Shown piece by piece: positions 1-64,000 of a DNA stretch of 64,000 nucleotides; the stretch's first letter is position 1, and every line of letters starts with the position of its first letter. Below the pieces are notes generated by a model that saw nothing but the letters and a program-made list of their open reading frames with translations, was not told where the DNA came from and ran no database searches. The position numbers and the translations under genes are program-made. The DNA is from Ceratodon purpureus (taxonomy: Eukaryota; Streptophyta; Bryopsida; Pseudoditrichales; Ditrichaceae), in contig CM026431.1 in assembly GCA_014871385.1 (NCBI GenBank), positions 7,685,778 to 7,749,777 of the forward strand, in the 5' to 3' direction.

Positions 1-531
1 TGTGGAATTCAAAGAATTCGCGGTTGCACCTATCTCCTACTCGAATCCATTGAGCTGCTGTCGCATTCTTAGTGGTTTCGAGTTTGGCCATACGAATCTC
101 TTCTAACGACGCCTGTGCATCGTTTAGTCTCCCCCAAGCATCCAAGTCAGACCAGTCTGCTTGGATAGCTGCTTCTGCCAATTCAACGTCTTTGAATTGT
201 TCTTGATACGTCTTACGGGCCAAGCGTTTCTGGTCCTTGGTGATTGAATCACTCAATCGCCGGATCTGCTCTAGAGCCGTAATCACCCTAGTATTAGGCG
301 AGTGAGTTCCGGGCTCTTCCATAGCCGGCATCCATGCCCTCTCGAAACGATGGGCAGCATCTTCGTCATGAAGCAGCGACTTATTAAAGAAGGAATGCAT
401 ATGACGCATATGCTTACTCCCGAATGGGATCTCAAGGAACAGAGGTGCGTGATCCGAGATGTGAGACATCTGTGGCCAGATGCCGTGGCGACCACCCCTT
501 TCCCTGACTGTGTTATCAGTATAAAACCGAT
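1..531 (-). mobile_element. 5'-truncated L1-type LINE, ORF2 fragment
   Basis: The minus strand is one open frame across the whole stretch, with no start codon because both ends are cut. It begins with DRFYTDNTVRERGG, then SHISDHAPLFL, LLHDEDAA and WIRVGDRCNREFF. These align in order with the end of the endonuclease domain and the following linker of ORF2 in the LINE at 10565-18474, but at clearly lower than family-level identity, so this is a different, related LINE. ORF1 and roughly the first 228 residues of ORF2 are missing, which is ordinary 5' truncation during target-primed insertion. The 5' junction at 531/532 lies inside a tRNA-Ile gene, in the tRNA's own orientation. The 3' end lies outside the window. 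The open frame suggests a recent insertion. Confidence 0.85.
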
Positions 532-549
532 CAGCTGAGCTAAGAAGGC
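532..549 (-). pseudogene. tRNA-Ile 5' remnant cut by LINE
   Basis: The first 18 nt of the tRNA (acceptor stem, A box start) remain. The rest is replaced by the LINE fragment at 1-531. Confidence 0.85.
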
Positions 550-1102
550 CTATTACCGTGCCCACGGTCATAGGAAGACCGTGGATCCCATCGATGACAG
601 ACGTGATTGGATGATATCGGATCCTCCGGAAAGAATATGATGGATCATCATCCGTCCACATCTGCGTGGAAAATGTTCACGGTCATGGGACCAGCCTCCA
701 CATCTGCGTGTACTAGCTAGTGACCACTCAGCAGTTGCTACTCTCACTCTGATCAACAAGTGCACCATCTTGAGTTGCACACTACCAGAGTACCAATTTT
801 GTGGTTTATTATGTGATCATGGTTGATCAACATCGACCTATATGGGCAAACTCCGATACAATGGTTTTTAGATGTGTTACAACTCAAGCATATCTAGATG
901 GGTAAATTGTACGTAGAGATATCCTCTTTCGCTGCATCTTGAAGCGGAAGCGGAAGTTTGGGGTGGGAAGTGGAGTTACTCCATTTTGTAGGTCAGAAGC
1001 GGTTTGATTGGCATGTAACATGGTAAAGGAGAGGAGAGGGAGCACAAAGAGGTGGAGAGCATTCGCAGAAACTATTTCAAATGAGGGGAAGAAAAACAAA
1101 AA

Positions 1103-1176
1103 TGCCCTCTACAGGGATCGAACCTGTGACCTTCGCGTTATTAGCACGACGCTCTGACCAGCTGAGCTAAGAAGGC
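1103..1176 (-). tRNA. tRNA-Ile(AAU), array copy 1
   Basis: The minus strand folds into a full 74-nt cloverleaf. The acceptor stem GCCTTCT pairs with AGAGGGC (one G-U). There is a D arm, an anticodon stem TCGTG/CGCGA, a loop CTAATAA with anticodon AAU, a T arm ACAGG-TTCGATC-CCTGT and discriminator A. AAU, read as IAU after deamination of A34, decodes isoleucine. The A box TAGCTCAGCTGG and the B box GGTTCGATCC are consensus. A TTTTT Pol III terminator follows the 3' end directly, and the CCA is not encoded, as in eukaryotes. There is no intron. This copy is the reference for the others. Confidence 0.95.
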
Positions 1177-1729
1177 CTATTACCGTGCCCACGGTCATAG
1201 GAAGACCGTGGATCCCATCGATGACAGACGTGATTGGATGATATCGGATCCTCCGGAAAGAATATGATGGATCATCATCCGTCCACATCTGCGTGGAAAA
1301 TGTTCACGGTCATGGGACCAGCCTCCACATCTGCGTGTACTAGCTAGTGACCACTCAGCAGTTGCTACTCTCACTCTGATCAACAAGTGCACCATCTTGA
1401 GTTGCACACTACCAGAGTACCAATTTTGTGGTTTATTATGTGATCATGGTTGATCAACATCGACCTATATGGGCAAACTCCGATACAATGGTTTTTAGAT
1501 GTGTTACAACTCAAGCATATCTAGATGGGTAAATTGTACGTAGAGATATCCTCTTTCGCTGCATCTTGAAGCGGAAGCGGAAGTTTGGGGTGGGAAGTGG
1601 AGTTACTCCATTTTGTAGGTCAGAAGCGGTTTGATTGGCATGTAACATGGTAAAGGAGAGGAGAGGGAGCACAAAGAGGTGGAGAGCATTCGCAGAAACT
1701 ATTTCAAATGAGGGGAAGAAAAACAAAAA

Positions 1730-1803
1730 TGCCCTCTACAGGGATCGAACCTGTGACCTTCGCGTTATTAGCACGACGCTCTGACCAGCTGAGCTAAGAA
1801 GGC
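1730..1803 (-). tRNA. tRNA-Ile(AAU), array copy 2
   Basis: Same 74 nt as the copy at 1103-1176, 627 bp on. Confidence 0.95.
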
Positions 1804-2356
1804 CTATTACCGTGCCCACGGTCATAGGAAGACCGTGGATCCCATCGATGACAGACGTGATTGGATGATATCGGATCCTCCGGAAAGAATATGATGGATC
1901 ATCATCCGTCCACATCTGCGTGGAAAATGTTCACGGTCATGGGACCAGCCTCCACATCTGCGTGTACTAGCTAGTGACCACTCAGCAGTTGCTACTCTCA
2001 CTCTGATCAACAAGTGCACCATCTTGAGTTGCACACTACCAGAGTACCAATTTTGTGGTTTATTATGTGATCATGGTTGATCAACATCGACCTATATGGG
2101 CAAACTCCGATACAATGGTTTTTAGATGTGTTACAACTCAAGCATATCTAGATGGGTAAATTGTACGTAGAGATATCCTCTTTCGCTGCATCTTGAAGCG
2201 GAAGCGGAAGTTTGGGGTGGGAAGTGGAGTTACTCCATTTTGTAGGTCAGAAGCGGTTTGATTGGCATGTAACATGGTAAAGGAGAGGAGAGGGAGCACA
2301 AAGAGGTGGAGAGCATTCGCAGAAACTATTTCAAATGAGGGGAAGAAAAACAAAAA

Positions 2357-2430
2357 TGCCCTCTACAGGGATCGAACCTGTGACCTTCGCGTTATTAGCA
2401 CGACGCTCTGACCAGCTGAGCTAAGAAGGC
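2357..2430 (-). tRNA. tRNA-Ile(AAU), array copy 3
   Basis: Same sequence as copy 1. Confidence 0.95.
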
Positions 2431-2983
2431 CTATTACCGTGCCCACGGTCATAGGAAGACCGTGGATCCCATCGATGACAGACGTGATTGGATGATATCG
2501 GATCCTCCGGAAAGAATATGATGGATCATCATCCGTCCACATCTGCGTGGAAAATGTTCACGGTCATGGGACCAGCCTCCACATCTGCGTGTACTAGCTA
2601 GTGACCACTCAGCAGTTGCTACTCTCACTCTGATCAACAAGTGCACCATCTTGAGTTGCACACTACCAGAGTACCAATTTTGTGGTTTATTATGTGATCA
2701 TGGTTGATCAACATCGACCTATATGGGCAAACTCCGATACAATGGTTTTTAGATGTGTTACAACTCAAGCATATCTAGATGGGTAAATTGTACGTAGAGA
2801 TATCCTCTTTCGCTGCATCTTGAAGCGGAAGCGGAAGTTTGGGGTGGGAAGTGGAGTTACTCCATTTTGTAGGTCAGAAGCGGTTTGATTGGCATGTAAC
2901 ATGGTAAAGGAGAGGAGAGGGAGCACAAAGAGGTGGAGAGCATTCGCAGAAACTATTTCAAATGAGGGGAAGAAAAACAAAAA

Positions 2984-3057
2984 TGCCCTCTACAGGGATC
3001 GAACCTGTGACCTTCGCGTTATTAGCACGACGCTCTGACCAGCTGAGCTAAGAAGGC
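2984..3057 (-). tRNA. tRNA-Ile(AAU), array copy 4
   Basis: Same sequence as copy 1. Confidence 0.95.
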
Positions 3058-3610
3058 CTATTACCGTGCCCACGGTCATAGGAAGACCGTGGATCCCATC
3101 GATGACAGACGTGATTGGATGATATCGGATCCTCCGGAAAGAATATGATGGATCATCATCCGTCCACATCTGCGTGGAAAATGTTCACGGTCATGGGACC
3201 AGCCTCCACATCTGCGTGTACTAGCTAGTGACCACTCAGCAGTTGCTACTCTCACTCTGATCAACAAGTGCACCATCTTGAGTTGCACACTACCAGAGTA
3301 CCAATTTTGTGGTTTATTATGTGATCATGGTTGATCAACATCGACCTATATGGGCAAACTCCGATACAATGGTTTTTAGATGTGTTACAACTCAAGCATA
3401 TCTAGATGGGTAAATTGTACGTAGAGATATCCTCTTTCGCTGCATCTTGAAGCGGAAGCGGAAGTTTGGGGTGGGAAGTGGAGTTACTCCATTTTGTAGG
3501 TCAGAAGCGGTTTGATTGGCATGTAACATGGTAAAGGAGAGGAGAGGGAGCACAAAGAGGTGGAGAGCATTCGCAGAAACTATTTCAAATGAGGGGAAGA
3601 AAAACAAAAA

Positions 3611-3684
3611 TGCCCTCTACAGGGATCGAACCTGTGACCTTCGCGTTATTAGCACGACGCTCTGACCAGCTGAGCTAAGAAGGC
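3611..3684 (-). tRNA. tRNA-Ile(AAU), array copy 5
   Basis: Same sequence as copy 1. Confidence 0.95.
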
Positions 3685-4237
3685 CTATTACCGTGCCCAC
3701 GGTCATAGGAAGACCGTGGATCCCATCGATGACAGACGTGATTGGATGATATCGGATCCTCCGGAAAGAATATGATGGATCATCATCCGTCCACATCTGC
3801 GTGGAAAATGTTCACGGTCATGGGACCAGCCTCCACATCTGCGTGTACTAGCTAGTGACCACTCAGCAGTTGCTACTCTCACTCTGATCAACAAGTGCAC
3901 CATCTTGAGTTGCACACTACCAGAGTACCAATTTTGTGGTTTATTATGTGATCATGGTTGATCAACATCGACCTATATGGGCAAACTCCGATACAATGGT
4001 TTTTAGATGTGTTACAACTCAAGCATATCTAGATGGGTAAATTGTACGTAGAGATATCCTCTTTCGCTGCATCTTGAAGCGGAAGCGGAAGTTTGGGGTG
4101 GGAAGTGGAGTTACTCCATTTTGTAGGTCAGAAGCGGTTTGATTGGCATGTAACATGGTAAAGGAGAGGAGAGGGAGCACAAAGAGGTGGAGAGCATTCG
4201 CAGAAACTATTTCAAATGAGGGGAAGAAAAACAAAAA

Positions 4238-4311
4238 TGCCCTCTACAGGGATCGAACCTGTGACCTTCGCGTTATTAGCACGACGCTCTGACCAGCTGA
4301 GCTAAGAAGGC
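4238..4311 (-). tRNA. tRNA-Ile(AAU), array copy 6
   Basis: Same sequence as copy 1. The spacer to its right carries the single C to A change at 4458. Confidence 0.95.
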
Positions 4312-4864
4312 CTATTACCGTGCCCACGGTCATAGGAAGACCGTGGATCCCATCGATGACAGACGTGATTGGATGATATCGGATCCTCCGGAAAGAATAT
4401 GATGGATCATCATCCGTCCACATCTGCGTGGAAAATGTTCACGGTCATGGGACCAGCATCCACATCTGCGTGTACTAGCTAGTGACCACTCAGCAGTTGC
4501 TACTCTCACTCTGATCAACAAGTGCACCATCTTGAGTTGCACACTACCAGAGTACCAATTTTGTGGTTTATTATGTGATCATGGTTGATCAACATCGACC
4601 TATATGGGCAAACTCCGATACAATGGTTTTTAGATGTGTTACAACTCAAGCATATCTAGATGGGTAAATTGTACGTAGAGATATCCTCTTTCGCTGCATC
4701 TTGAAGCGGAAGCGGAAGTTTGGGGTGGGAAGTGGAGTTACTCCATTTTGTAGGTCAGAAGCGGTTTGATTGGCATGTAACATGGTAAAGGAGAGGAGAG
4801 GGAGCACAAAGAGGTGGAGAGCATTCGCAGAAACTATTTCAAATGAGGGGAAGAAAAACAAAAA

Positions 4865-4938
4865 TGCCCTCTACAGGGATCGAACCTGTGACCTTCGCGT
4901 TATTAGCACGACGCTCTGACCAGCTGAGCTAAGAAGGC
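4865..4938 (-). tRNA. tRNA-Ile(AAU), array copy 7
   Basis: Same sequence as copy 1. Confidence 0.95.
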
Positions 4939-5491
4939 CTATTACCGTGCCCACGGTCATAGGAAGACCGTGGATCCCATCGATGACAGACGTGATTGGA
5001 TGATATCGGATCCTCCGGAAAGAATATGATGGATCATCATCCGTCCACATCTGCGTGGAAAATGTTCACGGTCATGGGACCAGCCTCCACATCTGCGTGT
5101 ACTAGCTAGTGACCACTCAGCAGTTGCTACTCTCACTCTGATCAACAAGTGCACCATCTTGAGTTGCACACTACCAGAGTACCAATTTTGTGGTTTATTA
5201 TGTGATCATGGTTGATCAACATCGACCTATATGGGCAAACTCCGATACAATGGTTTTTAGATGTGTTACAACTCAAGCATATCTAGATGGGTAAATTGTA
5301 CGTAGAGATATCCTCTTTCGCTGCATCTTGAAGCGGAAGCGGAAGTTTGGGGTGGGAAGTGGAGTTACTCCATTTTGTAGGTCAGAAGCGGTTTGATTGG
5401 CATGTAACATGGTAAAGGAGAGGAGAGGGAGCACAAAGAGGTGGAGAGCATTCGCAGAAACTATTTCAAATGAGGGGAAGAAAAACAAAAA

Positions 5492-5565
5492 TGCCCTCTA
5501 CAGGGATCGAACCTGTGACCTTCGCGTTATTAGCACGACGCTCTGACCAGCTGAGCTAAGAAGGC
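5492..5565 (-). tRNA. tRNA-Ile(AAU), array copy 8
   Basis: Same sequence as copy 1. Confidence 0.95.
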
Positions 5566-6118
5566 CTATTACCGTGCCCACGGTCATAGGAAGACCGTGG
5601 ATCCCATCGATGACAGACGTGATTGGATGATATCGGATCCTCCGGAAAGAATATGATGGATCATCATCCGTCCACATCTGCGTGGAAAATGTTCACGGTC
5701 ATGGGACCAGCCTCCACATCTGCGTGTACTAGCTAGTGACCACTCAGCAGTTGCTACTCTCACTCTGATCAACAAGTGCACCATCTTGAGTTGCACACTA
5801 CCAGAGTACCAATTTTGTGGTTTATTATGTGATCATGGTTGATCAACATCGACCTATATGGGCAAACTCCGATACAATGGTTTTTAGATGTGTTACAACT
5901 CAAGCATATCTAGATGGGTAAATTGTACGTAGAGATATCCTCTTTCGCTGCATCTTGAAGCGGAAGCGGAAGTTTGGGGTGGGAAGTGGAGTTACTCCAT
6001 TTTGTAGGTCAGAAGCGGTTTGATTGGCATGTAACATGGTAAAGGAGAGGAGAGGGAGCACAAAGAGGTGGAGAGCATTCGCAGAAACTATTTCAAATGA
6101 GGGGAAGAAAAACAAAAA

Positions 6119-6192
6119 TGCCCTCTACAGGGATCGAACCTGTGACCTTCGCGTTATTAGCACGACGCTCTGACCAGCTGAGCTAAGAAGGC
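6119..6192 (-). tRNA. tRNA-Ile(AAU), array copy 9
   Basis: Same sequence as copy 1. Confidence 0.95.
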
Positions 6193-6745
6193 CTATTACC
6201 GTGCCCACGGTCATAGGAAGACCGTGGATCCCATCGATGACAGACGTGATTGGATGATATCGGATCCTCCGGAAAGAATATGATGGATCATCATCCGTCC
6301 ACATCTGCGTGGAAAATGTTCACGGTCATGGGACCAGCCTCCACATCTGCGTGTACTAGCTAGTGACCACTCAGCAGTTGCTACTCTCACTCTGATCAAC
6401 AAGTGCACCATCTTGAGTTGCACACTACCAGAGTACCAATTTTGTGGTTTATTATGTGATCATGGTTGATCAACATCGACCTATATGGGCAAACTCCGAT
6501 ACAATGGTTTTTAGATGTGTTACAACTCAAGCATATCTAGATGGGTAAATTGTACGTAGAGATATCCTCTTTCGCTGCATCTTGAAGCGGAAGCGGAAGT
6601 TTGGGGTGGGAAGTGGAGTTACTCCATTTTGTAGGTCAGAAGCGGTTTGATTGGCATGTAACATGGTAAAGGAGAGGAGAGGGAGCACAAAGAGGTGGAG
6701 AGCATTCGCAGAAACTATTTCAAATGAGGGGAAGAAAAACAAAAA

Positions 6746-6819
6746 TGCCCTCTACAGGGATCGAACCTGTGACCTTCGCGTTATTAGCACGACGCTCTGA
6801 CCAGCTGAGCTAAGAAGGC
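6746..6819 (-). tRNA. tRNA-Ile(AAU), array copy 10
   Basis: Same sequence as copy 1. Confidence 0.95.
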
Positions 6820-7372
6820 CTATTACCGTGCCCACGGTCATAGGAAGACCGTGGATCCCATCGATGACAGACGTGATTGGATGATATCGGATCCTCCGGA
6901 AAGAATATGATGGATCATCATCCGTCCACATCTGCGTGGAAAATGTTCACGGTCATGGGACCAGCCTCCACATCTGCGTGTACTAGCTAGTGACCACTCA
7001 GCAGTTGCTACTCTCACTCTGATCAACAAGTGCACCATCTTGAGTTGCACACTACCAGAGTACCAATTTTGTGGTTTATTATGTGATCATGGTTGATCAA
7101 CATCGACCTATATGGGCAAACTCCGATACAATGGTTTTTAGATGTGTTACAACTCAAGCATATCTAGATGGGTAAATTGTACGTAGAGATATCCTCTTTC
7201 GCTGCATCTTGAAGCGGAAGCGGAAGTTTGGGGTGGGAAGTGGAGTTACTCCATTTTGTAGGTCAGAAGCGGTTTGATTGGCATGTAACATGGTAAAGGA
7301 GAGGAGAGGGAGCACAAAGAGGTGGAGAGCATTCGCAGAAACTATTTCAAATGAGGGGAAGAAAAACAAAAA

Positions 7373-7446
7373 TGCCCTCTACAGGGATCGAACCTGTGAC
7401 CTTCGCGTTATTAGCACGACGCTCTGACCAGCTGAGCTAAGAAGGC
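7373..7446 (-). tRNA. tRNA-Ile(AAU), array copy 11
   Basis: Same sequence as copy 1. Confidence 0.95.
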
Positions 7447-7999
7447 CTATTACCGTGCCCACGGTCATAGGAAGACCGTGGATCCCATCGATGACAGACG
7501 TGATTGGATGATATCGGATCCTCCGGAAAGAATATGATGGATCATCATCCGTCCACATCTGCGTGGAAAATGTTCACGGTCATGGGACCAGCCTCCACAT
7601 CTGCGTGTACTAGCTAGTGACCACTCAGCAGTTGCTACTCTCACTCTGATCAACAAGTGCACCATCTTGAGTTGCACACTACCAGAGTACCAATTTTGTG
7701 GTTTATTATGTGATCATGGTTGATCAACATCGACCTATATGGGCAAACTCCGATACAATGGTTTTTAGATGTGTTACAACTCAAGCATATCTAGATGGGT
7801 AAATTGTACGTAGAGATATCCTCTTTCGCTGCATCTTGAAGCGGAAGCGGAAGTTTGGGGTGGGAAGTGGAGTTACTCCATTTTGTAGGTCAGAAGCGGT
7901 TTGATTGGCATGTAACATGGTAAAGGAGAGGAGAGGGAGCACAAAGAGGTGGAGAGCATTCGCAGAAACTATTTCAAATGAGGGGAAGAAAAACAAAAA

Positions 8000-8073
8000 T
8001 GCCCTCTACAGGGATCGAACCTGTGACCTTCGCGTTATTAGCACGACGCTCTGACCAGCTGAGCTAAGAAGGC
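8000..8073 (-). tRNA. tRNA-Ile(AAU), array copy 12
   Basis: Same sequence as copy 1. Confidence 0.95.
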
Positions 8074-8626
8074 CTATTACCGTGCCCACGGTCATAGGAA
8101 GACCGTGGATCCCATCGATGACAGACGTGATTGGATGATATCGGATCCTCCGGAAAGAATATGATGGATCATCATCCGTCCACATCTGCGTGGAAAATGT
8201 TCACGGTCATGGGACCAGCCTCCACATCTGCGTGTACTAGCTAGTGACCACTCAGCAGTTGCTACTCTCACTCTGATCAACAAGTGCACCATCTTGAGTT
8301 GCACACTACCAGAGTACCAATTTTGTGGTTTATTATGTGATCATGGTTGATCAACATCGACCTATATGGGCAAACTCCGATACAATGGTTTTTAGATGTG
8401 TTACAACTCAAGCATATCTAGATGGGTAAATTGTACGTAGAGATATCCTCTTTCGCTGCATCTTGAAGCGGAAGCGGAAGTTTGGGGTGGGAAGTGGAGT
8501 TACTCCATTTTGTAGGTCAGAAGCGGTTTGATTGGCATGTAACATGGTAAAGGAGAGGAGAGGGAGCACAAAGAGGTGGAGAGCATTCGCAGAAACTATT
8601 TCAAATGAGGGGAAGAAAAACAAAAA

Positions 8627-8700
8627 TGCCCTCTACAGGGATCGAACCTGTGACCTTCGCGTTATTAGCACGACGCTCTGACCAGCTGAGCTAAGAAGGC
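8627..8700 (-). tRNA. tRNA-Ile(AAU), array copy 13
   Basis: Same sequence as copy 1. Confidence 0.95.
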
Positions 8701-9253
8701 CTATTACCGTGCCCACGGTCATAGGAAGACCGTGGATCCCATCGATGACAGACGTGATTGGATGATATCGGATCCTCCGGAAAGAATATGATGGATCATC
8801 ATCCGTCCACATCTGCGTGGAAAATGTTCACGGTCATGGGACCAGCCTCCACATCTGCGTGTACTAGCTAGTGACCACTCAGCAGTTGCTACTCTCACTC
8901 TGATCAACAAGTGCACCATCTTGAGTTGCACACTACCAGAGTACCAATTTTGTGGTTTATTATGTGATCATGGTTGATCAACATCGACCTATATGGGCAA
9001 ACTCCGATACAATGGTTTTTAGATGTGTTACAACTCAAGCATATCTAGATGGGTAAATTGTACGTAGAGATATCCTCTTTCGCTGCATCTTGAAGCGGAA
9101 GCGGAAGTTTGGGGTGGGAAGTGGAGTTACTCCATTTTGTAGGTCAGAAGCGGTTTGATTGGCATGTAACATGGTAAAGGAGAGGAGAGGGAGCACAAAG
9201 AGGTGGAGAGCATTCGCAGAAACTATTTCAAATGAGGGGAAGAAAAACAAAAA

Positions 9254-9327
9254 TGCCCTCTACAGGGATCGAACCTGTGACCTTCGCGTTATTAGCACGA
9301 CGCTCTGACCAGCTGAGCTAAGAAGGC
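9254..9327 (-). tRNA. tRNA-Ile(AAU), array copy 14
   Basis: Same sequence as copy 1. Confidence 0.95.
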
Positions 9328-9880
9328 CTATTACCGTGCCCACGGTCATAGGAAGACCGTGGATCCCATCGATGACAGACGTGATTGGATGATATCGGAT
9401 CCTCCGGAAAGAATATGATGGATCATCATCCGTCCACATCTGCGTGGAAAATGTTCACGGTCATGGGACCAGCCTCCACATCTGCGTGTACTAGCTAGTG
9501 ACCACTCAGCAGTTGCTACTCTCACTCTGATCAACAAGTGCACCATCTTGAGTTGCACACTACCAGAGTACCAATTTTGTGGTTTATTATGTGATCATGG
9601 TTGATCAACATCGACCTATATGGGCAAACTCCGATACAATGGTTTTTAGATGTGTTACAACTCAAGCATATCTAGATGGGTAAATTGTACGTAGAGATAT
9701 CCTCTTTCGCTGCATCTTGAAGCGGAAGCGGAAGTTTGGGGTGGGAAGTGGAGTTACTCCATTTTGTAGGTCAGAAGCGGTTTGATTGGCATGTAACATG
9801 GTAAAGGAGAGGAGAGGGAGCACAAAGAGGTGGAGAGCATTCGCAGAAACTATTTCAAATGAGGGGAAGAAAAACAAAAA

Positions 9881-9954
9881 TGCCCTCTACAGGGATCGAA
9901 CCTGTGACCTTCGCGTTATTAGCACGACGCTCTGACCAGCTGAGCTAAGAAGGC
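9881..9954 (-). tRNA. tRNA-Ile(AAU), array copy 15
   Basis: Same sequence as copy 1; last whole gene before the LINE. Confidence 0.95.
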
Positions 9955-10549
9955 CTATTACCGTGCCCACGGTCATAGGAAGACCGTGGATCCCATCGAT
10001 GACAGACGTGATTGGATGATATCGGATCCTCCGGAAAGAATATGATGGATCATCATCCGTCCACATCTGCGTGGAAAATGTTCACGGTCATGGGACCAGC
10101 CTCCACATCTGCGTGTACTAGCTAGTGACCACTCAGCAGTTGCTACTCTCACTCTGATCAACAAGTGCACCATCTTGAGTTGCACACTACCAGAGTACCA
10201 ATTTTGTGGTTTATTATGTGATCATGGTTGATCAACATCGACCTATATGGGCAAACTCCGATACAATGGTTTTTAGATGTGTTACAACTCAAGCATATCT
10301 AGATGGGTAAATTGTACGTAGAGATATCCTCTTTCGCTGCATCTTGAAGCGGAAGCGGAAGTTTGGGGTGGGAAGTGGAGTTACTCCATTTTGTAGGTCA
10401 GAAGCGGTTTGATTGGCATGTAACATGGTAAAGGAGAGGAGAGGGAGCACAAAGAGGTGGAGAGCATTCGCAGAAACTATTTCAAATGAGGGGAAGAAAA
10501 ACAAAAATGCCCTCTACAGGGATCGAACCTGTGACCTTCGCGTTATTAG

Positions 10550-10564
10550 CACGACGCTCTGACC
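10550..10564. repeat. LINE target-site duplication, 3' side
   Basis: CACGACGCTCTGACC, identical to 18475-18489. It lies within tRNA coding sequence. Confidence 0.92.
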
Positions 10565-10570
10565 GTAAAG

Positions 10571-10583
10571 ACCCCACCGGGGT
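10571..10583 (-). other. LINE 3'-terminal hairpin
   Basis: ACCCC-ACC-GGGGT, a 5-bp stem with a 3-nt loop, six bases from the 3' end of the LINE. With no poly(A) tail present, it could be part of the RNA end recognised by the reverse transcriptase; that role is inference. Confidence 0.4.
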
Positions 10584-10826
10584 TAAAAAGGATGCGCACG
10601 AAGCGCGGAAAATACACACGGGCGAGCCCGGAAAGGCACAGGTGCCGGAAGGACAGACGGCCACAGGCCCGACAAAGAAACACAGGTAACCTACGAAAGA
10701 CCTATTCAGACAGGAAAACCTAATCAGAGCTATTCAGACACAAACCCTTGTTACGCGGCGTCCTCGAAGGTGGCGGAGACGAGACCTGCACACACATGAG
10801 ATCAGGAACAAGCGGACCGTGGCCGA

Positions 10827-11861
10827 TTAACGAGGATGTCGCCTCCCGAGGTCGAAGTAGCCCAAGCCGTCAGCCATCCACGTCCGAAAATTGTCATCTC
10901 CAAGGTGCTGGGCGGTGTTGGCGTAGACTTCGAGTGCAGTAAGACCTTGGAAATCGGGGGTGTTACGAGCTCGACGCACGAGTGCAGGCAGATCAGCAGC
11001 GGTGAAGGGAGTTGGGTCCGTGAGGGCCCTGATTCGGTCTTCAGCGCGTGTGAAGGCTGCTTGAGATCGCGGGGAGCGGGGCGGGGAAATTGGAGCTTGT
11101 GCTTGGCGTCGTTCTTCTTCAATATCCCGGAGAAGAATGTCGAGTTCCTCTTGAAGGTGGGAGTCGATCAATCTGGCCGAGGCGGGGCTGACTTCGCGGC
11201 GAACATCTTGAATCATGCGGGTGACCGTCGTTTGGGCGTAGAGCTCGTCAAGCCGGGCCCGCCGAGAGGCTTCGTCGGTGTAGTCGTGATACCGCGGGGA
11301 GGCCGGCGGTGAAGAGTGAGGAGAGTCCTCAAGGGTTTGGGGAAGTTGGGCTTCCACCGGGTGAAGGGCCGGGATGTCCTCCTGCTGGTCGATGTCGGCT
11401 TGGATTTCAGCGAAGAGTGCCGTTATGGCTTCGCTGAGGTCGTCGCTGGCAACGGAGAGGAAGGAGTCGCGGTCGGGGCTGTAAGTGCCTTGTGGGATGA
11501 GTTGTTGGAAGGTCGGGGTATGAGTAGCGAGGTCTTGAGGAAGATAGCTGGCAGGGGGGATCAGTTTCCAGCAGGGTTTATCCTGCATTGTTGCGAAGAT
11601 CCCGTCCCTCGTCCAGGTCTGCTCAAAGGTCGCCAGCATCTCTTCCCGTCGTTTCTCGGAGCGAGTGTGTCGGTGGATGGAAGACCAAACTTCCATACCG
11701 ACGTGAATGCTAGCCTTCCAAGCAAAGTACAGAGCCTTACCCAAACTGAAAGGTACGCCATTTAGTTCTTGGTGGCATTTCTGTACCCAGATTTGCCACA
11801 GAAGGTTTGCTCGAAGGATCTCCCAGGCGGTATTGCGGGTAACCTGTGTGCTGTTGGCTCC
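10827..11861 (-). CDS. C-terminal part of LINE ORF2 beyond the amber codon
   Basis: The frame directly after the TAG at 11862-11864 is the same as that of ORF2 and stays open for 344 residues. It starts GANSTQVTRNTAWEIL and runs into WQIWVQKCHQELNG and LGKALYFAWKASIHVG. Such a tail (a helix-rich stretch with an IW..RC-like motif) follows the RT zinc-binding domain in many plant LINEs. The rest is proline- and acid-rich and of no known fold. I read it as the end of the original ORF2, which would then be about 1,678 residues long, separated by one nonsense change. It is unlikely to be a separate gene, because no good start lies near the stop. Confidence 0.7.
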   Translation of the reverse strand, partial: GANSTQVTRNTAWEILRANLLWQIWVQKCHQELNGVPFSLGKALYFAWKASIHVGMEVWSSIHRHTRSEKRREEMLATFEQTWTRDGIFATMQDKPCWKLIPPASYLPQDLATHTPTFQQLIPQGTYSPDRDSFLSVASDDLSEAITALFAEIQADIDQQEDIPALHPVEAQLPQTLEDSPHSSPPASPRYHDYTDEASRRARLDELYAQTTVTRMIQDVRREVSPASARLIDSHLQEELDILLRDIEEERRQAQAPISPPRSPRSQAAFTRAEDRIRALTDPTPFTAADLPALVRRARNTPDFQGLTALEVYANTAQHLGDDNFRTWMADGLGYFDLGRRHPR

Positions 11862-14800
11862 CTAGGAGGTGGCTTCCTCGATAACAAGAAGGCCAGGAGG
11901 GAGACACAGGCCATAGAGGATATCTGTCCAGGTTGAGTATGCCGGGGGAAAGGAGGAAGTCGCTCGAAGGGCTCGGAAGTGCTCCCACGCTGGTGACACC
12001 ACCGGGCAAGACATGAGGGCATGCTGAGCGTCTTCAGGTTCGTATCCGCAAAGTTTGCAGTTTCCTTCCCAGCCAGCAGCTGCACGCCATTCCCCAATTG
12101 GGAGCCCCCCGGCGAGCGTGAGCCACTGCATGGCAGAGACTTTACGGGGGAGCCACGAGTGCCATACCCGTTGAAGTATCTGTTTGCGTTGGGGTCCTGT
12201 GAATCCTCGGTTGCGGAGGTCCCTCATAGCTCGCATGGGATGATGGATTTGACGGAGCCCATGCTTGTACCCCTGTTTAGTTTCATAGTTGAAGAACGAG
12301 GCTGCTTTGAGGGAACCGATTGCGGCCCAGTCCCAGTCGAGTGGATCCCATCTGAGGTCGATGATCGGAGTAGTGCCGAAAAGCCATACTAGGTCATCTG
12401 GTTCGGGGTGTCGGGTAGGGTTATATGCTTCCACCTTATTCTTCGGGCCCCTTGTGATGATGACCCTGACTTGCTCTAATCGCAGGTTTGGAACTCGGCG
12501 TGGTGGTGCCAGATCCCATCGAAGGGCTTCGGTCGCCATCTTGAAGTAGCGAAGCCCAAACGTAGAAGGCGAGGTGGAGGTAAGGTGATACACCACAAGG
12601 ATCGGGCCTTGAGTGTCCGCAGTTACCCACTCGCCGGGAAGAGGGGCCTGATATGGCCGGGGTTGGACCGAGATGCCGGCAAGGAGGTAAGGGCGTTGCC
12701 TTGGGATGAGCCGTGAATGTGTTTGAATTCGGAGTTGTTCTGCTGTCTTCCACCCTTGCTCCTCTACATCCCAAATGGACTGAATAGTATCCGATTCATG
12801 GGTTGCCCATGTGCAGAAGGGAGAATCTTTTTCCGCCCCAAACATTAGGCCTGCCTGATCTCGGAACAGGGGATTGCCGAATAATTGTTGGCGGAGGATC
12901 TCCTTCGGGTGAACGGGTCGGCGTTGAATCAGGCCCTTCCTGGTGTTGGTGAATGCTTGGAAGACGGTCTTCCACAGCGGAGAGGATAGAGGCGGGGCCT
13001 GGGTAGCGTTCATAATCCAGTGGGGCGAAGCAGGCCACCGCTTCTGGGAGGTCATTTTGGTAAGTTCAATGTGCCTCCTGATAAAAGTTTTCCATGGCTC
13101 GAAGCCGGGTTTGAGAGCTCGAACCAGGATTTTGGTGAGGAGAGCCGATGCCTGGAGGGTGGGGTCAATTATCTTAACGCCGCCCTCTACAAGTGGCTGA
13201 ATAGCTACATCCCAGCTAATCTTTGCCCTTGTTTTCTGACCAGGTTTGGCGCCCCAAACGTAGTTCCGGACCAAGGCTCGAGTCTGTCGAAAGGCAGAGG
13301 CGGTGATACTTGCGCAGGAGCACAGGTACCATATCGAGGCCAGAATTACCTGGTTAGCTACCATAATCCTCCCTGCCAGAGAGAGAGTGTATGAGCTCCA
13401 GTCCGTTAAGGCTTTGGTAACCTGCAGGATAATTTTGTTACTCACCTCCTCGGGCGGCAGGCCGAAGCCTATCGGGAAGCCGAGGTAGGTGCCAGCTTGG
13501 CCTGGTTCAAGCCACTTGATGCCTGGATCCTCGGGCCAGAGCCAGGGCCTAGGGAGAGCTGACGCCCTGATACTCACGGTTTTCTGCCAGTTGAGGCGGG
13601 CCCCTGACGCTGTGCAGAAGACCTTGAGTATAGCCATGGCGCGATTGAGGTTGTCCGCTTCACCGACTAAATAGAGTGAAGTATCGTCCGCGAACATCAT
13701 GTTTATAGCTGTGTCCCCATTAGGAAGCCTGAGACCCCGGAGTTCCCTAGAGGGGTCGTCAAGCATATGACCCAATACGTCAGCCACAAACAAGTAGAGA
13801 TAGGGTGCCAGGGGGCACCCTTGTCGTACGGAACGCTGGAGAGGAAAGGGTGCTCCTTGCTTCCCATTAAGTGTGACTGAGGCAGAGGCTTCCGAGTAGA
13901 GTGCCATCGTTAGCTGTACCCAGTGGTCGGAGAACCCCTTATGTTGCATGGTTGCCCTAAGAAATCCCCAACTCACCCTATCATAGGCCTTCTCAAAGTC
14001 AAGAAGGAGGAGAGTGAGGCTTTGATTGCTCCGAGTAGCCCAGTCAAGTGCTTCATTGGCCATCAGAACGTTATCAAAAATACACCTTCCCTTCACGAAT
14101 GCAGTTTGAGTCGGTTTAATCCAGGATGGGAGAAGGGGGAGCAGTCTTGAGGCCATCAGTTTGGTCAGGATCTTGTATACTGAGCCAAGTAGAGAGATGG
14201 GTCGTTGGTTTGGAAGTAATGTGCGGTCTCCCCCCTTGGGTAGTAAACTGATCTTGCTGGTGTTGAGAGCTTTGCAGAGCGTATATGTGGAGAAGACTTC
14301 GGTGACAAACGCTAGGAGATCATCCTGAACATCAGGCAGGGCCGCCTTAAAGAACTCAATGGGGACTCCATCGATGCCGGATGCTTTGCCATTGGGAATC
14401 GCTTGCACCGCCTGCTGGATCTCCTCAAGGGTCGGAGGGGCGTCGAGTAGAGCATTCTGTGCTTCAGTAACGCACCGTGGTACGCTTCTGAAGCAGTCTT
14501 CTCGTGCCTGCTGTTGTTCTAGACCTTCCTGTTCCTGGCTATAGAGTCTGCTGTAGAAACTGTCCACATGAGCCTGCATATCGGAGTGTTGGGTGAGAAT
14601 AGAGCCGTTGTCATTAAGCTCCCGGATGACGACCGGTTTTCTTTGCCCTGTGTAGAAATCAAAGAAGTCCTTCGTGCATCTGTCTCCCACTCGCGTCCAA
14701 TTGGACATTATCCGATCATATTTGGCCTCAAGTTTGCCCTGGCGTACTCGCTGGAGCGTAGCTTGGGCGGAATTGAGCTTGTCCCGAGCTGGTTGAGAGA

Positions 14801-15863
14801 ACCAGTCCAGTTGGAGCTCGGCTTCGGCGATGGTAAGGTCTTTAAACTGTTCTTGAAACTTGCTTTCCCGGTCGGATCGTCGCTGTTTGGCTGCATGGTC
14901 GCAGCTGGTTTTAACTGCCTCTAGGGCTTGACTGATACGGTGGTTCCAAGAGGACCCTGCATGAGAGTCGATTGCTGTCCGCCATGCCTTAATCATTTCA
15001 GCACGGGCCTCTTCGTCATGTAGGAGGTGCCGTTGGAAAGCCGGGGATCGATGGATTGTCGTTCCATGGGTACGAATCCGTAGGAAGACGGGTGCGTGGT
15101 CTGAGAGGTGGGCTAGGGAAGGGAGGATACCTGTAAGGCCGCCCAGTTCCCTTAAAGGCCCCGAAGTATAGAACTTGTCGATGCGGGACATGATATTGTC
15201 GGGGGGATCTCTACGGTTGTCCCAGGAGAACCGCTTAGTTGTGCCCTTACGATAAGAGTCAGCTAAGTGTACGTCCTGAAGGGAGTACTGTAGTTTAAGA
15301 TCGTGCCAGGCGTCGATTTCACGCCTCCCTCGTCCAGTGGTATCCTGGCCTCCCCGTTTGTCCTCTATCTGTTCTATAAAATTGAAGTCGCCTCCAAAGA
15401 GCCACTGTGCCTCAGGTAGTGGAAAATTCCTGATGCGGTTCCAGAGTCTAGCCCTGGAGCCCGTATCATTGTAACCGTATATATTGGCTATACCTAGGCG
15501 AATAGTTGGTGTCCATTGAAGGACAATGAATTGGGCGCGACCCGGTACAATGATACCGTGGTCAACGACCAGTTCGGAGAATCGGGCTGAGAGAAGAATG
15601 GCTGTACCGCCAGTGTACCCGTCCGTGTCGGCCGCGTACTGGGCTGCGTTCCATAGGTTTAGACCTTTCATAAAGTCTAGTTGACGTGTTTTGCTAAGGC
15701 ATTCTTCGTGGACTAACTTATGTTCTTGAATAAGTATAACGTCGGGTTTAGGCTTGATGCTTGTGAAGAGATCCTTGAGTTCTCTTCGTTTACGTACCCC
15801 TGCAGTGTCCCGTCCTAGACATTGCACGTTAAGAGTGACCAATGCAATCTGGTCACTGATCAT
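11862..15863 (-). CDS. LINE ORF2: endonuclease and reverse transcriptase
   Basis: Encodes 1,333 residues up to a TAG. The start chosen is the first ATG (15863), which overlaps the ORF1 stop. Residues 1-260 are an exonuclease-endonuclease-phosphatase type nickase: LVTLNVQCLG, catalytic-type QEH (47-49), GGDFNF (157-162) and SDHAP (254-258). Residues about 490-760 are the reverse transcriptase: NGKASGIDGVP, LLLDFEKAYD (619-628), QGCPL (681-685) and the catalytic FADD (724-727). Residues 1269-1286 hold a C-x2-C...H-x4-C zinc motif as in the RT zinc-binding family. The protein would nick target DNA and copy its own RNA there. Its endonuclease presumably sets the tRNA-gene preference. I saw no RNase H domain. 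Confidence 0.93.
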   Translation of the reverse strand: MISDQIALVTLNVQCLGRDTAGVRKRRELKDLFTSIKPKPDVILIQEHKLVHEECLSKTRQLDFMKGLNLWNAAQYAADTDGYTGGTAILLSARFSELVVDHGIIVPGRAQFIVLQWTPTIRLGIANIYGYNDTGSRARLWNRIRNFPLPEAQWLFGGDFNFIEQIEDKRGGQDTTGRGRREIDAWHDLKLQYSLQDVHLADSYRKGTTKRFSWDNRRDPPDNIMSRIDKFYTSGPLRELGGLTGILPSLAHLSDHAPVFLRIRTHGTTIHRSPAFQRHLLHDEEARAEMIKAWRTAIDSHAGSSWNHRISQALEAVKTSCDHAAKQRRSDRESKFQEQFKDLTIAEAELQLDWFSQPARDKLNSAQATLQRVRQGKLEAKYDRIMSNWTRVGDRCTKDFFDFYTGQRKPVVIRELNDNGSILTQHSDMQAHVDSFYSRLYSQEQEGLEQQQAREDCFRSVPRCVTEAQNALLDAPPTLEEIQQAVQAIPNGKASGIDGVPIEFFKAALPDVQDDLLAFVTEVFSTYTLCKALNTSKISLLPKGGDRTLLPNQRPISLLGSVYKILTKLMASRLLPLLPSWIKPTQTAFVKGRCIFDNVLMANEALDWATRSNQSLTLLLLDFEKAYDRVSWGFLRATMQHKGFSDHWVQLTMALYSEASASVTLNGKQGAPFPLQRSVRQGCPLAPYLYLFVADVLGHMLDDPSRELRGLRLPNGDTAINMMFADDTSLYLVGEADNLNRAMAILKVFCTASGARLNWQKTVSIRASALPRPWLWPEDPGIKWLEPGQAGTYLGFPIGFGLPPEEVSNKIILQVTKALTDWSSYTLSLAGRIMVANQVILASIWYLCSCASITASAFRQTRALVRNYVWGAKPGQKTRAKISWDVAIQPLVEGGVKIIDPTLQASALLTKILVRALKPGFEPWKTFIRRHIELTKMTSQKRWPASPHWIMNATQAPPLSSPLWKTVFQAFTNTRKGLIQRRPVHPKEILRQQLFGNPLFRDQAGLMFGAEKDSPFCTWATHESDTIQSIWDVEEQGWKTAEQLRIQTHSRLIPRQRPYLLAGISVQPRPYQAPLPGEWVTADTQGPILVVYHLTSTSPSTFGLRYFKMATEALRWDLAPPRRVPNLRLEQVRVIITRGPKNKVEAYNPTRHPEPDDLVWLFGTTPIIDLRWDPLDWDWAAIGSLKAASFFNYETKQGYKHGLRQIHHPMRAMRDLRNRGFTGPQRKQILQRVWHSWLPRKVSAMQWLTLAGGLPIGEWRAAAGWEGNCKLCGYEPEDAQHALMSCPVVSPAWEHFRALRATSSFPPAYSTWTDILYGLCLPPGLLVIEEATS

Positions 15864-18267
15864 GAGTAGGGTGAGTGGGGGGGTCGCCTCCCCCCGAGGG
15901 TAAATGCGCTGATTCAACGCTGGCTTGTTCTAGAAGGTCGCCCCAAGCGTCCTCTTCATGATCTGGTTCCTGAGGGTCGCCTTCGCCCGAGGATTCTCCA
16001 ATAGTTGCAAAACCAGTTGGGGGGTCCGTGGGGTCGACTTGCCAGGGAACTTCAGTCTCCTTGGGTAGCTGAAGCGGGGGGTTGGGCCCTAGAAAATACT
16101 TACGCTCGTCCAGGGAAAGCGCCCAGTGGCCGAGGCGTGAGTTGGATTGCACGGTCCACGGAAAGCGATCGTGGAGGGAGTGCGGGATGGGAGTCCATTG
16201 TAGACTGCTCGGGCTCTTCATAGTGAAGGTGGAGCGGTCGTAACGGATTAAAACCAGCCATGTGTTGAGAGCCTCCCACTCGTTGAGACGATGCCAGCTA
16301 TAGATCCATTGAGCATCTGCCCATCTCTGTAGGGGGTTCTCATTTTGGCGCTTGAGCTTAATATGGTCTCGCAGGTGCCACATGGTCTGGTTGATGAGTA
16401 ACCCTTGAGCTTCTAGGTTCGTCCATTGGCGGGCCTTCAGGTCGTGCGAGAGCCAGAAGCTGACGATCGGACGGCGCCATCCAGTGGTCTTGTTGAGAAG
16501 GGTCTCATAAACGTTGGCTGTGTGTGTCCCTCGGTAGATCACGGGAACAATGACTGCCGACGTCCTAGTGAAGGAGGCTATCCAATTCACCTTAAGGGCC
16601 TGCCATAGGGCCTCTTTGATGCGTATGGTCATGTAGTTAAACTGACCGTTGCATGGTGGTTGGAGGGGTGTAGATGCCGGAGCGTTGCGCACGGGTTGCC
16701 AAACCAGTCCGGGGTGGGCTTGATTTGGAGCAGGTCGAATCGAGGATGGAGAAGGCGGAGAATGGGTGGGGGTCAGCTTCCGTTGGGTATTTGCGGTACT
16801 CGGGGCTGCCACCTCCTTACGCTTGGCCTTCCCCGCGATTCGTTCCTCCGTAGGCCGGCGGTTGGCAGGGCATCGGGACACCAGATGATCGAATGAGCGA
16901 CACCGTTCGCACTGGGTTGGAAATCCGCTGTACTCCAATGCGTATTCCAGTGTGCCTTCAGAGCCGATTTTAGGAATGATAATTGTTTTTGGAAGTTTGT
17001 CTACTGCCTCTGTGAGAATTCGGGCTCGAGGGCCTGATAGTTTAGTAAGGTAGGAGTCTGAGTCGTCAATAACTAGGATTTCTCCCAGAGGACTAAGAGC
17101 TTCAGAGATGAAGGCTTTAGTCTTGAGAGGTTGCGGTAATCCCACTATTTGTGCCCACAGCGCTACCTTGTAAACTTCAGGTTCCGGATCCTCTGGATTA
17201 AAATAAGGGGTCCATGGAGAGAAGGTAATGATCGTCTCATTGCATGTGTAAGTTCGATCTGTAAGAGTCTGGGTGCGCCCTTCTTCTTGGGAGAATTGAA
17301 CTTCGAAATGAGTGCTGCTACGCATGGACAAGGAGAGGAATGAGCGGTGGAGACGTGTCTCCGCCCATTTGTGGAGCCGACGAAGGCCAGGGTTTTTGCC
17401 TTTGAGGTGGCCCAGGACCATCGTCTCGGCAGTACGGGCAAAGGTAAGCTCCAACTCAGTCCGGAGAGAGTCGCTTAGAGTAATTCGCAGCGCCTCTGGG
17501 GTTTCCCCCTCTGGTTGAGGGCCCTGCGGAGGGTCCTCTGGTGGATCAGCAACCGGAGAGGGGGTCCGCGGGGAGGTCTCCCGGACCGCATAGAATTTGG
17601 GTATAAACCGAACTAGGTCCGGAGAAACTCGGAGCAATAGGGTGCGGAGCTCCTCTTCTTCGGTGTTGGTATGCTGCAAGCCTAGGTCGGGGTGTTCCTC
17701 GATGAAGGCTGCGGTTTTCTTCCTCTTCGATTGAATCCGCTGTTGAAGAATTAGGAAGATGTCGAGATCAGCATCGTCCCAGATGCCGCGAGGAGCGTCT
17801 GCCGGGGGCGATACGGGTTTTGGGCAAATGAGATGTAGCTCGTTTGGCTGGGGCTGGCTAGGACCCCCAGTGTCGGAGATGGTTGGCGTACTCTCATTGC
17901 TCGGGACTCCCTGCACTCTGGTTGCTGTGAAAGCAAGACAAGAGGGGAGGTTGCGGGTTACCTGGTCTGCTTGAAAGTCGCTGTGAATGCTCCGCAGATC
18001 AGTTGGAAGGAGTTGAGCCTCCTCCGGGTTGGAGATGTTGCGCTCCTGCGACGACCCTGCAATGTGCCTGGGTCTCGTGGTAGTTGTAACTTGCTGCTGC
18101 GGTCCTGCGGGGACAAAGCCTTGACTCCGGGTGCGGCTGCGGGTGTGATACGTCGTCTGTGTTCCCTGTGAATCCCCACTACAATTATCTGGTCCCGCTC
18201 CAGACTCATTGGCGGAGCCATTGAGTTTCTGGGCTCTGACCCGGCCAGCGCCGCCTTCTTGCGACAT
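15853..18267 (-). CDS. LINE ORF1: RNA-binding protein with zinc knuckle
   Basis: Encodes 804 residues. The open frame extends further upstream, but the first ATG is at 18267. A low-complexity N-terminal half leads into a conserved central region (FSPWTPYFNPEDPEP, WAQIVGLPQPLKT) of the kind seen in plant LINE ORF1 proteins (DUF4283-like), then a CCHC knuckle CERCRSFDHLVSRC at about residues 452-465. The C-terminal third is tryptophan-rich and ends in an acidic tail. ORF1 proteins coat the element RNA and act as chaperones. The stop TGA overlaps the ORF2 start in ATGATCAGTGA, so ORF2 is probably translated by termination-reinitiation; that is inferred from the overlap. Confidence 0.88.
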   Translation of the reverse strand: MSQEGGAGRVRAQKLNGSANESGAGPDNCSGDSQGTQTTYHTRSRTRSQGFVPAGPQQQVTTTTRPRHIAGSSQERNISNPEEAQLLPTDLRSIHSDFQADQVTRNLPSCLAFTATRVQGVPSNESTPTISDTGGPSQPQPNELHLICPKPVSPPADAPRGIWDDADLDIFLILQQRIQSKRKKTAAFIEEHPDLGLQHTNTEEEELRTLLLRVSPDLVRFIPKFYAVRETSPRTPSPVADPPEDPPQGPQPEGETPEALRITLSDSLRTELELTFARTAETMVLGHLKGKNPGLRRLHKWAETRLHRSFLSLSMRSSTHFEVQFSQEEGRTQTLTDRTYTCNETIITFSPWTPYFNPEDPEPEVYKVALWAQIVGLPQPLKTKAFISEALSPLGEILVIDDSDSYLTKLSGPRARILTEAVDKLPKTIIIPKIGSEGTLEYALEYSGFPTQCERCRSFDHLVSRCPANRRPTEERIAGKAKRKEVAAPSTANTQRKLTPTHSPPSPSSIRPAPNQAHPGLVWQPVRNAPASTPLQPPCNGQFNYMTIRIKEALWQALKVNWIASFTRTSAVIVPVIYRGTHTANVYETLLNKTTGWRRPIVSFWLSHDLKARQWTNLEAQGLLINQTMWHLRDHIKLKRQNENPLQRWADAQWIYSWHRLNEWEALNTWLVLIRYDRSTFTMKSPSSLQWTPIPHSLHDRFPWTVQSNSRLGHWALSLDERKYFLGPNPPLQLPKETEVPWQVDPTDPPTGFATIGESSGEGDPQEPDHEEDAWGDLLEQASVESAHLPSGGGDPPTHPTHDQ

Positions 18268-18423
18268 TTTGTGAAAACGTGCAAAAATTTGTGCAATCTG
18301 TGCTCCGAGAGACGCAGATTGCAACACTAGCAATTGTGTGGGGGAGAAAGAGATTGAATATGCAAAAACTAGAGTCTAAGAGCTGAAATTCGCTAGGGTT
18401 TAGGGAGAAAAGAAGGAAAATTT

Positions 18424-18448
18424 GCGGCTCCGCGAATTGCGGAGCCGC
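18424..18448 (-). other. LINE 5'-end stem-loop
   Basis: A perfect 10-bp inverted repeat, GCGGCTCCGC and GCGGAGCCGC, around a 5-nt loop, about 26 bp inside the 5' end of the LINE. The RNA would form a very stable hairpin in the 5' UTR. Confidence 0.6.
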
Positions 18449-18474
18449 TCTCCAGCAGAGCCCAGAGCCTTGAC

Positions 18475-18489
18475 CACGACGCTCTGACC
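18475..18489. repeat. LINE target-site duplication, 5' side
   Basis: Second copy of CACGACGCTCTGACC, matching 10550-10564. Confidence 0.92.
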
Positions 18490-18922
18490 AGCTGAGCTAA
18501 GAAGGCCTATTACCGTGCCCACGGTCATAGGAAGACCGTGGATCCCATCGATGACAGACGTGATTGGATGATATCGGATCCTCCGGAAAGAATATGATGG
18601 ATCATCATCCGTCCACATCTGCGTGGAAAATGTTCACGGTCATGGGACCAGCCTCCACATCTGCGTGTACTAGCTAGTGACCACTCAGCAGTTGCTACTC
18701 TCACTCTGATCAACAAGTGCACCATCTTGAGTTGCACACTACCAGAGTACCAATTTTGTGGTTTATTATGTGATCATGGTTGATCAACATCGACCTATAT
18801 GGGCAAACTCCGATACAATGGTTTTTAGATGTGTTACAACTCAAGCATATCTAGATGGGTAAATTGTACGTAGAGATATCCTCTTTCGCTGCATCTTGAA
18901 GCGGAAGCGGAAGTTTGGGGTG

Positions 18923-18932
18923 GGAAGTGGAG
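18923..18932. repeat. Target-site duplication of giant element, left
   Basis: GGAAGTGGAG, repeated at 40026-40035. In uninterrupted units it occurs once, followed by TTACTCC. Confidence 0.88.
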
Positions 18933-19005
18933 GGGAAATGCTATTCTGCGAGCGATGAGCGGTGAGCGGTGAGCGGTGAGCGGTAACTTTGTGGAAATTT
19001 TGATG
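18933..19005 (+). repeat. Left terminal inverted repeat of giant element
   Basis: 73 bp, matching the complement of 39954-40025 with scattered mismatches. The best blocks are GCTAT, TGCGAGCG, GCGGTGAGCG, AGCGGTAACTTTG and GAAATTTTGATG. Four near-perfect GAGCGGT heptamers lie inside. Confidence 0.85.
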
Positions 19006-20360
19006 TTTTTGGTGAAGTTTCTCACTCTATAACTGCAGCATGTTGGTTTTTTTTTTATTTTTATTTTCAAAAAGTATGACCTTAAAAACACCTATCACCG
19101 TGCGTGCCTATTCCCGTGCATGCATGGATACGGATTTAGGTAATGAAGACTATTAGATCATTTAGGAATCTTTTATGAATATAGTCTTGTCCTTTACTTA
19201 GTATCTAAGTCTATTATCAATATAAAGTAAGACTAATATGAATATAAAGTTTAGCCAAGTAAGAGAAATAAAGGAACAACTTGGTGATCAGTATTAGACT
19301 ATTTGGAATTTTTTCCATTAATAGATTGTATTTTAATTTAGCCGCTGAGTCTATTATTATTATAAGGTCTAGGCAGAGAGCGAGATAAAAAGACTGCTCA
19401 GCAACTGCAGATTTTTCATTTATCAGATTTTTCTTTTATCCGATTTGAGTTTGTTTATGTCAGTTTGGGAATGGCTCCAGCGATTATCCTTTGCGAGGTA
19501 CGACGTCCATTGCTTTCTCTCGAGAAGTATAACTCACCGAAGGCACTGCCCAAGTGACAGAATTATAATGTTGGTGGTTTGGTTATATCGAGGTAATTTT
19601 TGATCAGGCCAATGATTATGGGATAATTTGGTTTGATAATGTATTGCGGTCTCGAGGTAATGTCTGATTAGGCCAGCGTGTTAATAATGTATTGCGGTCT
19701 CGAACTGCTGTGATCTCGAGAGTCCTTATGTGCTAACTTCGTGAACCGAAAATTAGTGTGATTGCATTAATTAGTGTGACTGCATGGATTATAAATAAGA
19801 AAAAATTACTGTAAGGGCATTAATTAGTGTGACTGCATGGGTTACAAATAAAAATAATTACTGTGATTGCGAATGAGATTACTTGATGTCAGGACTGCAT
19901 GGATATAATTAAGCAACTTCATCTTAAATCTACCCTGAAAAGAACAAACTTAAATTATAGAGCAGACCTGTGAGAATGGAGATTTTCTGATTCGAACGTA
20001 GGAGATGGCTTAGTGGGTTTCCTCTCCCAACAAAAAAAAAAAAAAAAAAAGAAGGTCGTAGACCATTTAATATAAAAAAGAAAGGGAATTAAAATAAAAA
20101 TTAAATAAACATGAAGAGAAAGGCAATTTAAGAAAGAAATGGAATAAGTTTTATAACATTTACGAAAAAGGAGAAAAAGAACTAAAGAAAAGAATAAGCA
20201 TGAAAAAAAGAAAAGAGAAGCATAGAGTAAAATTCCGGAGGAGAGTTGTATAAGTTCTATAGAGGGAGGGAGGCCTGGATTTTGGGCTGTAATGAGGACT
20301 TTAACAATGCAATTCAAGAGTGGTCCGGGCCGAGCAGAGTCCTGTGGGTGGCCACTGGAA
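19006..20360. other. AT-rich left interior of giant element, no gene seen
   Basis: No convincing coding frame. It holds short runs of T and A, two copies of GTATTGCGGTCTCGA (about 19640-19700), repeats of TTAGTGTGACTGCATGG (about 19760-19850) and a 20-base A run near 20032. One CCGAGCA copy of the dispersed motif lies near 20333. Confidence 0.6.
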
Positions 20361-21629
20361 GGTGCCAGTGGAAGGGATAAATGGAAAAAAGGAAAAGGAT
20401 ACGGGAAAAAGGAAAAAGAATGAAAACGAGGATGGGAGTGAGGATGAACTTGGGAGTGGAAGGGATAAATGGGAACATAAGATGGAATGAATAAAAGAAA
20501 AAAAAAAAAAAAAAAAAAAAAGGAAACCAATGGAGGTGTTAATATAGAAGAAAGGTGCCAGTGGAAGGGATAAATGGAAAAAAGGAAAACGATACGGGAA
20601 AAAGGAAAAAGAATGAAAACGAGGATGGGAGTGAGGATGAACTTGGGAGTGGAAGGGATAAATGGGAACATAAGATGGAATGAATAAAAGAAAAAAAAAA
20701 AAAAAAAAAGGAAACCAATGGAGGTGTTAATATAGAAGAAAGGTGCCAGTGGAAGGGATAAAAGGAAAAAAGGAAAAGGATACGGGAAAAAGGAAAAAGA
20801 ATGAAAACGAGGATGGGAGTGAGGATGAACTTGGGAGTGGAAGGGATAAATGGGAACATAAGATGGAATGAATAAAAGAAAAAAAAAAAAAAAAAAAAAA
20901 AAGGAAACCAATGGAGGTGTTAATATAGAAGAAAGGTGCCAGTGGAAGGGATAAAAGGAAAAAAGGAAAAGGATACGGGAAAAAGGAAAAAGAATGAAAA
21001 CGAGGATGGGAGTGAGGATGAACTTGGGAGTGGAAGGGATAAATGGGAACATAAGATGGAATGAATAAAAGAAAAAAAAAAAAAAAAAGGAAACCAATGG
21101 AGGTGTTAATATAGAAGAAAGGTGCCAGTGGAAGGGATAAAAGGAAAAAAGGAAAAGGATACGGGAAAAAGGAAAAAGAATGAAAACGAGGATGGGAGTG
21201 AGGATGAACTTGGGAGTGGAAGAGATAATTGGGAACATAAGATGGAATGAATAAAAAAAAAAGAAAAAAAAGAAAAGGAAACCAATGGAGGTGTTAATAT
21301 AGAAGAAAGGTGCCAGTGGAAGGGAGAAAAGGAAAAAAGGAAAAGGATACGGGAAAAAGGAAAAAGAATGAAAACGAGGATGGGAGTGAGGATGAACTTG
21401 GGAGTGGAAGGGATAAATGGGAACATAAGATGGAATGAATAAAAGAAAAAGAAAAAAAAAAAAAAGGAAACCAATGGAGGTGTTAATATAGAAGAAAGGT
21501 GCCAGTGGAAGGGATAAATGGAAAAAAGGAAAAGGATACGGGAAAAAGGAAAAAGAATGAAAACGAGGATGGGAGTGAGGATGAACTTGGGAGTGGAAGG
21601 GATAAATGGGAACATAAGATGGAATGAAT
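20361..21629. repeat. 188-bp minisatellite, seven copies
   Basis: Units start with GGTGCCAGTGG at about 20361, 20554, 20742, 20935, 21121, 21309 and 21498. Spacing varies from 186 to 193 bp, mainly through an internal A run of different length. The sequence is strongly purine-biased on the plus strand. Long minus-strand frames across it are by-products of the repeat. Confidence 0.92.
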
Positions 21630-22144
21630 TAGTAAAAAGAGAGCCCACTAATCTTGGTCATTAGTCCATCTACTTTTGGATCCTACTGTGCTCGGTCCTA
21701 CACAGTCCATTTCAGGACTTCAAAATTGCTTTGTTATGTAATTGTTCTAATGCATGCTATCATTCACTACGTAATGGTATAGGATATTTATGTCGTAATG
21801 CGTCAGACATTTATTAAGGGCTGAGCATACTCGGTGTTGAGTTCAATCAAGTAGAATGATTTACACACTAATTGCATCACTTACTCTTATTGGGTGAGAA
21901 ATAAGGTTTCGAACATAGAGCTCATTATCAGAACATTGACGAAGTTGGTTGACGAATGCTGAGAGGTGTATCACACTCTGAAGCGCATGACACGTTCAAA
22001 TTTGGACACTTTGAAGCTACTAAAATGAACATCAAAAATGGAAGGAGATGTTAATAAAGTAGAAAGGTACATAAAACTTCTCTATCTACTCGCTACTGCC
22101 TCTAACTCATATATCCAAAATATCCTCCAATAGACTCCTGTAAG
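21630..22144. other. Intergenic stretch between minisatellite and gene end
   Basis: No gene recognised. It contains TGTGCTCGGTCC near 21687 and a short duplicated phrase, ATATCCAAAATATCCTCCAA, at about 22110 and 22150, the second overlapping the end of the methyltransferase-like gene. Confidence 0.5.
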
Positions 22145-25100
22145 TCACATATCCAAAATATCCTCCAATGTACTCAAAGAGCGCACGATACAGCGCTCTT
22201 CTTCGCAGTCTTCTTCGTCTTCAGAAGATGATAAAGTGATAGTGGATGGCTCTTCTTCGTCTTCTGCCTCCTCTGACTCATCTGCTTCAATATCAACATA
22301 CTCCAATGATCTATTTGGTGCATTTTCAGATCTATAGTAACGATAAGAACCACGAGCCAGTTCGATAGCAGCATTGTTCGCATAAGATGGAAGATGCCAT
22401 GATGGTGGAGGGCTAGGGTAGAAATTAGCATCAGAAAAGAAAGGACGATGCACGGGATAGCCCATATTATCGCATCTGCAAATGTAAATGGCACATTGTT
22501 TATAAATCCACTCCACATTCAATGCGAGTACATAAAACGTAACTCTAGAGAAAAAGTATCTAAACTCACTTCAGGAATCGAGATCTCTTAAGGATCTTAG
22601 CAACTGGAACTTCACCCTCAGGATCATCAACGTTGACATGCTCAGTAGAGCTGGATTGAGGAATTGTGGAAGTCCGAATTAACGGCTGCAACAAAGCCTT
22701 GAAAATGTCTGCATCAGCCTCCAAGGCCACGATGTGGCGGTCAACGTTGCGGCAAGCGTGGATTGACGGACCTGAAGTACAATCCACTTCATTTTATTAG
22801 CAGTACTCAAAAACATTAAAGAATAGACAAGTTCTGAGGCAGAAGGTAAAACATAAATTTTAGAGAAACCAAGAAATATACCAGTTGCTGCTGTACAGTC
22901 AAACACAACGTTCCCAGGATCGGAGCATGCTTCAATCAACATTTCCATCAGAACCACGGATTTCTCCCGGGGGCCTCTCCATGGCTTCGGACCATTGCAC
23001 ATCTGGTTCTCTGGCAGAACTATATTCTGTAAGCAATCGTCACGACCCACGTCTACACCGTGACGGCTCAGCAGCTTAGGAACAGGGCGGAAAGCAAACT
23101 TTGAAGCAGGAGGTCCGGTCTTCACCAGCAGTGTAATCCCAAACCGAAGCGTCTACAATCCAAGAAAGCCAGCAAGGAAGTTAGCAGACATGACTACTCC
23201 ACGACTCGAGGTTCCAATTCGCAGGCCATGCCAAGTCGCTGCAGATGCCATGCATGGGCCATAACCTCAAGGAAAAATGCAATAATAAATTCAAAGTCCA
23301 TAGGAAGCCTAGGCCGTGGGCACGCCACACATGCAAATTCTGAGTGCCAGGCCATACGTACACTTCCTGTGTGGCCAGAAGGGGATTGGGAATACAGAAC
23401 TCAAGTACTGGTAACAGTAGCGAAATCATCAAATTCGAGGTAAGTTAAGACTTAATTTTCAATGGATAGCATACAGTCACAAAGGCGAGACGTGACAATC
23501 AGTCCATGGTCCAGATGATACATGAAGAAAATGAACTGATTATAAATTGCATTTGAAAATTTGAAACTTACAGTAAGTGAAGGATCGAAGGGTGATGCCA
23601 GGTGAAGTCGATTCATTGCCCACCATTCCTTGCGAACTCTGAAATTGAATGCATCGCAGTAACCTAAGATATTTGATTTTGTTGCTGCATGATACGGATG
23701 AAACAAAATCATGGCTCCGTGATCATGCAGGTGGTTCTCGGCAAAGTCGAAAGTGTTCTGCCAGAAATCACTAGAGTCTTCATTCCAAGCAGGGATGGAT
23801 GTAGGTGGGTCTGAAACGCCGGGGACAGGAAGGCCCTCAGGTACATCTGCAATAATAAGGTCGACGAAGTGATGCTTCACCTGTTTCCCACTCATGAAGA
23901 GGCTTCTCCCATCGGTGACCTGTACAGGTATTTAATTTCAAGGAAAGTCAGTGGTATGGTAAAAAGACAAAACTACGAGCATGATTCTAAATAAATCGAG
24001 TCGCAAATACCCGCATCACTTCAAAAGGCCAACTCAGATTGCCTGCGGTGTCATTGCTCTACACTCTGCTCGGGCCAGACCACCAGGTTACAGGGACAAA
24101 ATAAAGAACGAAAACTAGGAGAGAAAGCACAAAACCTGACAAACAAATATCATCTGAACAGGCTCGTCAAGAGGAAGCTGGCGAGTAATTAATTAGCAAG
24201 CTGGTGCAGAGGCCCTTACCCGCCACGACCATGGCATCATGGCACATCATGGGATGCCCATGGCATCATGGCATGAGCAAATTCCTCCAAAAATTATTAC
24301 AAGTTCAAAATGCATGTGATCTGGATTACCTTAAGCAGGGTACGCTTGACCTCCAGGTACATGGGAGTGAATTCATTGCCACTGCCTGCGAGGACATCTA
24401 TGAGGGATGAGTTCAAGATTAACTCGGAATTTTGGCCACACTCCCCAGCATCGTTGAATTCCAGGAGTTGATTGAGCTGATCATAGGAGGACCCTCTTTT
24501 TGTACCCCTGGAGATGTTTTTCTCTTTCAGGCCAGAATTGCCAGAAGGACTATTCTTATCATCCTCACCAGGGGTGTTAATTTTCTTCTTGCCCTTTCTG
24601 CTCGATTTTTCCTTTGCTTTCAGCTCCTTCTCCAGCTCCTTCTGCTCCGCCCTCTCCTCGGCTTCTCTTACTTTCTGGGCCTTCTTCCGGTCCTCCTCGA
24701 TCCTTCTCTTGAGAGCCTTGGCCCGCTCAGTTTCATCCTCTATCCCTTGAAGATCCACCATTTCAATACCGGACTCACCGATGGCATCCCTCGACTTCCG
24801 TAGCTCGATTTCGAAGGATGGAGTAAAACTTGGCACACAATCCAAGTACCATGCTCCAGCAGTAAGATGAGAAGTTGTCCATGTCCGCTGCTGCGAAGCT
24901 GAGAACATGCATGCATCACTTGATCTGTCGACCCATGCGTTAAGAAAAATAGGGAGATTCTCTTTTTTGATTGCCTGCTTGGCCAAGAGCTCGTACTTGA
25001 AATATCTGCATGAATTTCATCATCAGTTTCATGAGGACCCTGAACCAGTCCCTTTATAGCATGTCATGCGTAGCATGGTAAACATGATGAGCATAGAAGG

Positions 25101-28100
25101 GTCATCGACAGCATTGTAAGCAGAGGCATCGCGGGCATGGCAGGTGATTAGTCTCCTAGCACGGTCAGAATGTGCAAGGCAAATAGAGCCTTTCTGGTCA
25201 CCATGTATAATAACAACTATGATAAGTGCACTCGAAACCATTTCACTGCCACAAATGACTACCACAGCTGCCGGGAAATTCTAGAGAGTTCCAAACACGA
25301 ACCACTAACCAATGGAATTTAATCACCCAAGGACTGTGCAAACCAATGGAACTTAAGAATAAACCTGAATAGAAGTCGCCTGACTACGAGATCTGTTCCC
25401 TTGAACTCCCGAAATTCGTGTTGTTTCTGGAATCCTTCTGTTCCTCGGAAGTAAGAATTAAAAACGTGGTCCCAGAGCTTCATTCGGCAGTCTTCCACGT
25501 AAGCAACCAGGGTCATCGGCTCGGAGGAGACGGTCATGTCAATACTGACTTGGTCCTGTCGCACAATTTCATCGAAACTTGCAGACGCCTGCTCTGATAG
25601 CTGATATGTGCAATATCAAACACCAGTAGTTAGCTAAATTCTAATTCGTATGCATTCAAGTCATCACATTTGAAATGCTAAATACATAGCAATATACCTC
25701 TGCCCAGAAAGTTGCCCTGGCGAGCCATGATGTTAGCCTGTCTTCGTTAACGGGCTTCGGTGGGATCTTTCGGGCCTCTCGGGTGGCTGCTGAGGAGTTG
25801 AAGAATTGAAGCCATCTAATTTTTGCCGTGGAGGAAGCCTTCGCCGTGACTATGAGTTGCAGCTTCTCCATGGATAGCTCTGTGTTGGTGGTGTTACTTG
25901 AATAATGCCGCTCCACCTGCATATCAACACGAAAATACGACTGTTAGAATCCAAGTGGGAGTCTGCTTTGTGCCGAACAGACTCCAATGTGGTCCAATAA
26001 TTAAGGTCAAACCTACTCCAGCACTCTTTAATTCGACTTTGCATAGCACCGAATAAATGAAGAGTTCAAGATTACAGCAATGTCTACAGTGTAACATTAG
26101 TCGTCTCAAGGTCAAGCTCACAATTAGAAAACTTAAACATCTCCAATAATAAGCCAAGCATAGCCACGTACATGACGAATAGCAACTTCACAGAGATTAA
26201 TGAGTTCTAGTTCTCCTAGTATTAAGCACTCCAGTCAGTACACGAAGGTAAACGAGCTGTGTATTACCTATCACTTACATAGTGTCCTCTAAAATGAGCA
26301 AAGAATGCATCAAATTAAAGCAATTCTTATCAACTGAAAAACTAAAATGGAAACAGCAATTCAAATTCACCTTTGAACCAAGATAGCCACCAGAGATGTG
26401 AACATTATTTAACAACAAGCGATAAATTCGACAGACACTCCAATGCCATCAACAGACATCTCACCGCACTCCCCCCAATCTCCCAAACCGCCCTCAAACA
26501 AACACAGACCAAACTTCACAACAGCAATTGCAATGATGACATCTGATATGGCTATGATGAGATTTCGAAGGGCTATGATTACTTTGAATATGCTGTAATT
26601 TCAAACAAACCAAGGAAGTTGACAAGCCCGGGTACGCATCGAAGGTTGACCCAAGAAAAGGATATTCAAATGCCTCAGCCTTATGAGCAACTTACTTAGA
26701 CGAGGCTGCTGAAACAAACTACATATGGACCGTGACAGAAACAAATAACATGGTCAATTTGAAACCCGACAACAAGAAAAGTAATAGACCGGGACTTTCA
26801 TCTGAGAGAATGCAAGGACGAAGAGTATGTTTCCAAAAGAAATGAAAAGTCCAGCCACCGTTGACCTCAGAGTTCAGACTGCTCGGAGCCTAGCACAGTT
26901 GGACACAGCAGCAGAATCACCGCGCGCAAAGCCTAGGCAGTGCCAGAGCAAGTGTGCTCGGAGCCGAGCACAGTTGGAATGGGAGTCCGACGGACAGAAG
27001 TTTTCAGTCTTTTCATTCGTCACTTCGAGATGAAAAACCACGATGGGATGGGAGTGCCCAACTCTGCTCGGCTCCGAGCACACTTGCTCTGGCACTGCCT
27101 GGGCAGCTTCGACCTACGTGGGATTAGCTTGCACTGCGTTTAGACTATTCAGTCCTTCTTTACTACATATCATTCAAGAATTAATCACAGGTGACCACAA
27201 TTCTATACTCCTACTCCACATCTTCGTGAAAGCCGATTCTTATTGCCTCCATGTAGAAAAGATTATGAGACCGCATAGTCAAAGTTGGGCCTAAGGAGTA
27301 ACGTTATAAGGCTTGACACATATTCTACGGTGACTTGCAAAAACAGCACTGGCCTGTGCCACAGAAAAACTAGAAGTAATGATCTGGATTCTCTCAATCA
27401 ACTGTTAGGGATTATGTGAATTATTAAACTATCAAGGATGATGCGAGCTTCTGGCACATGAAGAGAAATCGAGAATTCATTAAATAAATCAATCATATCG
27501 ACTCTGAGGTAATCCTTAGAAGAAAGTAGTTAAAAAAAAAACACAGACAAATACTGATACAACAATCACCTGCTACTTCTTACCACAGTCAGATCAAAGT
27601 TTCTGATTATGCCACCAACGCACAATTCTTTCAATGAATTGATCCCTTAAATACAGTCTTAAGAATTGCCATGATAAGAGCTACCCTAAACCGAGAAGGC
27701 CAAGCATAGCAGAGAGTTGTCATCTACTGGTTTTCTGATTAAGCCGTGAAGCTAAAACGAAAGTTAACAAATTGGATACCAGTTTTGGTTAGGGATAAGC
27801 ACGAAATACTTACCTCTCGGAGCCACGCTGGTGTGAGTTCAGGATTCGCCACGGCAATAAACTTACTCATCTTTGAGCGTAGTTTTCGTGTTTCAATCTT
27901 CACAGCGGCCTTCATGGCCCTGATCTTATCAGCTTCTGTGACCTCGCCATCGTTGTTCTCCAGGAATCCTCGAAGACCTTCATCAGCAGCACGACTTATC
28001 TCATGCTGCAGTTCCCATCCGATCCCCACAGTGTCAAATACCCATGTCAAATATAACTCAGTAAAGCCAATCTAGGTAAGATCCGACGATGCTGCGATAT

Positions 28101-31100
28101 GGCGTTTACCATAGACTACGAGGTATTATGATGGATCAAGGTGACTAACGCTGCATACACAGTGGGGGACCATGATCACGATCCGCTGATGATGCCAGGG
28201 CATTCGGCATAGACCTGCTTAAGATCTTCGTTATTACTGAAATCATTACCCAGTCAACCATGCAAACTAATCAAGTAACAATGAGATAAGGTTATTCAAA
28301 TATACCTGGAAGATGAAACTCGTAAAGACATTAACAGGCAAGGTTTGCCAAGTACTGTGCTTTGTTTTCTTGCACCTCTTCAAATCAGTACTTGACAAAA
28401 TATCAGTGAATTGCTCCAGTGGCATAAGGCCGTATTTCTGCACCCTGAAGAGGGTGTGAACTGGATTTGTCTTAACATGCGCATCCTCCGTGTTCCTGCA
28501 ACACAATACTTTAGCACAAGAATAACATTAAAGAATATTGTCCCAAGCAGCTCAGAATACTGGTACGGTTTAGAGGTAGTACTCACTTGTTGATGTTATG
28601 CATCACCTGCATTACAAGGCCAATTCTACCCTTAGTGTCCAGGAGTATAGAATCAACCGAGTAGTGCCATGACTCATCCGTCTTGTGCAGGCGCTCAATG
28701 TGATTCCACCAGGCCTGGTACCGATGGTTACCGTCGCAAATGAAGAACATCATATTAGTAAGGGGAGCCAACTCGGGAACGGAGAGGAGGAAGTCGTTGA
28801 ATTCATCGTTCTTCTGGTTCCATATAGGTCCCCACTTGGCCTTGTCAGTTTCAGATATCTCTCTGGTTTTCCCCTCCTCGTCCGTGGTTGACAAGTAGAA
28901 TACTGAGGCACCCTCGCGATAGCCATGCACAAATTCCTGCTCAAGCTTTGACAGGTCACTGTGTAACGTGGGCCGCACCATCGGCATTGCAAGCATACGG
29001 CAGAGAGGAACCTCAAATCTCGAGGCATAATGAGGCTGCATTCGGAGCTCTGCAATCGTTGAAACAGAGTTTATCTTCTGACGGTTCCGAATTTCGTCTT
29101 CATTTCCCACAAAGGTATCACCAGTTGAGTCCCCTTCCCCATCCGAATCTCCCTCCTGGCCGTCTGATTTTTGGGTGAGGGCAAGCGGTGACTCATTGAG
29201 GCTGCCTTCGACTTCTGGTTGCTGCTCCTACAATCACACGCATTACCACATTACCACATTATGAAAGGGGTATACAAATATATTTTTTAAGACAATGCAG
29301 CCTAGAAAGTACCAGGTAATGCATGATCAAGGTCATGTGATAGATTGTTCAGGACCTTGCACAATATGTGCAACACGCAGAAAGAGTAATCACCGGTAGT
29401 AATCAGTCTAACGTGCCTAATTTTCGAGTGGGCATACGGCGAGAACCAATAAAAAATGCACCTCATTCCGAACACAACTTCGTAGCCATGAGGTTTGGAA
29501 CTCCAGGTCACACCCGACTATCCTCTGTGATCTGATAAATTCAATATGTTAAAATAAGAAATTAAGTCTGCTCGGGCCGAACCAATCCTTCCACACCACC
29601 TGGTAGAGAAATGATACAGTCAAAAGAACGATGCTGCAAGTGTGCTCGGAGACCACCATACCAACACCACATCTTCCTAACCTGTAAGCCTAGTCCTGCT
29701 GCGACTCAGCTCGGGGCCTTGCAGCTTGTTTGACTACCTCTTTCTAATTTAAAAAAAACCCCCTGCTGCGAGACTCCTCGGACCTTTTGACATCATTACA
29801 GTACCTAATTCCATTAACCAGAAGTGCCTGCAACAAGTCTGCTCGGACCCCGTCAAATGGTTACACTACCTCAGTCGGATTTTTTAATGGCCTGGTGCAA
29901 GTGTGCTCGGGCCCTTTCACCAGGTTACAGTACCTAATTCCATTAACCTGAAATGCCTGCAACAAGTCTGCTCGGACCTTTTAACCTCATTACACTACCT
30001 AATTTTATTAACCTGAAGTGCCTGCAACAAGTCTGCTCGGACCCCGTTAACTGGTTACACTACCTCAAGAGGAACATTTTAAATGCCTGCTCTAAGTCTG
30101 CTGAGGACGTTGCACCCGGTTACACTACCTCAGTCCGAATTCGTTTCTGGGAAATACAAGGAAATAAGCTCCTAGATGTGGTTATCCAGCCCGAGCAGAC
30201 TTGTGAACCAACAAATGAGCTGTGGATCTACGTAATCTTGATAGTTAGAAGAACAAAAATGACTATGCTCCTCCTTGATGTCTACTCTCGCTATTATTTA
30301 CACTTAATTCGTCAAAGACTTAGTCAGTAGTGAACGTTCTAGCACTCTCATCGGCCACGTGGAATCTTATGAATGGAGGTCATGATATGGAATCGTACCG
30401 CAAACTACTTCACAAAGGAAGGCTGTATTAGAGAGGTCAGCCCCGAGCACACCTACGAGGAAGGCCTGCTGAGACTACTCCGACTTTCACGGTGTCAAGA
30501 TAGAGGGCCAGAATACCTTGGTCAACCCCGAGCACACTTCGTACAGGTGGACAGGTGAATGAATATGGCCCATCAAAATGATAAAAGAGAAGACCCTATG
30601 ACAAGGGTCAGCCCCGAGCAATGTACTGGACTACTTAATTCGGATGCTATGTCTGACTAATCGGCCCGGAACGGTGCTCAAGACTTTGCTAGATGTAACC
30701 CAGGATCAATTCACGGACTTGCTTCTCGAAGTGTGCTCGGAGCATACCATTGCCTTCAGGTTCATTTGACTTGTCGCCCAGTTCAATATACCTGGTTACT
30801 TTCATTAAAATTCGCATTCTAATTTGTGTCCAAAGAAAGAAAGACATGCAATGTGATGCAATATTCCAACAAGTTGACTTAAATAGGCCACGTGGAATCT
30901 AAGAATGCAGGTGACGAAGAAGAGGACTACCACAAACTACTTCATCTTAGAGGGCTGTTTCATTAAGCCTAACCCCCCTCATTCATTTGAATAAATCCTA
31001 GTGAGGGAACTTGAGTATGGACGGTTATAAAATAAGAGGGCAGGAGACCCTGGTGACCCCCGAGCACACTACGTACTGGTGGACAGCTGAATCAACATGG

Positions 31101-32602
31101 CCAACGAAGAGGACAAAAGAGAACACCATGAACAAAGGGTCAGCCCCAAGCAATGTACTGGAGAACTCAATTGAGGCCAGCTGCTGGCAGGACAGGATGC
31201 GAGGTTTCTCTAATCGGCTTGAAGCAGTGCTAAAAACTTAGGTAGACGTCACCCAAAATCAGTTCATGACCTAGCTTCTTGAAGTGTGCTCGGAGCATAC
31301 CATAGTTTTGAGGTCCATTTAGTTTGTCTACCATTCATTTCTACCTAATTATCATCATTAAATTCTGCACCCAGATTCGAATCAGAGCAGAGGATGGGAG
31401 AATGTTCGGAAGTTAGCCTGGAATTGGACTAAGGAACAAAGACATATAATGCCGAACAAGAACCCTACAAATGGTACAGCTGTCGACATCAATGGACCGG
31501 ATCACGTAATGAGTACCAGTATGTTCCTCTCCGAGCACACCTAATCTCTGTCTCATTTTCGAGGTCAGCGCTTGAAAAAAGTACCCACTGGACCAACTAT
31601 CACGAACGCATTCTGGGTTCTACTTATGCATGATCAAGAGCTAAGTGAAGGGAAAGCAGGAAACAAATCCTTGCTGGTCAAAATACCTGGGGTACATCGA
31701 GTGGAATCTCTTCACGTCCTTCGCTGGAGGGGCCTGCGTCCACCATCATTTGAGACTGCCTAGGGCAGGAGGAATGCGAATCCGACTTCTGAATCTGGGG
31801 TTCACGCAGCCCCTGTCGATATTGCAGAGCTCCTTCTTGCCGAGCCCCTTCCTGCGAATCCCCTTCCTGCGAAGCCTCTTCCTGCGAATTCCCTTCCTGC
31901 AAAAGAATTCCACTTTATTAGAACATATTCAGTGATTGCGATATTAGAAGCTGGCAATTTCCAGATCTTGCAGGGAAGTGGAAGCCTCGCGGCCGAGCAT
32001 TACCTAGTGAACCAGGGTTTCGGAATGCAGCCTCGATGGGCTCATGTGCCTTCTATACCGACTGCTTAAGGTCCCTTTACCCTAGATCAAGTTCTCTAAA
32101 TACTAGGTACTCGATTAGTACTCGTGAGTCTACTCGGAATAAAATGCAAGAAATGACTGGAATATTGACAGCGGTAAACATTAAAGTTGGAACAAGTCTC
32201 TTTCTAACGTGAACTACTAATCAGTAAATAATGTATGAAACCAATTACGTGACTTGAATGTGAGTTACAAATCAACGTAACATACCTTCCCAGTCTCCAT
32301 TACTTGAATGTGAGTTACAAATCAACGTAACATACCTTCCCAGTCTCCATTAAAGGTGAACAAGCGCCGTCGGCAAGAAACTGAAGTTTCTTTGGCTGGA
32401 CCTCGGCTTCATCAAACGCATCGCCGTGAACCCCTTGTTCTTGAGCAACAACCTTACTAGAGTTTCCACCCTTCCTCCCCATGGTTGAACGCAAATTGTA
32501 CGGGGTAGCAATGCCTTCTGTAAGCGCTAACTTCTGTAACCTCTGTATACGTCGCTCTCTTCTAGATTCTAGCTTAGCTTTTGCACCCGATCTGGTTATC
32601 AT
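22145..32602 (-). CDS. ParB-like / DNA amino-methyltransferase-like fusion, 12 exons
   Basis: Exons run from high to low: 32336-32602, 31687-31896, 28587-29227, 28306-28495, 27814-28071, 25698-25916, 25365-25600, 24330-25005, 23572-23919, 22882-23152, 22570-22771, 22145-22475. All junctions are GT-AG and in phase, giving 1,282 residues with no stop. Residues 1-160 are basic, then SQEG repeats. Residues about 200-375 are ParB/sulfiredoxin-like, with DGNHRYQAWW at 324-333. Residues 763-815 are a charged K/E-rich helix. Residues 900-1170 resemble a beta-class N6-adenine/N4-cytosine methyltransferase: motif IV position DLIIADVPEG (919-928) comes first, then the SAM-site position VFDCTAATG (1098-1106). 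The tail is acidic. Usual DPPY and FxGxG signatures are altered, so activity is uncertain; it may only bind DNA. Nuclear location is inferred. Confidence 0.85.
26931..27107. repeat. Inverted repeat in intron 5 of the ParB-methyltransferase-like gene
   Basis: Arms 26931-26977 and 27058-27107 are complementary over about 47 bp with two mismatches, around an 80-bp loop. Each arm contains a TGCTCGG..CCGAGCA palindrome. A partial third copy lies at about 26875-26902. Confidence 0.85.
29696..30150. repeat. 65-bp tandem repeats in intron 2
   Basis: About seven diverged units with starts near 29696, 29762, 29827, 29891, 29956, 30021 and 30086. The conserved core is CCTGCAACAAGTCTGCTCGG, then GGTTACACTACCT. 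Most units hold one copy of the element-wide TGCTCGG motif. Confidence 0.85.
30151..31686. other. Remainder of intron 2, motif-rich
   Basis: Non-coding between exons 2 and 3. The complement CCGAGCA recurs (30193, 30441, 30526, 30613, 31058, 31533) with TGCTCGG at 30735 and 31287. Two segments are diverged duplicates: about 30340-30790 resembles 30880-31330 (shared CACGTGGAATCT, GAAGTGTGCTCGGAGCATACC). Confidence 0.6.
32251..32352. repeat. 51-bp tandem duplication across a splice donor
   Basis: Two copies, 32251-32301 and 32302-32352, nearly identical. Each contains the CAGTCTCCATT exon end and the CATACCTTCC donor region of exon 1 (minus strand). The exon-proximal donor (32335/32336) keeps the frame. 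Use of the distal copy would add 51 nt with an in-frame TAA. Confidence 0.9.
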
Positions 32603-33004
32603 CTCTGCTTGTATGCTAAAATAAGACTTGCTCTTTTATCCATGACATTGCTCTGCTTGAACAATCTATGAACGGACCAAATGTTCATATGTACTCGAGT
32701 GCTTCATAACATTATAGCGCATGTCATGGTTAATATCTTGTAACTAAGACTTAATCACAGTTGTACAAACAAAGTTAGTTCAACTTTCATACTGTCAGCT
32801 GTTTACTGCATGTTAAGAAGAATATCTTCAAAGCCGCCGTCTTTGATATGCCGCTTGCTTTTACTAATAACCCTTTATTTAAACCCGCTGAAATTCAGAA
32901 CAAAATGCCTTCATCCAATGACAAGTTCTGTCAATCTCTATATAAGATATGCGAACGCCACATTCAGTATCGGACTTCTCACATGATTTTTTTCTCCTGA
33001 CGTG
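32603..33004. promoter_or_regulatory. Shared divergent promoter region
   Basis: The 402 bp between two head-to-head start codons. A plus-strand TATATAAG lies at 32939-32946, 59 bp before the ATG of the 149-residue gene, and CCAAT occurs near 32914. I saw no clear TATA box towards the minus-strand gene. Shared regulation is inferred from the arrangement. Confidence 0.5.
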
Positions 33005-33454
33005 ATGGACCCGCATCAGTCCCCTCCTCATTCAGTTCCAGTTACGCAGCAGGAGAGAGAGGAGAGCATGTCCTTAGGTAATTTTGACGGGCCTTTTGAA
33101 CCAATTGAGGAGTCCAAGTTGCCTGATTGCTGCCAGTGCAAGGCCCCGATCATACAGTCGGATGTGATGACCTTAGATGCAAAGGAGTGTGACCGGTTGT
33201 TGCCAGCACCCACTGTTGAAGTTCAGGAGTCCATGGGCAATTCTAGTAATGCTTCCCATGCGTACGCAAATGTAGGGGTCATCAAGCCTGGAACATATTC
33301 CAGACTTCTTTTAAGAAGTACCCCGCGGCCCAGAGGACGTAAGCTAAAGAGTAGAGGATGCCGAGCAGTTCATAGCACAGAAGGAGGAGAAGAAGATAGT
33401 AATAATGATTCGGCTGCCGCTCAGGGATCTATGAAACGCAGACGTCAAATGTGA
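33005..33454 (+). CDS. Unknown 149-residue protein
   Basis: A single-exon frame with a TATA box at a reasonable distance, divergent from the ParB-methyltransferase-like gene. The N-terminus is polar. CCQCKAPI at about residues 38-45 gives one CxxC pair but no second pair. The C-terminal third is basic, with STPRPRGRKLKSRG and a final KRRRQ that could act as a nuclear signal, separated by an acidic EGGEEDSNND stretch. I recognise no family. It could be a small DNA- or chromatin-binding accessory protein of the element, or the first exon of something longer; the ATG-to-stop frame with a good TATA favours a gene of its own. Confidence 0.5.
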   Translation: MDPHQSPPHSVPVTQQEREESMSLGNFDGPFEPIEESKLPDCCQCKAPIIQSDVMTLDAKECDRLLPAPTVEVQESMGNSSNASHAYANVGVIKPGTYSRLLLRSTPRPRGRKLKSRGCRAVHSTEGGEEDSNNDSAAAQGSMKRRRQM

Positions 33455-33882
33455 TTTAGGTCCCATGAAGGGTAGCTTTTATTAGTTACTTCTAGGCCAT
33501 TATGAATTGAGTGGTTCCAATGTAACACTGAACTATTTCATCCAATTTTTGAGAATAATATTTTAGGAAGTTGCTGTCATAATCAGTCACGACTGTCGTA
33601 TCTTACCCTCTGAATTAATTCTGCTGATTAGGGCGGGTACGAGTACTAATCCCTATGTAATAAATTACAGTTGCCAAACTAAGTACGTACAAAGCGTCTC
33701 ATTAACATTACAGAGCTATAGAAGGCAAATTTGGTTTCCTTCGTATTCCACCACTCGTAGATAACCACTTGATGATTGAATTGCCGTCATACTTAAGCAC
33801 TGGAGAATTCTTATGCGTCCCTCTTTGTTTTTATTCCTCTTTCCAGATCTAATTGTTGCTGGTGCCCCTTAATCTGAACACG
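33455..33882. other. Intergenic, no feature seen
   Basis: AT-rich, presumably the 3' UTR of the 149-residue gene and the upstream region of the transposase. No TATA box in a convincing place. Confidence 0.4.
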
Positions 33883-36800
33883 ATGGCCTATCTTTGTGCG
33901 GATTCGCATTCCGTTCCGATTACCTTTCCTCTAGGGGTAGATGGCCGCGCTATGATCAGTTCCACCACTCTGAGTCTTCGATTTCGTTTTCGTGAGGACT
34001 CACTGCATGTAGAAGAGGAGTTCTTTGACGACATCACTGGTGCTCTCTCGCATGCCGTAGGTCAGCTGTCAACTCAGAATGAGATCGGAATGTTCTGGAT
34101 GCTCAAACCTGGAAAGTATAAAGTTTACGGAGTTACCGAGTCTGTACTAGCTGCCTCTACTGAATTGCTCACTCCCCGATCGTCAACAACTGTGTGCCTT
34201 GAGTCTGAACCGTTGTTGAGGAAGGTCAAGACCGAGCCAGGTCTTCAGACCATCTATGAGCTGAGTGATGACTCCGATAGTGAAAACGCAGAAGAAATTC
34301 CTGTGACCCATGAGAGCAAGGAGAAGACTCTGCCAGTTGCAGATGATAATCGTGAGGAGGTGGTTGTCCCTGTGGAGTCCTCGGTTCCTTCTAGTGTTGC
34401 AGTTGATAATTGTGAGGAGGTGGTTGTCCCTGTGAAGTCCTCGGTTCCATGCAGTGTTGCAGTCCCCCCTTCAGAAAGTGTCGTTCAGTGCCTCATGAAG
34501 CTTAGCGCTCGTAAGAGGTCAAAGAGTGTTCTCTCGCGCATCAATTTTAATGCAATTAGAATGCAGGAAGTTCAGTACCTTCCACCTCAGTACAACGGCG
34601 ATGTCATTTTCGAGTTCCCACCCCTAGGTGCTCACGGCCATCACTCTGCTGCAAAGCAGTTACGGGGAATGGATAGGAAATACGATGGACACCCTTGGAC
34701 TCGCACAGTTACTTCGAATATTCAAAACGACCTGAAGTTGGTCTTTCGTTCTTCGTCGTGCCTTGGCCATCTCCGTTGTGACAATGTCAAATGTGAGTAT
34801 CTGACACGTGGAAACAGGACTTCGGTAGTGAACGAGACTGATGGGATGGGATATCTGAGAGACTGTTTGAAGTTGGGTGTAACCCGCCGCAGAGTTCCAC
34901 TGTAGTTTGTAAGTCTTGCAATACACCACCGACCTGCGTTGCGCTTTGCCCTGCAAGGATATATTACGTCACTGCGGGACCTCACATGACGAGAGCATGC
35001 GTTCATCTGGGAACTCACGACCATCCAGTGAAGTCAGGCGAGAAACCGGGACTTCGTCGAACATACGGAGAACTTGATCAAGGAGCAGGTGGAGCGTACT
35101 CCGTCCGCCACCAATTCGGCCATCATCCTCGAAACTGCGAAGGAGCTGCTTGGGCCATTACTTCTGGCCAAGGAAGGTGAAGCGCAGAAGATTCTGGAAT
35201 TGGAGGAGCTCGAACCAATCTTCGACCGCTGTAAGCACCTTTCTTCCCCAAACATCAGAAATTGCATTACCTCGTTCAAGGCTGTTAGGCGCTTTGGGAC
35301 CATGGACAGCATCAGAATGCTGCGAGGCTTCAGCAACTGGAAGTTTATCCAAAACAACTTGTTTCCGGGGCAAGGCGATGATGCTGCGAAGGTGTATGTC
35401 TTCAAGATGTCTGAGGTAGGGCCGGGTAGTGGAGTCGATTTAGTTCGGCGTATGCAGACCGGCGGTGACTTGGAAAATGCGTGGATCATGTTTGACCACG
35501 TGAGGCGAGTCAGGGACTGGGTGACGATGGCCTGCCACGTCTATGACCCCACCTACTGTCGGATAATGACAATCGCAGCGTGCGACATGCAGTCGGAGGA
35601 CACAGCGGCCCAGTCCGTCCTCTGGAAGAATCTGAATGCTATCATGGGGACTCACGGGGTCGAGAGAGTTAACTTTAAGGGCTTTATGGCGGATGGTGCC
35701 CAAGCGAACTTCAATGCAGTTCGCATTATCTATGGAAGCGGTAACGCCTCCGAGATGATGATTGATAGGGAGAGGACATGCCTATTCCATTGGAGGCAGT
35801 CTCTGGAGCAACATACAAAGGCTCACATTCGACCGGACCTACGAGCGCAGCACATCAAACTCTGCCAGCAGTACAAGAACGCCACGACTATGGCGGAAGC
35901 TGAAACAAAGTTTTTGGCAATCCGAGCATGGTGGATGTCATCCGGCGCTGCAACAGAGAAAGGGCTATCAGATCTGGAAACGTGGCTTTCGTTCTGGCAG
36001 TACCGGTATCGCCAATGGGGAGGTTTCATGGAATTGGTAAGTAAACCCTATCCTTTTAATCTCAGTCGCATCTAAAGATTGGTGCCTTACAGTCAGTTAT
36101 TGGACCTTCAGCTATCTGACCTAACCTCCAATGTTTGCAGAATCACAGTGAAGAGGAGCTCGCAGAGATGCCATCCTGCAACCTTGCTGAATCAATCCAC
36201 AACCGGTGGAAGCAGCAGTCCGGAGATCGTGGCAGTGACTTGTATGTCGCAGCTGTGGACGACTTTGTAAGGGCCTTCATGCAATGCGTTGCCTACTTCC
36301 AGTTTCTGAAGGGGGAGCGTCCTGGGAAAGGTCCGTCAAAAGAGGAGCTCAAGCTCCGACGTGCACAGAGATCTGCAGCAAGGACAGGAAATCCGAAAGT
36401 CCTTCACGAAGCGATTATGAACATGCCGGGAGCAAACGAATGGTGCACCCGGGACCCGCATCTTGAAGGGGAGGAGGTCTGTGTCTCTTCTGAAACGCAA
36501 ACCGGATGTTGCCTTCGGAGATGAACGAGAGTCTCATAGGCCAGACAAGATCAGCATGTCCAGACCTCGTGTCCAGACTAGAGCTGCACGCCGGTGAGAG
36601 CGACTATGCTCCGACGGTGGTAATAGCAGACTCTCCTACAAGCAGCGAAGAGGACCAAGACGACCTTCAAACCTGACTCTTCCCCACCTCCAGTCGGCTA
36701 CCATCACGTCACTTCAGTTGAAGAAACCGCCTGCAACCCCTTCCGAGTGGCACATTGCACGACTTCCTAAGACATCCGCCAAGGCCTGCTTCGCCCAACA

Positions 36801-37246
36801 TGCCGTGACAATGAAGAAATGCGTGGCACGGATCGTGCAGCACGGGAAGAGCACTCCGGCGCCGACATACACTGGCCCCATGAAGAACTACAAGAAAGAC
36901 AGAATAGAGACTCATCAGTTCTTTTTCTGCAATGACGACATTGACAGGTGCGTCAAGGGTAGCAGCAAACGGAAGTGGGGTCCTATCGGTGCCAAAGGTA
37001 CCTGAGGTGTGGCCTGTGAAGCTTGGGACAAAGTTGACGAAGAAAGAGATCCTCTCTCTAGAGAATGCTGGCTTTAGACTCCCGCAGCAGAAGGAGATGT
37101 CACCAAGAAGACTCTTTCAAGACCAGGCAGCGGCAGTAGTAGACTTCTCGGCCTACCCTACGCCGGCATACCCGGACGAGTTCCCTACCCGGCGATCAGG
37201 AAAAGCTCATCCGACGGAACAAGAAGGCCCCGTCGACCAAGCATAA
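33883..37246 (+). pseudogene. Decayed Mutator-like (MULE) transposase
   Basis: Pieces in order on one strand resemble a long MULE-type transposase. 33883-34905 gives an acidic N-terminal region, then GMDRKYDGHPWTRT and SSCLGHLRCDNVKCEYL, a GCM/WRKY-like zinc region that continues in another frame (VCKSCNTPPTCVALC to about 35040). 35050-36036 holds the DDE-type core: ACDMQSED, FMADGAQANFNAV and CLFHW (C-x2-H). A clean phase-0 intron, 36037-36140, leads to NLAESIHNRWK. Later pieces (36718-37246) include CFAQHAVTMKKC and EVWPVKLGTKL. At least four frame changes or stops interrupt it (near 34850, 35040, 36480, 36985), so this copy cannot make a full transposase. The family binds terminal inverted repeats and cuts and pastes with 9-11 bp duplications, as seen here. 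Confidence 0.72.
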
Positions 37247-38336
37247 GCAATAATTGTGCCTCTGCCTTATCGTTGCCACGCGAAGGTTAGCAAGTTGTGC
37301 ATGCTGCCTGCCCCAGCCCTGGGATGCATCGTCACATTGGACTCTGGGAAGCTCCAAAGGTACAGCAATATTACTTGACCATATCGCAGTACCCTGCGTG
37401 CACTTGGCCCGAATTTCAAGGAGATGGCAATTACGGCACTTGGGAAGCGAGGTCAATGGGCTAATTGTAAGCATCTGTATTACCTGGTCACTGTAGTTTG
37501 CGGTCTTGAATCAGAGTCGGATACATTCATCCATGCAGCTAGTTTTAGCTTCAACGAAGTGAAGCGAGCCCTACAGAGCGGCCTTCTGAAATACTTGGAG
37601 AACTAGTGTTTATGTGAGTTGGTGTTTGCACATGTGTAGCCTGTATTTATTTTAATTGTGAAGTAGTGAGACTAAAGAGGGCCACTACCAAAAATTTGCA
37701 GTAGCACTGGATGTCATTTTGTCAAATTCGTGTAAGTCTCGCTCTGAATATACACAACTCTGTAAAGAACTATTTACCACTAAGCAATGTAAGGAATTAT
37801 GTAATTCCCAATGAGGCTATGATTAGAACGTTTAGAATGGAGTCACATAAGTGTGCTCAGACCCAAACCAACATTTTTCAGGATTTAGGGAGGGGCCACA
37901 TAAGTGTGTTCGGGACCGAGCAAACGTTTCCAGGGTTAGGAGGGAGTCACGAAAGTGTGCTCGGGACCGAACAAACCTTTTGCAGTGTTTATGAGAGAGT
38001 CACGTAAGCGTTTGGGCATTCCCAATCCTTTTCAGACTCCTAGAACGCAGAGGACTCTGTTCCAAAGGGTGGTATACCAGTGGCCCAGCTTTGTCAGAAT
38101 TTAATGAATAAGGTTGAAAGCTTCAGACCCGTATAACCCCACCACTACATTTATGCATGACCATTGAGACTGTACACCGTTTTGAATTCAAGGTCCTGTA
38201 CAAGTAATTTTTATCTTCCTCAGAACTGCCTCTTTCTGTCCTTGATTGTTGTACGTGCGTATGTGTGTATGTTATGTTCCATATCTATGTTCCAGTCACT
38301 TCTCAGATGCACACTGTAGTCATAATTCGTTGTGTT
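37247..38336. other. Intergenic with TGCTCGG-type repeats
   Basis: No gene seen. Three tandem-like phrases, CACATAAGTGTGCTCAGACC, CACATAAGTGTGTTCGGGACC-like and CACGAAAGTGTGCTCGGGACC-like, occur about 53 bp apart near 37845, 37897 and 37950. Confidence 0.6.
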
Positions 38337-39383
38337 CTAGTTTTTGTCGCTTGTTGGATTTTCATCGTCCACATCGGCTGTTGAGTGACGGTCCTCGACA
38401 TCCACTACTGCCTGACGACGTCGAATCCAATCAAATTGTTTTACCCACTTAGGGCTGTTCTGCTGACAGGTTCTGGTATCCAGGAAAATACCACTGTCAT
38501 TTGCTTTCCAAGCGCAATCAATACACAACATGGGCTGCTCGAGGTCATCAGGTGGTATCCATAGAAACACGTCATTGCGGGATTGCCTTGTTGCTATTAG
38601 AATGAAGTTGCATATCCATTTTGTAATAAAATGTGGATGTGTAGCTCGTCTTAAGATAACTCCTGTGGTACGTTCATTCTCAGATTCTCTCTGGAGACGG
38701 GATGGCAGTGTTCTAACTGTCGTAGCACCATTTACTGGCCCGTAAACCAGCATCAATTCGTGGTCGAGGTCATTAAGTATTGAAACAAAGTAGTCGCCAA
38801 GTCTATCAATCAATTCCCAAGTGTATGGATTTCCCTCAAACTGGCCCTTCTTCACAAAGTGCTTACAACCTCGAGGAGGACTGAACTGAGAGACGTATAC
38901 TCCGTCGGCCTGAATTCTCCAACGACATTGAGGTTCCTCAGAATGCGGCCATTCATCACAGATTGGACAATCATCGTCCGAGTATCCTGCCAACTTGTTC
39001 CGCTTGCTCAGCACTTTTGGATTTTCATAAACGCAGACAGGCTCAAGAATAAAGGATTCCACGCAATTCCAACTCCTGGTTTCGTACGTAAATCTGCAGA
39101 ACAGATTGTTTCTAAACATTTCCAAATTCATACGTTGTTGAAGCGGAGAACCAAGAAGAGTTACCGAATTCGGACTAAGATTTTTAGAGAAACTGTATGT
39201 CATTCTCACTAGTCCATTGGCGGCTTTCTTTTCGGCACAATTCACTATAACTGGATGAGGAGATGCGTTTTGAATCTGAAGGGGACTATGTGTATCTGGT
39301 CGCCAAGCATGTAGGCAATGAAAATCTAAGAACAGTAAAAAAAGCAGAGAACGAAGTTGATTCTTAGAGACCTGGTTTTGCAT
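38337..39383 (-). CDS. Secreted protein with two S1/SPH-like domains
   Basis: A single-exon gene of 348 residues. Residues 1-27 look like a signal peptide (LRSLLFLLFLDFHCLHAW). Residues about 40-170 resemble the plant self-incompatibility S1 (SPH) fold: VIVNCAEK, then NLFCRFTY with a following WNC, then the hallmark CRWRIQADGVYV at 153-164. Residues about 198-302 look like a second, more diverged copy: VSILNDLDHELMLVYG, CNFILIA and CAWKANDSGIFL (290-301). A charged tail follows. Extra cysteines (CPICDEWPHSEEPQC) lie in a loop of the first domain. SPH proteins are small secreted proteins; one poppy member is a pollen-rejection ligand, and most have no known role. Single-domain members are about 110-150 residues, so a tandem form is unusual. 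It is the last gene before the right end of the giant element. Confidence 0.65.
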   Translation of the reverse strand: MQNQVSKNQLRSLLFLLFLDFHCLHAWRPDTHSPLQIQNASPHPVIVNCAEKKAANGLVRMTYSFSKNLSPNSVTLLGSPLQQRMNLEMFRNNLFCRFTYETRSWNCVESFILEPVCVYENPKVLSKRNKLAGYSDDDCPICDEWPHSEEPQCRWRIQADGVYVSQFSPPRGCKHFVKKGQFEGNPYTWELIDRLGDYFVSILNDLDHELMLVYGPVNGATTVRTLPSRLQRESENERTTGVILRRATHPHFITKWICNFILIATRQSRNDVFLWIPPDDLEQPMLCIDCAWKANDSGIFLDTRTCQQNSPKWVKQFDWIRRRQAVVDVEDRHSTADVDDENPTSDKN

Positions 39384-39953
39384 ATTTACGAATGGCCGAG
39401 AACTATCACCATGTGCAAGAATGTTATTTTTTGTTTCTGCCTGGAATTTGTAATTGAGGAATTACTGCAAGACAAATTTTGTGTTCAAAAAGGATCACGA
39501 TGTATTCAAGTGAAATTGAAGCAGTCATTCACACGGTTGAGTCTAAGCAAGAACTGATCAATAAATGAAGTTCGATGTTTTGAATCGTCAAAGGCATTTG
39601 AGGAGGTGACCGGTTCAAAGGTTCTTGACATACGAAAGGTCACTTTAGCATGTTTAGAAAGACACAAATTCCCAACTGTCATAAAAGAGTGATAGATTTT
39701 GTACTTCGGACCACTGTTTGCAAAATAGCACCGACCGAACTGTTCTTATGACAGCATTCCACGGATGTTGGCCCGTACTGTCCACTGATCCTAACACCAA
39801 GATTTCCACGGTCATAGATCTACGTCCTTCAGTCATTTCACTGAAATTGTCCACGGCCATAGGTCACATTCCGAACTATATTTAGAATTTTCAAAAAGCA
39901 AAACAATGTTACTCCATAAAATACCGTAATGTTACCGCTCTAATTCACATTTT
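39384..39953. other. Right interior of giant element, no gene seen
   Basis: AT-rich. It includes upstream sequence of the SPH-like gene and, near 39930-39945, an outlying TTACCGCTCT copy of the terminal-repeat core. Confidence 0.5.
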
Positions 39954-40025
39954 CATCAAAATTTCTGCAAAGTTACCGCTCTCCGCTCTCGCTCACCGCT
40001 CACCGCTCGCACTATAGCGTCGTCC
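39954..40025 (-). repeat. Right terminal inverted repeat of giant element
   Basis: 72 bp, complementary to 18933-19005. The heptamer repeat is partly degenerate here (GAGCGGT, GAGCGAGA, GCGGAGA). Confidence 0.85.
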
Positions 40026-40035
40026 GGAAGTGGAG
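40026..40035. repeat. Target-site duplication of giant element, right
   Basis: GGAAGTGGAG, followed by TTACTCC as in uninterrupted array units. Confidence 0.88.
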
Positions 40036-40162
40036 TTACTCCATTTTGTAGGTCAGAAGCGGTTTGATTGGCATGTAACATGGTAAAGGAGAGGAGAGGG
40101 AGCACAAAGAGGTGGAGAGCATTCGCAGAAACTATTTCAAATGAGGGGAAGAAAAACAAAAA

Positions 40163-40236
40163 TGCCCTCTACAGGGATCGAACCTGTGACCTTCGCGTTA
40201 TTAGCACGACGCTCTGACCAGCTGAGCTAAGAAGGC
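40163..40236 (-). tRNA. tRNA-Ile(AAU), array copy 16
   Basis: Same sequence as copy 1; first gene right of the giant element. Confidence 0.95.
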
Positions 40237-40789
40237 CTATTACCGTGCCCACGGTCATAGGAAGACCGTGGATCCCATCGATGACAGACGTGATTGGATG
40301 ATATCGGATCCTCCGGAAAGAATATGATGGATCATCATCCGTCCACATCTGCGTGGAAAATGTTCACGGTCATGGGACCAGCCTCCACATCTGCGTGTAC
40401 TAGCTAGTGACCACTCAGCAGTTGCTACTCTCACTCTGATCAACAAGTGCACCATCTTGAGTTGCACACTACCAGAGTACCAATTTTGTGGTTTATTATG
40501 TGATCATGGTTGATCAACATCGACCTATATGGGCAAACTCCGATACAATGGTTTTTAGATGTGTTACAACTCAAGCATATCTAGATGGGTAAATTGTACG
40601 TAGAGATATCCTCTTTCGCTGCATCTTGAAGCGGAAGCGGAAGTTTGGGGTGGGAAGTGGAGTTACTCCATTTTGTAGGTCAGAAGCGGTTTGATTGGCA
40701 TGTAACATGGTAAAGGAGAGGAGAGGGAGCACAAAGAGGTGGAGAGCATTCGCAGAAACTATTTCAAATGAGGGGAAGAAAAACAAAAA

Positions 40790-40863
40790 TGCCCTCTACA
40801 GGGATCGAACCTGTGACCTTCGCGTTATTAGCACGACGCTCTGACCAGCTGAGCTAAGAAGGC
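40790..40863 (-). tRNA. tRNA-Ile(AAU), array copy 17
   Basis: Same sequence as copy 1. Confidence 0.95.
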
Positions 40864-41416
40864 CTATTACCGTGCCCACGGTCATAGGAAGACCGTGGAT
40901 CCCATCGATGACAGACGTGATTGGATGATATCGGATCCTCCGGAAAGAATATGATGGATCATCATCCGTCCACATCTGCGTGGAAAATGTTCACGGTCAT
41001 GGGACCAGCCTCCACATCTGCGTGTACTAGCTAGTGACCACTCAGCAGTTGCTACTCTCACTCTGATCAACAAGTGCACCATCTTGAGTTGCACACTACC
41101 AGAGTACCAATTTTGTGGTTTATTATGTGATCATGGTTGATCAACATCGACCTATATGGGCAAACTCCGATACAATGGTTTTTAGATGTGTTACAACTCA
41201 AGCATATCTAGATGGGTAAATTGTACGTAGAGATATCCTCTTTCGCTGCATCTTGAAGCGGAAGCGGAAGTTTGGGGTGGGAAGTGGAGTTACTCCATTT
41301 TGTAGGTCAGAAGCGGTTTGATTGGCATGTAACATGGTAAAGGAGAGGAGAGGGAGCACAAAGAGGTGGAGAGCATTCGCAGAAACTATTTCAAATGAGG
41401 GGAAGAAAAACAAAAA

Positions 41417-41490
41417 TGCCCTCTACAGGGATCGAACCTGTGACCTTCGCGTTATTAGCACGACGCTCTGACCAGCTGAGCTAAGAAGGC
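41417..41490 (-). tRNA. tRNA-Ile(AAU), array copy 18
   Basis: Same sequence as copy 1. Confidence 0.95.
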
Positions 41491-42043
41491 CTATTACCGT
41501 GCCCACGGTCATAGGAAGACCGTGGATCCCATCGATGACAGACGTGATTGGATGATATCGGATCCTCCGGAAAGAATATGATGGATCATCATCCGTCCAC
41601 ATCTGCGTGGAAAATGTTCACGGTCATGGGACCAGCCTCCACATCTGCGTGTACTAGCTAGTGACCACTCAGCAGTTGCTACTCTCACTCTGATCAACAA
41701 GTGCACCATCTTGAGTTGCACACTACCAGAGTACCAATTTTGTGGTTTATTATGTGATCATGGTTGATCAACATCGACCTATATGGGCAAACTCCGATAC
41801 AATGGTTTTTAGATGTGTTACAACTCAAGCATATCTAGATGGGTAAATTGTACGTAGAGATATCCTCTTTCGCTGCATCTTGAAGCGGAAGCGGAAGTTT
41901 GGGGTGGGAAGTGGAGTTACTCCATTTTGTAGGTCAGAAGCGGTTTGATTGGCATGTAACATGGTAAAGGAGAGGAGAGGGAGCACAAAGAGGTGGAGAG
42001 CATTCGCAGAAACTATTTCAAATGAGGGGAAGAAAAACAAAAA

Positions 42044-42117
42044 TGCCCTCTACAGGGATCGAACCTGTGACCTTCGCGTTATTAGCACGACGCTCTGACC
42101 AGCTGAGCTAAGAAGGC
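42044..42117 (-). tRNA. tRNA-Ile(AAU), array copy 19
   Basis: Same sequence as copy 1. Confidence 0.95.
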
Positions 42118-42670
42118 CTATTACCGTGCCCACGGTCATAGGAAGACCGTGGATCCCATCGATGACAGACGTGATTGGATGATATCGGATCCTCCGGAAA
42201 GAATATGATGGATCATCATCCGTCCACATCTGCGTGGAAAATGTTCACGGTCATGGGACCAGCCTCCACATCTGCGTGTACTAGCTAGTGACCACTCAGC
42301 AGTTGCTACTCTCACTCTGATCAACAAGTGCACCATCTTGAGTTGCACACTACCAGAGTACCAATTTTGTGGTTTATTATGTGATCATGGTTGATCAACA
42401 TCGACCTATATGGGCAAACTCCGATACAATGGTTTTTAGATGTGTTACAACTCAAGCATATCTAGATGGGTAAATTGTACGTAGAGATATCCTCTTTCGC
42501 TGCATCTTGAAGCGGAAGCGGAAGTTTGGGGTGGGAAGTGGAGTTACTCCATTTTGTAGGTCAGAAGCGGTTTGATTGGCATGTAACATGGTAAAGGAGA
42601 GGAGAGGGAGCACAAAGAGGTGGAGAGCATTCGCAGAAACTATTTCAAATGAGGGGAAGAAAAACAAAAA

Positions 42671-42744
42671 TGCCCTCTACAGGGATCGAACCTGTGACCT
42701 TCGCGTTATTAGCACGACGCTCTGACCAGCTGAGCTAAGAAGGC
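42671..42744 (-). tRNA. tRNA-Ile(AAU), array copy 20
   Basis: Same sequence as copy 1. Confidence 0.95.
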
Positions 42745-43297
42745 CTATTACCGTGCCCACGGTCATAGGAAGACCGTGGATCCCATCGATGACAGACGTG
42801 ATTGGATGATATCGGATCCTCCGGAAAGAATATGATGGATCATCATCCGTCCACATCTGCGTGGAAAATGTTCACGGTCATGGGACCAGCCTCCACATCT
42901 GCGTGTACTAGCTAGTGACCACTCAGCAGTTGCTACTCTCACTCTGATCAACAAGTGCACCATCTTGAGTTGCACACTACCAGAGTACCAATTTTGTGGT
43001 TTATTATGTGATCATGGTTGATCAACATCGACCTATATGGGCAAACTCCGATACAATGGTTTTTAGATGTGTTACAACTCAAGCATATCTAGATGGGTAA
43101 ATTGTACGTAGAGATATCCTCTTTCGCTGCATCTTGAAGCGGAAGCGGAAGTTTGGGGTGGGAAGTGGAGTTACTCCATTTTGTAGGTCAGAAGCGGTTT
43201 GATTGGCATGTAACATGGTAAAGGAGAGGAGAGGGAGCACAAAGAGGTGGAGAGCATTCGCAGAAACTATTTCAAATGAGGGGAAGAAAAACAAAAA

Positions 43298-43371
43298 TGC
43301 CCTCTACAGGGATCGAACCTGTGACCTTCGCGTTATTAGCACGACGCTCTGACCAGCTGAGCTAAGAAGGC
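43298..43371 (-). tRNA. tRNA-Ile(AAU), array copy 21
   Basis: Same sequence as copy 1. Confidence 0.95.
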
Positions 43372-43924
43372 CTATTACCGTGCCCACGGTCATAGGAAGA
43401 CCGTGGATCCCATCGATGACAGACGTGATTGGATGATATCGGATCCTCCGGAAAGAATATGATGGATCATCATCCGTCCACATCTGCGTGGAAAATGTTC
43501 ACGGTCATGGGACCAGCCTCCACATCTGCGTGTACTAGCTAGTGACCACTCAGCAGTTGCTACTCTCACTCTGATCAACAAGTGCACCATCTTGAGTTGC
43601 ACACTACCAGAGTACCAATTTTGTGGTTTATTATGTGATCATGGTTGATCAACATCGACCTATATGGGCAAACTCCGATACAATGGTTTTTAGATGTGTT
43701 ACAACTCAAGCATATCTAGATGGGTAAATTGTACGTAGAGATATCCTCTTTCGCTGCATCTTGAAGCGGAAGCGGAAGTTTGGGGTGGGAAGTGGAGTTA
43801 CTCCATTTTGTAGGTCAGAAGCGGTTTGATTGGCATGTAACATGGTAAAGGAGAGGAGAGGGAGCACAAAGAGGTGGAGAGCATTCGCAGAAACTATTTC
43901 AAATGAGGGGAAGAAAAACAAAAA

Positions 43925-43998
43925 TGCCCTCTACAGGGATCGAACCTGTGACCTTTGCGTTATTAGCACGACGCTCTGACTAGCTGAGCTAAGAAGGC
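43925..43998 (-). tRNA. tRNA-Ile(AAU), array copy 22, variant
   Basis: The only tRNA copy in which I found changes, two G to A in tRNA sense. One turns the second pair of the anticodon stem from C-G into C-A. The other changes the invariant GG of the D loop (CTGGTC to CTAGTC), which normally docks with the T loop. The anticodon and B box are intact. Folding is probably impaired, so it may be a young pseudogene. Confidence 0.8.
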
Positions 43999-44551
43999 CT
44001 ATTACCGTGCCCACGGTCATAGGAAGACCGTGGATCCCATCGATGACAGACGTGATTGGATGATATCGGATCCTCCGGAAAGAATATGATGGATCATCAT
44101 CCGTCCACATCTGCGTGGAAAATGTTCACGGTCATGGGACCAGCCTCCACATCTGCGTGTACTAGCTAGTGACCACTCAGCAGTTGCTACTCTCACTCTG
44201 ATCAACAAGTGCACCATCTTGAGTTGCACACTACCAGAGTACCAATTTTGTGGTTTATTATGTGATCATGGTTGATCAACATCGACCTATATGGGCAAAC
44301 TCCGATACAATGGTTTTTAGATGTGTTACAACTCAAGCATATCTAGATGGGTAAATTGTACGTAGAGATATCCTCTTTCGCTGCATCTTGAAGCGGAAGC
44401 GGAAGTTTGGGGTGGGAAGTGGAGTTACTCCATTTTGTAGGTCAGAAGCGGTTTGATTGGCATGTAACATGGTAAAGGAGAGGAGAGGGAGCACAAAGAG
44501 GTGGAGAGCATTCGCAGAAACTATTTCAAATGAGGGGAAGAAAAACAAAAA

Positions 44552-44625
44552 TGCCCTCTACAGGGATCGAACCTGTGACCTTCGCGTTATTAGCACGACG
44601 CTCTGACCAGCTGAGCTAAGAAGGC
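44552..44625 (-). tRNA. tRNA-Ile(AAU), array copy 23
   Basis: Same sequence as copy 1. Confidence 0.95.
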
Positions 44626-45178
44626 CTATTACCGTGCCCACGGTCATAGGAAGACCGTGGATCCCATCGATGACAGACGTGATTGGATGATATCGGATCC
44701 TCCGGAAAGAATATGATGGATCATCATCCGTCCACATCTGCGTGGAAAATGTTCACGGTCATGGGACCAGCCTCCACATCTGCGTGTACTAGCTAGTGAC
44801 CACTCAGCAGTTGCTACTCTCACTCTGATCAACAAGTGCACCATCTTGAGTTGCACACTACCAGAGTACCAATTTTGTGGTTTATTATGTGATCATGGTT
44901 GATCAACATCGACCTATATGGGCAAACTCCGATACAATGGTTTTTAGATGTGTTACAACTCAAGCATATCTAGATGGGTAAATTGTACGTAGAGATATCC
45001 TCTTTCGCTGCATCTTGAAGCGGAAGCGGAAGTTTGGGGTGGGAAGTGGAGTTACTCCATTTTGTAGGTCAGAAGCGGTTTGATTGGCATGTAACATGGT
45101 AAAGGAGAGGAGAGGGAGCACAAAGAGGTGGAGAGCATTCGCAGAAACTATTTCAAATGAGGGGAAGAAAAACAAAAA

Positions 45179-45252
45179 TGCCCTCTACAGGGATCGAACC
45201 TGTGACCTTCGCGTTATTAGCACGACGCTCTGACCAGCTGAGCTAAGAAGGC
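45179..45252 (-). tRNA. tRNA-Ile(AAU), array copy 24
   Basis: Same sequence as copy 1. Confidence 0.95.
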
Positions 45253-45805
45253 CTATTACCGTGCCCACGGTCATAGGAAGACCGTGGATCCCATCGATGA
45301 CAGACGTGATTGGATGATATCGGATCCTCCGGAAAGAATATGATGGATCATCATCCGTCCACATCTGCGTGGAAAATGTTCACGGTCATGGGACCAGCCT
45401 CCACATCTGCGTGTACTAGCTAGTGACCACTCAGCAGTTGCTACTCTCACTCTGATCAACAAGTGCACCATCTTGAGTTGCACACTACCAGAGTACCAAT
45501 TTTGTGGTTTATTATGTGATCATGGTTGATCAACATCGACCTATATGGGCAAACTCCGATACAATGGTTTTTAGATGTGTTACAACTCAAGCATATCTAG
45601 ATGGGTAAATTGTACGTAGAGATATCCTCTTTCGCTGCATCTTGAAGCGGAAGCGGAAGTTTGGGGTGGGAAGTGGAGTTACTCCATTTTGTAGGTCAGA
45701 AGCGGTTTGATTGGCATGTAACATGGTAAAGGAGAGGAGAGGGAGCACAAAGAGGTGGAGAGCATTCGCAGAAACTATTTCAAATGAGGGGAAGAAAAAC
45801 AAAAA

Positions 45806-45879
45806 TGCCCTCTACAGGGATCGAACCTGTGACCTTCGCGTTATTAGCACGACGCTCTGACCAGCTGAGCTAAGAAGGC
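45806..45879 (-). tRNA. tRNA-Ile(AAU), array copy 25
   Basis: Same sequence as copy 1. Confidence 0.95.
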
Positions 45880-46432
45880 CTATTACCGTGCCCACGGTCA
45901 TAGGAAGACCGTGGATCCCATCGATGACAGACGTGATTGGATGATATCGGATCCTCCGGAAAGAATATGATGGATCATCATCCGTCCACATCTGCGTGGA
46001 AAATGTTCACGGTCATGGGACCAGCCTCCACATCTGCGTGTACTAGCTAGTGACCACTCAGCAGTTGCTACTCTCACTCTGATCAACAAGTGCACCATCT
46101 TGAGTTGCACACTACCAGAGTACCAATTTTGTGGTTTATTATGTGATCATGGTTGATCAACATCGACCTATATGGGCAAACTCCGATACAATGGTTTTTA
46201 GATGTGTTACAACTCAAGCATATCTAGATGGGTAAATTGTACGTAGAGATATCCTCTTTCGCTGCATCTTGAAGCGGAAGCGGAAGTTTGGGGTGGGAAG
46301 AGGAGTTACTCCATTTTGTAGGTCAGAAGCGGTTTGATTGGCATGTAACATGGTAAAGGAGAGGAGAGGGAGCACAAAGAGGTGGAGAGCATTCGCAGAA
46401 ACTATTTCAAATGAGGGGAAGAAAAACAAAAA

Positions 46433-46506
46433 TGCCCTCTACAGGGATCGAACCTGTGACCTTCGCGTTATTAGCACGACGCTCTGACCAGCTGAGCTAA
46501 GAAGGC
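46433..46506 (-). tRNA. tRNA-Ile(AAU), array copy 26
   Basis: Same sequence as copy 1; last gene of the array. Confidence 0.95.
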
Positions 46507-46653
46507 CTATTACCGTGCCCACGGTCATAGGAAGACCGTGGATCCCATCGATGACAGACGTGATTGGATGATATCGGATCCTCCGGAAAGAATATGATCG
46601 ATCATCATCCGTCCACATCTGCGTGGAAAATGTTCACGGTCAAGGGACCAGCC

Positions 46654-47156
46654 CCCCTCGCAGGTCTAATTGACTTGGACGAATTTGCCAGGAGCACTGT
46701 CCGGGAAGAACCGGCGGTCAGTTGCAACGTGACCGGTAAAAAATGAGATTTAACTGGAGAAAATTGATGGTTAAAGGCTTAGAAACCGGTAGATTTGAAA
46801 GGTTAGTGGAAATAAGCTTTTTGGTGGGAAGAACACTCGGAAATTAAGCCCAAAGCAATCTCCAACAGTCAGTTTCCAACCGGTTCTCCCGAGGGTATAA
46901 GTGTTAGGGCCGGATATTAGCTTGGGAGGCTTGAAGTGGGCCGGATATCTACTGGTTCTCAGGCGAGTTTCAAATGGATCGCCGGTTCTTGGCTGGTGAG
47001 GCTAGGGTTTTGGGTATACCCCGCCCCGCCGCCGCCCTCTAGCGCTCTCCCCGTCGCAACTCCAGCTCTCCCCACAGCTCCTCCGCAGTTGCCCTTCACG
47101 CCTCGCTCCGCCCCTGCTCGCACTCCGCCCCTGCTCACCGCCTTTGCTTGCACAGC
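46654..47156. other. Sequence right of the array, no gene seen
   Basis: No coding region recognised. CCGG-containing phrases recur (AACCGGC, ACCGGT, GGGCCGGATAT twice near 46912 and 46938). GC content rises sharply from about 47020. Confidence 0.4.
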
Positions 47157-47345
47157 TCATCGCCCGCCCCTGCTCGTTCCTGCTCGCATAGCTCATCGCC
47201 CGCCCCTGCTTGTTCCTGCTCTCACAGCTCATTGCCCGCCCCCGCTCGTTCCTGCTCTCACAGTTCATCGCCCTCCCCTGGTCGTTGCTCGCTGGCCGTC
47301 GCACTGCTCGTTGCTCACTGGCCGTCGCACTGCTCGTCGCTCCCG
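47157..47345. repeat. GC-rich minisatellites
   Basis: A 36-bp unit beginning GCTCATCGCCCGCCCCTGCT is repeated a little over three times (47157-47275), followed by two copies of GCTCGTTGCTCACTGGCCGT-like sequence. Translated frames over it are Ala/Pro-rich and not convincing. Confidence 0.8.
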
Positions 47346-48793
47346 GTAAGCTATGTCGCACTGCTATGTCCTTGGTGTTGGATTCTTTTAATGCTCGTCA
47401 GAAACTGAGTGCCCAAGGTAGTATACTTCATGCTGTTGTCATGTGAATGACGTCGATGCAAGTTGGAGTATACGTTGGTGATCGGGTACAGTACCCTCAC
47501 CTTCAGCTGCATGGTCGATACTCATGTTACTCAGCATGCCTCCAGTGAGTCGGCGACAGTGATAGACCATTGCTGAGCTCAAAAGCTTGGAGTTGGTTCG
47601 CCTTTTCTGTAGCAACTAGGAATGCACTGTCTGTTAGACTGGAGTTACGTTGCATTTGTTTCGTATACTTTCTGTTCTCAATGCTCATTGATATGATCTG
47701 ACATGCCAACTCGTATTCTGAGAATTTTTCAATTTGGTTTTAATATACATGATAGAGCATCGCAGATCGAGCTTCAACGTTAAATTTGTATTGGACGCAG
47801 CGGAAGACTTCGAATTTGGTAAGTGAACCCATCTTCAATGGTGTTTTTTATGTTGAAATTTGATATTCTGTTTGGGGTTTCTAAGCTGGACTCAGAGTTT
47901 GTTGGAAAGGGGAGTTACTGTTGATGTTACTATTGCTATTATTGTTGAGTTACTGTTGCTGCATTGTGTTTGTGTGAGATTCATGTGCTCATGTTGAATT
48001 TGGGTTGTGGGTGATTGATGTCTCTGCCTTTGGGTGTTTTGTTGCTGCATTGTGTTTGTGTGAGATTTATGTGCTCATGTTGAATTTGGGTTGTGGGTGA
48101 TTGATGTCTCTGCCTTTGGGTGATTTGTTCCTGAATCTGTTTGTAGAATCTGTTTGTAGAATCTGTTTGTAGAATCTGTTTGTAGAATCTGTTTGTAGAA
48201 TCTGAATCTGTTTGATGTCTCTGCCTTTGGGTGTTTTGTTCCAGTGTGTTTGAAATGTTTGCACAGGCCTTGTTTGTTTAGAACTCATGTCTTCTTAAGT
48301 CTTGCTTGTTGAAGAAGATGTTTGTTTTATTCTTGTTTGCTTAAGTCTAAAGTTTTATCCACTTTGATGCAGATAGTAAGACTGTTGGATTTAGGTCTTA
48401 ACTTTTACACTTAAGAGCATAGGTAAGCCACTATTACAGTGATTTATTGCTTTGTATATGTGCTTTTGTTGGTGCTTTTGCTGTTTATGGTGCTTTTGCT
48501 GTTTTGCATGGTTTATACATAATTGTTGCTGTTTTGGTGTATTTGTTTTAGTTTTGCATGGTCTTTGCTTACTTCTTGCTGTTTTGCATGGTTTTTGCAT
48601 AGTACTTGCTGTTTTTGATTAGTTGTTGTTTTTGCATGGTTTTTGCATGGTTTCAAGGTTTTTGTATGGTTTTTGCATGGTTTCAAGGTTTTTGTATGGT
48701 TTTTGCATGGTTTCAAGGTTTTTGTATGGTTTTTGCATGGTTGGCTTCTTACTGATTATTGTTTTGTTGATTTGTAGGTTTTTTTCTTAAAAA
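47346..48793. other. Upstream region of the hAT gene, with short tandem repeats
   Basis: It holds an 82-bp direct duplication (about 47955-48120, TTGCTGCATTGTGTTTGTGT), five copies of AGAATCTGTTTGT (48145-48210) and three copies of a 30-bp GCATGGTTTCAAGGTTTTTG unit (48633-48740). A likely acceptor TTGTAG at 48777, just before the ATG, suggests an intron in the 5' UTR. Confidence 0.6.
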
Positions 48794-51037
48794 ATGACTT
48801 CAAGAAAAAGGCAAAGAACTCTTAGAGACACTTTGTTTAGAGCTGGACAAGCTGAACCAGAGGTAGAGGTAGCACACTTAGTCCATGCAGCCACTTCTGC
48901 CACACATTCAGATGAGGGCAGTAGTAGTATCACCACCATCCAAGCTGCAAACATGTTGTGGAAGGATAAGTGGTTGCAAGACTTTTATTGGTTAGAGTTC
49001 AATTCAGAGTTGGGTAGAACATTTTGCAAAGTCTGTAGGGCAGGAGGAGGTCGTGGAGCCTTTGCTACAGATGGCTCAGTCAACATCAAGTACTCAGCAT
49101 TCCATGATCACTCTGTTAGTGTGGAGCACAGGAAATTGGCATGGGCAGCTCAAGCAGGAAGTAAGAGAATGGAGAAGCATATTGCAGAGCAAGCCAAAAC
49201 AGCAGACACTGCCCTTTTATCACTTTTCAAGGCAGCCTACTACATAGGAATGAACACCATTCCTTTCAGTAAGTTTACTCCATTATGTGATCTTTTAGTA
49301 GATCTGAAAACTGAAATCACCCCCACATTGTACCATGATGACAAGGCATGTGCAGACATGTTGATTTGCATATCTAGTGTTATCCATAGAAAAGTGTTAG
49401 ATAGGGTTAGAAACTCTCCATATTATGGTATAATGGTTGATGAGTCCACTGACATATCTGTGACAGGTCATTTAGTGGTTTTTGCCACATTTCTTGAGGA
49501 TGGTATATCTACTGTTGCATTTCTTGGACTGTTGGATATTCCTGAAGGAAAAAAAGATGCTGCTGTGATTTTTGATGTTTTACTAACAAATCTAAAGCAG
49601 TGGGGATTGGATTTGGAGAAATTTGTTGGTTTTGGATCAGATGGAGCAGCAGTCATGGTTGGATGTAGAAATGGAGTTGCCACCAAATTGAAGAGGGAAG
49701 TAAATCCTTTTCAACTTTCTGTCCATTGTGTTGCACATAGGACTAATCTTGCTTCTTTAGATGCTGCTGGAAGTAGATCTTGTAAAGAAGTTTCTAAAGT
49801 CTTAGATAAGATCTTGAATGATACTGCAGCACATTTTAAGAAGTCATCTAAAGCTAAATGTGAACTAGCTGCCATCAAAAAAGAATTGTTTGACACTCAA
49901 AAGACATTAAAAAGATTTCAGAAAATAAGATGGCTTTCAAGGTGGCAGTCTGTTACTACCTTATGTGATTCACTTGAAAGTGTCATCACTTATTTTCGTG
50001 ATGTTCCTCATGATGATGATGATGTTGGTGTAGGTTTGTTGTACAATAAATTAAGAACTTTCAAGTATGTATACTGCCTGTATTTTTTGGCTGATATCTT
50101 GCATAGTTTGTCTATCCTAAGTAGGACATTTCAGTATAAATCTGTTGATGTTAGTACAGTGGGTGCACTAATTAAGTCTGAAATTACATCAATCAGAATG
50201 TCCTTCATCACTGAAAGTACTGATCTGAATGAGTCTACTTTCAATGATGATGTTGGTTATCATATTATCCCTTCATTTGGTCCTCCAGGAGGTTATCTTC
50301 AGAGGTTATCCTCTGAAATCCGTGGTTCTAAATTTCATGATGTTGAAATGATTAGAGATAGAACAGGAGCTGATTTGGTAGAAGCTTTGGCATTCCAAAC
50401 TTCTTTTGCTGAGGAAGTGTGCAAAGGGTTGGAAGCTAGGTTTCAAGAAAATGATGTAATTTCTTGTTTTAAAGTACTAAATCCATGTGAGTTGCCTTCT
50501 AGACAAGTTGGTTTGAAAAGTTGGGGTGTGACAGAGTTAGAGAAGATTTGTGAGCACTTTGGGAAGGAGAAAATTATTGGAGAGAAGAAGTTTGCTCCCA
50601 TGATGAATGCTGATGCATTAAGGAGAGAGTTCCTTGCATACAAGATTCAAGCCTCAACAGAATGGCGTGAGAAAACTTTCCATGAGTTGTGGTCCATGGT
50701 AAGTTGGAATCACACCCTTCAACTAAAATATGCTAATCTGCGAATTCTTGCTGACATAGCAAGAGTACAATGTGTTAGTACAGCTCAATGTGAAAGAGCT
50801 TTTTCCATTCAGAATTGCATTAAAACCAAATTTCGTAATAATTTGCAATCTAAAAATTTAGAATCTGTGATAAGGCTTGCAATGGAAGGTAAGCTTGTTA
50901 ATTGTGATTCTATCTTGATTGAAGCCATTGCTTTGTGGAAGAATTCTAGGAAGTTTAGATTTCTGTTTTCTCACCCTGAAAGATACCTTTCTGGACATGA
51001 GAGCCCTGAATGTGATGATGCTGATTTTGACTTGTAG
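48794..51037 (+). CDS. hAT-superfamily transposase, intact frame
   Basis: Encodes 747 residues with an ATG right after a probable UTR acceptor. Residues 58-116 are a BED/TTF-type zinc finger (C78-x2-C81 ... H106, H112). Residues 205-300 start the RNase H-like core, with MVDESTD (216-222) and FGSDGAAVMVG, whose aspartates D216 and D283 fit the catalytic pair. A helical insertion follows. The end carries the hAT dimerisation region: LADIARVQCVST, AQCERAFSIQNC and KTKFRNNLQSKNLESVIRLA. It most resembles the ZNF862/TTF-type hAT group. hAT enzymes cut and paste elements with 8-bp duplications. The complete frame suggests a young element or a domesticated gene; I could not find terminal repeats, so its extent is open. 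Confidence 0.88.
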   Translation: MTSRKRQRTLRDTLFRAGQAEPEVEVAHLVHAATSATHSDEGSSSITTIQAANMLWKDKWLQDFYWLEFNSELGRTFCKVCRAGGGRGAFATDGSVNIKYSAFHDHSVSVEHRKLAWAAQAGSKRMEKHIAEQAKTADTALLSLFKAAYYIGMNTIPFSKFTPLCDLLVDLKTEITPTLYHDDKACADMLICISSVIHRKVLDRVRNSPYYGIMVDESTDISVTGHLVVFATFLEDGISTVAFLGLLDIPEGKKDAAVIFDVLLTNLKQWGLDLEKFVGFGSDGAAVMVGCRNGVATKLKREVNPFQLSVHCVAHRTNLASLDAAGSRSCKEVSKVLDKILNDTAAHFKKSSKAKCELAAIKKELFDTQKTLKRFQKIRWLSRWQSVTTLCDSLESVITYFRDVPHDDDDVGVGLLYNKLRTFKYVYCLYFLADILHSLSILSRTFQYKSVDVSTVGALIKSEITSIRMSFITESTDLNESTFNDDVGYHIIPSFGPPGGYLQRLSSEIRGSKFHDVEMIRDRTGADLVEALAFQTSFAEEVCKGLEARFQENDVISCFKVLNPCELPSRQVGLKSWGVTELEKICEHFGKEKIIGEKKFAPMMNADALRREFLAYKIQASTEWREKTFHELWSMVSWNHTLQLKYANLRILADIARVQCVSTAQCERAFSIQNCIKTKFRNNLQSKNLESVIRLAMEGKLVNCDSILIEAIALWKNSRKFRFLFSHPERYLSGHESPECDDADFDL

Positions 51038-51096
51038 CTTCACATAATTTTTTTTTTTGTTTTTTTGTTTTTTTTCATGCATGTTTAGTACAATAG

Positions 51097-51137
51097 GGGT
51101 CACCCTTCTCTCATATCATACCATAGAAGGGTGACCC
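51097..51137. repeat. Hairpin 1 downstream of the hAT gene
   Basis: Perfect 13-bp arms GGGTCACCCTTCT (51097-51109) and AGAAGGGTGACCC (51125-51137). Confidence 0.8.
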
Positions 51138-51187
51138 TTATAACCTCTCACATGAGTTGTCTTGCAAAACATGTGAGAGCTTATAAG
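51138..51187. repeat. Hairpin 2 downstream of the hAT gene
   Basis: Arms TTATAACCTCTCACATG and CATGTGAGAGCTTATAA, 17 bp with one mismatch, directly abutting hairpin 1. Confidence 0.8.
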
Positions 51188-52293
51188 GATCCATGGCCAT
51201 CAACTGGTGATGGGCATCAGGTTCAACTCCTGCCATGGATGTTAACTGATTCAATTGAGAAAAAGGGGGTTTTTCTACTGGTTGTAATTTTATTTTCAAA
51301 GTTTTAGACCGACCAATAGAAAAAGTTAGAGGTTTCAAACTTGATGAATTTTAAAGACTCCTCCATGTAACCGGGAGAAAAAGACTTGGAGCTGGTCATG
51401 CTGCCCAAATAGAGGCTATGGACTCCTTGAGCCCAAAACCTTCCCGAACACTGGCCAGGAGCGTCTGCCATTACCTCAGTGTCAAAGGAGGGGAATGTGA
51501 TCACGTACCTGTCATGGTGAAGGGTACCTACATTGCTGAAAGTGAATAGCGCGTCTCTAGAAGTTTGGTCAACTTGCCAGAATCTAGATGCATGCGTAGG
51601 CGTTAAGCAAAATCTGTTATACCACCACTGTATATCGCTCAATCATATGCTTCACGATGCTTTTGAAATGTTGGTGTCATGCGGAGGATAGAACATTTAG
51701 TGACACCAATCATCACGCACTGGAGCCTCACCCAATGCACTCATCGTCATGTGTCAGAAAATTGAGAAAAGGGGCCTTCGCCGAAGCACTCATTTTGTGA
51801 ACACGTGGCCTCACCACATGTTACGACTTGGAAGTTATTCAAAATGTTCCTGCATGTTCAAGGTATTGTTTTCTCCGGACCTAGCGCCGCTCATGACGCG
51901 TCTTGGCCACGGCCAGCGCCTTGGCCCCTAAGTTGTTAGACAGTAAAGATGCTGGTGTCCCGGCCGAGAGGTCTTAGTAAGGTCTACATTTTTGCGAGGA
52001 ACTCCTCTAACTTCTGTGTAGGCAGTCCATAATATTCATCTGTTTCTGATAAGATATTAGAACTAGTATATTTTCACTAGCTGGTGCATTCCTGCAGTCT
52101 GTGAGTAAGGTCAGATCAGCAAGAGTATACAACACGTTCATTCAAGAAGTTTGGTCGATAAATTTCGTTATCCGGATAAACGTTGATCAATGACAAATAT
52201 TTGAAAGTCGTTTTAATTATCTGTTACTGATAATTAGACATATCAATCCCATTACACGTCTAGTTTTTAGTCTTTGAGGCTTGGAACTGAAGG
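51188..52293. other. Intergenic, no gene seen
   Basis: No recognised feature. A minus-strand frame at 51304-51642 has no ATG start and no family match that I know. Confidence 0.4.
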
Positions 52294-54017
52294 ATGAGGG
52301 GTGTCGGTATGAGAGCAGTTCTTATCGTTAAGAGTTTCCTCTGCTTGTGGCTCATGATTGCGAGTTCAGCTGCGCAATGCCCCAGTGCAGCATTCTCGCC
52401 ATCGGATGTGCTGCAAAACTTCGACCAGAACACAGTGACGGATAGGTTGGCGGAGCACATTGCGAGCCTGGACGAGAAGGTCCCTGCGCTATTCCAAGGA
52501 TATGGTATCGATGTGCACGCCGTGACTGTGGTATACGGGAACACGACCATATACTCTACTGGAATGGTGGACACCCCCTTCCGCATCGCATCGGTCACCA
52601 AGGTTTTCACCGCCATGGGAGCGCTGGTGCTGCGGCAGCAAGGGCGTCTCGCACTGGACGACCCAGTCAAGAAGTTCCTGCCAAATTTCTCTGTGATCAA
52701 TCCCTACGGGAAGCAGCACGACATTACCCTCCGCGAGCTGATGGGCCACCTCTCCGGATTGCCTCGAGAGCTCTGCGCTGGAAGCATCTTCTGTGGGCCG
52801 GAGGACGAGGAAGATATCCTGCGTTTCATTGCAAGGATGCAACTGGTGCGTCCTCCGTGGAGCGTGATTCCCACCTACTCCAACCTCGGCTTCGCAGTTC
52901 TCGGTCATGCTTGGGAGAAGGCGACGTCGCCGCGACAGTCTTGGAGCGAATTTGTCCGAAATGCGATCTTGAATCCTTTGGACATGCACGACACAGGGCT
53001 GGATTTCGCCAACGTGAAGCTCGCTCCTGGCAACCTCGGTCCAAAGTATCCTTCAAACACCTCGATTGGATGGGTTGGACCAACAGGTGATATGTAAGTC
53101 TCCCAAACACTCACTCTAAACCCTGAAACATAGCTTGATGGACAATTTGATGAATAGCTCGTATGCACCAATTCTCAAGAAGGGTAGGACCACATGCTGA
53201 TTGATGACGCAGGTACTCCACTGCTCTGGACCTCGCAAAATTTCTGAAATTTCTTCTCAAGCCCGATGAGAAGCTGCTCTCTGAAACGGCAATCCGCGAG
53301 TGGACTAAACCGACCACACTCTTCCCCGACACCTCCGACCCAACAAACATCTGGAACGGCTTCGCTATGCCATGGGAGCTCGTCTCACTCACCACGACCG
53401 ACAACCAATCCACCACTCTCATCACCAAAGGTGGCGCAGTCGGGACATACCTCTCCATCATCGCGCTCCACCCCGACTCCCAGCTGGGCGTATCGGTGCT
53501 CACAAGTTCCCCCAATACTACATTAGGTCTAAACGGCGTCTCCTACCCATCCGTCATCTCGTCAGCAATCCTCCAGGACCTCATCCCCGCAGTCCAATCG
53601 ATCCACTCCAAACTCATCTCGTCTCTGTACTCGGGCGTCTACACCTGCAAACGCAGCCAGGACCCCATGGTTAGTCCCAGTTTCGCGAACGTGACGTACC
53701 AGGTGCTGGGAGGCAGCATCAATGTGACCGCCATGGCACCCGGGAAAGCTCTCGTTGCAGACTGGAACATCACCGTCCTCCAGAACGGCGTGGAAGCCCA
53801 TCTGAATTATTCTGCATCGCTGGTGCTGAAATCTGCAGCTGAGCATTCGTTCTGGGCTTATGCTAGATCTTGCAGTCTGATCTCGGCAGGTCTGAGCTAC
53901 GATGTGGAGATCGCGAGGCCCAACTTCCCGGGGTCGGTATACCAGTCCGTGTTCAGGTTTGAGCCCGGGATGAAGGTTGTTCGGTGGCCCGGCATTGGTG
54001 CCGAATGCTACAAGTGA
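52294..54017 (+). CDS. Secreted class C beta-lactamase-like serine hydrolase
   Basis: Two exons, 52294-53093 and 53213-54017, joined in phase through GTAAGT and GCAG, give 534 residues. Residues 1-27 are a signal peptide (IVKSFLCLWLMIASSAAQ). The penicillin-binding/beta-lactamase fold shows SVTK (100-103, nucleophile Ser), LMGHLSGLPREL, YSN (195-197) and, across the splice junction, GDMYSTALDLAKFL. TKGGAVGTYL may serve as the third (K-x-G) motif. The C-terminal 130 residues are an Asn-rich beta-type extension with potential N-glycosylation sites. Eukaryotic relatives include LACTB-like and secreted esterase or peptidase enzymes, with few substrates known. The exons are richer in GC than the flanks. 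Antibiotic hydrolysis should not be assumed. Confidence 0.88.
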
Positions 54018-55401
54018 GTCCAGCTTCGGTAAAGTCGAGAACTGAAGAAGTCGAATCTTAACTCCTTCAGAGCGACAATTTTACTTGAACCTACATAGTG
54101 CATGAACACTATAAATTACAGGGCTCCTTCTGTGATCAATTTGTTTTTTTCTTATTCTTTTAGACAATTTGCTTCGAATTTTTATGGACTCTTACACAAA
54201 TATTACTCATTTAAATCATTGTCGATTATGTTAAAGCCTGTTAAGCGACTCATTTATTTTACTGGATCATAAGGCATCTTGGAATTGAGAAATGGCCGGT
54301 TGGGCTAATTCAACCATTCGAAGTATCATCTGTGGGAAGGACTCTTTCACAGCGAGATTGTCAATGATGTATATGCTGGATGAACATGCTCCTTGTGGTG
54401 TGTAAGCACCCTGCATCTCAAATTTCGAAATGCAGATCGGCTTGTTGAAAAAGAATTATCCAACAACATCGTACCTTCTTGAAGACAACTAGGGTTTGAC
54501 ATTGTTCAATCCAAGCCTCGCATCAAAGTTCCACAACAAATAGAGTCGAGTGCAACCGTTTGATTTCAGTTGATCACCTGGTGGCTTTCCTTCTGCTAAG
54601 AACTGAATTTCGAAAACCGTTATCCAGCAACTTATCTATCAGAAGCATAGAATTTGGCGACTAAAATGTACAAAATCAAAGAGGCTGTCGATTTTGCACT
54701 TAGTATCAATTTTGCGTATGAACCTGTCACGCCGGTCATCTCCACGTCGGCCAGTTATGTCCCCGTCACCTCTTGCTGCTGCCGATCTATCGTCAACATC
54801 TCGGTCGACTATCGCGCAAATCTCCAAAAATCCAACATATTAGTGCCGGTAATGTACTGATCCAGCGACAAAAGTCGAAAGTCATTCCACCTGGCAAAAA
54901 ATTTAAAAGCAAAAGCTGTGCCAACTTGGCAAAGCCGGTCGCCGCATCGTCGGCTGCAGGATAAACCCCCACGGGAACAGGCCCGCAGGGTTTTAGATGG
55001 CCTGTGGATTGGGTTGCGGGCACGGGTAACCGTGTGAAGCCTTCATTATCATCGCCAAGGCCATAGCTTTGTCTCAGAGATGGAGTTTTTGCTGCTTGTT
55101 TCTGAGTTGGGTTAAGCTTGAATCTTTTTTTTCTGAGTACATTGGGTTCATTTATGCCCAAACTGAGTTTGCGTGAAGAATTTACGTCAGTGGAGAATTT
55201 TTTTATGTTCAGTTTGGTGAAGTGTAGATGGTTTTGTGGTGTATGTGAAGATTCGTTGAGGTGGAGGGGAGCTGGAAGAGTTTGAGCTGTGGGTAGTGTT
55301 TGCGTGGTGTGGAGATACATTGTGGAGGATTCAGAGGTTGGTAGTGGAGTTCAGTTCGTTTGAGGTGGGGTTGAGGAACGGTTGGTGATTTGAAGTGCAC
55401 C
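54018..55401. other. Intergenic, probable 3' and 5' UTRs
   Basis: AT-rich to about 54650 with no gene. The last few hundred bases before 55402 are T/G-rich and could be the 5' UTR and promoter of the Iojap gene; no clear TATA box. Confidence 0.4.
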
Positions 55402-57488
55402 ATGCCTCATCCTCATCAAGTGTTAGCTCTGCAGCAATGTAATCCCACGAGTTTGTGGCAAGTGCCAACCTCCAGCTGCGGCCATAGTTTAAGTGTTAGA
55501 GCGCAGGCTTCACCGTGTACCAGCATGCCTGTCTTGCAAGTGGCGTCCTCTTCGGGTGTTCGAACAAAGGGGTTTAGTCTTTCATCACAGAGGTTTATGG
55601 TTTCACCGCGCACTGCGAGCCAACGATGCAACAGCATTTCAAATACGCCAACTGGTCGTAACACGGAAGAAATGCAGGTTCGTCTGGTGACCTCCTTATC
55701 CAACATTTCAATTCCACAACTAGGAATGGCTTTGTTGAAGTGTAAGTGACCCATAATTTACATTTAATGGTAATCATCTGAGTGTATGCAATAATGTAAC
55801 GGTTGTCTATTTCTGCTAAGACTGAACCCTAAAACTGAGTAAAGTCATTTATTCCCTTAGTTTGACGTTGAAATTGTGCCCTTCACATTGTTTTTTGATA
55901 GTCCTCCAGAGTGTATATTACTTCTTAGATTTCCAGATTCTATAACTGTGCCTGAGAGGATAGTGCTGTTTAGTCGCCCTTTCCAGTTTGTTTGTAAAAG
56001 GGCTTTCATGTGCATTGCTGTAGGAACTTATGTGTCCATGTGTTACCGAATATTTTGAAAATTACTTAAATGGTGGACAAATCCATTCCCGTGGCCAGCG
56101 GATATATTAGGGGTTTTTACTAGGTGAATGGGGCAGATCTCTTTTGAGTGCAGCAATAATTGCAATATGAATTACATGTCCTTGTTGGGATAGGAGTATT
56201 CGGAGGCACTTTGCTAGTAATTATTTGCAGGGGAGTTTGCAATATTGTTTTCACAGTCGTACGGAACCTTGCCAGGACGCAGAATTCGACCAGTTGGGAG
56301 AGGATGACCTCGATTCCTTGTTTGAAGAGTACGGGGAGACTGTGAAAAATGATGCAGAATCAAGCAATGTTACTTCTGAGGTTGATGATGATTCTGACAG
56401 TTTAGCTTGTGAGTCTCGAGATCCTTGTCCAACTCATACTAGCCCTTTCTCCAGTCACTATTAATTGTGTATCCCAAAGATCTTATCTGTAGGATCGTCC
56501 TTTTGTTTGGGCTTCGAGTATGCTCGGAAATCTTGATATTTGAAGGATATCTAGATGTCGTAAACTAGTCTTCATTTATATTTTTACATTTTCTGCGTAC
56601 TTATGCGGTGAAGGTGGCACGCAGTTGCGGTGGCCTTGGCTGAGGCTGCAAACGATGTGAAGGGCAGCGAGATCCAAGTGTTGTGTGTGAAGCCACTTAT
56701 CTACTGGACCCGTTTCTTTGTTGTCGTCACTGCCTTCTCCAAACCACAGATTGATGCCGTCGGGTATGTTGATAGTCTCGTAATGAATTAACTTTATTTC
56801 GTCTAGATAAATAGAATCCTATGATGGCTGGATCTACAAATCTGCAGATTTGCTAAATATGAAGATATTCTTCTCCTGAGTTAATATTATTGACTCGATC
56901 TTTCTATGAAGTTACTGTAAATGGCTGTAGTGAGTAAGCATATGGGAGCAGGGCCGTATTTATATTGCTCTGTGTTATTTGGGTGAATCAGGAAAAGGAT
57001 GCGAGATATAGCAGAGGAGAAGTTCAATCGCTCTCCTAAAGGCGATAGCAAGCCAAATGCATGGACTTTACTAGACTTTGGTAAGTAGATGAAATACTCT
57101 TCATAATCTGCTGGTCCTACCTACTCCATCTTGGAATCTATGAACCAATAAGCCGTTATTGGAGGTTGTGTTAATAACTAAGATTTTGGTTATTACTGAA
57201 GTGACTTGTTTTGCAGCTCATTTTTCTCTTGTTTTAGGTCTACATGATAAGACCTTTTAGTTAATGTCATACAGTTAATCTGAACTATGGCGCCATTTGG
57301 TTTTTACGTTGTCTGTCACAACTGGATTAATCAAGTTTTGTACTGAAATTCCTGGTTGCTGGGGTTATGCAGGCGATGTTGTGGTCCATATTTTTCTTCC
57401 CAAGGAAAGAGAATTCTACAACCTGGAGGAATTCTACGGAAATGCTACTCTCGTCCCGCTTCCCTTTGAAAACCGTTCTATGCAATGA
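55402..57488 (+). CDS. IOJAP: Iojap / RsfS ribosomal silencing factor, plastid
   Basis: Five exons: 55402-55677, 56231-56408, 56625-56763, 56992-57080, 57373-57488, all GT-AG and in phase, giving 265 residues. Residues 1-92 are Ser/Thr/Gln-rich and poor in acids, as in a chloroplast transit peptide. Exon 2 is an acidic linker (LGEDDLDSLFEEYGE). Exons 3-5 encode the DUF143 domain: VALAEAANDVKGSEIQVL, PLIYWTRFFVVVTAFSKPQ, KPNAWTLLDFGDVVVHIFLP and REFYNLEEFYGNA, close to plant Iojap proteins. RsfS binds ribosomal protein uL14 and blocks joining of the subunits; maize iojap mutants have plastids lacking ribosomes. The end of exon 1 is the least certain boundary: the donor at 55678 keeps phase, while a stronger-looking GTAAGT at 55742 does not. 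Confidence 0.9.
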
Positions 57489-58245
57489 TCTATAATGGAC
57501 TACATAGGAAAATCTCTATTGTTTATTCAATTTTTCAATCAGGCTGTAGAACCGTCTGCAATGTTATATCTTACAGAAATCACAACAGTTAACGGCCATC
57601 ATTGTGCTACACAGCATCAGAGTTGATCTGAGCGTTCAATTTTCTGTCTCTGGGTCCGTTATCTTTGGTAGCTAATTGCGTTGTAGTTATCAAAGTATAG
57701 TGCGTGTCTACTTGAGGGATTGAGTATTAAGAAGCTGATTACAGGACCATGAGAAGCTTGAAAGCCTAACATTCAATATCCAGATAAATCTTCTCCATTC
57801 TTGGGGTAATGCATATGGTTTTTAAAGGAGTTGTTCTCTATCAGGTCATCCCAAGCTAAAGTCAAGAAAATTTGAAGGGGTAAATTGGTAGAAATAACTA
57901 AAAAATAAATATTTTTGCTGTTTTCCTTGTATTCCTTATTTGTTTGGAATGCATGCACAATGCACAATCCCTTCTTTAGTGAATTAATCCATTTATATTA
58001 AATAACATAATACACCTCTTGAGTTGTCTTAAGCTTTTGTTGTGTTGATAAAGATTAATATCTATTATATCTTAATTACTACTAATATCAAAAAAAGAAA
58101 ATAAACTAACATTGCAACATTGAACTCTTTCTTTCAAATGTCTTTATGTGAAGAAAAGTACAATGCTAATTTGAAATTGAAAGATATCTCACAAATGAAT
58201 TTGATATTAACATTGAAAGCTTTTATTTGAAATATGATTTTTTTT

Positions 58246-58298
<53 letters not shown>

Positions 58299-58643
58299 TT
58301 AAACCTTGATAATGTAATTTAAAAATTAAAGAATACAATCCTTGACAAATTTTACTATAAACAAATTTTTTATTCAAAAAAAAATTACAAAACTATTTTA
58401 TGAAAAAGATTTACATAAAATTTCATAATCATAAATAACACTTTGGAATTACAATTCATAAAATCATTCTTTTTAGAGTAGGGTGTAAAAGTTTGCTGAA
58501 TGATAATTTAAATGATTTGCAATATTATAAAAAATGATTTTGATGGTACTATCCATTAGTTGTTATACCATTTAACAAATGTATATGAAACTTTCAACCT
58601 TCCTAATGCCACAACTCTTAATTGAGTTATAGCACCAATGCCA
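57489..58643. other. AT-rich intergenic stretch
   Basis: No gene seen. 57970-58640 is very AT-rich and holds an (AT)n microsatellite at about 58248-58295. Confidence 0.6.
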
Positions 58644-59420
58644 TTAAAAATTATAATACAATTTTTGACTCAATGTCCTCTCTTTGCATGCTTGCAATAT
58701 TTCCGGCACCCTAAAAAATCCCGTTCCTACAACTCCAACAGAACATTCGTAATCTGCTATATAACAAATCCACTTTGGCCACCCACTTTTGAATTCTTTC
58801 ACAAGTACATTTGATGCCTTTAGATCCCTATGAATGATGTCGCGATTGTGGAGCCAATCCACCCCTAATGCAATATCATACATCATGAGTTCACCATCCT
58901 CTCTTGAAAATGGCCCACAATCCCCACCACTTCTCAATTCCATATTGCGTTCAATCAAACTCCGGAGATCGAAATCATCCTTTTGCATCAAGAATGCAAA
59001 CTGGCCATTCTTCAATAATATACCTCGAAGTACTTGACAAAAGTACCTTGGGGTCACCTTAGGTATAGGGGACTTCAAATTTTCTATCTCCTCCACATGC
59101 TTTTGCAACAATCCATGGGGCAATTGGGATTTCAAGTCTCTCAAGAATGTCCCCTTCTTGAAGACCTTCACCACATGCTTAATTCCCTTCCTCTCATCCC
59201 TCTCATTATCCTTTGGATTCCACCATGTGACCTTGGCATGGAAGAGCTCCGCCTGCCCACCCTCTGCAAACTTCTCCCCCACCACCAACTCACCTTGCAT
59301 TTTTACTTTCTCAAGTTCATAACCTAATGTTTGGAAGAAGTCACCCGAGGTGGGGTGGCGCTGCAGTTCCATGAATTCCTGCTTGTTGCTCTTTTCGGCC
59401 TCGCCTTCTTCTTCAGCCAT
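58644..59420 (-). CDS. Protein kinase, C-lobe missing, DYE in place of DFG
   Basis: Encodes 258 residues from the ATG at 59420; the open frame extends upstream without an ATG, so a 5' exon is possible. Kinase features in order: glycine loop FAEGGQAELF, beta-3 lysine HVVKVFKKGTFL, a long linker, FAFLMQKDDFDLRSLI hinge, ALGVDWLHNRDIIHRDLKASN catalytic loop, then IADYECSVG where DFG is expected, then GTGFFRVPEIL (APE position). The protein stops 17 residues later, so subdomains IX-XI are absent. The altered DFG (Asp kept, Gly lost) may be a family trait. The missing C-lobe makes this copy probably non-functional. It lies head to head with decayed relatives on the plus strand. Confidence 0.75.
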   Translation of the reverse strand: MAEEEGEAEKSNKQEFMELQRHPTSGDFFQTLGYELEKVKMQGELVVGEKFAEGGQAELFHAKVTWWNPKDNERDERKGIKHVVKVFKKGTFLRDLKSQLPHGLLQKHVEEIENLKSPIPKVTPRYFCQVLRGILLKNGQFAFLMQKDDFDLRSLIERNMELRSGGDCGPFSREDGELMMYDIALGVDWLHNRDIIHRDLKASNVLVKEFKSGWPKWICYIADYECSVGVVGTGFFRVPEILQACKERTLSQKLYYNF

Positions 59421-60351
59421 GCAAAATGTGTTAAAGAAGGAACAACAGGTGGACTTCTTCACCCAAGCCACTGCTAGACTGATCCGCCAGAGTGCTCCAG
59501 TGAACCTTGGAGCGCTCGATCTGCTGCTGCACACTGCTCTCATTATTGGACGGAGTGCTCGCAGAGGCTTCCCCCGACTGGCGCATGCATGAGTTCCCCA
59601 TCTCTGCAACAAAATACGAGGTGCTATCGTTAATCTGGAAATTATCTTCTAAATATCGCTACCGAGTATGCGCCCAAATCTAGCACTCAGTACGAAAACT
59701 GGAAATTACTCGCACACACAATCTCAAAGAAACCAACTCACAACAGAGTTGCACCACCGACAACCAGTGCAAGCAAAACAGACGAGGAAAGACAAAGTGT
59801 CGAGAGACGCAATGATGCAGTATTCCCGCATTAGGAAGATCGCAGCTGCAAGAGAAGAATGGCCGGCGCTTACCCGTCAACGGATGCCTAGTGATTTCGT
59901 GCGATTAAGAGTACAACCGGCAACGCTGGCGATGTTCCAACACACCTCCACGAGCGCCAACTCCAGATGTGCGGAGCGCGACCGGAAATGCTGGGGTTTG
60001 GGAGCCTTGACGGAGAGGTCACCGAGCAGCAGCAACAGATCAGAGTATACTCTACGCACAGTAGCACAGCGTCTCCAACCCTTGCCCAACACCCCTCGTA
60101 TGTCTACTCCACACCTGCTCAAAGTCTTCACAGAGTAGCACAACCTACCGCCAGCGCCCTTACTAACAAACTCCGAAACAATCCACGCACCCCTCTCCTG
60201 AACGCGAGAAACCTCACAACGGCAACTCAACCTTGCTCCTTAAGATGGACACTGAGCTAGACTAAGTCACTAAGTCACAGGAAGCCACAGAACCACCCTC
60301 TCGAAGCCACGTCTAGAGCAATAAACCAAACCCTATATCCAACCTGCTCAG
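59421..60351. other. Region between divergent kinase-related sequences
   Basis: It contains open frames on both strands (59668-60138 plus, 59877-60230 minus) but nothing I recognise. It is probably promoter and UTR sequence of the divergent genes. Confidence 0.4.
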
Positions 60352-61140
60352 ATGCCATCGCCGAGTTGGGAATCATCTCCCGACTTCCCAAGCACTGTTC
60401 AAAACGCGCTTCTGGAGAATGTGGGACCACGTGCGAACCCGTCCATCACCGTGGCAGGACTTGCGGAGCTACCCTAACCTTGCGGGGATTAACTTAATTT
60501 GCGAAATTGCGGGCTTCATCGTGGAGGAGAATCTCTCCTTGGGGCACACATTGACCGTTCTGTGCATTGCTACAGCGACCCAGGCTGCGTGGTTACAAGC
60601 TTGTATCCAGATACTCGAGGCTGATATTCCGTACCAGTGGGTAGGATTTTCTTTTCTTTCGGTGGGGAATTTGGCACAAGTTGGGTTTCCGTGTTGGAGT
60701 ACTGAGGGTATTGGACGCCGATGCCAGGAGAGTTTCGGGAATATGTTGTGATGCGATTGGAAGGGTTCATTCTACTGCGCTGTTTCCTTTTATCATCCAC
60801 AGATTCGACTCTCGAGTCTTTCAAACTCCGTCTCAAGCTTGTTGAAAAGCTTCCCTCCACTTTCTCCGATCCGGAGATTGTATGCAAAGTTGCGGTCTTC
60901 TCTTCAAGACATTGCCGATATTGGGGACTTAACGGTGTCTAGGTTTGTCTTCGTCCATCCTAAACCCATGTCCATTTCTTTCATGTCAACTTTCTCAAAG
61001 CAGTGGGAGAGTCAAGGAGTGGATTCTTATCAGGTTTTCTCTTTCGTCTATACAAGTCCGGTGTTCTGTTCCTTCTCATTCCTCTCTGTTTTTTTTGAAG
61101 TGCTCTTGGTAGACGTGCACGTTTTTCTTGACTCTTGATT
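60352..61140 (+). pseudogene. Decayed N-terminal part of a kinase-family gene
   Basis: The ATG at 60352 opens a frame beginning MPSPSWESSPDF that stops after about 43 codons. Coding-like pieces continue in other frames: PNLAGINLICEIAGFIVEE, LSLGHTLTVLCIATATQAAW (hydrophobic, membrane-like) and then LRLKLVEKLPSTFSDPEIVC and LRSSLQDIADIGDLTVSRF. Several frame changes are needed to read it through. I do not know the family. It is placed just upstream of a kinase-like fragment on the same strand, which is why I group them. Confidence 0.4.
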
Positions 61141-61219
61141 GCAGAAGTAGTGCAACTGCTCTTGACTCTGCTACAAAGCTCTGCAGTGGTGGAGTCCAAA
61201 TGCTTATTGCAGGTTCTTT

Positions 61220-61375
61220 ATGAACCGCAGAAAGCAGTTGAAGATGGGTTCAAAGATTGCAGCGGAAGGGCGAGCCGGAAGTTATGGTGCAATTTTTGAG
61301 GGAGATTCCAGGGCTTTTATGTTGAAGATCTTTAAGCATGATACTTTTCTCGGTGAGCTCAAGCGCCTAGAAACC
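61220..61375 (+). pseudogene. Kinase N-lobe fragment
   Basis: KIAAEGRAGSYGAIFEG reads as a glycine-rich loop and AFMLKIFKHDTFLGELK as strand beta-3 with its lysine. The latter resembles HVVKVFKKGTFLRDLK of the minus-strand kinase at 58644-59420. Only this piece of the kinase domain remains; a probable acceptor (TTGCAG) lies just before it at about 61212. Confidence 0.55.
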
Positions 61376-62554
61376 ACTTCCTTACTTATTATGATAAATG
61401 TGGAGACGAGAATAGGCTTGGAGGCATTTGGTAGAGGCTGAGTTTATATGGAGCAATCACTATGAGAAGCTGGGTCGATACATTGAGTCACCTCCAACGC
61501 CAGGCATCTAATATACGACTGCATAAGATTAGGTTTGGAAGCGAGTTTGATTTCAGACCTTTTTTGAGTCGGCAAGCCAACAAATGTGAGTTGGTAAGGC
61601 TGGGACATTGTAATGTTTTTTGAGAACCGTAGTAGGTCTGATCAACAGACTTACAGACACTAATCAGATGGCAACATGAAACAGATTGTCAAGTTGTGAT
61701 TTGAGTTTTGGGAAGGCAGATTTCACGTCGCTGGCTGGTGTCATGCGAGATGAGAGTTTCAGGTATGTGTTGGTTCTCTTCTTAATTTTGCAATTTCGCA
61801 GAGTCCTACATATGCAATATAATTGGAACAAGCATTTGTACGGTAACCGTATCTGTTGGCGGAGTTTACACACGTTCTTCGGCTGAATGGCATAGACCTG
61901 TTCTTGATCGACATTATCATGCCTTGAATGATGTACATGTCTTGACTCGCTTACTGATCGTCTTTCTTTGCTTCAAAATCTCCCAATCTGTATCATGATT
62001 TCATCTGAATATGTGCCTATGTGATGGGTGATTGCAGAATGTATCACCGAATACCCAGCCACTAAGCATGAGAATGAAGGTGACTATTCTTCACAAACCA
62101 GAGGAAACATTCTCCAACAAGGTCCTCTTCGTTCTTTGGTCACCATCTGTTCCTTTGAATTCTAAAACTTTGCTGACTTTGAGATGCATAACAGATTGCA
62201 ACTGTGTCTGGTTCCCGGAAATGATTTGGCAGTGTACACTTTCTCTATTTCTAAACCACATCTGTGATAGTACCCATTGACCTTATTTTTGCCGCGTCAA
62301 TTGGCAAGTTGGATTCAGTTTCTGCCTTAAATGCTGAAGAAAAGTAAAATTATACCATTTCTGTACAATGGAATACTACACTCAATGAACGGTACAAATG
62401 GATTGATAGGTACACTAGGATTTTAAAATAGAACATTCTTCTCAAAATCGAAAGTCCTTGAAATTCAAGCGCCATTCTAACCTATTCGGAATATCCCTTG
62501 AATTGGAACTAGATAATTTTGGAAGGCAACAGGCGAAATGGTGAAGAAGAATAA
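61376..62554. other. No recognisable feature
   Basis: Non-coding as far as I can see; presumably decayed gene or intron sequence. Confidence 0.4.
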
Positions 62555-63250
62555 GTGAGATGGAGGAGAGAGAGATTTTGGAGAATAAATGCTGCAAATA
62601 GCATTGATGAATCGGAGTCATCTCTGCCTGGAGGCCTGGACAATGCAGCCAACAGATACTTGGAGCTGCTGATCTTCACATTGAAGACATGCAGTGTCCG
62701 CAATCTGTCCATGGTGTTGTCGGCGCTGGTGGAGATCAAGCACAAGTCGGTGCTCAGGGGCATGATCAAGTCACATAGTGTGCAGGTGTTTTCTACTACA
62801 TGCTAAATGCGCACCAGTGTTCCTTCGAAACGACTCCCAATGATTCTCCGTAGCACGCTCCATGTGCTCCAGCACTCAGAGTGGCATGGAGTGTTCCGAG
62901 ATGTTGATCTCACCTGCTCTGGCCCCGAGTTCTGCACCGTACTGCTTTCGCAGCCAGTCTTCGACCTGACGATGTACTCCAACTCTTAAGTTTGCACCCT
63001 GGCTTCGACATTCCAAAACCTGAGGTTCGACAGCCCAGAGGTCACCCCAACCATGATGAATGCAATGAAGCACAGACTCGGCTAAGGTTGAAGCCGAGAG
63101 AGCACGTAAGGAGGCGAGGCCGGAATCAAATCGATCATGCCAACCGTGTACACAGATTAAGGAATGAGCCGTTTCAGAAATTTCTCCTGGTCTCCAAGGA
63201 CGATGCAAAATATGACATAGTTTTGTGGTCGCTACAAGGAGGTGATTAGC
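62555..63250 (+). pseudogene. Decayed C-terminal helical part of the same gene family
   Basis: Coding-like pieces in shifting frames: GLDNAANRYLELLIFTLKTC, MVLSALVEIKHKSVLRGM, MILRSTLHVLQHSEWHGVF, PEFCTVLLSQPVFDLTMYS and, near 63160, RNEPFQKFLLVSKDDAK. They look like helical-repeat segments. The first piece is open from about 62540 to the stop near 62805. The link to the kinase fragment upstream is inferred from strand and proximity only. Confidence 0.4.
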
Positions 63251-64000
63251 TTTATTAACATACCTGCATGGTGATAGGTAATGTGCTTGCAGGAGCATCA
63301 GAATCTCTGTACTGAAACAGATACGTTTCTGTAATTAAACAGATAAGTCCTAGACTACAAGTGTGAACTTGTTTGGCATATCAACTTTGTGAGAATATTT
63401 TTAATCAAAATCGATTACAACCATCTACACCCTTGTCAAAGAATTTGCAATTCATAACTCTGGTGGGATCGCTTTGCGTTTCATTTGGCAACAACGGTTC
63501 ATTTATCAGCACAGCAATAACGCCGATCATTGAGGAACTTCATGATTATGAATCTTTCTTATCGTACTGAGAATGATACCTACATGGTGCATTGCGTGGC
63601 AGGTCGACGAGTGGTGGGAGCAGCCGGCAGCAACTGCTGTGGATTGGATTTTAGTAGATGGGCAGAATGTGGCTGCTTGGCTTGCGCATGTGAAACAGCT
63701 TCAGAAAGCTTTCTACGAGCAGCAACTTTTGTGATTTATTGGCTGCTTCTCACTGTTAAGAAACGACCTGTTTTGTAACAATATCATCATTAGGATATAC
63801 ACAGGATCTCTCTGGTCCACTGCAAGTCACGAAATTGCACCTTTTTGGTACTAATCTCTCTTTTTTTGTTTATTTTTTATTTTTTGGGTGATATGAAATG
63901 TGGGTGTCATGAGAAGCTGCGGTGATTGATGTGCATTTCCACCCTCTTGTAATTTTTCACTTTCCTATCAGAGTTCATTGCAGCATTTACTCTTTGCATG
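63251..64000. other. No recognisable feature
   Basis: Short frames only; a T run near 63860-63880. Nothing supported. Confidence 0.4.

Follow-up and report, generated by a model that had tools for sequence, protein, structure and literature searches.

How did a 21-kb segment come to interrupt a tandem array of tRNA genes, and does the intact multi-exon gene inside it belong to the segment or merely travel with it as cargo? The answer depends on the ends of the segment, on its two main genes and on a short motif iterated in its noncoding DNA.

Ends and insertion site

The window, that is, the whole 64-kb stretch of DNA analysed here, holds 26 tRNA-Ile(AAT) genes by our count, and these make up the tandem array hosting the element. 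The element spans 18,933-40,025 (21,093 bp), with both ends fixed to the base. Its ends and an array inside it are as follows.

18923-18932, no strand: left target-site duplication, 10 bp, GGAAGTGGAG, exact copy
18933-19005, plus strand: left terminal inverted repeat with GAGCGGT heptamers, 61 of 73 columns equal to the right end
20359-21629, no strand: internal tandem array, period about 188 bp, 6.7 copies, 96% matches
39954-40025, minus strand: right terminal inverted repeat, pairing with the left end
40026-40035, no strand: right target-site duplication, 10 bp, GGAAGTGGAG, exact copy

The 458 bp to the left of the element (18475-18932) are the matching part of an intact array unit, and the unit resumes exactly to the right; the array itself thus fixes where each junction lies. 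A LINE interrupts the left-hand array unit too, further left than the element. The original prediction had placed the ends to the base by means of the interrupted unit, with inverted repeats of about 72 bp inside a 10-bp duplication, and this is confirmed: array sequence is flush on both sides, the duplication is exact and of a length within the 9-11 bp of Mutator-like elements (MULEs), and the two ends align with a single gap. The local score of the terminal repeats is 48, while the maximum among 2,000 random interior pairs is 14. Long near-identical arrays are difficult to assemble, and one might suspect that array and 21-kb segment were wrongly joined. A misjoin, however, would not leave inverted repeats flanked immediately by a 10-bp duplication, and we consider misassembly to have almost no chance of being right. 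A giant Mutator-like DNA transposon has inserted into the tRNA-Ile tandem array, as the inverted repeats, the duplication and the flush array attest.

The transposase gene and the 12-exon gene

Does the element carry its own means of movement? Three candidate coding regions lie in its right half.

33005-33451, plus strand: 149-codon open reading frame, head to head with the methyltransferase-like gene
33883-37606, plus strand: Mutator-like transposase gene with at least four frame changes; D-D-C(2)H-E region at 35032-36036 plus 36141-36476
38337-39461, minus strand: open frame of 374 codons, weak Self-incomp_S1 match (18-18.7 bits against a cut-off of 24)

Mutator-like transposases have the order D-D-C(2)H-E, with C(2)H between the second D and the E, and the window gene follows it with the spacing D(65)D(28)C(2)H(98)E. 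Taken with the duplication and the inverted repeats, this order gives good support to the earlier claim that the 21 kb were mobilised as one unit with Mutator-type ends. A claim that the transposase gene is intact does not survive: an autonomous transposon has an intact gene, whereas in this one at least four frame changes, accompanied by stops, disrupt the reading frame. With its own copy broken, the element would depend for any present movement on transposase supplied in trans by an intact copy. The window transposase gives no significant match to the Pfam MULE/Mutator profiles. An open relative of it (L009), 53% identical, conserves D, D, C and H, and also the final E, which lies in the next exon (NLAES/NLAET). 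Its C-terminal C-x-C...C-x-H is SWIM-like. L009 sits in a contaminated cyanobacterial bin and is judged eukaryotic because it has an intron. It matches Transposase_mut weakly (E 0.036, 13.4 bits, below the cut-off of 21), a score nearly equalled by the unrelated family Beta-lactamase2 at 13.0 bits.

The intact gene lies inside the transposon on the strand opposite the transposase.

22145-32602, minus strand: intact 12-exon gene (open frame, GT-AG introns) for a ParB-like/methyltransferase-like protein of 1,282 aa
32336-32602, 31687-31896, 28587-29227, 28306-28495, 27814-28071, 25698-25916, minus strand: exons 1-6
25365-25600, 24330-25005, 23572-23919, 22882-23152, 22570-22771, 22145-22475, minus strand: exons 7-12
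28587-29227, minus strand: exon 3, with ParB-like motif FICDGNHRYQAW, below the Pfam threshold
22570-23919, minus strand: exons 9-11, C-terminal beta-class amino-methyltransferase-like domain (motif IV DVPE, motif X GPREKS, motif I DCTAATG)

The exon model was checked by hand. It was predicted to describe an intact gene, and indeed all 1,282 codons are open with no internal stop, every intron is GT-AG, and five introns recur in a relative, matching in both column and phase. We weighed a further small exon, 23331-23366, and left it out. Of the three non-transposase genes originally counted, this one stands firmly; 38337-39461 is just an open frame, and 33005-33451 may be the first exon of the transposase gene. 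No relative of the open frame 38337-39461 was found in the bin that holds L009, and a Pfam search of 20 single open reading frames gave weak matches only.

At the level of motifs, the N-terminal part of the 12-exon protein appears ParB-like. This region matches Pfam weakly, DUF1015 in the window and DndB in a relative, with no profile above threshold; DGNHR is conserved in the window protein and in the relative L020, while L010 stops short of the region. AlphaFold2 without alignment, run on two window exons, gave mean pLDDT of 44 and 38, too poor for use. The C-terminal domain is of the N6/N4 type, with a PDB match at E 1e-6 and a PHROG match at E 6e-7; N6_N4_Mtase of Pfam scores 22.1 bits in the window and 25.7 bits in L020, both slightly below the cut-off of 26.7.

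Is this gene cargo? Its relatives L020 and L010 are two close copies (90.6% alike) in the same contaminated bin as L009, found at a search E of 5e-44; window protein and L020 share 28% identity (BLASTP, E 2e-116). Besides the five introns in common, the sixth of L020 is in phase and 4 columns off, and five of the 11 window introns have no L020 counterpart, two of them in the N-terminal part absent from L020. Between L020 and L010, dN/dS is 0.107 over 876 codons and 0.046 over the 249 codons of the methyltransferase domain; the relative is under strong purifying selection. When 386 genomes from the bin's phylum, themselves sampled from a larger group, were searched for the gene family, the contaminated bin was the sole match, and a scan of viral_contigs returned no relative with either element-derived queries or a LINE query. 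The tRNA unit did not turn up in the contaminated bin, although an empty result there carries no weight. Only in the window do transposase and methyltransferase-like gene occur together; the relatives lie on separate short contigs, which are assumed to come from one organism.

Plant Mutator-like elements do take up gene fragments (PMC6431247) and the 12-exon gene has introns, so one could think of a host gene copied into the element in the manner of a Pack-MULE. A Pack-MULE has host-derived cargo and no transposase of its own; in this element a broken transposase gene is present. The 12-exon gene is whole, its relative is under selection, and two copies of that divergent relative share a bin with the transposase relative; on these grounds we consider capture unlikely. 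The methyltransferase-like gene is probably an accessory gene of the transposon lineage, which fits better than a captured host gene because the relatives share the bin with the transposase relative, share introns and evolve under purifying selection. The original picture of a giant cargo-bearing transposon holds for the single mobilised unit, but "cargo" is probably the wrong word for this gene.

The altered catalytic motif and the iterated sites

If the gene is kept, does its product methylate DNA? The motif IV consensus of active beta-class amino-methyltransferases is [DNS]PP[YFW]. All three family members (window, L020 and L010) have DVPE in place of DPPY, and in all three G[PA]REKS replaces the HPTQKP stretch, whereas motif IV is D[PL]P[YF] in eight of eight phage enzymes. 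The altered motif IV counts as just two independent lineages, because L020 and L010 are so alike. An Ectocarpus protein has been proposed to methylate its own element (PMC12477816). For the protein described here, activity of this kind on N6-adenine or N4-cytosine would agree with the beta-class motif order, which is retained overall, with the partly retained SAM-binding motif and with the low dN/dS of the relative's methyltransferase domain. Both replacements, present in every member, speak against it, and we hold such an enzyme to be unlikely.

What, then, could the protein act on? The heptamer TGCTCGG occurs 27 times in the element and 4 times in the remainder of the window. The expected number in the element is 1.5 by first-order resampling (maximum 4 in any of 100 resamplings) and 4.3 by third-order resampling drawn from the element itself (maximum 10 in any of 200). 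Twenty-five of the 27 copies are noncoding, and 21 fall within the span of the methyltransferase-like gene. At one mismatch or fewer, AAGTSTGCTCGG occurs 20 times, always inside the element (0.38 expected). Three clusters of the motif lie in introns and between genes and not at the element's ends.

26880-27086, no strand: cluster in intron 5, with two perfect TGCTCGGNNCCGAGCA palindromes (26955, 27065)
29564-31542, no strand: main cluster of AAGTSTGCTCGG, on both strands, in intron 2 of the methyltransferase-like gene
37848-37970, no strand: cluster between the transposase gene and the last open frame

These copies arose partly by local duplication: several of them sit in tandem repeats of 65 bp and 51 bp and in a duplicated pair separated by some 530-550 bp. 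The motif might therefore be neutral intron sequence multiplied in place, or a site for a host factor, which we think possible but on balance doubtful. After duplicates are merged, about 18 independent occurrences are left, on both strands and in separate noncoding intervals, partly in palindromes, and palindromes sharing their centre occur at the related gene. Upstream of L020 there are four palindromic units; three include CTCGG-N2-CCGAG, which is also the core of both perfect palindromes in the window. This shared centre was noticed after the fact; a rough estimate puts the chance of a 5-base match anchored at the centre at about 1 in 1,000. The motif is absent from L009 and from L010, whose contig ends before the upstream region of the gene. 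On this evidence AAGTSTGCTCGG and TGCTCGGAGCCGAGCA are candidate binding sequences for the element's protein.

The clusters bear on one more explanation, that the methyltransferase-like gene belongs to another element nested inside the Mutator-like one. Most giant transposon families of Ectocarpus do contain nested insertions (PMC12477816). Here, however, the motif is found on the far side of the transposase gene as well as within introns of the methyltransferase-like gene, and other widely spaced inverted repeats (the best 25 of 27 pairs) are just 26-30 nt long and 70-85% complementary; the odds are long against a composite insert.

Proposed role and known systems

We favour, with a probability of about 0.55, the following explanation as a whole: a giant Mutator-like transposon with a broken transposase and a conserved accessory gene, whose protein binds the iterated sites of the element. 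The protein would combine the ParB-like N-terminal part with a methyltransferase-like domain whose catalytic aromatic residue has been replaced. Most probably it would bind the AAGTSTGCTCGG/TGCTCGG-N2-CCGAGCA sites in noncoding DNA of the element, using the ParB-like or the middle part, and the methyltransferase fold would be a module for binding DNA or SAM and not a standard enzyme. The element would then be marked or protected, or its own gene regulated. One could go further and imagine that this eukaryotic transposon has a parS-like system of its own, in which a ParB-like protein with a methyltransferase-fold reader or SAM-gated switch, the canonical catalytic motif being lost, loads on iterated palindromes and marks, silences, protects or partitions the element without standard DNA methylation. 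This is a speculation, and we think it unlikely.

What is new in this? ParB-methyltransferase genes are already known from algal transposons, their function not being known (PMC12477816). That source alone was on point in our literature search for such genes in transposons; the search returned nothing on point for the tRNA-Ile array, nor for such genes in mosses or charophytes. The gene described here is a variant of that type, new in its Mutator-like carrier, altered motif and candidate binding sites. The dN/dS and shared introns of the relative add selection evidence that such a gene is kept, two lineages of this branch carry another sequence in place of the canonical catalytic motif, and the palindrome centre provides a concrete candidate site. 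For an accessory protein of unclear role, the question of binding and activity thus becomes directly addressable at the bench.

The closest known system is Sola1-1_Ec32 of Ectocarpus, a giant element of 21.5 kb whose 1,104-aa protein has both a ParB-like and an N4/N6 methyltransferase domain; the authors suggest that proteins of this kind bind their own transposon and modify it, and report that the transposase gene of giant families is frequently predicted to be pseudogenised (PMC12477816). The window element resembles it in giant size and in a ParB-like and methyltransferase gene on the strand opposite the transposase, but Sola1-1_Ec32 belongs to the Sola-1 superfamily and a brown alga, whereas ours has a 10-bp duplication and a Mutator-like transposase. 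Duplication, terminal inverted repeats and D-D-C(2)H-E order are shared with Mutator-like elements and Pack-MULEs. The lack of a significant Pfam MULE match is unlike typical Mutator-like elements, and against its 21 kb none of the Pack-MULEs of Jiang 2004 exceeds 7 kb, according to PMC6431247. Phage and prophage fusions of ParB and N6_N4 methyltransferase, which are prokaryotic and tied to mobile DNA, join the same two domain types in one protein, while the window gene differs in its introns, long middle part and altered motif IV (PMC12704722). Among beta-class enzymes, the C-terminal motif region aligns with the DpnA-type 5hfj, and a profile of the three members matches CcrM across most of the domain (E 0.007); unlike CcrM (6pbd) and the DpnA-type enzyme, the family has DVPE for DPPY and G[PA]REKS for HPTQKP.

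Element ends and the tRNA array

The element at 18933-40025 is a giant Mutator-like transposon. Its ends are defined to the base, in agreement with the original prediction: the 10-bp GGAAGTGGAG is exactly duplicated at 18923-18932 and 40026-40035, leaving 21,093 bp between the two copies. The inner ends, predicted as inverted repeats of about 72 bp, are identical in 61 of 73 columns. They reach a local score of 48, against no more than 14 for any of 2,000 random interior pairs. Both flanks consist of a 627-bp array, with units identical or near-identical on either side. Could a misjoin in the assembly be the origin of this arrangement? A misjoin would not produce inverted repeats bordered by a 10-bp duplication.

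The array, whose units are nearly identical, supplies the window with 26 tRNA-Ile(AAT) genes. One copy, at 43925, has a lower score (55.6 vs 65.7 bits). Some 440 bp from the giant element, a tRNA-Ile gene belonging to this array contains a LINE (10565-18474, minus strand), which is flanked by copies of the 15-bp duplication CACGACGCTCTGACC (10550-10564 and 18475-18489). Its matches to RVT_1, zf-RVT and DUF4283 are above cut-off and that to endonuclease is slightly below.

Array and neighbouring features in the window
1103-9954 and 40163-46506: tRNA-Ile(AAT) tandem array, 627-bp unit
20359-21629: tandem array, period about 188 bp, 6.7 copies, between the element's left end and the methyltransferase-like gene
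48791-51034: hAT-type transposase ORF past the tRNA array (Dimer_Tnp_hAT, zf-C17orf113; DUF4371 under cut-off)
58650-59648, minus strand: protein-kinase-like ORF (Pkinase E 3e-9)

Transposase

The transposase is coded in pieces on the plus strand (33883-37606). Its core is D(65)D(28)C(2)H(98)E, spanning a GT-AG intron, and the order D-D-C(2)H-E is that of Mutator-like transposases. When prokaryotic genomes were scanned, a single relative came up, the 4.1-kb contig L009 from an uncultured Synechococcales bin. We judge this contig to be eukaryotic, because it has an intron whose position coincides with that of the window transposase. The two share D, D, C and H, and E falls in the next exon within a conserved NLAE stretch. 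The L009 protein ends in a C-x-C...C-K-H pattern, as in SWIM fingers; in Pfam it scores only 13.4 bits with Transposase_mut (cut-off 21) and 13.0 bits with an unrelated family. L009 reads through 704 codons without a stop. The window copy has two frame changes between 34842 and 35032, two more downstream and further stops. At the frame changes the pieces overlap or abut, with no space for an intron. The window copy is unlikely to be autonomous.

Methyltransferase-like gene and its family

The intact 12-exon gene of the original prediction is found on the minus strand from 32602 down to 22145; its introns are of the GT-AG type, and the exons join into an open frame that codes for 1,282 aa. Its C-terminal part matches the beta-class amino-methyltransferases 5hfj/5hek in PDB (E about 1e-6, residues 161-232 of a 237-residue query) and PHROG 67 (E 6e-7, residues 19-231 of a 274-residue query); Pfam N6_N4_Mtase reaches 22.1 bits, below the 26.7 cut-off. 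A ParB-like motif, DGNHR, lies in exon 3. All profile matches of this region are below threshold, the weak best ones being DUF1015 for the window protein and DndB for the relative, so the domain is called ParB-like at motif level only.

Two relatives are in the same bin as L009. L020 (4,691 bp) holds a complete gene with introns, modelled as 7 exons and 1,136 aa, and L010 (3,103 bp) a partial one with introns, 90.6% alike to L020. In that bin the transposase and the methyltransferase-like gene are on separate contigs, and a common organism is assumed. The L020 protein is 28% identical to that of the window across some 1,000 residues (BLASTP E 2e-116). Five of the six L020 introns coincide with window introns in both column and phase; the sixth is in the same phase, 4 columns off, in a variable tail, and 5 window introns have no L020 counterpart. 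Is the family cyanobacterial? The evidence speaks against it, since among 386 genomes of the bin's phylum a match was found only in the bin itself, AVDCRST_MAG81. This public bin, labelled cyanobacterial, holds the intron-bearing transposon-gene contigs L009, L010 and L020; they are evidently eukaryotic, and the contamination is worth flagging.

Between L020 and L010, dS is 0.31, dN 0.033 and dN/dS 0.107 (876 codons; Nei-Gojobori by script), with dN/dS of 0.046 in the methyltransferase domain and 0.57 in the C-terminal tail. These values indicate that the relative's gene is kept by selection. A profile of the three family members matches CcrM (6pbd) with E 0.007, the alignment covering positions 19-241 of 247. 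All 8 phage methyltransferases compared, taken from 25 listed of 224 matching records, have D[PL]P[YF] as motif IV; 3/3 family members have DVPE and count as two independent lineages, L020 and L010 being close copies. The HPTQKP stretch is G[PA]REKS in the family and motif I is D-x-TA-x-TG. The motif IV change looks like a branch trait and not the decay of one copy, because it is common to copies under selection. From this change, standard amino-methylation by the family becomes doubtful, though it keeps some probability.

Iterated motif and comparison with a known giant transposon

The element contains TGCTCGG 27 times, the remaining 42.9 kb of the window 4 times. Resampling the element gives an expectation of 1.5 at first order (maximum 4, n=100) and 4.3 at third order (maximum 10, n=200), the latter model being trained on the element itself. 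About 18 occurrences are independent after hand merging of palindrome strands and local duplicates (22 by automatic merging). Outside the coding sequence as modelled lie 25/27, and 21/27 are within the span of the methyltransferase-like gene, mainly in introns 2 and 5. A longer form of the motif, AAGTSTGCTCGG, allowing up to one mismatch, matches at 20 places, all in the element, vs 0.38 expected. Perfect TGCTCGGNNCCGAGCA palindromes are found at 2 sites and another 5 have one or two mismatches; none with up to two mismatches was found in the window outside the element.

Upstream of the L020 gene there are four units at a spacing of 106-109 bp, with centres TGGGTCTCGGATCCGAGACCCA or a variant. 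By eye, these units are long imperfect palindromes of about 60 bp each (reverse strand, 1-400). CTCGG-N2-CCGAG is present in 3/4 of them and in both perfect window palindromes; this shared centre was spotted after the fact, and simple counting puts a centre-anchored five-base match at about 1 in 1,000 by chance. The motif is absent from L009 and from L010, whose sequence ends short of the gene's upstream region.

What might the gene do in the element? The most fitting reading is that of an accessory gene belonging to the transposon lineage. We favour a scenario in which its protein would bind the element's own iterated sites, and the methyltransferase fold of this protein would no longer be a standard enzyme. 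A published parallel is Sola1-1_Ec32, a giant Ectocarpus transposon with a gene that joins ParB-like and methyltransferase domains (PMC12477816). The comparison covers layout, which agrees, and transposon superfamily, which differs; the altered active-site motif of the window protein stands outside it. Beyond that case, the window element adds a candidate binding site.
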